The notes beneath the pieces were generated by a model. The model had not been told where the DNA came from and did not search any database. It saw nothing but the letters and a program-made list of their open reading frames with translations. Made by a program: the position numbers and the translations under genes. Shown piece after piece: positions 1-64,000 of a stretch of DNA of 64,000 nucleotides (positions are counted from its first letter, which is position 1; each line of letters opens with the position of its first letter). The stretch is from positions 14,269,530-14,333,529 of the forward strand of contig OY482866.1 of the NCBI GenBank assembly GCA_960531495.1, written 5' to 3'. This stretch comes from Zeus faber (taxonomy: Eukaryota; Chordata; Actinopteri; Zeiformes; Zeidae).

Positions 1-67
1 TGATTTCTATAGAAGGATGTGTTAATTGAAACCAGCCAATTATGCAGTAATTGTGTCACCGTTGCAG

Positions 68-833
68 GCGTGTCCTGGGGAGCCGTCATTGAGAACGGCT
101 CCGCGGTGAAAGACCAGAAGGCGGTTTCGCAGACCAGCTCTCACCTCCACAACCACATTAACCAGCACCACCACCATGCCGAGGCCGGCTCCCCGGCCAG
201 CTGGCACTCCCTGACGAGCTACAAACCCAGCTCCTCCCCTCCTACGCCCATCTACTACAGCAGCCCCCAGAGGAGCCACGGGGACCTGCACCAGGACAGC
301 GACAGCCTGGCCTCCCAGGACTCGGGGATTCCCACCCTGGAGGTCGGCCACCCGGAGCCCGTCCTGCACGGCCCCCAGTGGCCCCTGACCTTCGGCCTCA
401 ACTCCCCGGCGACGCTGCCTCTCGACCAGCCTATCCGCAAGTCATCCACCTTCCCGCGGAGCGGCCATGACGGGGTCCGGCCGTCTGGCCCCACGCTCAG
501 GTCACCCACGGGGGCCGCCGCTGGAGCCCTGAGCCGAAGCGACGACATCTCCGTGTGCAGCGTGTCGAGCATGAGCATGGAGCTGTCGGCCACCCTCTCC
601 GTGTCCAACGAGGACATCCTGGACTTTGTGGTCTCCTCCGACTCCAGCGCCATAGTCACCCTGGAGACGGACGCCAGCGGCGGCTACGCCCACTTCTCGG
701 ACGTGGCGCTGTCGTCGGGAGACTCGCTGGAGCCGTGGAGCTCCGCACGGAGACATGCAGGGTTGGGGCTCACGCACCAGGAAGAAGACGGCCGGCAGAC
801 GAGACAGGGGACACTCGCAAGTTTCTTCACCGG
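68..833 (+). CDS. tbc1d14: tbc1d14 exon: N-terminal Ser-rich region
   Basis: The exon opens after an acceptor ending in 'gttgcag' and closes at a 'gtaagt' donor, leaving phase 2. It encodes about 255 residues of mostly disordered sequence. A His-rich patch (HLHNHINQHHHH) comes early. The blocks 'DSGIPTLEVGHPEPV', 'IRKSSTFPRSG', 'SDDISVCSVSSMSMEL' and 'SVSNEDILDFVVSSDSSAIV' follow, all with clear counterparts in the human TBC1D14 N-terminus. The strong GC content and codon use support coding. An ATG at position 19 lies in frame but upstream of the acceptor, so it is probably intronic and not the start; the true N-terminus would be in an exon before this window. Confidence 0.92.
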
Positions 834-3006
834 GTAAGTTGCGCTATAGAAGGGATGTGAAGAGGAATTGTCACCTTTATTTTATTTTTTTTCCTTTGGT
901 GTTCACCTGGTTGTTTCTATATTAAGTACAGTGGAACTTAAAAGTGGCAATCCATATAATTGTACGGGATGTGTAAGTTCCATGATTTTGGGGGGGGTTC
1001 AACATCCAGGTGGGGATATTTTTTAATCTGGGGGTGCATTTTTTTTTTTTTTTTTTTATCCGTTCATCCATATTGACAGTTTGCTGAGCACAACTCACTA
1101 CGCTGCTTTATCAAATTCATCGTAGCTGCCTTTCACTTTTTGCGTGCGTCTCCTGAATGGAGACAGGTCTTTTTATTATGACGTTTTATTCTTTTGCTTC
1201 TTAAAAATGCCCCTCGGACCCCAGATGTGTCTTTTTTACACCCGGGAATGTCCGACGTCATTCTGCATAAAGTGAGCGGACGGGTAGAGATACAGTAAGA
1301 AGGCGGAGGCAGAGTGTAGGACAGATGGAAAATTATCACACTGATTTAAATACATCGGGTTGGGGTCATTGCGCCAGGCGCACCTTCGCCCGGTCCATCA
1401 GCTGTATATTAATTCATTTATATTTTTATTGCTTTATTTATTTCAGGATTTATTAAATAGGCATATTTATTTTTATTTGCGTGCGACATCCACATACATC
1501 CTCTTTGTGCGTGAAAGTGAATGAGCTTTGTCCGTGCGTCGCTCCGTACGCTGCTGCTCAATCCGTCACACTCCGGTGACTCCTGCCCGACTGTCCCTTG
1601 CTCCATCTATTCCGGCAGTATCATGGCGTGTGTAAAAAGGCGCAAGACGGAGATTTTCCCGAATGTAGCTGCATGTTTGAATCGTGAAAATCACGAGTGG
1701 TGTCAGAAAGGTTATCCCAGTTATTTACTGGGAACTATGTGATTAATTAATTGAAAAATATTCTAAATAAATGTTGTGTGGAATGGGTCTCAAATCAGTC
1801 TCTTGAGCCTATATGACACTAAACCTATAGATTATCGTGGAGCTACCAAATGACACATCTCAGCCCGGTTGTTTTGCTTTTGTTGCCCTTGGTTTCATAC
1901 TGTTCTCAGAAATGCAGCCATTTGCACAAAAAAAAAGGTTTTGCTCCTCAGCCCCGATTAGCCGACGCGGCTCTCACTTCATTCTGCCGCTGATTGTGAT
2001 TACTGTCAACAAAGCTACGACAACAGCTAGAACTCTGAATTAACTTTTTTATTCATTCCCATCAGATCCCTTCTTCTTCCCATCAAACTTCCAAATTTTT
2101 AGAGTTGTTCCAAGAAAACAGCAAGGGAAAAGCAGAGACTCAGACAGCCAGTGTCTGAATGGACCCCACCATTATTGGTACAAAGTGGCTCCGTGTTGTT
2201 TTAAGGGCCTCATAAGTCAGTGTTTTGGAGCATCCTTTGGAAACGCCCATTGAGCCACCAAGTCTAATGGAGTCTAATAGTGTGTGGGGGTCGCGGCCTT
2301 TACATAGAGTTGACAGTTTTTATTTTGACCTGCTGTAGTTCCTTTTTTCTTCTTCTTCTTCGTTGCAGCGGCATGGACTGATAACCCCTTCGCGCCGTGG
2401 CCTGCGATTACATTAAATCGCTCGCATTACTTTTGATTATATGAGCCCCAAACCACCAAACACAAAAGTATCGTGGCCATTGCAAACGGAAAGTGAAACT
2501 ACGCCCGGGCTCGACGCTCAGAGAGCTGGTTGAACCTCTCCGATTTGAACCCTCTCCGTCACGTGCCGCCACCTTGTGCTGTGTGTAATTTATTTTCATT
2601 AACTTCCCATGTTTGACGCCATGCCTTCGGTTGCCCTCACTCTATGGGCCACATTCTTCCTGCTCATGTGGCCACGCCCGCCAGCTGGACGGACGGTGGG
2701 GGAGCAGGGTTGCGGTCCTGTCAAGGTCTCGTTGGATCAGGGGCGGCCGGTTTTGTAAATGATCCGCGCCAACAACTGAAACCCGACACCCGCCGCGCCA
2801 TTCAATAACACGCTCTATATGCGTGTGTGTGAATATGTACCATTTTATAGGTACGTGGTTCCGTTGAAGGTTTCAGCACTTGTTGCGGGCCTGGATTCCC
2901 ACCTTTCATTATGGTTCCCTCTTTGTCTCTCACACACACACACAGTCTTTTCTCCTCCCATCTGTTGAGTAAGCAGAGTCACAGGCTGTGGTTAACGATC
3001 CCTCAC

Positions 3007-3133
<127 letters not shown>

Positions 3134-3334
3134 CCTCCGCCCCTCTCCTACCTTTCTTTGACTCCCCCCAGAACTAAAATGTGAACTCTAGACTCCAGGG
3201 ATCTGTGACTTGTTGGGTGGGACTCTCCTCGAAGTCTCTCTCCTTAAACTCTTTTCTTTTTTTTTTTTTTTGGTTACTTTTGTCGTCGCTCTCGCCGGGA
3301 CACAGAAAGCTCTACCGGCGTGTGAAGAGGAGGG

Positions 3335-3376
<42 letters not shown>

Positions 3377-4437
3377 TGCGCGTGTGTTATGTATATGTGA
3401 ATTTGTTTAAGCAGATTCAGCGGAATGGCTGCCCCCTCATTTCTCCTGTTAACCGACAGGTAAAACAACCGCCCTGCGCAAACATCTCCATTTCAATGTG
3501 GTGGAAATGACACTGGGAAGCTTCTTTAGTTAATATTTTAGCCCCTGTCAGTCAATTTTATGGGTGAAGTTGTTTATGAGTAATTGGCAATGTGGGCTTG
3601 TGTCGCACAGTAGCAGCTGTGAATGGGGTGCGCACATCCGATCAGCAGAGGACAAACACTGGCTGCGGTGCTTCGTAGCGTGCTTCCCAACGGACCCTCT
3701 TAGAGCAGTTTGTCCTCGGACGGGTCGGCACGTCGCGATGCCCGGTTTTGAGAGTCCCAGAGGATTTTCCAGGAGAAGCACGCTCAAGCACATGGCGATC
3801 TCACCCTTTGTACTCTCGAGTGTCCTTACAACCCAGGTGACTGTGGTGCGCTCTGCGATTACTGCCCTTGGACGAGGGCATTTTGCTTTTCCAATCTGAG
3901 TCGGCGCCTTGGCAACCTGAGTGTTATTTACGCCGCAGGGCACAGTGAGTCTTTATTTGGATGCTCCAGGTGTGAACAAGCATGTACATAGATAGGGCTG
4001 ACGCGATCATTCAAATAATTGCGATTGACAATTGTTAATTTAATGCCTCGGTCATAGTATAAATCTGTAGAAATGTAATTATATACATCCACCTTATGAA
4101 AGAGACTTTTATAGACATTGGACATTCGTGGTGTAACGGCAAGTAGTTGTTCTGTGATTTGTACGGGTCGCCCCCCCCCCCCCCCCCACGGTTCGGCCCG
4201 CATGTGAACCGCGGATCAATTGCAAAATTTAACCATCAAGTAATAATTCTATAAAACTCGATGCAGAGCTGCAGTGAAAAGAGGATCGACAGCTCAGACG
4301 CGTGCTGTGTTTTACTCTGAAGCAGTGATTAGTTTATGGTAAGTTGCTGCCACTTTATGACATGTCAGGAATGAGCTGCTGTAGCGGTCAAGAGCCGCTG
4401 CTAAACAAATACAATGTGAATTGAGAGACGCAGACTT

Positions 4438-4476
4438 TACCTGTTGCTCGTTCGACCAACCAACGAGCAACAGGTA
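4438..4476. repeat. perfect inverted repeat, 15-bp stem
   Basis: The arm TACCTGTTGCTCGTT is followed by a 9-nt spacer and its exact reverse complement. The stem has no mismatch. It lies in a tbc1d14 intron, and no transposon or RNA family could be assigned. Confidence 0.85.
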
Positions 4477-7400
4477 TGCAGCCACTCTGATATTGGGTCC
4501 CCAATCACCTAGAGCCAGGTCATGTGTGGCTGCTCCAAACACACCATCCCCACACCACAGTGAGAAATTGAACACGACATTGGAATTAGATTCAGTTTCT
4601 GGGGGCGGATCTAATCATATTTTTTTCATTCACTACCGTGTTTAAATGAAGGTATCATGTGTGCCTCATATTGCTCTTCAATTTAGGGATTGAATATTTG
4701 GGCAGAAGTGACCTGTACTAAGCGTTTTACAGAATAAAAGGAAAGCAAAGTTATATTTTTCTCCCTTTATTTTCAAACTTGAATGTATTGTTTTGGCTGG
4801 TCCGAAAATTAGAACATTAAAAAAGATCAAATCAAAAAAGTAGGAGGTCCAAATGCGTTAATGGATTTTCTTTTGCGCTGGTGTCATATCCATTGCTTCA
4901 GTAACTTATTTTAGCTGTGGCATTAGACCGGCGTGACCAGGGTTTGAGTCAGAAATCAAGCCATTCCTGCAAGGGACACAGTTCTGGAACGTTTTACTTT
5001 GGTGTGGAGTCGCGGACGATCAAATTTAGATCGATTTTGCACTGACTATCCGTAAATGTACAACCCCGACTCGCACAGGTGGCCTCTGGTACATCCCATG
5101 CATGTCTTTGTGTTTTTATATCCACGTTCTTTATTTTTGTGGGTTTTTACGCGCTGGTGTTGCGTTACCGGGATGAGACATTTCTTTATTCAAATGTCAA
5201 GGACTCGTGGCGGATCTCCACTCAGCTGATGTTAATCTTGTTTTGTTGCTTCACACAGCCGCACGTGCGTCCTGCCACAAATACTGTAGACACACACACA
5301 CAACCGTGTTACCCACTGCGCTCTTTTTTTTTTCCCGTTCAATTAGGAAATTAAGTAAAATAAAAACTAGGGCTGTCGATTTAATGCGTTAAACTTCTTA
5401 AACGTACTTGTGTTTTTGATTAACAATATCCTCATTTTCGAGGGCTTTTACCGCATGATCGGAATGACACAAATAGATCTGGGGCTATGTTTTTATTTTG
5501 TTATTTTTGTATAACAGAATTTCAGATTGGGGCTATTCATAAAACATCCTGCGCATGATCACTTTGAGAGAGAGGAACCAAACACTTCTTGTGTGAGGGG
5601 AATTTAATGAGGTGTGACGCTGCGCTCAGCTCTACAACAAAATACGATTTTACCCATTTTAAATTAGTTAAAAAATATATATATTTTGAAAATCGGTATG
5701 TGGCGGTCAATGTTTATATTGATGCGGGCCACCACAAATAAATCAATGTGTGGGAAACACTGAACACACAAACTCCCAGTCAAGGAAAATGCTGAGCCAC
5801 TCGGGTTTACACCGGTGGAAATGACCACTATCATAACCACAGCTCACCAGATTTACCGCAGTTGCTAATAGACCTGACGGACCTTATAGTGGACCTATTA
5901 TGCTCCCTTTTTACACAAGTGAATATACTGTAGGTCCGAGGTCCCCAAAACTGAAAATGGCTGAAAATACCATTCTAACATGCGTCCAATCTGAAATCTG
6001 AAAAAAACGTGCTGATTCAGTGGGAGGAGGCGCCTTCCCAAGGCCAAGAGTTCTGTGAGCCAATGGGTTTTGAGCTTGCCTTCCGGGTTTCGTTCTATAT
6101 AAACACCATAACTTTCACTCATTTCACCTTATCAGTCCATCAAAATCTATTTCTGGATAAATTTGAGGCAATAAATAAGGAATCCAGTCGCTGAATCGTC
6201 ACTCGTATTAGATCTGTAAGGCCTCATTTAAAAGGTGGTTCTGACTTTGGTTGCCGTTCTCCAAGCGGGCTTGAGCGCTGGGCGCAGGTTGGACATGTTT
6301 GATAATAAAATGTGTAATATAATATGTGCATAATGGATCGGCGCGACGACTCTTTATGGTATTCAGACATGGGAACCCCTGGAGAAGTGTCGGTTGGCTC
6401 AAGTAAACATTTTTGTTTGTTTCGACACACAAGTATGTTTCTCTGCTGTACGATGGGCTGTTTGCGTCGTGTTTTTGTAGGTAGAGGGAAACTGACTCAA
6501 AAAACTGTATCGAAAGTAAGTTTTCACATACAAGGAATTTGTCTTGGTGTTCGGTGGAAACAGGAAACATAAATGTAAAATAGAACAGTGTGGAAAAATT
6601 AGTCTTGTTTTTTTTTATGAAGAGCTGTACAGTTTGCGCGGGAATGTGCAAATGTTCAGAGTATGAAGTGTAACAGTATGTGCAGTGTGCACAGATAACT
6701 ACCATGTTATTGTGGAAGATTTGATCGTGGAAATTGATCCAGATGGTTTTATCTCCCACCTCTATATGTCGTGATTGCGTAGTGTGGTGCAGCTATGAAA
6801 TATCATTCCAAGTTGGTACCGCCGTCGTCACCTTCTATCTGACGGTTTTGCATGTGGACATCTTCCACGGTGCTGGCTTTTTGTGTTGCAGAGAAATTGG
6901 CCTCTCGAAACCATTCACACCCTTCCCAGAGCGGATGGCCAATTCCAAGCACAGCAGACATCAAATATCTGAAAAAGGCAAAACACAATCGCCGCGTGGA
7001 TTTGACTTTATTGTCCCGGATGATGGGAAGGGGAAAGGATTTGTCATTTTGTTATCTATCGATTTCACTGTAAGAGGGGGGTCTTCAACCTTTTTCCGCC
7101 CAAGGACCCCTCGGTGGATAGCGAAACGGAGAAGGAACCCCTGTTTTAAAACAATATTTTGCGTTACATTTCAAGCCTGTCCTAGAATAACATTTATAAT
7201 GCCTTATTAACCTTTATATACACTAAGTGTATATGATGCTGAGTGTTTTTTTATATTTGATGTTAATTTACTTCCGTTAGTTTCCTCGCTGTATGAAACT
7301 GAAAACGTCAACATAACTAAGAGATGGTCCTGCTGCGCAGCGTCTCTCAAAAAAGACGATGTGTATGCACCAACTTATCGGCCGTACATTGGTATCGGCC

Positions 7401-10400
7401 GATATTCGCCTTGTTCACTGCCATCGGCCCATCGGCAAAAAATATTGGGTCAATTTTAGAACACATGGACACTGCTCTGAGCAGCGCTCCAAGCAAGAAG
7501 TGATGCTGCATCAGGGGAACTCCGAAAACATTGATATCAGCTATCGGCCAAATTGTTATTTTAGAGGGGACCCATTATGCTTTTCTTCGTTTTCTGTCAT
7601 AAATATGTTACAATGCCAGATGTTCATATTAGACGTGGCCAAAGTGTCAAATATTGACGTAAACTTATAAGTAATCGCTGCGAGCAAAACACTCAGGCTT
7701 CTGACCGTCCTGAACGCACTGTTCACAACGGGGGTTTTTTCCTACTTGGAGCATGAGCTGCTGTCAGCTCGTGCCAGATTTCTTTATATTGTCATCCGCT
7801 CGATCCCATCTGAAGTGTTTTTATTGTAGATGTTTTTATTTTTATTTTGCGGGGTTTACGTGAAACAAAAAATCCCGGGATCCGTCCTGGCCAGAACTTG
7901 TGCTCAAACCCCATTGCCCCACAGATCTCGGGAGGGTGGCTTCTCCCATTTAAACAGCCTGTTTGGAACTAGAGGGTTAGGAGGCATGTTAGAATGGCTC
8001 CAACGCATAACCTGGGTGGTATTTTCAGCAACAAACTTCAAGGACATGTTTTGGGGACCTCAGAGACCTATATTAACTTGTTTACAATAGGTCGGTGCAA
8101 CCCTAACAGGGTGTTTTTATTTTAGATTTATTTCTGTTTGTTTCCTGCTTGTAAGAAACGAAGACCCCAAACCGTCCTGGAGAGACGGCGCCTGATGCGT
8201 CGGTGTGGGGGGTAAAATACAGTGAAAATCCAACTTTTTGTTGTTTTCACAAAGAGAATAGGGTTTCACAAATCTTAAATAGGGTTTGAAATGCTTTTTA
8301 GGCTTCTTATTATAATCGAGGTCATGTTTGACTTCTATTAGTACAGTGTTTTTTGTATCTAGACCTGGTTTTAAATGGCCAGGGGGGAAAAAACAATCCA
8401 GTGAAATCCACCTTTTCTCTGTTTTCACAAATAAAATAAAGTTTTCACAAATCAGATGTTATTGATGACTGATTTTAAATGACGTTTAATACCAATACAA
8501 TAATACAAACCGTTTACCATGTGTTTTTGTTGAAGTTTAGCCATGCACCAGTAATGCTGATTTATGAAAAATCTCGTTTGTGAACGCACCTTAACGAGAG
8601 ACATTGCAAAGTAGGGGACCTGTGACTTGTGAAAACTAGATTTTTTATTTTTATTTACATCTAAATAAGAAATCCTACTGTTCTGTAACGGGCCGGGACT
8701 TTCAGACACACTTTCTGCAGGTTCTGCAGGGCCATCGATACCTGCCCCTCCCCTATCCCTTCTATGTATTTCTTTGAGCTCTCTCTTTGAGCTGATTATT
8801 GAAATACAATTAAAAAAAAAAAAAAAAAAAAAATGCTGTTCTAGTGGTTGGAGTTTAGTTTTTGATTTTTGTTCACAAAAAGGACTTGGACATGGCTGCG
8901 GACCCCGGGGTGAAGACCACTGCTCAAAGAGCGAGAGCATCGATATGACTGGGTTGTACGGCTGTTTGTGTGCTCTTTTTCGCACCCTGGTACGTTAGAG
9001 AAACCGCGCACAGCAAACGGATTCAGATAAGTGTGAATGTGTGTTTGACGTATGGCGGTTTAGCGTGCAGGCGTGACATAGTGCGTGAGGTTTCCTTGAA
9101 AGCTGTGCATTCTTTTCAGTTCTAGGTCAAACTAAGTTGCACCTTCTACTGTTTGACCCGCTTCGGTCAACTTGGCATAGAGGAGGCGATGAAACATATC
9201 GCGGATGAGAAAGTAAAGGGTGCCAAGGTGACGCTACGCCGTGCTGACGAAGCTGAATATCTGTTTTTGACAACTGTTTAGGGAACGTGGAAAGTGGCCA
9301 GTCTGTTCATTTACTTGTCGGCTTGGAGGAAATGGGCGAGGATCTCTATTCTCCAACTGTAAAGATAACCCACCCTTTTTCACCTGAAAAAGCGGATCTT
9401 TGGCTTCTGTAACTGTGGTTTACAGTTTCGCAACCAGTCGTGTCTTCACGGCCGAGGCTGTCGCGGACAGAGAAGACTCCGACAGTTAAAACTGAGGTGT
9501 CACTCGTTAATCGTGTCAGCTGATCGCACAAATTATTTTCTAATGAAGGAAAGTTTAAAAAAAATAAATCAAAACAAAAATTTGCCTTTACCTTTGCTCT
9601 GCTGTCACCTCATGGGATGAAATTGGCTATCTTCCCAAATTCTGCTTCCTTATTGAGCTATGAGAGTAGCTGCACTAAATCCGTAGCTGTGGCACATGGG
9701 AGGGCGTTCAACAGCGCCACCAGTTGCAGTCGTGAGCATCTTGTTGGGGAGCAGCGGGAGTTTCTGCCGCTTATCGTTGCCATGGCGCACAACGGACATA
9801 ATTGCGCCATGGCAGCGGGTTATCAAAAATAGGTTCGAGTCCTTCAAGGCAGTTTGTGTTGTACTGTAAAGTGCACTGTACCTTTGTGACCATTTGGGTT
9901 GCCAAGGACGGGTGCATTTTTGACGGAACCCTGCTACGCAGAAGTCCCAATGAAAACGGGCCAAACAGGGTTAGGAGAGATGCAAACGCAACATTATGTC
10001 ATGTATTATAACTTATAAATTATGTCATATAATTATAATTCCCTCATCCTGTATCTCGTTTGAAAATATAACAATGTACCGTAAATAAAACATTGAATTG
10101 AATGGATCGGCCCCATTGATGTCACCGATGTCCGATCCAGCTATTTGAGTCGGTGTCGGATTGATGTACTGTGCAGTAGCAAATATCACTGGCTACGAAA
10201 TTCTTATACATTGAGCGAGCCACAATGTTGTAAGAGGTAAATCAACAGGAAGTAATAAAAATATGGTTAAAAAAAAGACGCATGCAAAGAATATATAAAT
10301 GTTGACACAAAAGTGTGGAAGATCAATAGGGGTTCGCACTATTGACAGTTTGTGTCCCGAACCTCTGAACTAGAGCCCGCCATTATTTGACTTTTTTTTT

Positions 10401-11414
10401 TTTGACAACATTGGGAACGGCAGTTGCAGCCGTTGTGTCCCAATTTTTAAATAAGTATAATAAACAAAAAAACATTGATTATTTATCCTGTACTTGTCTG
10501 TTTTACACTACTTTTAAGTTATTCACCAAATAAAAACCGCTGAAGTCCGACAAGGCATTATATTGTAAATCCATCCATGTTTGTTTACACTCACGTTGAG
10601 AGGTGGACACAGCTTTCCAAGTTGTTTCGGAAGTGATGATGCGTTCCCCGGAACTCTGAAAAAAACCTCACCTTTTACATTTTTTTTTATCCATCAAAAA
10701 GTTCTTTATGTGTTTATTTGTATTTATTTGTGCTTCTAAGTTAAATGACCTCAAATATAGAAACTTTCATAAAAGACGTTTTTCAAATTGATTTGAAAAT
10801 TTTGCACTTTTTGACTATTTATCGGACCCGAAAATCTGGCATCGGTCGGGCTCTACCCCGAACCGATTTTGTCTCTGTTGAAAGGCCAAGAAGGATGTAC
10901 TGTAGCAAATGGCAGAAACTAAGTGCTCCCAGTTTGCTGAAAGAGCCAAATCATGAGGGCAGCTAATTGCCGGGGTCGAGAAGCCTCTCAGTTAATTTGC
11001 TCACTGTCTGCTCCTGTCGTCCAGCTTGGGTTCAGCAGCTGCCTCATTGATGAGATAAGGCTTAAGCAAACAGCTGCCTACACCGGAAAAGCAGGAAACT
11101 GACTCCGCAGGGCTCTCAGACTCTTCACCAGCCCTTTTTTTTCTTTCCACGTCTACTTTGAGCGGCACGGCCTTTTATTCACCTGGCTGTTTTATCTTTT
11201 ATTGTGCTGGTCATTTTGCGGCTGGGCTCCATTGAGGTCTTCCTTTAACATCCCTAATTAAATGGCCGCGTGACAACAGCGCACACCACAACAGTGCGTA
11301 CCACAACATGGAGATTGATGAAGGAAAGGTTCATTTGGCCCCTCATATTGTGGTGCTTAAAAGAAGAAGAATCTAAGGCTGGACGCAAATATTGTTATAT
11401 CGATATCATGATAC

Positions 11415-11855
11415 GAGACTCACTTAATGACGAGCTCCGTTCCTAGAACCAGTTCGTTAAACGACTTGGTTGATAAGCGAGGACCTGTTATACTGTTATA
11501 TCACGGTAAGGGGGCGTGGCTGATATATATAGTGTATATATAGTGTAAATATTGTTATCTCACGGCAAGGGGGTGTGGCTGGTATATATAGTATATATAG
11601 TGTATAATATATATAGTGTTATTTCATGGTAAGGGGGTGTGCTGGTCTATATAGTGTATAGTATATATATTGTTATTTCACGGCAAGGGGGCACGACTGG
11701 TATATATAGTGTATAGTATCTATATTGTTATATAGTGTATATAATATATATAGTGTTTATCGTATATACAGTAGTGTATAGAGTGTATATAGTATAAATA
11801 CAGAACAGTCGTTAAACAGGTAGGTGGTAAAGTGAGCAGTACCTTTATATATTTG
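11415..11855. mobile_element. small terminal-repeat element with internal 'tatagtgta' repeats, copy 1
   Basis: The left end reads 'cacttaatgacgagctccg' and continues 'ttcctagaaccag'. The right end, read in reverse, gives a similar start ('cactttaccacctacctg'). The interior contains several copies of a short 'cacggtaaggggg' motif and a variable 'tatatagtgtata' array. A second copy with the same ends and interior motif lies at 28267-28770. It is probably a non-autonomous DNA transposon; the superfamily is not certain. Confidence 0.55.
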
Positions 11856-13050
11856 AATATCACAATATCGTAATAGTTAAATGTTGTCTTGAAGTAGTGT
11901 AAGACCTTTATAGACAGTTCTAGCTTTTCGAATCAATGCTTGTTCTATGTGCTTGGTCATAATATCCTTATTACTAATGATTATTTGTCAAATATTTTGT
12001 GTGTAAATATCTTATGAAAGCAGAAAGAATCGTCCCCCAAAATATTGTCAGATTATCGATATTGAGGTGTTGGTCCAAAATGGTGCGATCTTTGATTCAG
12101 TCAATCTCGGCCGGTCCTAATCCAATCCAGTGATTCATTCGGGGGTGTGTGTGTGTGTGTGTGTGTGTACAACGGTGGACAGGGTTTAAAACAATGCTCC
12201 GTCTCTCCTCTCTGAGCTACCGAGTGGTCGTGCTGGATTAGTCATCTCTCCGTCTGCCGATGCTTCTTGTCGCCAGGACTCAAGTTGGATATCCTGAATT
12301 CGCTCCTTTCCTTCTGTGACTGTGGCAGCGGCGCTTTCAAGATATCAGCGCGGCTGTCAGGACCGCTCAGTGGGTGGTCCGGCTGGGCTTTGTTCCCCCC
12401 ACACACAATACACAGTGACACGCACGGTTGGGAAAGCGCTGGGTCTCTGTCGCTACGGGGACACCGCAGACTGCTTTCATCCAGAGACCCCTCCTAAAAC
12501 TCCCCTAATACTACCAACTAGACAGAAGAGCAGACAACCCACTTTTTAGCTTGGTAAACACATTGGTCTGTTGGCTGTTTGGGACTTTGAGCAGTTACGT
12601 CATAAAATAAACAAACAAACAAACAGAATTAGATGACAAGTTTGCTCTTACTATGCAAGTTTTCTTTTTATTTTTGGCTCCCCGAAGCCTTCTAGATGAA
12701 CTCACTTGAGTGTCAAAATTTATCATCAAATGCCACAGAATGATTCAATGCTCCGTAGTATCAATACAGTTTGCATGGTCCCATGGTCCGTTTCGACTTC
12801 TAGAGCACAGACCGTCAGATGTAAAGACATCTTTGCCTCCACTTTGTCGAGGAGAGAAGCAGCATGACGTCATCTGAGAGAAAAAAACAAAACTTGGTGT
12901 GATATATTAATGCCGAGACAACTGTCACTTTAGCGATCTAATCCCCTATCACCGTAGAAATCATTTGCCGCGTCGAACCGGCCTTGTGACCCCTCCGAGT
13001 CATCTTTTTCCTCCTCTCTCTCGTCTTCCTTCTCTCCCTCGGCCCCCCAG

Positions 13051-13177
13051 GAGCCTGTTTGCCAAGAAGGCGAAGGACAGTCGTCCCGCGGAGCAGAGGG
13101 AGGCCCCGGCGTGGAAGCTGTTCGGGAGGGTCCTGCCGCGGGACGCCGCCGCCAGGGACCCCAAGGGGACACAGAAG
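13051..13177 (+). CDS. tbc1d14: tbc1d14 exon: second coding exon in window
   Basis: The acceptor is a strong pyrimidine tract ending 'ggccccccag' and the donor is 'gtaggg'. The exon completes a Gly codon left by the previous exon and ends in phase 0. It encodes 'SLFAKKAKD' and 'APAWKLFGRVLPRD', matching the human block around 'WKLFGK'. It joins directly to the exon at 21114. Confidence 0.9.
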
Positions 13178-14118
13178 GTAGGGCGGTGAGATCACCAAAT
13201 AACAAATAACAAGCAAATAACATCGCCTGGGTTGTTGTCTGTGCTCTGGCTTTGACTGCGAGGTTATTTAGAGTTTGCCGATAAGACACTTTGCGTCCGG
13301 ATATACGGAACCAAACAATAAGACAAGCGATCACTGTGATGACTATGACAACGATGGCACCCAGGGGCAAACTAGTCCCGGGTGCTGGTTCCAGAGCCAG
13401 TGCCCTGCTCAAGGCCAGTGGCAGCAGTGTTGTGCCCATGTCTTTTTGCTGTGGCTGGGAAGCCACCCTGGCCAAACCTACACGAGCACAGTTGGGGCGG
13501 GAAAACCGCACGCAGAGACTCCGCACCGGAAGCCGAGGTCCTCCTCAAAGTGCCAGTTGGACGTCACTTTGGCCTGCGTGCCACAGGTCACACTTTGGGT
13601 TGCTGTTGCTGGGAAGGGTCTTGGAACGCAGTCAGGTGCGGCGTAGCTGGCCGACGCATCTCAGAACCCTCAGTGCGGGTGCGAAGGCGACCCCTCTGCA
13701 GGGTTCTTGTTAATTGCCCGGCGGCTCGGTATTCAGTGAACGGACGACAAAAATGAATTGATAAGTGTTCTATAAAGAGGGAGTTCTATGGAACAACACG
13801 CTTCCGTAGTGTGTTTGGAGCATTCTCTCATTTTATCATTCCATTAGTCGAGGCTAAATAATTGATGGTAAGAGCGTTACTGTGCCGAGAGAGAAGCGTT
13901 CCATTTTTAAAGCGCGGCAGCTTATGCTGCTCTCTCTCTCTCCCCTCTGGAACTGATGGGGTTCAAAGGTCAGATGAATGAGTGCCTAGCTGGCGGACTG
14001 AGCTGGCTCTTATCGCTGTACTATGAGCCCGTGAAGGCCTATAACTATAGCAATAAGCATCGGGACAGGTAACATAACTCATAGTTGGTGCTCTTATGTA
14101 ATTTCGCCTAAAGGGCTT

Positions 14119-14167
<49 letters not shown>

Positions 14168-15207
14168 AAGCGTACAGTCAGCTAGGTGTGTTTTCATCCA
14201 GCCATTTGTGTTAGCTGTGACGCATGGCCAGTTTTTTTTTTTTCTGAGAAGGGAACGTTACTGGTCTCTTTGTGAGAGCATAACAATACATGTCACGTGG
14301 CACGCTGGCAAGCATCGTCTCATTGGTCCGTCCCCGCTGACTTTCCCCTCATCAGTGACATTCCATGCCCATCCTTATACTCTGTCAGTCAAAACAGGAA
14401 ATAGTGGAATTGTATTCCCTGAAATGTGACCCAACCCGTGTTCCGCTCCTAACCTCTTGTGTTGCCAGACAAAGCCTCACCTCAAATCACCTCGTTCTAT
14501 CAGCATTCTAAGGGTTGTTCAGAGCCTCACCCAGCAGCGCACATTATTATTTTGAAAGGACATTAATGACCCTGACAAAAGATGCAGTCGGTTTATGAGC
14601 GTGGTGTTGAATGAATTCTTAATCTCAAAAGTCCAGTAGTTGTGGTGTTAACTTATTTTTATTATTATTATTGTCTTTTATATATATTTTTTATTTTTAT
14701 TTATTTATTTTTCCTACAGAGTCTTTCTTTGCATTAGCCATGGTAATGACTTTTACATATTCAAGAAAGTTTCTGTGTGTTGGTGCTGTAAGTTAACCGG
14801 AATAAAAACAAAAAATCTTTCTTAACTTTGGCCAGCAATCTTAGACCAATCCAAAATGTCAAGCACCACCATACCGTCAAGTGAAAACTCTCAGAAACAC
14901 TTACTCTCACAATTCTGATGCTTTAGTTTAATCATAATAGCCATGGCTAGCTCGCTCCTTCTTGATCAAGGTGTAGGGAGGAGACAGCGTATCACCTGGG
15001 GCCACAGGAGCCAATTTTTACCATCTACTGTGGCTGAGGAGCACTCATGTAAATTAGTCTAAGTGTACCTGGCTGCCTTAGAATACTTTAGGATGGTATA
15101 ATTCTTAATTTCTGCCAATTGAGGATTGAAAGATTACATCCCACGCAAGGAAACCCAATTTCACGCTTTAAAGTATGACAATGCTTTGTCTGTCTTTCTC
15201 TCTGAAA

Positions 15208-15249
<42 letters not shown>

Positions 15250-15689
15250 TTTCAATCTTAAAAGCACCTTGTCTATGTTGGAAACCTTATCTTGGGCCTC
15301 AGGGTCAGTTAACAAAGTCCTAGCCTTGTCGGCTTTTATCTCTCTATGGAAACTGCTGCCAGGGTGTGTGTGTGTGTGTGTGTGTGTGTGGGACACACAC
15401 ACACACATCCGCACACACACACCTTAAGTCGATCAGAACAAGACCAGCTAATCACCTCATGGTGCATCGAGGGCCCTCCCACCCAAGGGCTCCCCATGGA
15501 GTGCGACTCCCTACGGAGGGTTGGTTGCCTACTAACACGTCAAAATAAGCAAACGATTGTTCTGTGGAGAGAGCAAGCATGTAAACACAGACGGAGAGAG
15601 AGCGAGGGAGAGAGCGGCTGAGAGAGAGGGGTAAAATTCAGAAAATAAGAAAGAGAGATTAGAAGCCAGGAATAAAACGCTGTAAAACC

Positions 15690-16221
15690 AACGACAGGAC
15701 GTTTGGAACGCGCAGCTCTCCTCCTGAGAGTCGCGACGAGGTGGATTACAGCCCGGAGCAGAGGGCTGATCCATTTCTCTGAGACTGATTAGACTGGCTG
15801 GCAGGGCACCGGAGAGCACCGAGCTCCTTTCGGTATCTGTGTCCGTCACTAATGGCACACGGCAGTGCTGATTCGCTGGCGCACACACACTATCTGATCC
15901 GCCGCGCTCCGCACTGATGCAGAGCCTTTCATTGTAGCGTCACCGATTGAAGGGGGAGGAGGAGGGAAGGAGTGTGTGTTTTGAGGGAGCGAGAGAGGGG
16001 GGGGGGGGAGTGGGAAAGCCAGAGGGGGGTATCATGTTGGCGGTGCTGCTGCTGCTGCTGCTGCATGGGCTCCAGTGCAGGGTGTGTCGCACTATCCCCC
16101 TGCCCTCCTTCTCCACCTCCTCTTCGTCAGGAGTGAGTCGAGCGGCCATGACGCAGGGCTAAGGTGTTGCAGCCAAGTCCCACCGGAGTGCCGTGCCGGC
16201 TATTTCGCACCGCAGCGTTCA
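15690..16221 (+). promoter_or_regulatory. tbc1d14: candidate internal promoter and alternative first exon of tbc1d14
   Basis: This block is GC-rich and has no TATA box. It is preceded by GA-rich sequence and ends in an ATG at 16219-16221 followed at once by a strong 'gtgagt' donor. Joined to the phase-0 exon at 21114, the ATG would give a protein starting '[11 protein letters not shown]'. A shorter human TBC1D14 isoform lacking roughly the first 280 residues is known, and my count places its start at this same exon. That match is from memory and the transcript is inferred, not seen. Confidence 0.5.
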
Positions 16222-16233
16222 TGGTGAGTGAGC

Positions 16234-16356
<123 letters not shown>

Positions 16357-17799
16357 CTCAGTGTGGCGAGCGCAAGCGAGTCGCTGTCTGGCTCATTGTC
16401 TGAGCAAAACTAAAGCTCCAGTGGAGAGAGAGAGAGAGATGATTTCTCCGCTTGCACATAATAGCCCCGTTCAGCTGGTCGTCTGAGCCGGAGTATGGGG
16501 AAGTGTGTGCGATTGTTTCGGGTGTCTCCTCTGTCTGCATCCGCCAATGAAGCCGCGCTTGTCCGCCGAGGTGAAACATCCTTCGGCCTGAGCTGTGAGG
16601 TTTCCGTTTTGTCGCGCCTGCGTATCCGTTCTGATGTGACCGGAAGCCTGAGTGGGACGGCAACAGGCGAAGAGGGGAGGACGGTGGCATCCTCCCTGTC
16701 CCTGTGTTAAAGAGACGCCAACAGAGTTGACGCGATTGCAGTATCAAACGTTAGTCCACCCCTGCCCCCCAGCCTCCTCCTCCGGACCCCGAGTAAGCGT
16801 GTGGTGATGTTGCGTATTAATGCCGTTGCGTTTTGAGCTGTGGTAGTCTGACCTTTTCACTGGAGGGACCCCAGGTATCGTCCCGCCATTCTTCCAAAGT
16901 TCTCTCTCCGACGCACGCACGCACGCACGCACGCACATACGCACGCACGCACGCACAGGAAACGATTCAGGAAACGACAGTGCGATTGATAATTCAATCA
17001 TTCCTTCATATTTATTTAATTTTAGAGGAGAATAACTGCATTTCTTGGGGCCTATTGCGGCGATGTTGAACTACTCTATTGCAAGATTACCGATTTGCTC
17101 TTCGTATCTTGTGGAATCATAACATGTTCTTGCTATTTTATTCTCGACTCTGACTTTGTCGCTTGGCTTGGGTGCTGGTTCCTGGTGTTCCAGCCTCAGT
17201 TGTCCAAACTCCTCTCTAGCCTGTTGGAAAGGAGTTAGTCAGTCCGTCAGAGGGCTTACATCATTACCAGGAAATATGAGATTTGGGCTGAAAGCCAGCA
17301 TGACAAAGCAGGTTCCTCCGGTGACAGGTTGCCCCAGGATACAGTTGCTACTCCAGCGGCTAAAAGCACCTGCTCATGGAAGTGCAACATCTCGCCTGGC
17401 CTGGCCTGGCCTGGGTGAATACATATGTTTCCATGCGATTGCTAATCAGCGGACAAAGTTAGCCTTCCTGCGACAGTTCAGCCAGCCAATGGGAGGACCA
17501 TGTGTGCGTGACGGGCTCGTAAGGCCCTCTAAGGGCCCAGGCCTTGATGCGTTTCCAATTTGTGTCAGGTTTACGAGTGTGGCCGCCCACGCACGCAGAG
17601 TACAGTTCCGCTGTTCTGTTTCACCTTGCCGGTAGGACCTGCAGTGCTCCCGAACAGGTGCCAGATTTCACACTCCAGGGCCGCAACATGTTCCTGCTCG
17701 GTCTTTCTCCTCTCTGCCGTTGGGTCCCCGGCTTCCAAAACCCCGTTTTGTTTTGTTTTTCGCCTTTCTTTTCAGTTATTTAGTAAAACCTGACCGATT

Positions 17800-18160
17800 A
17801 AAGGTCACATATTCTGCTCCTTTTTCAACAAATTAATATAGGCCTCTGCTGGAAATACCACCCTAGCCATTCTAGATTCGTCTTCGCAGTTCTTCTTCGC
17901 AGTAGTTCTCAGTCCTGGTTGGAGATATAAATAGATGGGGGGCGGTCGCATTCAAATGAGCCCTCATTCGACGTAGTAGGTGGAGGCAAATCTGAATGGC
18001 TTGTTGAATCACATGTTTTTTGACCTAGGCGGCTCACAAAAAAGCTGACTGGGTTGTCTTATTTCACAGTTCTTGTGTCAGTAGGCCCATCAGAGGTGTA
18101 TGCACAACCACTGAAAAAGTGAGTTTTTCATCATATGGGATCTTTAAACAATTCATTGTC
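17800..18160. repeat. dispersed repeat, copy related to 38370-38600
   Basis: The segment contains 'ggaggcaaatctgaatggct', then 'tgttgaatcac', 'ctgactgggttg', 'tatttcacagtt' and 'gtgagttttt' in this order. The same words appear in the same order at 38430-38600. Related starts ('ggacctattatgc') occur near 5890, 7565 and 23240. It is probably an old DNA transposon family; no coding part is visible. Confidence 0.6.
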
Positions 18161-19226
18161 CTTGACTCATGGCATATTAAACATTTTTCCATCCATCACG
18201 GCAGCTCCCCGCCATGCCCCTCACGCCGCAACTTCTCTGCGGAGCGTAAACAGAGGTGCATGTAAGCAGAAAGCTCATTGGCTCTCAGGTGAATGTGCAG
18301 CCTTTTGGACGTGGGACCAAAGCTGAACTCGAACCGTTCCTTTCGCTAAAAACCAGATTCGGAGATGGCGAGGATCGGTCTACGAAATTGCTTTCTTTCT
18401 TTTTTCTTCTTTTTTTTTTTATTCGTTGGCCGTTTTTGTCTGGTTTTCTATAGCCCATGAAATATCCCCAGCTAAATATAGGCCTCGTCAAATATGCCCC
18501 CCCGCCCACCTCGCACAGCCTGTTTGCTGACTGAAGCCAAGTCCGCAGTATAAGTCTGCAGCACAGTGATAATCCTCTACAGAATGCTACTGTACATTAA
18601 GCACTGAGCCTGGGGGGTGGAGAGAGAGAGATTGCAGAGAGAGAGAGAGAGATATCAAGAAAGTGCTTTTTATAATGCGGGGTATCCTTTCTCTCGCGTG
18701 GTGACTCACCCTCTTAATAGCACCCTAACCCTCTGCAGCCCTCCCTTTAACTGTCAATTGGCTCCATCCTCCAGGGGCTTAGAAACGGCTCCTCAGCACC
18801 GTACTCTTCCCCCTGTCGTCTTCTCCCACGATCGCCTTTCCTTCATTACTTTACTCTCACCCGTCTCTGTTTCCCCCTGTATCGTGTACTCCTTGTGTTC
18901 TCCGTCTGTGATTCAGCCGCTTCGATTGTGGCCGACTGATAACTGCTATTATATTTATTCAAGCTCCAGAGCCGCGGTTTTGGCTCCTCTTTGTCGTCTT
19001 TTTCTCGAGGCGATAAAGAGAGCAGAGGCGACCTTCGCCCCTGGGACTTTTGTTTGCTCCATACCCGGCTTCCCGACCGTAGCCGAGGCACTGTCTCCCC
19101 CCTGAGGATGGGGCGGGGAGGAGGGGTGTTTTGCAGCGGTCACCTGCAGCAACACTACTACGTAGTGTAGATTGATACCGTGGTCTCCGCCGGCACAAGC
19201 AAACGATGACAAACCGCACACATTTA

Positions 19227-19270
<44 letters not shown>

Positions 19271-21072
19271 GCCCGTGCACACGAGCCCAATCCTATTAAG
19301 CTGAGAGCTTTTCTCCCATGCCCCCGGATTGTCAGCACACTAATCGATGCGGATGTATTGCTCTTGTGAAAGAGTGTGAAGCCCATCGCTCGCGCTCCTC
19401 CTCCTCACTCTTCATTTCACGCACCGCGCCATGGGACGCGCGGAGGGTTACAATGTCTGTGACAAATTTCAGCCGTTTCAATGCTTTTGAAACGCTCGAG
19501 CCTTGGTGCATCAACGTAAAAAACGCTGTGGCAAAGTGGTTGTTCGTCCAGTCATGGTAGAAAACGCGTCATTTTCATCGAGTTCCCGAGGTTTTATAGG
19601 CAGAAGCTTTACCTTCGAATAACTAAAGGGTTGAGATGTGATGTTGTGATCATGAAATGCGCCGGCAAAGCAGAAGAAGGAAAAGCTGAGCCGGGTGGGC
19701 CTTGCCAATAAAGAGGGATCAGGTTCAGAATATTCATCTCCTCTTCATTGCGTTGAGGTTTAACAGTTTGGTGAAAGTTGGCTCGCAAAAAAATGTAGGG
19801 AATTGAATGGAAGTTACGGCCTGCATCTCTTTTGCTTTCTCTACCGCAATGAAGTAAGAATTTGACGTCAAATTATGAACAGGAAGCAAAGGAGAAGACA
19901 TTGTTGGCTTTTAATAATGACCCATTATGAGCTTTTGTTTTGAATCATTTTAGGAAAAAAATACCATTTTCCCCACGGTCAGAGTACCTTTCCCACTCTC
20001 TGACGATAGTTGTTCATGTTCACAAATGACAATAATGAAAACTATAGCCTAAGTAGTATATAATGTAGTATATAACTAGTATGTGGAGGCCTTTACCCTT
20101 ACGTTAGTTAGGAGGGCAACAGGAAGAGACATCGTCTATCTTTGGTGCAGATTGCGTCTAGGACCTCCCTGACCGCCTTTGTTCTGCTTCTGTACCGTGA
20201 AGCCCGTGTGAATTTAAGCTCCAAGTGTGGCTCTTTCTGCGCGCGCGCACACACACACCCACCTACCCACCCATAGTGACACATCATGGTGGCAGCGGGT
20301 GAGTCAGCTGACAGTTACTTATGTGTTTTTGCAGTGTGTGTGGCCTTGGTGCCCTCTCTGTCACATGCTCTCCTTCACCCTGACTACCATGCCGGTCATA
20401 CCTGCCATTAGACACAAGCCGTCAAACGCCGGGAAGGTGCTGTTAGCGGCCTTGTCACTAAGCTGCGAAGATTTCTGTTATTTTTCCTGTTGCCCCCTGT
20501 CGTGTGTGTGTGTGTGTGTGTGTGTGTTCACTGTATCTCAAAAAGGCGGAAAAGGTTTTCAAGAGAGAAGGAAACGTGTTGTGCAATTGCGGGGGGAAAA
20601 GATGCTAATGAGTGTCGGGCGATGTTTGTGTTGATAGAGGTTGCCAAGAAAGCGAGTAATAAAAAAAAGAGGAAACAGTCGCAAGTAAAATTGCGTGTCT
20701 GCGACTTGCGAGCCGCTGTCAAAGAAGAGAATGACTTTGACACAAGTGCAAAGTAAGGGGTCGTTATGCAGAAGCGGTGAGAACGGTTAAACAGCAGGAG
20801 CGGGGCGGTGCTGCAACGGTGCAGGGTGTAATTAACAAACCAAGAAGAAGAAGCTGCCATCAGTTAACGCCGCGGAAGAAGGCGCACGCGCGCACACACA
20901 CACAACGATTAAGAAGGAATCCTCTTCAGCCTGTGACACCTGAAACCAGAAACTTACTCCAACAAAAACCCATTCTCCCCTCACCTCTCCCTTACCCAGA
21001 CTTGGAGTAAGTCGTCAGTAAATCAGCCAAACCAAGTACAACATGAGAGACTTCTGTTCTTCTGGTATTAAG

Positions 21073-21111
<39 letters not shown>

Positions 21112-21113
21112 AG

Positions 21114-21238
21114 GAATATGAAACAAAGAGTGGCAGAGCTGGACCCGGCAGTCCCCCGTCTCCAAGACGGAGTGTGAGGAAGAACCTGGAATTTGAACCC
21201 CTCTCCACCACCGCGCTCATTCTGGAGGACAGACCAGC
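21114..21238 (+). CDS. tbc1d14: tbc1d14 exon: start of conserved linker
   Basis: The exon encodes '[19 protein letters not shown]' and then '[20 protein letters not shown]', almost identical to the human block that opens the shorter isoform. The acceptor is 'gcgcgcatag', directly after a TG run at about 21075-21104. The donor is 'gtaggc'. It starts in phase 0 and ends in phase 2. Confidence 0.93.
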
Positions 21239-21849
<611 letters not shown>

Positions 21850-21932
21850 TAATCTGCCTGCCAAGCCTGCCGAGGAGGCCCAGAAACACAGACAGCAATA
21901 TGAGGAGATGGTGGCCCAGGCCAAGAAGAGGG
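21850..21932 (+). CDS. tbc1d14: tbc1d14 exon: linker helix
   Basis: The exon encodes '(A)NLPAKPAEEAQKHRQQYEE' followed by 'MVAQAKKR', matching the human block almost residue for residue. The acceptor is 'actttgcag' and the donor 'gtgagg'. It begins in phase 2 and ends in phase 1, giving the split Glu codon completed at 22886. Confidence 0.94.
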
Positions 21933-22885
21933 GTGAGGTCTTCTCCCGTCATCTTCAAAAGCGACTTTGTCGTCAACTTGTCCCCTTTAACAGTAAACCG
22001 CTGAACCCGTCGTCATCGTCTCTCGGGCCGGGGGGGGCCCGACCGCCGTTGTTGGTGAACAGGCCACCAATGTACTCTTTGCCACGCAACCTCAAGGGCC
22101 TCATTAAGATGAGCGGTCAAGGCTCAAGGCTCAGGACTCCGCTCCAAACAGTGAGACTTGGAGATGACGTTTACGCTCGTTTGAGTTTTCCGCAGGGGAA
22201 ACAGGCAAATTTACCATTGTAGCGGCTTCCTCCTGACCCCACCCTTCCTCCAGGGATGAGGAGGCTCACTCAAGCTACAGAGAACCGGCGTGATGTAAAA
22301 AAAAAAATCTTTACGATTTTCAGGGTTTGGAACTCGGCCTTATGTCCATATTGAATATTTTTTTAAAACCTCTCGAGGATTTTATTATCGGGAGTATCCC
22401 TATCGTAGAACCCTCATCAAACAAATTTAGATAAAGTGTCGGACTTTCCTTTAACCTTTCACCATCAAAAATACTTTTTGTACAAATGCCGTCTGCACTG
22501 GGTAAACCGGGCAACGTGTGAGGCCGACACACTGGGTCTGCGGCGATCAAAAAGGACCTCCAAAACCACCAGCAGGTTTAGTGCGGGATAGAGAGGAGTC
22601 AAGAGATTGAAATTGCAATCTCCAAACGAAGAACCGCGAGGTGGGAGGTATTGTCATGTAGTTCCATGTAGTAGTCTATATGTGCGTTAAACACACTGTG
22701 ATGTTAAAACAGTGGTTGTGCCAATAAGGCCTGGGTTAAAGGGTCACCAGTCTGTCTCGCTGTCTCTCTGTGCCCGTTTCCTGTGCCCGTTTCCTCCGCT
22801 CTGCCTGCGCCGGCCCTCAATCCTGTCCCGTCTCTCCTCCTTCCTTTCCCCACCGCTCGTCGACTCCGCCCTCCGCCCGCGTCAG
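21933..22885 (+). other. tbc1d14: tbc1d14 intron
   Basis: About 950 bp with no recognised repeat or exon. The reading frame that runs on past the donor to 22222 is not supported by the family. Confidence 0.6.
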
Positions 22886-23003
22886 AGCTGAAGGAGGCCC
22901 AGAAGCGGAAGAAGCAGCTGGAGGAGCGCTGCAAGCTGGAGGAGAGCATCGGCACGGCGGCGCAGACCTGGAACCAGGAGATCCTGCCCAACTGGAGCGC
23001 CAT
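22886..23003 (+). CDS. tbc1d14: tbc1d14 exon: coiled-coil before TBC domain
   Basis: The exon encodes '(E)LKEAQKRKKQLEERCKLEE' then 'SIGTAAQTWNQEILPNWSA', equal in layout to human TBC1D14. The reading frame of the next exon fixes the donor at 'AT|gtgggt', so the Met codon is split and completed by the first base at 25425. Confidence 0.9.
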
Positions 23004-25424
23004 GTGGGTGACGGCAGAGTGACGGGAGCCTTTATCGGCGCACACAGCATAAATATGAAAATATGGACATGAGAGACGGTGGGGCATTTGTGCATCGGGA
23101 GTACTGGAAAGCCACGCTTGAGTAAAAGTTGAGAAAAAACTACTCTGGTAAAAGTCACTCGTTAGAATACTACTTGAGTAAAAGTCTTGAAGTAGCTGAT
23201 ATTAAAGGTGCTTAAGTATCAAAAGTATTAACATTCATTATACTTAAAGGGGACCTATTATCTTTTCAACGGGTTAATAGTTGCTGAGGTCCCCCCAAAA
23301 AAAAACATTTTTTAAGTGTTTTTGTTGAAAATAGCGTTCATATTCTGCATTCTAGCCTTTCTAACGCGCCTCTATACATCCTGTTCCAAAATGGGCTGTT
23401 TTTTTTGCGGGCGGAGCAGCAACAGTTGTTATCAAATCCTCCTTTTAAAGGTTTGTTTGTTTAGCTCCTTAGACGGGGGCGGTTCTAATTCGACCGAAGC
23501 CCAACAATGACGTGGGGTTGGGCTGCGATTGTGAACGGGTTGTTTCGGGACATTTTTCCTGTACCGCCAAAAAAAAAACCTGACCGCGTTGTCTTCTTAG
23601 ACCCATCAGCGACCCAAATGTATGCCTGCGCTTGTTCAGTGGCAATGCCGCAAAAATGCGACTTATCACGGGCAGGGTTGTCGGGTCTCCAAACTACGTT
23701 TTGTCGCAAAAAACAGGCGCGAGAAGCGACGCCGGAAATGAGGCGATACCGTACGCGGGATGAGGATCATTATTTTTTTTTTTTAATTTCGATTCTTGAT
23801 CAAGCAGCGGGCACGCTTAAAATGACGTGAGAACAAAAGACGTAAGAACCACTGGAGAACACCGTCGGCAGAATACTCAGTAAGAACTCGGCGGTGAAAA
23901 AAGGACAAACTCGGCAGCGGGATGGGTCGGGGTCGGCTTTGCAAGATGGGAAAAAAATATATATAAAAATAGTGAAATCAAACTCTAACAATGCGTCACA
24001 CAATGTCATTTATTGACAGTACTGTATTTCATTAAATAGGGACAGGGGCTTTTGTTTACCTCAACTGCCGTGTGGGTGGCGCGCTCCTCAAAATAAATGC
24101 ATCCTTTTTGGTTTCGGAGACACGGGACGCACAGTGGACCAGAGATCGCTCTCGCTCCATTACGCGATCCACTGTCCTGATCCAAGGCGGAACGTCCCTT
24201 GGTTGGGTTTAAAATGTCCTCATCGTAAGAGTAGAAACTAACGAAAACAAATGGATCTCAAATAAAAACACAGGAAAACAGACACGGCACCGCCACGGGA
24301 GGCGTGACGCGCAGCGCGGCACTGGAGGAGGGGAAAAAAAAACAAACAAAACAGACTGACTCAGATTCAGCCTTTTTGACGGTTTATATTTGCGGAAATA
24401 CGGTATATAATAATAATGCTGTGGCTCCGGAAAAACAGCTTGTTGAACCGGGAAAGGGCGGAGGCATTTGGACCAACGGCGACAAGGGGAGCTCTCAGAG
24501 CGAGGGAGAGACGAAAGGCAAAGCTTGCCTCGGGGGCTCACGCCGAGAACGCCGCGAGAACCCGGATCACCGCCTCAATTTGTTCTTATCTTGTTCTGAA
24601 GGCGTCTTTTTGGTCCGAATCATCTGCTACTACTTTGCTCGGCAATCTCCAAAAACCTGTCGGCGAGTGGAAAATCAGGCCAGAATCACATCTGAACTCG
24701 GCATAAGATGAACGTCAACCTCGTGATAATTGGCTTTGACTAACATCAATTACCAGTTTTCCCTCAGTTCAGTTTTATGGCAAGTAACAAAGGCGTTCAG
24801 GGGAAATGTATCGGAGTAAAGTATACTTTTTTGGGGCTATATGTAACTGTGTAAAAGTCGACAGAAATATAATAACTCAAGTAAAGTACAGATACTGCCA
24901 AAAAATACTCAAGTACAGTAAGAAAGTATGTTTTCCTTTTTTTCTTTACACCACTGCATTTCTGTTTCTCCTTAGTAAAAGGTCGCAGTCAAATTGTTTT
25001 GAGTTGCATCGTAATATTATATAATAATACTCCATTGTAAATCTGGTATGAAACAACAGTGGTGTTGCATACAGTAGATGGTGATGGGCTGCCTATCCTT
25101 TCTTAGTGGCATATTCGTTAAAAGTAAAAAAAAAAACGTAACCCTGAGAATGACCCAATGAAACGATCCACCATCTTTGGATTTCGATTTTGGTCACAAT
25201 CTCCACCCGTCACAGCTGTACTCCCCCCCCCCCCCCCCCCCCCCCCCGTTCTCCCGTCACCTCCCTCAAACCTGGCCAAATTGTAGCGTGAAGTGGACTT
25301 TAGGCGTTAAGTCATTCTGGAATCATTCGATGGAGCTTTTTTTTTTTTTTTTTTTTCTTTCTTTCTTACCGCTGGGGTAGGGTCCCTTAGGTAAAGGCTG
25401 TAATTCCACACTGCTCCCCTACAG
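23004..25424 (+). other. tbc1d14: tbc1d14 intron with dispersed repeats
   Basis: The intron has a copy of the 'ggggacctattat' repeat at about 23240-23480 and a poly(C) tract at about 25223-25247, with a T-rich tract after it. No exon was found. Confidence 0.6.
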
Positions 25425-25531
25425 GTGTACATCCCGGCGAGTGAGAGAGCTGTGGTGGCAGGGCGTCCCCCCCAGTGTCAGGGGCAAGGTCTGGAGCCTG
25501 GCTGTGGGCAACGAGCTCAACATGACCCACG
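25425..25531 (+). CDS. tbc1d14: tbc1d14 exon: TBC domain start
   Basis: The exon encodes '[20 protein letters not shown]' and '[15 protein letters not shown]', the first helix and R-motif region of the TBC domain. The acceptor is 'cccctacag' and the donor 'gtacag', leaving phase 1. The exon can be joined either to the 24-nt microexon or directly to the exon at 26675, both in frame. Confidence 0.94.
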
Positions 25532-26674
25532 GTACAGCTGTGTGTGTCTGTGTGTGTGTGTGTGTGTGTCCTCCACGTTGCTTACAATATACTCGTTATT
25601 GATGGTATTGCAGCCTTTTTCTTTTTTTTCTTCAGGCGTCAGGGCATGTGTGCGCTGGGAAAGTACGCAAACATAAACGCCTGCCTAGCTGTACCCCATC
25701 TGACCCCACGCTTGTTATGTAACCTCGGTGAGACCGTAAGGAAGGCCAGGTGTGTCTATTAAGAGGCACCGGGAAACTCGCACAAGTGTCTGTCTTTTAT
25801 ACCTTGTACCGGGAAAGCAACATGGCCGCGAACCATGCAGAAGGTTTATCTGCTGTTTTGCACTCATCAGAACTAACAGAACGCAGATTTAAATCAAATG
25901 TTACTGTCGTTAATGCAGGTCAAAGAAAAAATACACTCGGACAAGTTTGACTACGATGTGCATTTCCCCGTTATCGAAAAGGAGATTTTAGTTGCTGTTT
26001 TTTTTATTCAATTATTTGGGATTTTTTTTGTAAGACTCGAAACCTTTTCCCCACTCGACTGCGTTTTCAGAGAGTGAGAAGCTGCGGCAGAGTGGTAAGT
26101 TTCACAAAAGTAAAGCGTTCCATGAGGTTGTCACGATGAACAGTCATAAATGAGGGGAAACAACATTTTAATAAGGCCTGGGATTAAAAAAAAAAAGAAT
26201 AGCCAGCCTATCCTTTAATGTGCTTTGGAATGCCCACTAAACAAGATTACTTTTCCCTGGCTTGCCAAAGTGGATTGTTATTACATTATATGTATTATGT
26301 TTTATGTCTTCAAATTGAAGATATCCAGATATGAACCCACGTGCTAGTACATCTTCTTGAGCAAGCAAACTCATCAACATGAAATGTGTTTTTTCCATAC
26401 TTTTTCCCCCTGGGTGAGCTTGAATAAAAAGGAGTGCATTTGCCACCCAACCGCCTCAGTGGTTTTCCACCGTCGATTTTTGTGAAAATTGCTGCACGTG
26501 GACCAGCCTCACAGTCAAGGTTCTACAGCCTCTGTGACGAGCCCCCCTCTGCTCGGAACATGAATCTCTGGCGCTCTGAGTCGCGCCCTCATCCTGCGAG
26601 TCTGGCGTCCTGTCACAAGGGGGCGCCAGATTTGTTTTAATGTTCTTCTTTTCTGTGCGGCGCCCTTCCTACAG
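25532..26674 (+). other. tbc1d14: tbc1d14 introns on both sides of the microexon
   Basis: A short TG run follows the donor at about 25538-25570, with a pyrimidine-rich stretch at about 25614-25634. Apart from the microexon at 26071-26094, nothing coding is supported. Confidence 0.6.
26071..26094 (+). CDS. tbc1d14: candidate 24-nt microexon in the tbc1d14 TBC domain
   Basis: The sequence lies between 'gcgttttcag' and 'gtaagt', both strong splice sites. It is 24 nt long, enters in phase 1 and leaves in phase 1, and would insert eight residues (ESEKLRQS) before 'ELYNICLARAKEKW'. A TGC sits 8-10 nt upstream of the 3' splice site, the pattern known for SRRM4-dependent neuronal microexons. The human protein as I recall it lacks these residues, so the exon is probably alternative. 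Inclusion is inferred, not observed. Confidence 0.6.
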
Positions 26675-26758
26675 AGCTGTACAACATCTGCCTGGCCAGG
26701 GCCAAGGAGAAATGGAAGGCCTTGCCGACACCCGCCTCAGACGCCGCAGACGCCCAAG
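26675..26758 (+). CDS. tbc1d14: tbc1d14 exon: TBC domain helix
   Basis: The exon encodes '(E)LYNICLARAKEKWKALPTP' and a short variable acidic tail. Human has 'ELFDICLARAKERW' here. The acceptor is 'ttcctacag' and the donor 'gtagaa'; phases 1 and 1. Confidence 0.93.
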
Positions 26759-26868
26759 GTAGAAAGAGGCGTCTCGATGACGTCTGTACGTAAAAAAATA
26801 AAATAAAAATAAAAAAAAGCCACTGTTTAGTTTCCCCCCTTGGGTAACGCTTGCCACGACTCCCTCAG

Positions 26869-26957
26869 ACGCCCGCTCCTCAGACAGGGAGTCCAGCCTG
26901 GAGCTGATCAAGCTGGACATCTCCAGGACTTTCCCTCAGCTCTGCATCTTCCAGCAG
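26869..26957 (+). CDS. tbc1d14: tbc1d14 exon: Arg-finger exon
   Basis: The exon encodes 'DRESSLELIKLDISRTFPQL' and 'CIFQQ'. The IxxDxxR motif (I-K-L-D-I-S-R) that supplies the arginine finger of TBC-type Rab GAPs is intact. The acceptor is 'actccctcag' and the donor 'gtcagt'; it ends in phase 0. Confidence 0.95.
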
Positions 26958-28011
26958 GTCAGTGGGAGGGGGAGGAGCCTGAAAGGAGCCCTTTATTCTC
27001 CTTTTTTGCGTGCGTCACCTTTTTATTTTGGAAAACGCTGCAGAAAGTGGGCTGGCCTCCGCTGTTCGGTCTCTGCCGTCAGGCGAGACGTCTCAGACCA
27101 CTTCCCGTTGTTGGTGATATTCACTGAGACCGTGGAAGCGCCTACTATAAACCTTCGTCCTACGTTGAGAGGCTTGAGTTTTAGGAGCAATTTTAATTAT
27201 CTGGATCTCTTCAGATCAAGAAAATATTGTAATTAAAATAAAAACTGTCAGATCCAGAAAATATTGTCAATAAAATAAAAACCGTCAATCCAGACAATAT
27301 TGTGAATAACATAAAAACTGTCAGATCCAGAAAATATTATATATAATATGAAATTTAAAAAAAAGTCAGATCCAGAATATATTGTCAATAAAATAAAAAC
27401 TGTCAGATCCAGAAAATATAATATATAATATAAAATAAAATAAAAACTGCCAGATCCAGAAAATATTATATATAATATAAAATAAAATAAAAACTGCCAG
27501 ATCCAGAAAATATTGTAAATCAAATAAAAATTGTCAGATTCAGAAAATATTGTAAATAAAATAAAAACTGTCAGATTCAGAAAACATTGTAAATCAAATA
27601 AAAACTTGTCGCTTCTGTAATATCTCAAGAATACATTTTTATTTTTTTCAAATGGTCTGTTCCGATGCGGTTTCCTGGGTCCGAATTTTGGCACCCCATG
27701 ACCTCTGACAGTTCAGGTGTTAGATTTCACATGTTTTTTTTGTAGCCTTGTTTGACGCTGTTAATAATGAACAACTTGTGAATTGTAAACTAAATAAGAT
27801 TTATTGGGGAAAGGCCCTCTTTAAGTTACGTGAGTGGGTGTGCTTTCCACGCAGGCAGGAGGCTGTCATTTCTGGCCGTGGGTCTATGGGGATGGGTGGG
27901 TGGGTGGGTGGGTGGCCGGCCGGCCGTGGGAGTGGAAGTGATAGCGGCCCTGGCACGGGGGAATGTTGGTTACCCAGAATGTTCCGTTGTCACATCTAAG
28001 TTTAATTTTAG
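26958..28011 (+). other. tbc1d14: tbc1d14 intron containing a tandem array
   Basis: Most of the middle is the A-rich tandem array at about 27195-27606. The rest has a (GGTG)n run at about 27895-27914 and no exon. Confidence 0.7.
27195..27606 (+). repeat. tandem repeat of about 37-47 bp rich in AATAAA
   Basis: About ten diverged units share the core 'cagatccagaaaatatt' followed by 'aataaaataaaaact'. Unit length varies by extra 'atataatataaaataaa' inserts. The sense strand of tbc1d14 therefore carries many consecutive AATAAA hexamers within an intron. The units are adjacent without unique spacers, so this is not a CRISPR array. Confidence 0.85.
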
Positions 28012-28083
28012 GGCGGGCCTTACTACGATGTGCTGCACAGCATCCTGGGGGCATACACCTGTTACCGGCCAGACGTTGGCTAC
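28012..28083 (+). CDS. tbc1d14: tbc1d14 exon: TBC domain core
   Basis: The exon encodes '[20 protein letters not shown]' and 'DVGY'. The last codon is the Tyr of the YxQ glutamine-finger motif, whose Val-Gln lies at the start of the next exon. The acceptor is 'taattttag' and the donor 'gtaagt'; phase 0 on both sides. Confidence 0.95.
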
Positions 28084-28103
28084 GTAAGTTTTGTGCGCAC
28101 GCA

Positions 28104-28167
<64 letters not shown>

Positions 28168-28266
28168 TAAGGGCTGGATCATGCTTCTCCGTCTGCACGC
28201 TAGTGAATGTTGTTGTTTCGAGACGTTTGCGTGGCCGTTTGCTTTTATACTCGTTCGGATTTTTTC

Positions 28267-28770
28267 GTACTCCTCACTTAACGACCGAGCTCCGTTCCTA
28301 GGACCAGGTCGTAAAGTGAATTGGTCGATAAGCGAGGAGCCGTGTTATTTCACGGTAAGGGGGCGTGGCCGTTACGAATACTAGTGTAGTGAATACTGAC
28401 AGACTGAGGGAACGAGACGAAGACTGAGGATGAGATGAGATGTATACAGTGTAAATAGTATAAATAGTATAGGCAGTGTTTATAGTTTATATACTGTGTA
28501 TATAGTGTATACAGTGTAAATAGTATAGGTAGTGTATATAGTGTGTATGTATATAGTGTATATAGTACATAAAGTGTATATAGTACATATAGTGAATGTA
28601 GTGTATAGTATAGTGTATATAGTACATAAAGGGTGATGCTCGATGAGGTGCTTGACGCTGAGACACCGTGGTATTTTACACAGTGTACAATAGACTGGTC
28701 AGAGAGCTGCCGGTAAGTCTGAATGGTGCTTAAACAGGTAGGTGGTTCAGTGAGGACAACCTGTATAATG
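28267..28770. mobile_element. small terminal-repeat element with internal 'tatagtgta' repeats, copy 2
   Basis: The left end 'cctcacttaacgaccgagc' matches the start of the copy at 11415. The right end reversed reads 'cctcactgaaccacctacc'. It shares the 'cacggtaagggggcgtggc' motif and a longer 'tatagtgtatata' interior array. No coding capacity is seen. Confidence 0.55.
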
Positions 28771-29686
28771 TTACGTGTCCACAATTCACAGAAAATATTG
28801 AAGAAATCCGTTTTGGTTTTTTTTCCAAACTTTATTTGAAAACTTTGGAACCCAATAATAATACTAATAATAAATTGAGTTTGTATAGGACTCCTCATCT
28901 GTGGAGACAAATCTTAAAGCGCTTCGCGGGTAAAAGACGATGGTGAAAGAAAATATATCAAAAATGATGAAGATAAACAAAGGGGATAGTTGGTGGGAGG
29001 TTGGAAATTGGTCTGTTGTTGGACAGGTGGGTCCAGATTATTATTTTTAACCCTTTTTTTAAGAGTGGGGTGACAGCCGCATATAAGTGCAGATGGTGTA
29101 ACCTCTTTAAAGCTGCAACCGGGCAGGGCCGCAGCTGCTGTGTAGGCTACAATGTTGGCTCCGATATCTACGACCTCGGTCTTAAAGAAAACGAGAGGAA
29201 CGGTTTCACAGCTCTGGAAAGGCAGCTGGTGGGCCTGAGTTGGTGGCGTTAAGAAGGCGGTCGGCGGTCGAGAATAGGGTTCTGGGATTGCCTTTGCCAT
29301 TGTCGAACTTTGGAAGAGTAGTGGTCGACTGATAGATCGGTCGGCTGATTAATTGGACCGATATTTGCGCATTTTGAGATAATCGGCGTCGGCCGTCGGC
29401 CTGCGCTCACGAAACCGATAAACAAACGTCTGCAGACTAGCGTAGTAAAAAAAAAAATATTTTTTTTTTCTATACATATCGATTCTGAATATTTAAAACC
29501 TTCCAATACTCCTTTTCCACACTATTGGAGGAGTTGGATTTTAGAGGGCGGGAAACAAATATAACCGTGAGGGATTTTGGTGCATAACATTAAAAAAGCA
29601 AGGCACTAGAAGGACTGGGTTTCAGAAACAGTCAGTTGTTGAAGGAATATAGTACAGCCCTTGTACAGGCTAGCACTGCTGCCACC

Positions 29687-29714
29687 ATGGCCACAAGCCC
29701 AGGCTTGTGGCCAT
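29687..29714. repeat. perfect hairpin, 13-bp stem
   Basis: ATGGCCACAAGCC and its exact reverse complement are separated by only two bases. The structure would be close to a cruciform. No function is assigned. Confidence 0.8.
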
Positions 29715-31080
29715 TGAACACATTTAGGTGGAAGATATCGCCCTCTTTATGGCAGGCCTGGGTTAAAAATATCACGTCAGGCAATTAAACGATGTATCAG
29801 AGCGGAATTATTGGTCAGAGACTGGGTGTTAAAAAGTGCAATGCAAACAGGGTTTGTGGGGGCGGAGGCAGCCACATATTTTGGCAAAGGCTGCGGCAGA
29901 CTGCAGTCTGCAGCCCGAGGCGAATGATGCGCGCGTCTGTGTGACGTTACAGGGCTGATGTTGTTATTATTGCAACTTGGGTTAAAGTTGTAACCATGGC
30001 CAGCGTCCCTGTGCATATACTTTTCTTAATTTTTTTTTTCGGAAGAGGAAACCGATTATTGAATCATCGGTTTCCTTCTATGTAGCGATTTAGGTGCTGG
30101 CTTCGAGAAGGTCACCGTAATTAAAAGAAGCAGATCGGCCGTGGTTGAAGGAGTCTCACTGGTTTACGACGGGTCTATTTCTATCAGGGTCCGCTAGGAT
30201 GGTAACTGGGGGCCACGGGAGAGATTGTGTGGCGCTCAATCAGGCAGGGGAGCGGGTAGGGAGCGGATCCGGGTGAACGCCAGTAGCCATCCACGGCAAG
30301 TTTGGCAATAAAATCAGGGTAATCCATTGCAATAAAAGTACAAAAAAAAGAAAAACAATAAATAAATGAAGGACCTCTGTAACATGTCCTATGAATCGGG
30401 GTAGATAAAAAGATAAAAATCGCGCGACAAACAATTTTCCCCGGAGAGAAGCGGGAGCCAACTCGTAGCCAGCGTACTCTCTCCAGGAAGTGCCTGACTT
30501 GACGCGTGCAGGGCCGCGCGGCACGCTGTTGAGATTTGGGAGGTGTGCGCACATGGGCTCCTCTAAGACCTCACGCTTGCCTCTAAACCCCTTGGGCTCC
30601 GCAGAGGCATTAACCTGTACCTACGGAGAAGCATCACCACATTGTGTACTACACAGTATAAACTATCCATCGTATCCACCAACCACCCGACGCATGTCTG
30701 CGCTCGAATCCAGGTAGCAGAGGTGAAGCGTTCTATCTCAGACCTATTCTGCCACAATTTTGCATTCGTGCTCCTTCCTGCGGCCCCCGGCTTCATGCCG
30801 AAATGACTGTTGAAATGACTTCCTGTACTGACCCCAACTCTCACACACATGTGCACCGCACTCTCCACGAGCAAGCACCTTGTGCATATGGGTTTTTGCA
30901 AGTGTTTGCGCTTGTTTCCTGTACCACCTTTCCTCTTGAAGTGGCCCGACAATTTCAAGAGGTTTGCAACGCTGTAAATAAATAGCGTATTAAGATTTGG
31001 ACGATCACGGCGCTCTGAAAAATGACTTGACTTTAACCTGCGTGAGGTTCCTCCCAATAGTTATTTGTGAGCAGTCCACC

Positions 31081-31209
<129 letters not shown>

Positions 31210-31216
31210 TGTCCAG

Positions 31217-31345
31217 GTGCAGGGAATGTCCTTCATCGCGGCGGTGCTGATCCTCAACTTGGACACGGCCGATGCCTTCATCGCTTTTGCCAACCTGCTC
31301 AACAAGCCCTGTCAGATGGCGTTCTTCAGGGTCGACCACAGCCTT
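31217..31345 (+). CDS. tbc1d14: tbc1d14 exon: Gln-finger exon
   Basis: The exon encodes '[20 protein letters not shown]' and '[20 protein letters not shown]' and 'HSL'. The Val-Gln at the start completes the Y-x-Q glutamine finger. Phase is 0 on both sides, so skipping would keep the frame but remove the catalytic glutamine. The donor is 'gtcagt'. Confidence 0.95.
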
Positions 31346-32463
31346 GTCAGTGCACACGCACGCACATGTTTCTAGATGCGATTTTCACCTCCGTCCCCAC
31401 GACCTTTAAGCATCGCACACCATTAGTACCCCCTTTTATTTATTTATTTAGATTTTAAATGTGTATATATTATATATTATTCATGTCATTCTCAGTTTGT
31501 CTAAATAGTCCCGAGTTCCTCAGTTTAATTTTGGGTGGAAATATATATCTGGACTTCTCACCAGGTCCTTGAGATGCTTGAATTTCGTCCTCAGAAACGC
31601 AAGTACTGGAATACCCTGAAAATAGCCCCCGTGCTGATAGTGCAAACTGTGTCACCAATGAGTGCTACAGTAGCTCTTCTGTGGGATCAGACCAGACGGG
31701 CTGGACTTCACTCCCCACGCGCATCAATGAGCCTCTCGGCATCCATGACCCTGTCGCCGGTTCACCGGTTGTCCTTCCTTGGACCACTTTTGGTAGGTAC
31801 TAACCACTGCACACCGGGAACACCCCACAAGACCTGTCGTTTTGGAGATACTCTGATCCAGTCCTCTAGCCTTTACAATTTGGTCCTTGTCAAAGTCACT
31901 CAGATCCTTACGCTTGTCCATTTTTTCTGCTTCCAAACACATCAACTTCACTTGCTGCCTCATATATCCCACCCCTTGACAGGTGCCATGGTAACGAGAT
32001 GAGTAATGTTGTACACTTCACCTGTCAGTGGTTTTAATGCTGTGGCTGATTGTTGTGTATATATCTTGTGTGTATAGATATACTACGATATATGATTTTA
32101 TTTTAATGAATTAAGATGACATTGAAAATATATTATATTCGTTTCGCCTTTCCGGCAATAAAAAGATAGTGCCTAAAAAAAGTACTTGAAAGTCCTTGCA
32201 TTTCATTTTGTACTGCCAGAAGGAACACTGTATCTACATAGCATAGATTCCAGGTCTAGAATAGTTGATATTGCCTCTCATCCCGATCAATGTCCATGGA
32301 GCTTGCTGTTGTGAAATCATGTCATCGCAGCGTGCCCAGTGTGACATATTTTGGACAGTGTCGGGCGTTGGCGTGTGCGAAGTGACCGCGCTTGTAACCC
32401 TGAGCGACCACTTGTGGTCAGCTACTTGTCTTTGTTCACTCAGGGCGGCTTCTCTCTCCCCAG
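31346..32463 (+). other. tbc1d14: tbc1d14 intron with a Tc1-like fragment
   Basis: The main content is the reversed Tc1-like remnant at about 31650-32052. The rest is AT-rich and unassigned. Confidence 0.7.
31650..32052 (-). mobile_element. Tc1-like transposon 5' fragment
   Basis: On the minus strand, an open stretch at 31972-31724 reads '[20 protein letters not shown]' and '[20 protein letters not shown]', the helix-turn-helix N-terminus of a Tc1-type transposase. A terminal sequence 'cagccacagcattaaaacca' lies at the outer end (about 32030-32050). The DDE catalytic part is missing, so the copy is inactive. A related, internally deleted copy lies at 41437-41665. Confidence 0.85.
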
Positions 32464-32573
32464 ATGTTGACTTACTTTGCGGCATTTGAAGTGTTCTTCG
32501 AAGAAAACCTCCCAAAGCTCTTTGCACATTTCAAGACAAACAACCTGACCCCCGATATTTATTTGATCGACTG
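32464..32573 (+). CDS. tbc1d14: tbc1d14 exon: TBC domain C-terminal half
   Basis: The exon encodes '[20 protein letters not shown]' and '[16 protein letters not shown]' plus two bases of a split Trp codon. It is nearly identical to human TBC1D14. The acceptor is 'ctctccccag' and the donor 'gtgagt'. Confidence 0.95.
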
Positions 32574-33599
32574 GTGAGTACGGCCGCCCACCAAATACAT
32601 TTATTTTTTTGTACCTTGAAAATAATGTTTTTTGGACACCTGTACAAAGTGCTTTCACCCACCCCCCACAAAAAAAAACAAAAAACTTGTGGGGTAACCC
32701 AAAACCCCATTCTGCTCACGTTGGACTTTTTGTTGCGTGGTTTCGTGTGTGATGTTTGTTTCTGAGAAAGCAGGATGTGTCTGTGTTGGAGGGAGGGGGC
32801 TGCATCAATACTGCAAAATGACAGCTGCTCTTAATATGAGAGTTGTGTATGAATACCCCCCACGCACATCAGCCCCCTGTAAAAACCACAGACCATGACT
32901 CTGGAAAAACATCACAATTTAATTCAATTCAGCTTTGTTGGCAGTTATTATTATTATTACATTATTGTAATATATATTATTATAATATATATACTTTATA
33001 TATATAATACATGCATTATTATTACAACAGTATTGCCAAAGCTAGGACAACAAGGAACAACAACATTAGATACAATAACAACAGATTAACCCCATAATAA
33101 TAACAGTAATAACATTGACGGTCAGCATCATTTAACCTCCATTTAACAACAACAACAACAACAGTAATAATATAAGTATAATAAAAGTAAAAAGTACCAC
33201 TATGTACAGGGCAGGTCTCCGCTATTTTTATGACATTTTAAGATGAAGCGTCCAGCTGGGGGGGGGGGGCGGTGTCCCTCCCCGCGGAGCGCGGCCATCT
33301 TTTACTCATCAGACAGTGCGGTGAATGACGCTAATATTGAGTCGAATTTCTAAATAGATGAATGAATAAATACAATTTTGTGTGATGTGTTTGTATTGTT
33401 GACAGTGCGGTAGGAAGTGCTTCTCTGTCTCACACTGACCACACCTGTCTGGCACTGACCACACCTGTCTGGCACTGACCACGCCTGTCTTTGCTCTTTA
33501 GGCAGCCAAGGTTTTTTGTGTCTTACTGTACTCAAATGTATTACACTATTATACTGAACGGTATATTTTGGCTCCCCCCCCCGCCCACTCCCCACTCAG
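32574..33599 (+). other. tbc1d14: tbc1d14 intron, AT-rich
   Basis: The intron contains 'attatt' and 'caacaa' simple repeats at about 32945-33180 and three near copies of 'cactgaccacacctgtctgg' at about 33430-33492. No exon was found. Confidence 0.65.
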
Positions 33600-33858
33600 G
33601 ATCTTCACCCTGTACAGCAAGTCACTGCCGCTGGACCTGGCGTGCCGCGTGTGGGACGTCTTCTGCCGGGACGGCGAGGAGTTCCTGTTCCGCACGGCGC
33701 TGGGCCTCCTGCGCCTGTACCAGGAGGTGCTGGAGCGCATGGACTTCATCCACATGGCCCAGTTCCTGACGCGCCGGCCCGACCTGGTGCCCGCCGAGCA
33801 GCTCTTCCAGCACATCGCCGCCGTCCACATGACGAGCCGCAACAGGAAGTGGGCTCAG
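33600..33858 (+). CDS. tbc1d14: tbc1d14 exon: end of TBC domain
   Basis: The exon encodes '(W)[19 protein letters not shown]', '[20 protein letters not shown]' and '[20 protein letters not shown]', then 'SRNRKWAQ'. It closes the TBC domain as in human. The coding strand is very GC-rich. The donor is 'gtgggc'; phase 0. Confidence 0.95.
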
Positions 33859-34270
33859 GTGGGCGGGGCCGCGCTCGCACACTTTCATATACTTCACATT
33901 CTTCCGTTTGTCGATGCGATCTGCTGATCGGGGGGGGGGGGGGACGTCATCAGCGTCCGGCCGTTCTGATGTTCATAAACCCCAAGCACCCGACGCCCAA
34001 CCTGAAATCCTAGAAAACCCTTGTACTTACTGCGGTTGAGCATTATTTTGTGAGGTCATCGTACAAGTTGGTCTTAAATCACCCCTCTTTTTTTTTTTTT
34101 TTTTTTTTTTTCTTTGTGGGTAAGACAAATTTTACTGAACGTAGCTCTCAGACACAGTACCTGCACAGGCAACGCTGCGGCCAAATCACCAAAACGTCCA
34201 AAAGAAAAAAAAAACCAAAACCTTGGTCAGTCCGGTTCACTCAGCGCCGCTTGTTGTGGTGTCTCCGCAG
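33859..34270 (+). other. tbc1d14: tbc1d14 last intron
   Basis: About 410 bp with a G tract near 33931-33943 and a long T tract near 34088-34111. No other element is seen. Confidence 0.65.
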
Positions 34271-34327
34271 GTGCTGCAGGCCTTGCAGAAGGACCAGGAG
34301 CGCAGCAGCCCGGTGCTGAAGCGCTGA
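34271..34327 (+). CDS. tbc1d14: tbc1d14 terminal coding exon
   Basis: The exon encodes 'VLQALQKDQERSSPVLKR' and a TGA stop. Human ends similarly after 'VLTALQKD'. The acceptor is 'gtctccgcag'. Confidence 0.93.
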   Translation: MLQALQKDQERSSPVLKR

Positions 34328-34329
34328 AC

Positions 34330-34372
<43 letters not shown>

Positions 34373-35436
34373 GCGTGTGCGTGCGCGTGTGCACAGTGGT
34401 GGGCCACGCCAAACCAGCGACTGCCCAGGGACACGAGGCCTTAGGACACCGTCGACTCCCCCGCACTCCCCCACGGGCGTTGAAGAATGTAGCCCCCCGA
34501 CCTCCGCCACCACCACCCAGTCAATTCAGGCAGAGGCTGTGCACTCTCTGGGTACGGGGACAAAGATGCCCTCCACCCCCACCCTGGAACACTGATTCAA
34601 CCTGGGTTTTCAATTTTGTTGGGGGCGGCGGGGTGGGGTCACCCTCCATCCCCTCCCTCCTCCTGTGGTTGTTTTTGTTTTCTTCTTCGTCCTTCTCCGT
34701 CGAGACCCCCTTTTTTTGTGAGGTTTCCCTCTGAATCGACGCGAGCCTTCGGCCTGTCCGGCGCGCTCACTGTTGCTGTCCGAAAAAACGACTGAACCCG
34801 AAGCAGCGTCCCTCGTCGGGGGGTGTGAGCGTGAATTGCATCAATTCTCAGGCGATAGAAGTTATTTCAAACCAGAATGGGAGTCGTGGTTTTTTTTTTT
34901 TTTTTTTTTTGTTGTTGTTTTTTTTGTTATTTAAACGCAACTCGACCAAAGTCAGGTGGAGGAAATGAGCGGAGCTTTCGGGATCCAGGCTTGTGTCTCC
35001 ATTCGCCATTAGGTCATTTTAATGGTTTGTCCTGTGACGCCGCCCGTGTTGAGGAGTTTGGGGCTCGTGGAGCAGGCTTGGTCGGTGATATTCTGCCGTC
35101 CAACCAGACCCTTCCAGCGTTGCTCTTAGAATCGTTCCGCCGAAGAATCCGTCGCGGTATAATGATCACTCGAATCTGCTGATAAAACGAAAGGTTTGAA
35201 CCCCCCCTACCCCCCCCAAATTTTTCGTTTGCTCTTCATGTGTGCAATCGTTACGGTTTTTATCCCATTTCAGGTTCTTTTGTAAACCCTTTTATTGTTA
35301 TTATTATTATTAATATTATTGTTATTATCGTCCTTGTCATTGTTCGCCCAATTGTCTGTGTGTGTGTGTTTGCCTTACCTCGATTCTGATCACTTTTTTG
35401 TCATTTTGTTCCTCAAACTGCCCCTCAACGTACTGC

Positions 35437-35442
35437 AATAAA
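35437..35442 (+). terminator. tbc1d14: poly(A) signal AATAAA
   Basis: A canonical AATAAA ('gcaataaagc') about 1.1 kb after the tbc1d14 stop codon. Confidence 0.6.
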
Positions 35443-35835
35443 GCTTTTTTTTTTTTTTTTTTGGGGCACTTTTAGCGTCCGCCTCCCGTTTGCCGGGGTA
35501 GACCGTCACCAGCGACGAGCGTAGTTTAAGTTGGGAGTTCTCCCGCCGTGGCGCGTGACGGAGCGCTCCGCCGACCCGCCGTCCTGTAACTGGCGCGGGC
35601 GAGAGAGCGAGCGGCGCCAAGTCACGGCGGTTGTAGTGGACGGTGTGTTCTCAACCTTCCGTGGCTGTTCTGTCGTCGTGTACCCGCGACGTCCCGGCGT
35701 AGCGGGTGGGAAGACGTCTCGCGGCGAAAGGTGTGAACGGACGAGTCTCCCGGGAAACCTCCCCGCCCGGGAGGCCGGACGCTTTGAAGTTGGTCCACGT
35801 CTCACTTGAATTGTACATAAACGATTGTTTTATTA

Positions 35836-35841
35836 AATAAA
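35836..35841 (+). terminator. tbc1d14: second poly(A) signal AATAAA
   Basis: A second canonical signal ('aaataaagag') about 1.5 kb after the stop codon, a possible distal site. Confidence 0.45.
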
Positions 35842-35842
35842 G

Positions 35843-36536
35843 AGCTGTACATATTCTACGAGCGCAAGCAGCCCAGCGGGTCGTCATTGTAAGCGGCACA
35901 ACAGACGTCGGGGATTGTACGCAAAGTTGTAGCGCTCTTCTTTTACACACAGTATATTTGATGCTCAACCAGTTGTGCAAGAAGTCCACTGACCATTAAA
36001 GGCCACACGATTCAAGAGTCAAGAGGTTTATTCGTCACATACATATAAATACTTTCATACATATATGCAGTGAAATGTCAATTCAACGCACCCGGTGATT
36101 ACACACAATATGTCCTAGGCTGAAGTAGCTACCAGTAGCTACCACATAGACAACTTATGAACAAGTTAAGGTCTGATATTGAACGCCATTTGAGTCAATA
36201 TTAAATAAATATGCCTATGAAATAAACGTCTATTAAATAAATCCTGAAATAAATGAGGCTATAAATGAGTAAATATAGTTCAATAAATAAATAGGTTTTT
36301 CAAAATACTATTTTTATTCAGGGGACTTTAATTTCATCATTCACATTTGTTTATTTAAGGGGCACTTTAATTTCATAATGCCGCAGTCAACCGTGCCGCA
36401 TTCATTTGCATATAATAGATGAATATGCAAATGAATGGGGCGTGCTTGTCTCACTGATTCAGAGCCGGCGTCCTTTTTTTTAAATAAATGTATTTATTCA
36501 ACTATATTTACTGATTTATATATTTATATTTACATG
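35843..36536. other. intergenic between tbc1d14 and the Tc1-like element
   Basis: At 36012-36085 a reversed copy of the 'gaagtttattcgtcacat'-type retroelement tail is seen ('ttcaagagtcaagaggttta', then 'ttcgtcacatacatataaat'). The remainder is AT-rich with repeated 'ataaataaa' words. No gene was found. Confidence 0.6.
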
Positions 36537-37969
36537 TACTACTCACAAAAAGTTTGGGATATTGGGCTTTCAGGTGAAATTTCAGGATGAACCTAAAATG
36601 CACTATAACCTTTACAGGTGAACTTAATTTGATCTTCTCTAAACCTTTGAATGCACATGTCCAACTGTTCAATGTTTCAGTACTTTTTGCACAACTTGCT
36701 GTTCTCTAACAAGGAGCTGAACGGAAAATTCACAACAGGTGTTTGATCCATGAATGGACCAATACATTTCCTGGTTCAATTAGAATTAGTATTTAAACAG
36801 TCCTCTCCATCATGCTGTTCACATTTTGACATCATGAGACCAAGACGACACCTTACAATTGATCAACAGTACCTCACCTTGCGAGGCTTCAATGTTCTTC
36901 CACATGTCCACTTCCCTCTGATGTTCTCAGAGGGAAGAGTCACAGAAAGGCATAGAAGTGGACGTCCTTTGGCCACATCCCACACTGATGAGCGCTTCAT
37001 TGTGAACAGTGCCCTACGGAACCGGATGATGATGCCACTCAACTCGACACATTTAAGGGAGGTGAGAGGCACCCAAGTGTCACGTCAGACCATTCGAAAC
37101 CGTTGACATCAGCGTGGTCTGCGTGCTAGACGACCTGCACCACCAGGCACAGCCATCATCGTCTTGCAGGGGCCAGGGAGCATTTACGCTGGACGAGGGA
37201 CCAGTGGCCTCAGTGCTGTTCTCTGATGAAAGTCGATTCACGTTGAGCAGAAATGATGGCCGCCAACGATGTTGGAGACGTCAAGGAGAGCACTATGCAT
37301 CAGCCACTGTTGTCACCAGACGAGCCTTTGGTGGTGGTGGTGTTACAGTGTGGGCAGGTGTGTCTAGTCAATACAGAACTGCCCTACACTTTGTGAATGG
37401 TACAGTGACAAGCCCATACTACCTGAATAACATCATTAATCCAGTCATTGTGCCCCTGCATGAACAACACAGGCCTCATTTCATCTTCATGGATGACAAT
37501 GCTCCAAGCTCATGGAGGTGGCATCATTAGGGAACGGCTGCTGGAGACTGGGGCACCTCAAATGGAGTGGCCTGCACTTTCTGAGCTGAGTCGCCGTGTA
37601 GAGGCTCCTAACTCTGTACCCCAGAACCTCAATGACCTGAGGACCACCCTTCAAGAAGAGTGGGGGGCCAGGCCTCAGCAGACAATAAGTCGACTTGTGA
37701 GCAGCATGAGACGTTGTTGTCAAGCTGTAATTGATGCTCAAGGGCACATGACAAGTTATTGAGACACTGACATTTTTTGTTGTGGTAAACCCACCACTGT
37801 TGTTGGCTTTTGTTTCAATACATTGTTTGAGATGAGGAAATCACCATTGCATGCTTCTACTTAAATGCCCTACTTTCATGATATAATATCACTGTAGCGT
37901 GAACTTTTTACATTTTCCATAAATTTCACCCGAAAGCCAAATATCCCTAAGTTTTTGTGAATAGTGTAT
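36537..37969 (+). mobile_element. Tc1/mariner transposon, full length but inactive
   Basis: The left terminal repeat (about 36537-36585, 'cacaaaaagtttgggatatt' then 'gggctttcaggtgaaattt') matches the reverse complement of the right end (about 37921-37969) with a few mismatches. The length of about 1.43 kb is typical for Tc1 elements. It lies in the intergenic space 3' of tbc1d14. Confidence 0.88.
36834..37762 (+). pseudogene. Tc1-like transposase, frameshifted and internally deleted
   Basis: The frame opens at 36834 with 'MRPRRHLTIDQQYLTLRGF' and keeps DNA-binding-domain features ('GRPLATS', 'VSRQTIRNR') to 37107. It then shifts frame. 'FSDESRFTL', '[12 protein letters not shown]' and '[10 protein letters not shown]' follow, covering the first two catalytic Asp positions. 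After a further frame change near 37510, 'EWPALSEL' runs straight into 'RRVEAP'; the region that should hold the third catalytic residue is missing. A dead DD34E-type transposase. Confidence 0.85.
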
Positions 37970-38945
37970 ATTGCCTCATTTATTTATTTCAGGATTTATT
38001 TCATAGACATTAATTTATTTAATATTCACTCAAATGGTTCCCAAACAAGTTTTTATTTTATTTTTTTCCCTGAAAACACCACTCAGATTATGCATTCTAG
38101 CCACTGTAGCATGCCTCGTTACCACTATGTTTCAATCCTTTTCTCAACTGGCTGTTTCTGTGTCTGTAGCTTTAAATGCAAATGACAGGACAGTTGGTAT
38201 TAATTCCTCTTTCTTTTAAAAGATTTGTGCTGGTCTGTGCAGCCAACAACAGAGCACTTCTAATGCTTAGCTCCAAGCTTCTACATAATGCGAGCGGGTC
38301 CGGCGCTTCGCGAGGGGAAAAACAACAACAAATAAACGGCGCACCTTCGCAAAGTTAGTTGTCAAGCCGCGGGTGGAGATCCTCAGACAGGGGCGGCGTC
38401 ATTGTAATGAGTCCCCACATGATGTCATAGAGGGAGGCAAATCGGAACGGCTTGTTAGATCACGTGTTTTTCTGAAATACGCAGCTCACAACAAACTGAC
38501 TGGGTTGCGTTATTTCACAGTTTGTGTGTTCATCAGAGAGACCCCCAAATGTACGCGCACAAGCACTTTAAAAGTGAGTTTTTTCATAATTGGTGACCTT
38601 CACGTACTTGCTCTCAAAGGTAATAAAAGTAGTGAAAGTCCTTGTCATATCCAATGTCCTGATGTATTGTGCCTCCTGTATAGATATATATATTTAGTCT
38701 GCAGATGAGTGCTTGTGAATATCCTGATTTCAACCTACAAAGTACATGGCGTAGATGGTCTATTAATATACTTCTAGAAATAGATACGCGGTACCTTGTT
38801 GCTTTCCACCGCCGCGACCCGCGCGGCGAGCTCGCAGCACCGCTGGCTTCACCATGACAGCGGCGTTTCCTCTCTCAGATAATTGGTCTCTTGGTCCCCC
38901 CCATCACCACGCATCACGCCCACGCGTCTTTCACCTCTCACTCTC
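37970..38945. other. intergenic before the chemokine gene
   Basis: At 38370-38600 lies a copy of the dispersed repeat also seen at 17800-18160. The remainder shows no gene. A GC-rich stretch at 38800-38940 leads into the chemokine promoter. Confidence 0.55.
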
Positions 38946-38951
38946 TATAAA
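38946..38951 (+). promoter_or_regulatory. TATA box of the chemokine gene
   Basis: TATAAA ('ctctctataaagccc') lies 78 bp upstream of the chemokine ATG, which fits a short 5' UTR beginning about 25-30 bp downstream of the box. Confidence 0.65.
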
Positions 38952-39023
38952 GCCCCACGTCCCTGGGAAGCCATCTGAACTCCAACCCGGCCTCGGTCTT
39001 CGCCTCCCCCTCGTCGCTCAGCC

Positions 39024-39093
39024 ATGCGGGCCACTCACCTCCTCTTGCTGTCCCTCCTGGGGGGCGCGCTCATCTACTTTGCCGTGGCCGACG
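39024..39093 (+). CDS. CC chemokine, exon 1 (signal peptide)
   Basis: The full protein from exons 39024-39093, 39216-39327 and 39428-39521 is 91 residues, normal for a CC chemokine. This exon encodes a hydrophobic signal peptide ('LLLLSLLGGALIYFAVA', residues 6-22). The start is the first ATG after the TATA box. It ends in phase 1 at a 'gtaaat' donor. The three-exon, phase 1 and phase 2 layout is classic for CCL genes. The mature ligand would be secreted and act on a G-protein-coupled chemokine receptor of leukocytes. I do not assign an orthologue because fish CCL names are not one-to-one with mammals. Confidence 0.9.
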
Positions 39094-39215
39094 GTAAATG
39101 AACGCGTTTTGGTTTTTTTTGTGTTTGTTGTTGTTGTTTTTGTGTTTTTATTCTCTTGTCCATTTTTTTTTTAAATTTTACACTCTGAATAAAAATATGT
39201 CGCACTGCGCCGCAG

Positions 39216-39327
39216 GCGGCGCCGGCCCCGATAACTGCTGTTTCAAGTTCTACCCGAGGAAAGTGAATATGAAATTCCTCCGCACGTATTTCATGACCGA
39301 CAACCGTTGCCCCAACGCGGGAGTCAT
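39216..39327 (+). CDS. CC chemokine, exon 2 (CC motif)
   Basis: The exon encodes 'GAGPDNCCFKFYPRKVNMKF' and 'LRTYFMTDNRCPNAGVI'. The adjacent Cys31-Cys32 pair and Cys55 are three of the four conserved cysteines. The 'FYP', 'Y' and 'T-D-x-x-C-P' pattern fits CC chemokines. The exon ends in phase 2 at a 'gtgagt' donor. Confidence 0.9.
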
Positions 39328-39427
39328 GTGAGTATCATTGACATGTTTAAAAATAAATAAAAGTCTGAGAGTCGCAGGTTTTCGTCATCACCCCGGCTAA
39401 TGCTCGTCTTGTCGCTGTCGGGTCCAG

Positions 39428-39521
39428 TTTGGTGACGACGAAGGAGGTCAGGGTCTGCGTGAGCCCCAACCAGACCTGGGTGCAACGCACCATGAGGAAC
39501 CTGGACGAGAGGGACTTCTAG
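39428..39521 (+). CDS. CC chemokine, exon 3 (C-terminal helix)
   Basis: The exon encodes 'LVTTKEVRVCVSPNQTWVQR' and 'TMRNLDERDF' followed by TAG. It contains Cys71, the fourth conserved cysteine, and the 'WVQ' start of the C-terminal helix. A possible N-glycosylation site NQT lies at residues 75-77. Confidence 0.9.
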
Positions 39522-39573
39522 GAGCAGCCCCCGGCCTGCGTCCGGAACCGGTCTACGACTTTTAAGAATCAAC

Positions 39574-39579
39574 ATTAAA
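39574..39579 (+). terminator. poly(A) signal ATTAAA of the chemokine gene
   Basis: ATTAAA, the commonest variant signal, lies about 50 bp after the stop codon, directly followed by an A-rich tract. Confidence 0.5.
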
Positions 39580-39599
39580 AAAAAACAAAAAAAAAAACA

Positions 39600-40455
39600 T
39601 TCTTACTGTAAGCGCTCGTTCGTTTTAAACTGCTCATGCAACGACGCTGGGCCCCGCTGTGACATCAAAACGCCCACGCAACTGCGACTGCGCTAGTGCT
39701 TAATGCGAGACTCGCTCCGGGCGAACAGAATCTTCTGGATGACTCGGGAGTTGGGAGTCACTGCGGCGGAGCGAGTGAGTCGGCCGCTCGCCAAATCCAA
39801 ACTGCGACGGGCGTCTAGATTATAGTCCGAGCGCAGAATACTGTGGCAGTGTTTTAGATTGATTGTTAGTGGCTGGGGAATTTTTTTTTCATCTTTATTT
39901 TTTTCCTGTAGATTTTCCCTGCATATGCGTTTGATGTCATTGTCACGGGCTGTTTCTTTGTCAATTGCTAAAACGTCTAAATGCCATTTCCAAGCAAACT
40001 CGTCCGGTGTCACGTGTGTTGATTCGTGTACTGTCCATCTTCACTATTGCTTTTGGTTTTTTTTTTTTTTTGTGGCGTTAACATTTTCGTCGCTCATAAG
40101 ATTCGCGTCAGGCGTCAACCTTTTGTCGCCTCGAACGCAGCGTGACGTGTGGGATTCCCGAGTTTCCGCGAACGCAGCGTTGAGTGCAGGGCCCGGCCTG
40201 GGAGCGGTCGCCGCGGGGCGCTCCCCCCCCCACAACCCCCCCCCACAACCCCCGGTGATTTAGTCCCGTCTTCCGAAAATACGTTAACGGCGGAGGAGCA
40301 GTCGGGCGACAACTCGTGTGACCGCTGTCAGGCATGGAATGCGAACGTTAAAGGCGGGAGGAGGTCCGTGTTCCCACAGCGAATTGAGTTTCAAAAGGTC
40401 AGTGAAGCGGACGCACCCCCCCCCCCCTCAGTGAGCCACATACATTGAAACAGTA

Positions 40456-40489
<34 letters not shown>

Positions 40490-41436
40490 TTAAAAAAAAA
40501 AGGGGGGGAACTAAAAGGACACCTTTGTGCTCTGGAGGTCACATTTCCTCCCGAATATCCCTCCATATATTACATTTTCACATAAAACCTCTCTCTGAAA
40601 GTCAGGGGGGGAGTCTGTATGTTGTGAGCTCTTTCGTGGAATTTTGGGAATTCGCCGATATTTACCGAATGTAGATCAGCTGCTCGAGATATTATGGAAT
40701 GCGGAATAAAACACCCAACTGATGTGCGGGTTTTAATGAAAATGCTTGACCCAATAAGTCTTGAATCGATTATTAATGGTAGAAACGTCCAATAAATTGA
40801 AGCCGCCGTTTCCCTGTCTCCCCGTGGTTTATTTTGTCGAGGCCGCCCTCTACCGGTCATAGATGGCATTGTCTTCATATCCTCAAATGGACAGGTAAGT
40901 AACAGGTAAAAGGCACATTGCTTGAATGTCGAGATGAGTCTGCATGCACTTAAGTTGTTATCGATATTCCCCCCAAAGGGTGATATTCCGACACACACGC
41001 TTAATTGCAACAGAGGCGAGCTCCTGGAAATGCAAAGATAAATTGCTTTACTGCTGTTCTTAAACACTCATTTCCGGTCTAATCAGTCCGTGCCTATCAA
41101 GCCGGGAGGAGGGCATTGATCTCTGCCTTTGGATGTGATCCGACTGAGAAGAAAAGAACAAAAACACATTTCTTGCAAAATCGTGCCAAATCGTGGACAG
41201 TAATGCCCTCGACCGGAAAAAGAATCAAAATCCATTTATTCCGCCAAGTGCATTTTCATGTACAAGGAATTTGTCACGGCGAGGGGTTGTTGCTTTCCGA
41301 CGAGACAATTAGCATGAAAAAAAGATTAACGTCTGGGTGTGAAAAAAAATAGATTAAATAAGATATATACAGAATAATAAATACAATATACATAATATAC
41401 AAAGTGTGATTCTATGCACAGGATAAATGATTGGTA
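39600..41436. other. intergenic, no gene recognised
   Basis: The stretch has G/C tracts near 40225-40250 and 40416-40428, an (AAT)n run near 40458-40488, and AT-rich unique sequence. The open frames here have no family similarity that I recognise. Confidence 0.55.
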
Positions 41437-41665
41437 TTACCCCGATCAGCCACAACATTAAAACCACCTGCCTAATATTGTGTAGCTCCCCCTTGTGCCG
41501 CTGAAACAGCTGTGACCTTCTGAAGGTGTCCTGTGGAGATGCTCTGACCCAGTCATCCAGCCATCACAATATGGTCCTTATCAAAGTGGCTGAGATTCTT
41601 ACGCTTGCCCATTTTTCCTGCTTCCAACACACCAACTTCAAGAGCTGACTTCACTTGCCGCTTAC
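41437..41665 (-). mobile_element. Tc1-like element, internally deleted copy
   Basis: It starts with 'gatcagccacaacattaaaa' and 'ccacctgcctaatattgtg', the terminal sequence of the same family as 31650-32052. It then passes directly to the transposase N-terminal region on the reverse strand ('acgcttgcccatttttcctg'). The DDE core is absent. Confidence 0.75.
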
Positions 41666-42663
41666 TGCACTATGGTATATGGTATATGTTTTCTATGTGC
41701 TGTTTTTGGCTCTGCCTGCGAAGAAGGGACAAGAGCTGGGGGAACCGAGAAGCCACATAGTGGCACCACCCGATTATCTAAATCCAGCTGCAGAGAGCGG
41801 CAGGGAGACGTCCCTGACCACTGCCCCACCATCCTGAGATGTTCTGGTGATTTAAAAGGGGCGACACATCAGTGGTTCACATCCTGGATGGTGCCCAGTG
41901 GAGGTGCGACAGGCAGAAATGCCTCGCAGGTTCCAACATCAACCTGTCACCAAATAACCAAATAATACACTTGTATCAATTCTCGAAGGGCCATTTGAGT
42001 CTGGGCATACCAGCACAAGTGTAGTTATAGTTATTGTCACATATAATGAAGGAAAGTGTAATGCTGAACTATGGGCTGTAAGTGCAATTGCTTCAAACAA
42101 ATAAAAAAATAAAAAAAAACCTGAACAAACAAAAACTGCCTTGCAAAAGTTTTGTAAATGACGGCGACAGTTTGCTTCGATCTGTATGTAACTTGATTGA
42201 ACAGGAGCAAAACTTTCTCCCCACTTTCCTCCACATGTGGCGGAAAGGTCTTGTGAAACGCCATCGCTCAGTGCCTTTAATTTATCAGATTAGCTTGTTG
42301 ATCCTCCCAGAACGCAGATAAACACCACACACAGTGTCCATTGATAGACTCAGCCCGAGTCACCTCATAGTGGCTGCCTCCTTGAGGTATGCATCGTATA
42401 AACCACCAGAACGATTGTCGATGGACCGTTTCCCATTCACAAGTGTCTTTTTGACCCTGCCCTTGGCTCGGCTGACCCAAGCCCTGGGTAGGTAAATTGG
42501 TTTTCATTGGGTTAGTAGGTCAACACAACCTACTTATTTATCATTCGGCATAGAAAGCCATTTGTGTATGAACAAAGTCTAAATGACGATTGTGGCGCTG
42601 CCCCCCCCTTTCGGTCGCCTGCGCAGGCGCTCCGTGTCGATTACGCACATTTTTGTATTTTTT
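41666..42663. other. intergenic, unassigned
   Basis: No gene is recognised. The part at 41690-41960 has a modestly GC-rich, repeat-like character, and 42080-42130 is A-rich. Confidence 0.4.
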
Positions 42664-42862
42664 TCCGATTCACGTGTCCAGCTCCCTCACCCTGAACACA
42701 GGATCCCCCTCCGGGAATGCGTCCCCAGCCCCATACTGTACTCCCTGTACACACATGACTGTGGGGCCAGGTCCAGCTCCAACACCATCATCAAGTTTGC
42801 TGACAACAACGTTGTGGCGGGCCTGATCAACAACGACGATGAGAAGACAGCGAGGAGGTGGC

Positions 42863-42888
42863 TGACCTGGCACTCTGGTGCCAGGTCA
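42863..42888. repeat. perfect 11-bp hairpin inside the LINE
   Basis: TGACCTGGCAC and its reverse complement are separated by four bases. It overlaps the LINE 'WCQVN' codons and may be chance. Confidence 0.5.
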
Positions 42889-43018
42889 ACAGTCTACTCC
42901 TGAACTTAAGAATAACTAAGGAGCTGATTGTGGACTGTAGGAGGGGATTACAACCGAGGACGCATGCGCCGTTGGTGATTAATAGGGGTTCTGTCGACAG
43001 AGTGAGCAGCTTCAAGTA

Positions 43019-43873
43019 CAGTGGTACTTTGACTTAGGAGTTTAATTTGTTCCGTGACAGAGCTCGTAATTCAATCTGCTCGTATAGAAAATCAATTTTC
43101 CCGATTGAAATTAATTGAAATGTCATTAATCCGTTCTAGCCCCCAAAAACCACCCCAATTTTTTTGTTACGTGTTTTTAAATAAGAAAAATGTATTTATA
43201 AATAACAAATATTGTATAAAAACATAACATAATAAAATAGAATGTAAAGAAATAAACTGGTTTTATAAAGTGTATTTACCTTGGAGATCAGACGAGTTTG
43301 CCATAACGGAAGATGCTGGTGGAGGTGGAGGGTGGAGGAGATAGGCGAAGGAGGTTGGAGGAGTTCGTTTTGTGCTTTTTCGGTCGCTTTCGTTTGTTGC
43401 TACACTTTATTGCTGAACTTAATTGCTACTATTTATTTAATTTTTTTTCACTTCACTTTCGCTGAACTTAAACCAATTCGCCAATTCCATCACACAACCA
43501 CCTCGCTCATGTTTTTCTATGATTTCATGCTTTAATTAAATTGACATCATCCGCTTCCTCTTCTCAGCACTTACTTTCTTAGGACCCATGGTAAGAATTT
43601 TTTTTTGGCAAACTAACTGCACAAAACGCACAAATCGCGAGCACAAAACACAAAAGAGATGCTTCCCTGGTCAGGTCACCACGTGAAGTGAAGGAGTGAG
43701 ACGCGGGATGCTGGCCGGATTAACTTGCCACGCCAACTAGCGGGGGCACCTGAAGCTCGCTCCTCGTAACTCACATTTTTGCTCACAAATCAATACAAAA
43801 AATCGACAGAAAGACGGCTCGTCACTCGGAAAACTCCTGTATGTTAGTGCACTCGTAAATCAAGGTACCACTG
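43019..43873. mobile_element. TA-flanked non-autonomous DNA transposon (pogo/Tigger-like ends)
   Basis: The element is 855 bp. Its ends are CAGTGGTACTTTGACTTAGG and, at the other side, the reverse complement of CAGTGGTACCTTGATTTACG. A TA lies on both sides (43017-43018 and 43874-43875). Removing the element and one TA restores the LINE frame ('FKY' then 'LGV'). A CAG start with TA duplication fits the pogo/Tigger group. No transposase is encoded. Confidence 0.85.
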
Positions 43874-44400
43874 TACCTTGGTGTCCAAATCACGGAAGAT
43901 TTAACATGGAGTGCACACACGGACACTCGTGTGGTGAGAAAGGTGAGGCAGCGTCTTTACCACCTCAGGCAGCTGAAGAAATTCAGGGTCTCGGTGAGGA
44001 TCCTCAAGTCCTTCTGCTCTGGAGCCGTGGAGAGCATCCTGACAGGCAACATCACTGCCTCGTTTGGGAACTGTACTGCTCAGGACAGGCGGTGGTGCTT
44101 TCAGCCGGATGTACCACTGCAACTACCCTCCCCTCCCTGCAGGACTTAGACACCAGGAGGTGCAGTAGCAGAGCCCACAGGATCATGAAGGATCCTCACC
44201 ACCCCCGCAACGGACTGTTCCAGCTGCTTCTGCTTCCTGGTCCCCTGTGCCACTCCTTCCTGCTACACCGTCCCACACAGCTGAGGTCCATCTCTCAACA
44301 AGCCTGCAGTATTTATTCCCCAGCCTTCCATCCACTCATCGGCAGATCGTCTGCTAATCTTACTCAGTTAGTACCTCTCGTGGCTCCTTCTAAGGTCTGA

Positions 44401-45162
44401 GAATTTGTGTATGCAGTCACCGTGCTAACCCACCTCTCTCCCTTCCACGTCCAAGCCATTCCCGTCCTGCCTCACGAGCCTGGCTTCCTGTCCCCCCGTC
44501 TGGAACCTGGATCCCTTCTTCCTCGTACATGCCGTCCCTGCCCTGTCTGGCCTCATCCCATCCAGCGGTCCCGCCTTCCAGGACCTGTCCGCCCGATTCT
44601 TTGCCAGCGACTCAGCCAGCTTCTTTGCATGGATTCCTCTCAGCCATCGTTCAAGAAGACTTTTGAGATGCTGAAAATACGAGTTGCTTGAGGACAAACG
44701 TGAAAACGTATTACTCTATTGTCCCAGTGTACTGGAGTTGATTTTGTTATCTGTTGTGTGAATGTGCTATTAGCTGCAATCTGACTGTGGCCCCCCCAAA
44801 GACAAAGAAAATGGTCTTTGGAATAAATGTGTTATGCTGATGTATGTACATTGTATATTATTAATTCCTGCCGCTGTTGCGTCGTCGTTATTTTGTATGA
44901 TCTCCAGACCTGACATCTCAGGACTTCTTGTCTGATTGTTGTCGGCTTCAACACAATTGCCTATTTACAATACAAATTACTGTTTGGGAACATTGTGAAC
45001 CTTGCTGTAACCAGGGTCAACAGCATTAGCAACTGAGTCAATATACAGAGGTAAGTATGACCTTGCTCTCTATGATTGTTGGCTGTCAAAAAATCTGAAT
45101 ACTCGCATTACTCAACATCACACAAAAGCTTCTCCAGAATTGACAATCTTATAAATAAATAA
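44401..45162. other. intergenic, unassigned
   Basis: The pyrimidine-rich part at 44420-44690 may belong to an old repeat. No gene or clear family is recognised. Confidence 0.4.
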
Positions 45163-46175
45163 CTAATATCCAAAAACCCAAATCCTGAAATTCACCCGGT
45201 TGTCATGCCAGATGACAGACCAATTAGTTTCAGCTTGATTAATGAAACCAACCCAAACCCTCCTGGTAGCTGGGCTCCTGACAGATAAAGAATGTACTTT
45301 TTTTTTCGTATGTAGCGTTTTCGTAGCGTATGTTACATGCGGACGCAGGACGCGGTCCATAAGTCTCTGAAAGGGGGCTGGGACACCGAACAACACGAAC
45401 GGAAGTGTACAAAACTGGTACAACCCGAACGGAGTGGGGAACGCCGATTTTTCCTTGGATTCCTGAGACAAGGGAATCTGCCAGTAGCTCTTGGAAAAAA
45501 ACAGTGTCTTAAAAAAACAAGCCGTACCTAACCGGTCGAGAAGTTCATCAACACCGGGCATCGGGTAGACGTCGAACTTTGACACCGCGTTCACCCTTCG
45601 GTAGTCTACGCAGAACCAGATCAACCCATCTAGCTTACCCACCAGCACGATGGGACGACACCAGACACTCGTGGAGTCCTCTATCACGGCCATGTCCAGC
45701 CTCATTCTGTCTGCACGATCTTGCGTTTATGTTCGGGCAGGCGATACGGCTGAGAGTGCACCTTCACCACTGGGGTCGTCTCCCCATGGTGGAGTATGAG
45801 GGACATGAGGCCCTGCAGTGAGGAGAAAACATCAGAGAAGCAAAGCTGAAGTGCAGCCATGTCCGCCCGCTGGGACGGAGAGAGATGGTCACTTAACAGG
45901 GCCGTGGTATGATTGGCTGCTTTTTGAACCTCCGGCCACAACTCATCCGGCTCAATGACCGGCATACCAGAGACAGATGCCCCCTCCCTCAAAGGGTGTT
46001 AAAAGGCAGAAAATCCTGTGGAGGCCTGGGGAACCTCCAGCACTGCAAACAACAGGGGGTCTTGTCCCAATTACGGCTATAGATGTGAACAAACTTTCGA
46101 ACCATGTTTTTCAGCATTTTATTGAAGCGCTCCACCAGACCGTTGGTCTGGAGATGCTAAACCCTGGTCCGAATT
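45163..46175 (-). mobile_element. Ty3/gypsy retrotransposon remnant with integrase before reverse transcriptase
   Basis: Read on the minus strand, 46075-45990 resembles an integrase C-terminal part. A linker follows at 45992-45702 ('PVIEPDELWPEVQKAANHTT', 'ALLSDHLSPSQRADMAAL', 'YRLPEHKRKIVQTE'). Reverse transcriptase comes next at 45700-45300 ('VDYRRVNAVSKFDVYPMPGV', 'DELLDRLG', 'PFGLYQF', 'PAPFQRLMDRVLRPHV'). It is frameshifted and ends before the catalytic YxDD box. The order matches the copy at 47585-49415. Confidence 0.85.
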
Positions 46176-47584
46176 GAGCCGACGCCCAGTAACACGTAAA
46201 GTTCCCCAAGTGTACGTGACATAAAGCCACACTATCTACATGTAAAGCCACACCCATCTACATGTCTCCTCGGTGACCACTCCTCAGGCGAGCCAGCACT
46301 CCAACACCTTGCCTGCTGCACACCTGCATTGATCTGGTTGTGCTTCGCCTCTCCCTCCCAGTGCCAGAATTTAAACTCAGTACATTCACCTCACAATAAG
46401 CCTAGGGTTTGCAGGACAGGTGAGGTGTGAGCTATGTGGGCGGGGATGTGGCGGGCAGCAGCCATCTTGTTCCTGGACGTGCTTCTCGTCGGGGCAGGCG
46501 ATTCTTGTCTCAATTTTAACCCCACTCATATTAGCTTAGAACACATACACTTGGACATAAATCTATCTCCGAACAATACTCCACCAGACCAGGGTCTGTG
46601 GGGCAGGAGGGGTGCGAGTGATTCAGGTTCGACATACTTGGAGGACTCCCACGCCACCCCCACGCCCCGCGATTTTAACTGCAATTGCCAACAGCACACA
46701 TTGAGCGCTGGGGTTTCCGGGGTGGCGGGGCGCTGGTGGTTTGGCGTGGGGGTGTGGCTGGCCAGGGGGCACCTGGGTGGGCACCCTGCCGGCTGGGTTC
46801 AATTCCTGGTGGCTTGCACCTGATCAAACCTGTGTGGACTGTAATCTTTTGATGCTCACATTCTTTTCTCGCATTTATTTTTTCTGGTCCCATAAAAGCC
46901 ACATTAAAGCCTCGTAAATAAGAGTAATTTCCTCTCGTGTGTGCTATCCTCAATAACCTAGTCGTTCACAGATTTCGTCGTCTCATATTACATCAAATTT
47001 ACTGTGAAATTGTCCTTATTTTTTGCAATGTTCAAAGTAAAGATAAAACATAGTTGTATATTTTATACAGTTTATATGGAAATTCTCAACCTGCAAAGTC
47101 AGTCCTTAATGATCATCAAGAACCACATACAACAACTCTGTCCTTTGGGTGACCTATAGAATATTCACACTTTTAAGCACTTTAAATCTCTTGTACATCT
47201 TAAAACTCCCCCTTGTCCCACGCTATGTCAAAGCCGTACGAACACCCTTGTATTTACATTTTGACATTTTGAAAGGAATATTTACCGCCGGTGACAGGGA
47301 AATGACAGTTCTCACTCACCCCTGCAGCAGGTCATGGAGGGATCTTGAGGAAATATCAGGCAGAACCACGAAGGAGGAAAAAAGACGGCCAGAATATTTC
47401 CTTTACCAGTAGGTTGATATACGTATATTCGACCGACAATCAAACTCCGTAGCGAACACACCAAAAAATAGATCACAGGCCGGGCCTGTCACCCAACATA
47501 GGACAGAATTCAGTCTTTTCAATAGAAACATTTATTTTAAACTTTATTTCATATGTTTCTTTAAAGCATAGTAGTTGTAGTGGA
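46176..47584. other. unassigned sequence between two gypsy remnants
   Basis: The open frame at 46434-46823 is not recognised. A 75-bp stretch at about 47080-47155 ('tctcaacctgcaa', 'acaactctgtcct') resembles part of the repeat in the first intron of the left ccdc96. LTR sequence may be here but no clear LTR pair is seen. Confidence 0.4.
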
Positions 47585-49415
47585 TCTGTTGTGGCGTGTC
47601 CTGAGTGCCAGTTAGTCAACCCTCCAGCTACGCCAAGAGCGCCGTCGAGGCCGCTCCCCCTAGTTGAGGTCCCGGATTAAAGAGTCGGTATGGACCTCAT
47701 CGGGCCATTAGACAGCAGCGCCTGCAGGAATCGTTTTGTGTTAGTCCTAGTGGATTATGCAACCCAGTACCCTGAGGCGGTGCGATTGCCCAGTATTACG
47801 GCCAAAAGTGTGGCACAGGCGCTGTTTCATGTCATCTCCTGAACGACGAGGGCACCCTCTTTATGTCACGTACACTTCAGGAACTTTACGAGTTACTGGG
47901 TGTCCGCTCAATTCGGACCAGTGTTTACCATCCCCTGATCAACAGTCTGGTGCAGCGCTTTAATAAAACACTGGAAAAACATGATTTGAAAGTTAATTCA
48001 CGACGATTGCCTTAATTGGGACAAGTGGTTGGACCCCCTGTTGTTTGCGGTGTAAGAGGTTACCCAGGCCTCTACAGGATTTCTCCGTTTGAACTCCTCT
48101 TTGGCAGGGGACCCCTGGGGGTACTATACCTAATTAAAGAAAATTGGGAGGAAGGTCTGAGCACCAGTAAGAACCAAATACAGTATGTAATGGACCTCAG
48201 AGCAAAGTTACATGTGCTGATACGACCATTATCACGGGAGAATTTGCTCAGGGCTCAGGAACGTCAGTGCCTCTTGCTCGCAAAGTGCGAAGGGCCTTTT
48301 ATGGTCACATGGTGGGTTTGCGAAGTCGATTATGAGGTCAAACGGTCTGACAGGCAGGGGGCAACGCAGATTTATCACCTGAGCCTCTTTAAAGAATGGA
48401 GGGAGGCGTCCGTGGCGTCCGGTCACACTGGTCATTGAGTGGGATGAGCTGGCGCCGGATATTCAAAAAGTGGCCGATCATACCGCGGCCCTGTTAAGTG
48501 ACCATCTCTCTCTTGCCGTACTTCTCTGATGTTTTCTCCTCCCTGCCAGGGCTCCCTTCCCTCATACGCTACCATGTGGAGTCGACCCCGGGGGGTGAAG
48601 GTACGCTCTTGGCCGTGTCGTCTGCCTGAACATAAACGCAAGATCATGCAGGCGGAATTAGAGGCCATGATGGACATGGGCGTGAGTCCATTAGTGACAG
48701 GTCTAGTCCCATTGTGCTGATGGGTAAGCCCGATGGGACAGTCCGGTTCTTACATTTTACATTTAGTCATTTAGCAGACGCTTTTATCCAAAGCGACTTA
48801 CAATTGTTCAAACACCGACGGACGCAGCCATCAGGAGCAATTAGGGGTTAAGTGTCTTGCTCAAGGACACTACAGCATGCTAGCAGGAGGAGCCTGGGAT
48901 CGAACCAGCAACCTTTGGATCACTAGACCACCAGCTCTACCTCCTGAGCTACCATCCCCGGTTCTGCGTGGATAACCGAAGGGTGAACGCGGTGTCAAAG
49001 TTCGATGCCTGCTGGATGAACTTCTCGACCGGCTAGGTGCGGCTCGTTTTTTCACGACACTGGGTTTAACCAAGGACTACTGGTAGATTCCCTTGTCTCA
49101 GGGGTCCAAGGAATAATTGGCGTTCTCCACTCTTTTCGGGTTGTTCCACTGTCGCACACTTCCGTTTGGGTTGTTCGGTGCCCCAGCCACCTTTCAGAGA
49201 CTCATGGACTGCGTACTGCGTCCACATGTATCATACGCCGCGGCCTACCTAAACGACGTAATCATTCACAGCGACACCTGCATATCCAGCATTTGGCCGC
49301 AGTGCTTGAGTCCCTGAGGAGGGCGGGGCTCACCGCCAACCCAAAGAAGTGTGCCGTGGGAGGTACGGTATCTGGGGTACCACAGGTGGCCGGACGGCTC
49401 CCCGGCCTAAGTCAA
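47585..49415 (+). mobile_element. Ty3/gypsy retrotransposon remnant, Gmr1-like pol order, interrupted by a SINE
   Basis: The plus strand has an integrase region first (47590-48430): 'CPECQLVNPP' of the zinc-binding end, 'GMDLIGPLDSSACRNRFVLV', 'DYATQYPEAV' and, near the end, 'YHLSLFKEWRE'. A linker follows at about 48437-48700 ('EWDELAPDIQKVADHTAALL', 'LPEHKRKIMQAELEAMMDMG'). Reverse transcriptase comes last (48700-49415: 'VDNRRVNAVSKFD', 'FQRLMDCVLRPHV', 'YLNDVIIHSDT'). Several stops and shifts are present and the catalytic box reads YLND, so it is dead. Confidence 0.87.
48751..48957 (-). mobile_element. tRNA-derived SINE inserted in gypsy reverse transcriptase
   Basis: On the minus strand the head reads 'ggtagctcaggaggtagagc' and later 'ggttcgatccc', a tRNA-like A box and B box of RNA polymerase III promoters. 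The tail contains 'gtcgctttggataaaagcgt', a word found in many fish SINEs. The 8-bp target duplication CCGGTTCT lies on both sides (48743-48750 and 48958-48965). Removing one copy with the SINE restores the retrotransposon frame ('VRFCVD'). Confidence 0.88.
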
Positions 49416-49789
49416 ACGGTGGGGGACCAAGGGTTGTGGTCACCCCGCGGCTGCAGACGGCAGCATGGCTCCCTTTCCCACGGCTGCAAAGCTGCCTCGA
49501 ATCAGCCGAATCAGCGAGCGGCGCTCGTTGTTCCAACTCAGGGCAGGGAGCTTTCTTAATTTTGTTCTGTCTAGCCGAACATCATTCGTCCTGCGCCCAT
49601 ATTCACTTTCAACACTTTAATAAAAACCACGGCCAGAAAGACTCCATCTCCCTCTTTAAACCCCTACCTGTGGTCACAGACTCGCATGGTAGTATATTTA
49701 AATATTACATCCCATTTTCTTTTCAGCTATTTCAAAACGTAAAAATGTCACAATAAATATCAATTTTTTTTACATGATTTTAAAATGGT
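49416..49789. other. unassigned, before the left duplication arm
   Basis: About 370 bp with no recognised gene. It is the unique flank outside the left ccdc96 arm. Confidence 0.45.
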
Positions 49790-49820
49790 TAACTTACATG
49801 TTCTTCCTCCAAAGCAGGTT

Positions 49821-50132
49821 TCAGACTTCCCCCATCTTCTCCAGGTTGCGAACGGCCTGCTCATACTGTAACTTCAGGCTCTCCAGGCCGTCCTCCAGGT
49901 CCTTGCAGGCTTTCACCTTGTCCTCGTAGTCCTGGCGCAGCATGCTGTTGTCCAGGCCACATTGCTGCTCCAGCTCCAGGTTCTCGGCACGCAGGCGACT
50001 CAGGGCCTGCCGGGCCCTGCTCTTCTTGCTCTTTTTCCTGGCTCTTTCTGCCTTCAGCTGGACTAACTCGGCCCCTTTGGCCTGTTTCTCTTGGTGGCAC
50101 CAGTGAAGCCTCTCCTTGACATGGGCCAGGAC
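49821..50132 (-). CDS. ccdc96: ccdc96 left copy, exon 3
   Basis: The exon encodes 'VLAHVKERLHWCHQEKQAKG', 'RARQALSRLRAENLELEQQC' and 'GLDNSMLRQDYEDKV' and ends 'EKMGEV' with TGA. It matches the human CCDC96 C-terminal coiled coil ('VLTHVKEKLHF', 'LRLDNLKLKQKCGL'). The acceptor is 'gctctcctcag'. It differs from the right copy at the last codon (Val for Ala). Confidence 0.9.
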   Translation of the reverse strand, partial: VLAHVKERLHWCHQEKQAKGAELVQLKAERARKKSKKSRARQALSRLRAENLELEQQCGLDNSMLRQDYEDKVKACKDLEDGLESLKLQYEQAVRNLEKMGEV

Positions 50133-50618
50133 CTGAGGAGAGCAGGTCACAGAGAGAACCACTGGAAAATATGTAGAATTATTTATTTAGTTACTTATTT
50201 GCATCCCTGCATATCCAAAGGTTTGGTCAGAATTCTGTAAAAAGAAATAACTGCGTCTGGCATTTTGAGGTTCCGTTTGAGTCTTGGTCCAGGCCTGTGG
50301 TCACTGTGGTCGTTTGAGGGGCAAACAGTTGGGAACTCATGGGGTCCAACTGCACATTTCATGTTTTTTAGTTTTTGTTACTTTCTATTTCTGTTGTATT
50401 TCTGTTGTATAATTGTATTGTTTGTTTGTTTTTTTAAGTTCATTATTTCTATTGTTATTCTTATTGCCATTATTATTGTGACACTGCAATTTCCTATCTA
50501 TCTATCTATCTATCTATCTATCTGTCTATCAGTCTGTCTGTCTGTCTGTCTGTCTGTCTGCCTGCCTGCCTGCCTGTCTGCCTGCCTGCCTGTCGATAAT
50601 AATGATCCCTCCACCCAC
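50133..50618 (-). other. ccdc96: ccdc96 left copy, intron 2 with tetranucleotide repeat
   Basis: A (CTAT)n/(CTGT)n/(CTGC)n tract lies at about 50489-50594. The same kind of repeat is at 61026-61173 in the right copy, so it was present before the duplication. Confidence 0.8.
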
Positions 50619-50837
50619 CTCCACGGTGGTTGCCATCTTCTTGCGTTGCTTGATGATCTGCATCTTTTTATACAACTCCATTTTGCACGTAGCAGAGTGG
50701 TCCCACTTGGGTTTCCCTGCCTCCAACTCGTCCTCCTGACTTTGCTGACGGCTGACGGTCGCCCCTCTCCCTGGAGGGTGACTCAGCCCGGGTATGTCGC
50801 CGTGAAGAGCGACATATTCCTGCCACTCTCTTTCCAC
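50619..50837 (-). CDS. ccdc96: ccdc96 left copy, exon 2
   Basis: The exon is 219 nt, phase 0 on both sides, and encodes 'VEREWQEYVALHGDIPGLSH' to 'QIIKQRKKMATTVE'. Human has 'VEQEWQRFMALKKE' here. It is identical to the right copy except for one residue (Pro for Thr in 'SHPPGRG'). Confidence 0.88.
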
Positions 50838-52094
50838 CTGAGGGTGAAGATGAGGTACAGTCCTGTTTAAATTGACACTTATTACTATTATTATGAAACT
50901 ACAGTGCTATGTCACTGGAACTGGACACTGGAAAAAAAAATCATGAGATTAGATAATCAACTGAGTCAAATTGCTCCAATTTGTAACCCCTGTATTGTTG
51001 GGTGGCTTTCTCAATTTAGACCAAGAAAAACAAAACAAAAAATGAATCCATCAGAAGAAGGCGTACTTTAAAGAGAAGAATGTCCCCGTCTTGGCGCAAA
51101 GGGTTGAAAAAAGAACCTTGGAGTCTTAAATGGAATTCTTACCCTTTTCTCCCTCATTTACTGCCATAACTATCACAGGAAGAGGCCACGTGCCCGAATC
51201 CTGTTCCAGTTTTCCTGGATTTAGTTAACTCTATTTTGTCGATACATACTCGATACTACTTTTTCGTTACTATGTTGATGTTTTTCCATATACATGTTGT
51301 TTGGTTCTTTGTTTATTTGTCTCACCCCTGGTGATTCTCCCCCACTTGGAGTAGTGATTAATTGTTTAAAGACCAACACGTAGTAAAATCATTCTCCAAA
51401 GAGGGGGATTAGTGGTGTTTCTGTGTAACAGAAAACTGTGCTCTTGTCAGTATATGTATGTGACAAATAAACCTCTTGAATCTTGAATCCAACAGGTCGT
51501 CCACAGGACAGAGTTATTGTAGCAGCTCTTGATGATTTAAGAATTAATAAAGAGTTGCATTGCTGGGCATACAACACAGGGCATACAACATGCCCATGCT
51601 TGCCATACAACACAGTATTTATGCCGTTGCATCTAGGAGAGAGTTAGTCTGTAAGTGGAGTTCAACTTCTCAACCTGCAATGCCACTTTTTATTAATTCT
51701 TAAATTATCAAGAACAGCTGCAATAACTCTGTCCTGTGGACGACCTGTTGGATTCACTCGTGGTGATTCTCTCCCTCTTGGAGTAGGAGTTAGTTGTTTA
51801 CAGACCAAAGCATGGTCAGATCGTTCTCCAAAGAGGGGGGTTGGTGGTGGTTCTGGATAACAGAAAAGCTGTGCTCTTGTCCTACAAGTCGTGCACAGGA
51901 CAGAGTTATTGCAGCAGTTCTTGACAATTTAAGAATTAATAAAGAGTTGCATTGCAGGTTGAGAAGTTGAACTCCACTTGCAGACCAACTCTGTCTTAGA
52001 CGCAATGGCATACATACTCTGTGTTGTATGCCAAGCATTTCAATTCTTGGACTGTACTTTATGGATTGCAACTTAAATGTTTCAAATCTATAAA

Positions 52095-52170
<76 letters not shown>

Positions 52171-52187
52171 CGCTTGCTCTGACTCAC
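50838..52187 (-). other. ccdc96: ccdc96 left copy, intron 1
   Basis: The intron is 1350 bp. It carries a (GT)n tract at 52097-52166 next to the donor side, and a block ('aacctgcaatgc', 'aataactctgtcctgtg') present twice at about 51340-51655 and 51660-52005. The right copy has the block once. A retroelement tail word occurs at about 51450-51490. Confidence 0.75.
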
Positions 52188-52817
52188 CTCCTCCAGCTTC
52201 TCTTGGGTCTGCACCACCAGATCCAGTTCACTTGCTCCCTCACTCTTTGGGCTGTTCTGTTGCTTGTTGTACTGTTGGTAAAGCTGTTCCACCGCCGGGT
52301 TCTCCTGCCCCGGCCGGCCGCCCTCCTCCTCCTTCTTGTGGAAGTACCCTGCCAGCTTGCTGTGCAGCTGTGTGTTGTGCCGCAGGAGCACCGAGTGCTC
52401 CTGGAGGAGCCTCACGTACTCCTCGTAGAGCAGTGTGTCTCGTGCACTGGGGGGTCCCTCCGCCTCCCTCTCCGGGCTCGGGGGACCCGGATCCGGCCCG
52501 GGGGCCCCGTCGTCGCCGTCCTGGCCCTCGCGGCCGGCGGGCCCTGGCTGTCCCGTCTCGGGGCTCCCCGCCACGCCCGAGGCCCCGCCGGCCTCCTTGC
52601 CGGCCTCCTCGCCGGCCTCCTCGCCGGCCTCCTCTCCGGCGGGCGGGGGCCCGTCTTCCGGCGGGGCCGGCTCTGCTGCGTCTGGGGCCGCTTCACCCTG
52701 GGTGGTTTCTGGAAGCTCATCTGGCTGCTGCCGTGCGTCCCCCTCCTCAGGCTCCTTTGTTTCTTCACCGTCAGAGGAAGACGCCGACTCCTGGAGGACA
52801 CGTGACCCGTCCTCCAT
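52188..52817 (-). CDS. ccdc96: ccdc96 left copy, exon 1 with start codon
   Basis: The left gene (52817-52188, 50837-50619, 50132-49821) encodes 386 residues. This exon begins 'MEDGSRVLQESASSSDGEET' and has an acidic, Pro/Gly-rich low-complexity N-terminus to about residue 130. It then has 'LLYEEYVRLLQEHSVLLRHN' and 'TQLHSKLAGYFHKKEEEG', the conserved start of the CCDC96 coiled coil. CCDC96 and CCDC113 form a complex on the motile cilium axoneme near radial spoke 3 and the nexin-dynein regulatory complex. The 386-residue length is below human (about 555), and a central coiled-coil block seems absent. The donor is 'gtgagt'. Confidence 0.9.
52586..52640 (-). repeat. ccdc96: 12-bp coding minisatellite in the left ccdc96
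   Basis: The unit, read on the plus strand as GCCGGCCTCCTC, is repeated about four times and encodes Glu-Glu-Ala-Gly repeats. The right copy has fewer units, which accounts for most of its 14 fewer residues. Confidence 0.8.
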
Positions 52818-53098
52818 TGGTGAATTGCGGCGCGAAATGTGTGTAGTGATTCTTATCTTCCACAGTTATGATTATGACTATTTCCTTCTTCCCATAGAGA
52901 ACGTTAGAGATGGGGCGGTGGTTGATATGCTCGTTCACCGTTTGTGAGACACACTTATTCACTTCTTTGTGGGTCTATGTGGCGGATTTGAGCCTGTACC
53001 GTTACATAATCGCCCCAATTGTTCTCACTGATAACTGCACACGTGCGTGCGTGCGTGCGTGCGCGGCTGCGTTGGCCCGCGTCTCGAATTACAATTAC

Positions 53099-53133
53099 CA
53101 CGTGACTGTGACGTCACCGGTCCGCCCGGAAGT
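53099..53133. promoter_or_regulatory. E-box, CRE and ETS motif cluster upstream of the left ccdc96
   Basis: CACGTG (53099-53104), the full cAMP response element TGACGTCA (53109-53116) and CCGGAAGT (53126-53133) lie within 35 bp, about 280-320 bp upstream of the left ccdc96 ATG. This lies outside the duplicated arm, so the right copy lacks it. It is a probable promoter core for the left copy. Confidence 0.5.
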
Positions 53134-53255
53134 GGCTTCGTCGGTTTGAAAGTTTCTGCGCTGTGCTTTTTGACACCAACCACGATTTTCTTTCATAATA
53201 ATAATGATAACGATGAAAAAAAAAAAAATCTCTACCCGTGTATTCGATAGAATCT

Positions 53256-53261
53256 TTTATT
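53256..53261 (-). terminator. tada2b: candidate poly(A) signal of tada2b
   Basis: AATAAA on the minus strand ('ccaataaaag'). It lies only about 125 bp from the promoter-like cluster of the left ccdc96. Confidence 0.45.
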
Positions 53262-55871
53262 GGCGCATAACGACCGCGCATCGTCCGCCTGGGGTTCCCA
53301 AGGTTAAGTCGCCGCTGCAACCCCCGCGGACCACCGGGTGTCGCTGTTGCCCATTTTCAACGCCGCCAAGCTTCGGCTTTTTTTCGGCGCAGAGGCCCGG
53401 GGCGTCCTCCGCCCGGCACGACCCCTCGGCGGGAGCCCGTCCCCGGGGAGCGGGCGATGCGCTTCTGAGATGTGCAGAACAAGGAGTGGGAGGAGGCAGA
53501 GTAGTTGAGGGAAATATTTGAAGGAAGCTGGTGAATATAAGACAGTAGGAAGAGCAAGAGAGGCGCAGAGGTTGATTTGAGTATATGTTATGGGAGGGGG
53601 TTGCCTAATGCTAGGGGGTGCAGAGGATGCTGAGAAGAACAGAAGTGAAATCGTATTGGTTTCCCAGGTCAAGTGCTGTTTTTTTTTTTCCCACAGCACT
53701 GTCGTACACGGGACCGTTGCCTTTCGGTCGTCAATGCTCCGGCGACAAATGAACATGACAGTTTGGAAGTATAAAGCGTCTGCACTTTTAATACAAATAT
53801 GTACTCACGACACCGTGTCCAACCACGGAAATGGCACAGCCAAAATAAAAATAAAATAAGCTCAACATGTTTTGTACAGAAGTTGTTAATACACTCCCGA
53901 TGTGAAAAAATAAAATAAAAATAAACAAAACAGAACAACAGATTGACGGCATTCCATCACCCCGAGGGCTCGAAGAACGGTTCTTTTACCCTCACACTAA
54001 CGCGTCTGTTTTATTTCTTACAAAAAGCTATAAAATGTTTGACATAAAATACTGTACATTTCACAGGGCAGTATTTAAATTTTCTCTTCACTTTATCTTA
54101 CAAAATTATTTACAAATGCTCAGCGCGTGGGGAAGGAAGGAAAGCCCACACAAACGAAGAACATAAGGTTAAAATAATGATGAATTTAAATTGCTCATTT
54201 CTTTCTCCGGAGACAAAGGTTGAAGTTAAACAAACTCCGGCTTCGAAAGGAGGAGACTAAATGGGCAAACAGTCGAGAGGCGCTTGCCAATTTAATCGAC
54301 CCATTTGCATTTTAATGCCGCTTTGGTCACCGCCAGAACAATCTTGCAAAAAAATAAAAAATAAAATAAGACGCGCGCCGGAGGCATGCGTCCTTTCCGA
54401 AACCACTCCGAACGTATTGACATGGGTAAACATGTGGTACGGGAGCTGTTTTCAAATATGCTGATTCATACTTCAGTCACAGGCACAGCGCTTGCGTACG
54501 ACGAGAAAGAAACGATCGCCCTCAGCGACTAATAATGGAAAATTACAATTTTAGTGGGGAGAAAAGATGAAGCGTTCATGAAAGACGAAGGTATTTTTGG
54601 ACAAACTGCGGGAAGGCATGATTTACAAAAGGGCTGGAAAAATGTATAATTAGTTGAGATTCTTTTTCACTTTATCTGGGGTTTTTTGTTTGTTTTTTTT
54701 TGTTGCAGGTTTTCTTCTTTCTCCGATTATTTATATCTCTGACCGTTCTTTAGCTTTCCCTGAACACTTTATTCAACACGTTCTCAATGTTGTTGTTTTG
54801 TAAAAGGCTTTTTTCCCCCCATAATACTGACATTGCCAAGGATATAAAAACATGACTTTTAAGTAAACGCAATACAACAGCAGAGCAGTTATGCTTTTAT
54901 GAAAAAAAATTATAATAATAAAGAAGAAGTGGAAATAACTGCGAGCAGAAGTTGAACGGTAAACCAAAAGGTCCGGTTCAAATTTTGACAGACCTATAAT
55001 CACCCACCAAAGAAAATTAAAAACCTTTTTTTTTTTAGGATATTGCAGTTATTGAACAGTATTGTACCATCACAGGGGACACAAGCGAGGCCTTTGAGTG
55101 TGGCTCCAGGTATCAGGGTGTCGGCCACGCAACATCAGCTTGACAGATGAACAGCAGGCAAAAGCAAAAGCAAGCATTAAAAAGTAGTCATGCACCACAT
55201 CCTACCCAGGGGAGCAAACCATGCATCAAAAAGAGCTCGGACTAAAGTATGTATTAACAGGACCAGCTAAATATGTATCCAAGCTTTAAAGACAAAGGGG
55301 CGGCATATACACTTGGTTAGCCAAAGAAACATTTGGAATTTGTGCTTGAGCCACTGGTACCACCGGTGATCCACTCGGGCGCTCCATTGGAGCCATAGCT
55401 GTTGAATCATACCCCTGCACGGCGACCCGTGTCTCTTTTAAAGGAACTGTTGTGTTCAGACTCCCCCTTGTTCGTTGAGCGGACAGACGACCAACTCGGA
55501 GCTCAACGCCACAGTGTGGTTGCATTCCCGGCAGCGACGCGATCGCCGGGTGAACTGGCTCCGCCGTTTTTGCCCCGTGCCCGCAAAAAGTTTGTTTTGA
55601 GTTAAAAAATAAAGACCCATCTGATTTCCGCCACACTCCCGGTATGAAAATATCTGTTTTTTTCTCCTTTTAAATTTCCAAAAAGTATATTCTTCTGTTT
55701 GCTATGTACATATTCACAAAGCCATTCTTTGAAATGTCAGGCTGTTTTGGTTTTTTTCGTCTCTGGAGCCTGCAGGCCCCCCCCCCCCCGGTTTGCGCGG
55801 CGAGTCATCGCACGTCGTCTCGAGGCGGGAGAAGACAAAACGAAACGACGGGAGCACTTTCCGGCTGTTTG
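53256..55871 (-). other. tada2b: tada2b 3' UTR, probable
   Basis: After the tada2b stop codon the minus strand runs about 2.6 kb to AATAAA at 53261-53256 ('gccaataaaagatt'), with no other gene between. AT-rich blocks such as 'ttgtacag' and 'tgtacatat' words are typical of UTRs. The length is inferred from this signal only. Confidence 0.5.
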
Positions 55872-57125
55872 TTAGGAGGCGTCACGCGCTATCCAGCCGC
55901 TCTCCGTGAGGAAGGTGAGTATGCGCTTTTTCAGCACCTTGTCCAGGTAGCTGGGCAGGCGGCTCTTGGCGGGGACGCCCTGCCTCTTCTGCAGGTGGTC
56001 CTTGATGATGATGGTCTTGACGGTCAGGTAGCGCGCCGGGCTGAGGTTGAGCGAGCTGCACAGCACCTTCTCCCTCTCCGACAGCAGCTCGAAGCCGGTC
56101 AGGTTCTCGATGGCGGCAAATTCCCCGTCCTTGCCTTCCTCCTTGATCCCGCCGCCCGCCCCTCCGCCGGCGGCGGCTCCGCCCCCCAGTCCCATGCCGG
56201 AGCCCAGTCCGCCGCCGCCGCCCCCTCCTCCGCCCCCTCGCTTTGAGGCCACCACGCTCTTGTTTTCCTTGCGCTTCTCCCGCTTGTGGCGCGCCGCCTC
56301 GTATTCGGCCGACTCGTCCAGGCGGGTGACGCCGTTGCGCCGGTAGCGCTGCAGCTCGCGCACCTTGGCCCGCAGCGCGCGCTCCTTGTGCATGTTGTCG
56401 AAGAGCTCCTCGAATTCCCGGTGGGCCATGAACTGGCAGAGCCCCCGCAGCCGCGTGCGCTGCTCCTTCTCCTCCTTGGCGATCTTACGCTTTGGCGTGC
56501 CGGGGGCGGGCCCGCCGGCGCCCGCCGCCATTGCCCCCCCTGCGGACGCTGTGGACGCGCCGCCGCCGGCCATTCCGCCTGCGAGGCCTCCGCCGCCTCC
56601 CCCCCCGGCTCCCGCCCCGCCCGCACCTCCGCCCGTGCCCACCGCCGCCCCAAGCCCGCCGGGCTTCTCCTTCTCCTTGTCCTTTTTATCACGGCCCAGA
56701 AAAGACGGCACCAGGTTGTAGTCGCGGGCAATGTTCTTGCGCCGCTGGCGCTCGCAGAGCTTGCGCACGTACATGTCCACGTGGGCGCGCTTCATCTCGA
56801 TGTCCACGTCCTCGTCGTCGTAATTCACCGAGAGGCCGCTGATCAGCTTCTCCGCGTCCTGGTCGTATTCAATTTCGTAGTCGTCGCGGAGCGGCATATA
56901 GGCCAGCTGCTGCTGCTCGGACAGGGAGATGTCCAGCGGCGGGAGCGGCGTGGTGAGGCTGGGGGACAGCGGGCCGCCGCTCGGACAGGTGTGGTCCGTC
57001 ACCCGGTTGGGGATGCTGTCAGGTATGCAGGCCTTGCCCAGGTTCCCGTGGATGTACATGGTCACGTAGTGCTCCATGACCTCCTGGGGCGTCCGCGACG
57101 CTCCTACGTGGGTGGCCATGTCCTC
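55872..57125 (-). CDS. tada2b: tada2b exon 2: SANT end, central region, SWIRM domain
   Basis: The exon continues from exon 1 as 'EDMATHVGASRTPQEVMEHY' and runs to a stop after 'ESGWIARDAS'. It includes 'LRDDYEIEYDQDAEKLISGL', 'RAHVDMYVRKLCERQRRKNI' and the SWIRM domain ('LNLSPARYLTVKTIIIKDHL', 'YLDKVLKKRI'). With exon 1 the protein is 507 residues, against 420 in human. The difference comes from two Gly/Ala-rich inserts at about residues 245-300 (DNA 56496-56663) and 387-416 (56148-56237). The acceptor is 'ctctccag'. TADA2B is the SAGA-specific ADA2 adaptor that joins GCN5/PCAF to the complex in the nucleus. Confidence 0.96.
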   Translation of the reverse strand, partial: EDMATHVGASRTPQEVMEHYVTMYIHGNLGKACIPDSIPNRVTDHTCPSGGPLSPSLTTPLPPLDISLSEQQQLAYMPLRDDYEIEYDQDAEKLISGLSVNYDDEDVDIEMKRAHVDMYVRKLCERQRRKNIARDYNLVPSFLGRDKKDKEKEKPGGLGAAVGTGGGAGGAGAGGGGGGGLAGGMAGGGASTASAGGAMAAGAGGPAPGTPKRKIAKEEKEQRTRLRGLCQFMAHREFEELFDNMHKERALRAKVRELQRYRRNGVTRLDESAEYEAARHKREKRKENKSVVASKRGGGGGGGGGGLGSGMGLGGGAAAGGGAGGGIKEEGKDGEFAAIENLTGFELLSEREKVLCSSLNLSPARYLTVKTIIIKDHLQKRQGVPAKSRLPSYLDKVLKKRILTFLTESGWIARDAS

Positions 57126-57669
57126 CTGGAGAGCGCGGGGTTAACGCCCCGGAAGCAAAGACAGGCAGAGGCATAATCTGTTATTGCCACCAAATAACAA
57201 GTAGTTGACACATCTTAACAACAGACGCTCCTTTGAGTGGACGGTATTTGATTAAGTTAGGATTAAGTTCAGCTCCTATGTATCTTTGTTTAGTTTCATG
57301 TTAGTTGTTACTGATGTTTTTCTATGTGCCAATAGGGGACGATAAGCATATGTGTAGAAAAACATACTTGTTGAACAAAGCGATTCAGAATACATGTTTT
57401 GGTTAACGGGACACCGTAGAAGAACCACGCGTATTCAACGCATTGAAACGGCCCCGAGCATCATTTTCAATGCATCACTATTCTCGCCGCACTTATACCA
57501 GTTTAACCGCTTGACTGCTGTGAACTCCCGTCTCCACCTCGTGTCTCCTGCAGAACTAAGTCGGCGACGTGCGAGCACCGCCTCGCGTGCACTTTTATTT
57601 AGCGAATAAACAAAAAAGAACCACAGAGGAGGAGGAGGAGGAGGTCAACTCGGCACAAAAGTAGAATAC
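57126..57669 (-). other. tada2b: tada2b intron
   Basis: The intron of about 544 bp has a weak 'gtattc' donor and a 'ctctccag' acceptor. No repeat was recognised. Confidence 0.8.
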
Positions 57670-57939
57670 CCAGTTTCCAAAGCCGTACTGCTCGATGGCA
57701 TCGAGCAGCGACTGCTCTTCCCTGCCGGTCCATCCTCCCTCCGCTTCGGGACCCCACAGAGAGAAGCGCCCACCGTCCACTTGCTGGTAGCCGTGCCACC
57801 GCCGGTGGTTCCCTATTTCGGCGCCCGCCGAGAAGCACTCCGGGCACAGCTCGATGTCCGGGCAGTCGGTGCAGCGGAGCCGGAGGTTGGTAACATCCGC
57901 CAGACAGTTCACGCAGTACTTCTTGCCGAGGTCGGCCAT
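57670..57939 (-). CDS. tada2b: tada2b exon 1: ZZ zinc finger and SANT domain
   Basis: The exon encodes 90 residues from 'MADLGKKYCVNCLADVTNLR'. The ZZ zinc ligands are Cys9, Cys12, Cys23, Cys26, Cys32, Cys35, His45 and His49. The SANT/Myb domain begins near 'GGWTGREEQSLLDAIEQYGF' and crosses the intron. The start is the first ATG of the frame and matches the human N-terminus. The gene lies head-to-head with the right ccdc96 copy. Confidence 0.96.
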
Positions 57940-58124
57940 GTTGCTGGCTGCTGCCGCGGAGGGAGGGCGGGCATGCGTACTAGCGATGCAAGACGCGTGG
58001 ACGAGTCGGGGAGTCCGGAGTGAGCGAGAGAGTCGTCACCCACGAACTGCAAACAATAACTGATAATAAATAAGGATGCATTTGGAATAATTCCTATTGA
58101 ATGTGACTGATTTCCACTTTGCAT

Positions 58125-58172
<48 letters not shown>

Positions 58173-59055
58173 TTCATCATATAAATATACATATCATTAA
58201 TATATATTTTTTTACAGAACTAAATTATTTAGGGGACTCAGCCTTTCTTTGCCAAAATAAATAATTTTGAACAATTGGGCTCAAATATTTTTGGGATCCA
58301 CGTTTTGCTTCTCCCACTTCAATACATCATTATCAACGAATGAAATTCTTCTCGAGAGAATTCCATTCGGGACTCGGGGCCAACCGTGACTCTCGTCCGC
58401 CGCAGGGGCTCCCCTCGCTCCCCTGAGCGTTTACGCAAACGGACTAAAATGAAGGTGGGGTTAGAAAAAATAAATAAATACCGAACGGCTCTTTTTCCAC
58501 CGAGTGACTCGTCGAGAACCGAGTCCTGAAACCCGCATCGAACCTTTCCCTACCGACGCGCGGTGGAGTCGCTGCTGCTCATTAATATTCATGAGCGAAC
58601 GGCGAGCGCCTCTGATTGGTCCGGAGTCCTGGTTTCCACGACAACTGAAAAACAGCAACAGTTTGCTTGACGAACCCTTAGCGCAGGGTTTTTCATCCGC
58701 GGTGTCGCGAAATCCTCGAATTCTGCTTGTCAAAAGAGAATACAACGTTGCAAGATTAAAAAAAAAATAATAATAAAATGATAAGGATGCACTGATTGAT
58801 GTATTCCCAGCCAGGATGCCAGCTCTGTGTCCATCAGTACCAGCTCCAGCTTCATCCTGAAAGTAAGAACTATTATGAGGTCGGAATAATGATGACAGTT
58901 GTACATGTTTGTGAACTTTTACAGTAGGTAGCAGGTAGTGGTGTGCTGTGGGATTACTTCATTGTAAATGTAGAAAAAAGGCACCAGATAGGGCCACCTG
59001 ACATTGCTTGTCAGCTTTTTAAACTTTTGAATCAAAGAGAAAGTCATATTCTAGA
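57940..59055. promoter_or_regulatory. divergent promoter region between tada2b and the right ccdc96
   Basis: The two start codons are about 1.16 kb apart and point away from each other, as in human. GC-rich stretches lie at 57950-58040 and 58360-58640. A reversed CCAAT box ('attggt') lies near 58614-58619. An X-box-like site GTTTCCACGACAAC (58632-58645) has two mismatches to the RFX consensus GTNRCC-N0-3-RGYAAC and could serve the ciliary gene. A pure (AT)n tract is at 58130-58170. Confidence 0.5.
58130..58170. repeat. (AT)n microsatellite
   Basis: About 20 AT units in the tada2b and ccdc96 divergent region. Confidence 0.95.
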
Positions 59056-59096
59056 AGATAAGAATCACTACACACATTTCGCACCACAATTCACAA

Positions 59097-59684
59097 ATGG
59101 AGGACGAGTCACGTGTCCTCCAGGAGTCGGCGTCTTCCTCTGACCGTGAAGAAACAAAGGAGCCTGAGGAGGGGGACGCACGGCAGCAGCCAGATGAGCT
59201 TCCAGAAACCACCCAGGGTGAAGCGGCCGGAGACACGGCAGAGCCGGTCCCGCCGGAAGACGGGCCCCCGCCCGCCGGAGGGGAGGCCGGCGAGGCCTCG
59301 GGCGTGGCGGGGAGCCCCGAGGCGGGACAGCCGGGGCCCGCCGGCCGCGAGGGCCAGGACGGCGACGACGGGGCCCCCGGGCCGGATCCCCCTGGCCCGG
59401 AGAGGGAGGCGGAGGGACCCCCCAGTGCACGAGACACACCGCTCTACGAGGAGTACGTGAGGCTCCTCCAGGAGCACTCGGTGCTCCTGCGGCACAACAC
59501 ACAGCTGCACAGCAAGCTGGCAGGGTACTTCCACAAGAAGGAGGAGGAGGGCGGCCGGCCGGGGCAGGAGAACCCGGCGGTGGAACAGCTTTACCAACAG
59601 TACAACAAGCAACAGAACAGCCCAAAGAGTGAGGGAGCAAGTGAACTGGATCTGGTGGTGCAGACCCAAGAGAAGCTGGAGGAG
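59097..59684 (+). CDS. ccdc96: ccdc96 right copy, exon 1 with start codon
   Basis: The right gene (59097-59684, 60781-60999, 61672-61983) encodes 372 residues. The exon begins 'MEDESRVLQESASSSDREET', has the same acidic N-terminus with a shorter Gly/Ala repeat, and ends with 'VVQTQEKLEE'. From 'YEEYVRLLQEHSVLLRHN' on it equals the left copy. The donor is 'gtgagt'. It is head-to-head with tada2b, as human CCDC96 is with TADA2B, so it probably keeps the ancestral promoter. Confidence 0.91.
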
Positions 59685-59701
59685 GTGAGTCAGAGCAAGC
59701 G

Positions 59702-59741
<40 letters not shown>

Positions 59742-60780
59742 TTTTATATAATTTTTTTTAAATTAATTTACAGATTTGAAAAATTTCAGTGGCAATCCAT
59801 AAAATACAGTCCAAGAATTCAAACGTTTTATTCACCTGTGCTGTCAGCATGCTTGGCAGTGTTTGTATGCCATTGCGTCTAAGACAGAGTTGGTCTGCAA
59901 GTGGAGTTCAACTTCTCAACCTGCAATGCAACTCTTTACTAATTCTTAAATTGTCAAGAACTGCTGCAATAACTCTGTCCTGTGCACGACTTGTAGGACA
60001 AGAGCACAGCTTTTCTGTTATCCAGAACCACCGCCAACCCCCCTCTTTGGAGAACGATCTGACCATGCTTTGGTCTGTAAACGACTAACTCCTACTCCAA
60101 GAGGGAGAGAATCAATACGAGTGAAACAAATAAACATAGAACCAAACAACATGTAAATGAAAAAACACACATGTATCGACAAAACAGAGTTAATGAGGTC
60201 CAGGTAAACTGGAACAGCAATTGGGCACGTGGCCTCTTCCTGTGAAAGCTATGACAGTAAATGAGGGAGGAAAGGGGAAGAATTCCATTTAAGACTCCTT
60301 TTTTTTTTTTTTCCAACCCTGAAATTTTTCTCTCTAAAGTACACCTTCTTCTGGTGGATTGATTTTATTTGTTTTTTTCTTGGTCTCCTGAGGTGGCTGG
60401 AGGATATTTTCTTCATCCACAGGTAAAGGCGGACCCCGCCACCAACAGTGGAAGCTGCATGTAGAGGAGTGCATACAGGATGCCAATACATTGAACGGCT
60501 GTTCTGAAAAAGTGGCAACCTTTTCCAAAAAAACACATCAAATATGGAATTTTCTTCGCAACATGATCTTACAGATCAACACTTTAACATGTACATTTTT
60601 AAATTGAGAAAGCCACCCAACAATACAGGGGTTACAAATTGGAGCAATTTGACTCAGTTGATTATCTAATCTCATGATTTTTTTTTCCAGTGTCCAGTTC
60701 CAGTGACATAGCACTGTAGTTTCATAATAATAGTAATAAGTGTCAATTTAAACAGGACTGTACCTCATCTTCACCCTCAG
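59685..60780 (+). other. ccdc96: ccdc96 right copy, intron 1
   Basis: The intron is 1096 bp. A (CA)n tract is at 59706-59738, and a 200-bp stretch at about 60387-60599 is unique to this copy. The frame that continues past the donor into the intron is not coding. Confidence 0.8.
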
Positions 60781-60999
60781 GTGGAAAGAGAGTGGCAGGA
60801 ATATGTCGCTCTTCACGGCGACATACCCGGGCTGAGTCACCCTACAGGGAGAGGGGCGACCGTCAGCCGTCAGCAAAGTCAGGAGGACGAGTTGGAGGCA
60901 GGGAAACCCAAGTGGGACCACTCTGCTACGTGCAAAATGGAGTTGTATAAAAAGATGCAGATCATCAAGCAACGCAAGAAGATGGCAACCACCGTGGAG
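60781..60999 (+). CDS. ccdc96: ccdc96 right copy, exon 2
   Basis: The exon is 219 nt, phase 0, encoding 'VEREWQEYVALHGDIPGLSH' to 'RKKMATTVE'. The acceptor is 'tcaccctcag' and the donor 'gtgggt'. One residue differs from the left copy. Confidence 0.89.
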
Positions 61000-61671
61000 G
61001 TGGGTGGAGGGATTATTATTATCGACAGGCAGGCAGGCAGACAGGCAGGCAGGCAGGCAGACAGACAGTCAGACAGACAGACAGGCAGGCAGGCAGACAT
61101 AGAGATAGATAGATAGCTAGACAGACAGACAGACAGACAGACATAGATAGATAGATAGATAGATAGATAGATGATAGACAGACGGACAGACAGGAAATTG
61201 CAGTGTCGTAATAATAATGGTAATAAGAATAAAAATAGAAATAAAGAAAATAGCAATATGCAGTAAACCTCAGAATCAACGAGAAGATAAAGAATTTTGA
61301 AGTATACAAGGAACTGAAAAAACAATAAAACAATAATAACCAATCAAAATAAAAATAAAAAAAGATTGACAATAAATATAAACCAAAAAAGCAATACAAT
61401 TAATTTGCACCTTAAAAAAATACAACAGAAATAGAAAGTAACATGAAATGTGCAGTTGGACCCCATGAGTTCCCAACTGTTTGCCCCTCAAACGACCACA
61501 GTGACCACAGGCCTGGACCAAGCCTCAAACGGAACCTCAAAATGCCAGACGCAGTTATTTCTTTTTACAGAATTCTGACCAAACCTTTGGATATGCAGGG
61601 ATGCAAATAAGTAACTAAATAAATAATTCTACATATTTCCAGTGGTTCTCTCTGTGACCTGCTCTCCTCAG
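61000..61671 (+). other. ccdc96: ccdc96 right copy, intron 2 with tetranucleotide repeat
   Basis: A (CAGG)n/(CAGA)n/(TAGA)n tract lies at about 61026-61173. The intron is 186 bp longer than in the left copy, mostly from the repeat and an A-rich stretch. Confidence 0.85.
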
Positions 61672-61983
61672 GTCCTGGCCCATGTCAAGGAGAGGCTTCA
61701 CTGGTGCCACCAAGAGAAACAGGCCAAAGGGGCCGAGTTAGTCCAGCTGAAGGCAGAAAGAGCCAGGAAAAAGAGCAAGAAGAGCAGGGCCCGGCAGGCC
61801 CTGAGTCGCCTGCGTGCCGAGAACCTGGAGCTGGAGCAGCAATGTGGCCTGGACAACAGCATGCTGCGCCAGGACTACGAGGACAAGGTGAAAGCCTGCA
61901 AGGACCTGGAGGACGGCCTGGAGAGCCTGAAGTTACAGTACGAGCAGGCCGTTCGCAACCTGGAGAAGATGGGGGAAGCCTGA
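61672..61983 (+). CDS. ccdc96: ccdc96 right copy, exon 3 and stop
   Basis: The exon is 312 nt including TGA. It encodes the C-terminal coiled coil ending 'NLEKMGEA'. The acceptor is 'gctctcctcag'. Confidence 0.9.
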   Translation, partial: VLAHVKERLHWCHQEKQAKGAELVQLKAERARKKSKKSRARQALSRLRAENLELEQQCGLDNSMLRQDYEDKVKACKDLEDGLESLKLQYEQAVRNLEKMGEA

Positions 61984-62020
61984 AACCTGCTTTGGAGGAA
62001 GAACGTGTGAGTTAAAACCA

Positions 62021-64000
62021 AAATAATCATAATAACAACAGGGTTCTTACCACATCCTTGAGGTGAGTGAAGTGATTGAAAATGGTGTCTTTTGTGCTGA
62101 AGTCCATGAAAATGTTGACTTTTTTCAATGAAGTCACCATCATCGTTGGCGAAGGATATTCATTTGAATTCTCAACTAATTCCTAAAAAATTCCCACTGG
62201 TGGATGTTGAAATGATGTATTTGAGAGTGAGCTGTACAAGTAAAAAATGGGAAAATGACATTTTCTTTTTTCTAACGTTTATCAGCTTTGAAATTTTTGT
62301 AGTATTTTACGCTGTACTTTGGTGTAATATCTCTGCTTTAATGAAACAATTGAAATAACACTGAATTATGTCCCATCTGAGGACAAGCTACAAAAACAAT
62401 ACAAAAAAGAAATGAAATCCTGTTGGGATCGAGATGGAGGATTCCTCAGTTAGTTTGATCCCCCGCTTTCATTTGTGATTAAAACACATTTTATTTACTA
62501 TGTCAACTGCCTCTGAGTGGCCTGTTCATTATTAATCTTGCCAGGAATGAATGAATGTGCATAATGAATATGCTGGACACTTACCATGTTCCATGAATAA
62601 CGATGACTTAAAACACTAACAATGAATAAAAGACATTTGATAGTGAATAATATTCACTGACAAAAAATATTTTTACTTTGAAGCACGTGATTTATTTACT
62701 TAGGTTCAAGCCGGTTCCAATTTAAAAAATAATAAAGTGAGGTCCCCTCACGTAGTAACTGTCAACCCCAAACTTGGACGATTTATTTTATTTTTTTTTT
62801 CACCACAGTGAATCAGGCATCAGCGCATCAAACACGCGGGATTGAATGTCACTTCCAGTTTGCTCTCGTCGTTTCAGGCGTTAAAAAGACGCCGCCGCCG
62901 CACACTGAGCCAGGCGGAACGCGCTCCCCCCCATTCGAAGATTCACAGGCGTCAGTGGGCGCGCCGTCACGCCACTCCGCGGCGGTTTCGGTCCCGCCTG
63001 CACCGTAGCATTTTAAATACACGACCCAATATTTAAGCGGCAAACCCTCAAGGAAAGACCTCAAATAACATTCGGATAAATGTCCAGCAGATGCCCCCCA
63101 GAGTGTTATTCGGGCTTATTTTTGTTTTTTAATGAGGTTAGGATGCATGACTGTGATGACCCCGTCCCGGAAGCTGCGAGGATGATTTCCTTTCCGTCGA
63201 TTTTATTAACAGGAAACAGACGTTCATTTCAAAGTTTTTTGTTTTTTTTATTGAGGACTCTCTGACAGTGTTCTGAGGACGTCTTTCTTCAGAGGGGTGA
63301 GAGCGGACGGCGCCTCCGGTCACGCAACATCCGACAAGTGTCAAACCCGCCGGCGCTGGGAAGTTACTCAACCGAGGGGAGGCTCTACGAGGTCGGCGCC
63401 GGGACGCACCGCCATGGCCTCGTAATAGCCCAGCCTCGGTTTGGAGCAGCATCCCGGTAGCCTTCCCTAAAATTCTCTCTCTCTGTCGCCTGAAGCGTTA
63501 AAAATAAACAACGTACGGGCGATAATTTCAGTTATACCGATCTGGATTTGAACAAAAAAAAAATAAAATAATAATAATAATAATCTGGAATGCTCATACA
63601 AGATCAGTGTTGTTGGCTACAATACAAAAGCACATTCAAAACATTTGACTTTCCAGTAAAGACGCACGTAGCTCTCCGTCGTCGGCGTGATGACCGTTAT
63701 CGGGTGGTACCGTGAAAAACGAGCCACATCAACAAAAACACTGGAATTTCACTCACTTCATAGGACTGGCGACTGAATTCTGTGTACTAGGCCAGATTAA
63801 AGTGTTAAACATCTGTTAAAAGAGTCATATCGCATACGGATCACGGTGGAGTCCCGTCTCTTCCTGGCGCTGGTTTTTTGGGGGGGGGGGCAGAGGTCAA
63901 GGTTTTGGGAAAGGTGGGGCTGGTGCAGGCGCCGCCGCCGACAACCCCCCCCCCCCCCAGGATCCGTCGCCCCGGGGTCCGACGAGACCGGGCGGCCTCG
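62021..64000. other. right end of the window, no supported gene
   Basis: Past the arm the sequence is AT-rich to about 62800, then GC-rich at 62840-63010 and 63150-63420, with G/C tracts near 63880 and 63945-63958. The human neighbour after TADA2B is GRPEL1, but no GRPEL1 sequence was recognised. Confidence 0.5.
62625..62630 (+). terminator. ccdc96: candidate poly(A) signal of the right ccdc96
   Basis: AATAAA ('tgaataaaag') about 640 bp after the stop codon; it lies outside the duplicated arm, so the left copy must use another signal. Confidence 0.4.

Follow-up and report, generated by a model that had tools for sequence, protein, structure and literature searches.

The stretch of DNA analyzed here, 64 kb in its whole length (henceforth the window), carries two open copies of ccdc96 in inverted orientation on either side of tada2b. 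We propose that the whole gene was probably duplicated in an inverted fashion, in an event that also flipped tada2b locally, and that the copies were later partly homogenized by gene conversion. The observations on which this proposal is built are the two open copies, their inverted layout, the unmatched flanks, the order and strands of the genes, and the patchy divergence between the arms. The inverted pair is real, yet it is an ordinary, known kind of gene duplication. It presents a small and clean case: a duplicate gene, the loss of one upstream region and the retention of another could all stem from a single flip. As such, it provides a test of how new copies arise with different regulation and of how far gene conversion masks the age of a copy.

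Organization of the inverted repeat and its neighborhood

Self-versus-self blastn of the window recovers the arms as a series of inverted matches: 49789-50379/62015-61424 (98.1%, E 0.0), 50497-51018/61121-60600 (97.7%, E 0.0), 51753-52596/60125-59282 (91.3%, E 0.0) and 52619-52860/59295-59054 (95.5%, E 1.2e-107), with a weaker one within intron 1 (51018-51448/60386-59997, 77.4%, E 6e-56). The tada2b-containing segment has inverted copies at both its ends, and their homology runs from about 43 bp upstream of the ATG to about 32 bp past the stop; the flanks of the left and right arms do not match each other. Each copy has three exons and an open frame, encoding 386 residues in the left arm (ccdc96-L) and 372 in the right (ccdc96-R), and 4/4 introns are GT-AG. 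A search of the 803-Mb genome with the ccdc96-L protein returned 15 matches, six being the exons of the two copies and the next having an E of 0.23; no third or full-length ccdc96 was found elsewhere in that genome by this search, in which an intron-split gene could score low. The earlier note, made from the sequence alone, had described two open ccdc96 genes of these lengths in opposite orientation, with three exons and two introns in common, arms of about 3 kb and a 6.2-kb spacer holding tada2b; the blastn matches, the gene models, the want of a further genomic copy and the measured dimensions (Table 1) all bear it out.

Table 1. Features of the ccdc96 locus in window coordinates; fractions give differences between the copies over aligned bases.
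Feature	Position	Strand	Remarks
Left arm of inverted repeat	49789..52860	-	3.07 kb; blastn self-match
ccdc96-L exon 3	49821..50132	-	including TGA stop
ccdc96-L exon 2	50619..50837	-	gene model
Rearranged MITE-like repeat, ~160-bp inverted ends	51135..52038	.	ccdc96-L intron 1
ccdc96-L exon 1	52188..52817	-	ATG at 52817
Spacer between arms	52861-59053		6,193 bp; contains tada2b
CpG-rich stretch upstream of ccdc96-L	53000..53500	.	candidate ccdc96-L promoter
tada2b long 3' open frame	55872..57140	-	TADA2A-like_3rd, Ada2b C-terminal domain
tada2b 5' coding region	57709..57939	-	ADA2 ZZ finger; ATG at 57939
Right arm of inverted repeat	59054..62015	+	2.96 kb; blastn self-match
ccdc96-R exon 1	59097..59684	+	gene model
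Tract identical to ccdc96-L	59446..59738	+	0/293; exon 1 end and intron 1 start
Near-identical tract	60598..61013	+	intron 1 end 0/181, exon 2 1/219
ccdc96-R exon 2	60781..60999	+	gene model
Near-identical tract	61440..61983	+	intron 2 end 1/232, exon 3 2/312
ccdc96-R exon 3	61672..61983	+	including TGA stop

The genes are ordered tbc1d14(+), ccdc96-L(-), tada2b(-), ccdc96-R(+), grpel1(-). TBC1D14 is identified on the plus strand by a match to PDB 2qq8 (E 2.7e-43), tada2b by ADA2-type domains on the minus strand within the spacer, and GRPEL1 by its last coding exon, on the minus strand just right of the window (E 1.8e-60). The mammalian order and strands we take to be tbc1d14(+), ccdc96(-), tada2b(+), grpel1(-). 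It is against this presumed arrangement that the minus strand of tada2b, relative to tbc1d14 on the plus strand, is judged a flip: ccdc96-L would lie in the ancestral slot, with tada2b flipped and ccdc96-R standing head to head with it across an interval of 1.16 kb. The conserved neighborhood of tbc1d14, tada2b and grpel1 is in line with cattle and mouse gene tables, the cattle table naming CCDC96, TADA2B, GRPEL1 and SORCS2 consecutively with their coordinate order unstated (PMC5070821). Among the papers listed, we found nothing about how these genes are arranged in fish. The strand of tada2b had gone unstated in the earlier note, which overlooked its orientation against the neighbors.

Patchy divergence between the arms

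In the base-by-base comparison of the arms that the earlier note had advised, silent-site differences number 2/545 (0.4%) in three near-identical tracts and 24/334 (about 7%) elsewhere, these blocks having been picked post hoc with the data already seen. The tracts, roughly 300-550 bp each, run from exon into intron and are bounded by diverged silent sites; the last part of the identical one is a CA repeat. At the protein level, there are two residue differences over exons 2 and 3 combined, as had been said of the coiled-coil exons, and exon 1 differs at nine, with indels of 12 and two residues in addition. The large indels reported for the introns are likewise seen in the arm alignment. The MITE-like repeat of intron 1 has many genome copies, those listed being 86-90% alike over one part and 81-84% over another. 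Its first part differs between the arms at 6/267 positions; of 5,343 candidates, 40 were scored, and the best copy outside this pair is 90% alike. A single insertion common to both arms is thus indicated.

A two-rate model of the silent differences improves the fit by 7.6 log units, whereas none of 300 shuffles exceeds 3.6, and the longest silent identical run between the arms has a p of 0.005. As the near-identical tracts include intron, this patchiness speaks for gene conversion, which the earlier note had raised as ongoing between the arms, rather than for selection acting only on exons. One sensitivity test is weak: among five sensitivity sets the run test gave a p of 0.14 in one and 0.049 in another. 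The former leaves out two divergent blocks beside repeats, and in it the variance test gives a p of 0.016.

A rival idea is that of a recent inverted duplication without gene conversion, in which the arms would be no more than young and the divergent blocks of the introns would consist of repeat-rich sequence that evolves fast. Several divergent blocks do adjoin CA, GACA/GATA or poly-T repeats, where both mutation and misalignment are elevated, and omitting two of them weakens the run test. Nevertheless, we deem this reading unlikely, if far from negligible: greater divergence is also found in the 5' leader (3/43), the first part of exon 1 (13/349, including 10 nonsynonymous differences) and a non-repeat intron block of 51 bp (5/51), whereas intron stretches of 181 and 232 bp show zero and one difference, respectively, and the variance test holds in the strictest set. 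If gene conversion did act on the arms, the duplication would predate the age suggested by its most similar tracts.

Protein, promoters and state of the two copies

CCDC96 (FAP184 in Chlamydomonas) is a partner of CCDC113 in the axoneme of motile cilia. The copies resemble it in their best PDB sequence matches (CCDC96 chains 9fqr_Ks and 8j07_i1), in their neighbors tbc1d14, tada2b and grpel1, and in PF13870, the CCDC113/CCDC96 coiled-coil domain, which the ccdc96-L protein, the only query, reaches at 32.1 bits against a cut-off of 31.6. In the genome search, two of nine PF13870 matches listed exceed the cut-off, these being both ccdc96 exons 3. The copies differ from CCDC96 in being two, in their length (the PDB chains have 556 and 555 residues) and in matching PF13870 from position 63 to 176 of 177, with the first 62 positions, about a third of the model, absent. 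We found no missed exon completing the domain by tblastn across 49000-63000 with a core peptide, whose best match was ccdc96 exon 3 itself (E 0.003). The PDB alignments continue through the two junctions between exons, although around the first the aligned stretch is not significant by itself; the missing portion would thus seem to fall within exon 2. The earlier note had overlooked this incompleteness. With a third of the domain absent, the function is not certain, though, judging by sequence, both copies probably still encode a CCDC96-type ciliary protein.

Further, the proteins differ at two residues from residue 130 onward. Divergence of the N-terminal part is close to the silent rate (dN 0.040, dS 0.035), and there is thus no sign of a novel function of the protein. 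For the dosage or tissue specialization suggested in the earlier note, the analysis likewise yielded no evidence. Synonymous divergence is 0.006 in the C-terminal and 0.035 in the N-terminal part, a contrast resting on four changes in total (one and three). Upstream, the copies have no common sequence farther than about 43 bp from the ATG. A new promoter would be required for ccdc96-L; the candidate is the CpG-rich stretch at 53.0-53.5 kb, in which a CRE (53109) and an ETS site (53126) presumably lie. Near either ccdc96 start there is no strict match to an RFX site (X-box). A loose RFX pattern had eight matches on both strands of 52.7-64 kb, against a rough, unshuffled estimate of four, and was dropped.

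One copy could alternatively be a decaying pseudogene whose intact look would reflect no more than its youth or a recent conversion. The N-terminal part, without visible constraint (10 nonsynonymous and three synonymous differences), and the dissimilar upstream region of ccdc96-L would suit such decay. We hold it to be a minority possibility, given that both frames are open with all splice sites intact, that a promoter-like stretch lies upstream of ccdc96-L, and that the Ccdc96 N-terminal part is poorly conserved according to work on Tetrahymena (PMC7987202).

Origin of the arrangement and comparison with known systems

Two routes could lead to this locus from an ancestor with the order and strands presumed for mammals: (i) an inversion would involve breaks on both sides of ccdc96 and another in the interval from tada2b to grpel1, with fill-in repair of the staggered ends flipping tada2b and leaving ccdc96 on both sides; (ii) the inverted copy would come first, and recombination between the arms would then flip the spacer. 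Either route yields exactly this gene layout, and both fit it alike. By either, each copy would keep one ancestral flank, namely the 1.16-kb head-to-head interval with tada2b for ccdc96-R and the tbc1d14 side for ccdc96-L.

It is rather improbable that the arms are an active recombination pair, mutually converting and now and then flipping the tada2b cassette in the population; if true, either ccdc96 copy could share the tada2b promoter, a small, reversible switch of promoter use for a ciliary gene. An assembly artefact, with a second haplotype set in inverted orientation, is extremely improbable: the 95-98% identity of three inverted blocks comes close to what two alleles would show, but the flanks do not match and the common part stops at the gene itself, whereas an allele would carry its neighbors along, some intron blocks differ by 7.5-9.8% and the window has no N. 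A misjoined allele, the earlier note had held, would not normally give an inverted copy.

Returning to the duplication with inversion that we favor, the staggered-break inversions of Drosophila are likewise flanked by inverted duplications. So are those of Atlantic herring, which have inverted copies at both segment ends, 85-99% alike and with one or no gene inside; these span megabases, in contrast to about 6 kb with one gene here, a segment not known to be polymorphic (PMC11499932). The herring paper gives arm recombination as the commoner of two inversion mechanisms in vertebrates (PMC11499932). In the titles and abstract openings of the papers listed, we found no report of a duplicated ccdc96 in fish. 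The long inverted repeats of Caenorhabditis similarly keep divergent or convergent homologous gene pairs alike, but include complete intergenic sequences, in contrast to the gene alone with an unrelated gene between (PMC1803023). Finally, the pair resembles the tandemly arrayed genes of vertebrates in being a two-member array; unlike these, 72-94% of whose pairs are parallel (PMC2547482), it is divergently oriented, with one unrelated gene between the copies.

Inverted Duplication and Copy Number of ccdc96

Self-comparison of the window pairs the two arms as four strong inverted blocks and one weaker block within intron 1 (49789–52860 against 62015–59054), and so bears out the earlier note's claim of a ccdc96 duplication flanking tada2b. 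Both copies, the left ccdc96-L and the right ccdc96-R, are also intact, as it had held. Homology extends from ~43 bp 5′ of the start codon to ~32 bp 3′ of the stop; sequences flanking one arm do not match those flanking the other, and a genome search with the right flank (62010–62800) found no long match elsewhere, only 12 short ones of 43–105 bp. The low-complexity N-terminal parts are distinguished by copy-specific indels of 12 and 2 residues plus nine differing residues; exons 2 and 3 together hold two residue differences, and large indels separate the arms in both introns, both in keeping with what had been noted from the sequence.

Features of the ccdc96 locus and its surroundings (window coordinates)
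Feature	Strand	Position	Description
Left arm		49789–52860	
Right arm		59054–62015	
ccdc96-L	minus	52817–52188, 50837–50619, 50132–49821	three exons, GT-AG introns, 386 open codons
ccdc96-R	plus	59097–59684, 60781–60999, 61672–61983	three exons, GT-AG introns, 372 open codons
CRE and ETS core		53109–53133	upstream of ccdc96-L
CpG-rich interval		58500–58749	part of the interval shared by ccdc96-R and tada2b; CpG observed/expected 1.44
Simple repeats		3002–3137, 16235–16359, 21714–21836, 31080–31214	tbc1d14 region; long, near-identical, read as CA/TG runs
Tandem repeat		27211–27610	degenerate, offset ~37 bp
Open frame	plus	37066–37530	resembles Tc1/mariner transposase fragment (by eye)
Fragments		45163–49300	between tbc1d14 and ccdc96-L; resemble Ty3/gypsy reverse transcriptase (by eye)
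Inverted pair		45326–45617 / 49238–48960	83%; between tbc1d14 and ccdc96-L
Inverted pair		45990–46226 / 48103–47859	82%; between tbc1d14 and ccdc96-L

In the 803-Mb, 153-contig genome, the ccdc96-L protein (E up to 10) gave 15 matches, of which six are exons of the two copies and the best other has an E of 0.23; because this search works exon by exon, it could miss a third copy that is heavily split or much diverged. For the coiled-coil family PF13870, two of the nine genomic matches listed reached the cut-off, namely both exons 3. The ccdc96-L protein covers positions 63–176 of the 177 in this model, and its residues 268–374 match CCDC96 chains in the PDB; positions 1–62, the first third of the model, were sought nearby and not found. 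The profile scan was run on ccdc96-L, which ccdc96-R equals over the domain part, with two residue differences from residue 130 on. Exon 2 seems internally shortened in both copies. In Tetrahymena, the C-terminal Ccdc96 fragment A370–Y794 is by itself enough for ciliary localization, and conservation of the N-terminal part is low (PMC7987202). That fragment is much longer than the part retained in Zeus faber; a functional role for the shortened fish protein is thus no more than plausible.

Patchy Divergence and Probable Gene Conversion

Base-by-base alignment of the arms reveals uneven divergence, the listed blocks holding 70 of the 72 differences, with the other two falling between blocks.

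Substitutions per aligned base between the arms, in ccdc96-R order
Block	Substitutions/bases
Leader	3/43
Exon 1, first part	13/349
Exon 1 remainder and intron 1 start	0/293
Intron 1 past CA repeat	5/51
Intron 1 repeat element, first part	6/267
Intron 1 repeat element, second part	18/159
Stretch after intron 1 repeat element	7/93
Intron 1 end	0/181
Exon 2	1/219
Intron 2 start	1/67
Intron 2 repeat-rich part	11/169
Intron 2 end	1/232
Exon 3	2/312
Past stop	2/26

A first test used the 650 columns of intron that lie outside masked repeats, with 19 differences among them; it gave p = 0.009 for the longest identical run, p = 0.044 for the largest count in 60 columns and p = 0.00035 for the variance. 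Adding fourfold sites and flanks brought the set to 879 columns and 26 differences; there the run test gives p = 0.005, and a two-rate model improves the fit by 7.6 log units, whereas none of 300 shuffles exceeded 3.6. Silent differences number 2/545 in the near-identical blocks, which were picked post hoc, versus 24/334 elsewhere. The 3′ flank was excluded from each of five sensitivity sets, in which run p-values were 0.010, 0.049, 0.019, 0.141 and 0.001, and variance p-values 0.001, 0.002, 0.0004, 0.016 and 0.0002; the weakest set, the fourth, is the one without the two blocks that adjoin poly-T and AT-rich sequence. Selection acting on the exons does not account for identical intron lying beside diverged intron. 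Hence, gene conversion between the arms, which the earlier note had raised, is probably the better reading of these sequence patterns.

The middle of intron 1 is occupied by a MITE-like element of a many-copy family, which was left out of the 650- and 879-column tests and of four of the five sensitivity sets. Over its first part the arms are closer to each other than to the best other copy (90% alike, the best among 40 scored of 5,343 candidates), pointing to a single insertion common to both, which either predates the duplication or was carried across by conversion. The ccdc96-L copy of the element is rearranged. In its second part, ccdc96-R is 76% like ccdc96-L, no higher than the 81–84% of the other family copies listed; hence, this block may not be strictly homologous between the arms.

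Gene Order and Origin of the Layout

The 6,193-bp spacer carries a minus-strand gene with an ADA2 ZZ finger, a TADA2-like third domain and an Ada2b C-terminal domain; the match to the last of these models, together with the neighborhood, is the basis for calling it tada2b. On the left of the window lies tbc1d14 on the plus strand (TBC1D14 structure 2qq8, E = 2.7e-43), and directly right of the window is the last coding exon of grpel1 on the minus strand (E = 1.8e-60). We take the mammalian order to be TBC1D14 plus, CCDC96 minus, TADA2B plus and GRPEL1 minus, which sets CCDC96 head to head with TADA2B. Judged by this presumed order, ccdc96-L beside tbc1d14 would be in the ancestral slot and strand, and tada2b, which stands head to head with ccdc96-R (1,158 bp from ATG to ATG), would be flipped. 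The neighborhood is documented in mammals, its exact order and strands being presumed: a cattle table places CCDC96, TADA2B, GRPEL1, SORCS2 and PSAPL1 in one region, in a sequence not stated to be by coordinate (PMC5070821), and a mouse table has the same genes plus Tbc1d14 in a different sequence (PMC5679752).

The region upstream of ccdc96-R is a CpG-rich interval common to it and tada2b. Upstream of ccdc96-L, 292–316 bp 5′ of the ATG, a CRE and an ETS core separated by 9 bp lie within a stretch rich in CpG. The pair recurs in 0 of 100 window shuffles, the pattern having been picked after the site was seen; singly, neither motif is rare in the window (CRE, three against 0.87 expected; ETS core, one against 1.64). 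This stretch, located between tada2b and ccdc96-L, is a candidate new promoter.

Two routes would leave the observed gene layout. One inversion whose breaks around ccdc96 were staggered would flip tada2b and place ccdc96 on both sides; alternatively, an inverted duplication could have come first, with later recombination between the arms yielding the same arrangement. On balance, we favor a real inverted duplication that goes together with a small inversion, the arms having probably undergone gene conversion, and regard the locus as explained well enough; our confidence is slightly tempered because the order in the cattle table is not stated as by coordinate. The locus would be of more than moderate to low interest if the tada2b cassette proved to flip within the population, or if ccdc96-L and ccdc96-R proved to be expressed differently. 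Each element of this explanation has precedent. As described in a herring study, inversion ends bear inverted duplications 85–99% alike that contain one or no gene; that study weighs both mechanisms and views arm recombination as the commoner in vertebrates (PMC11499932).
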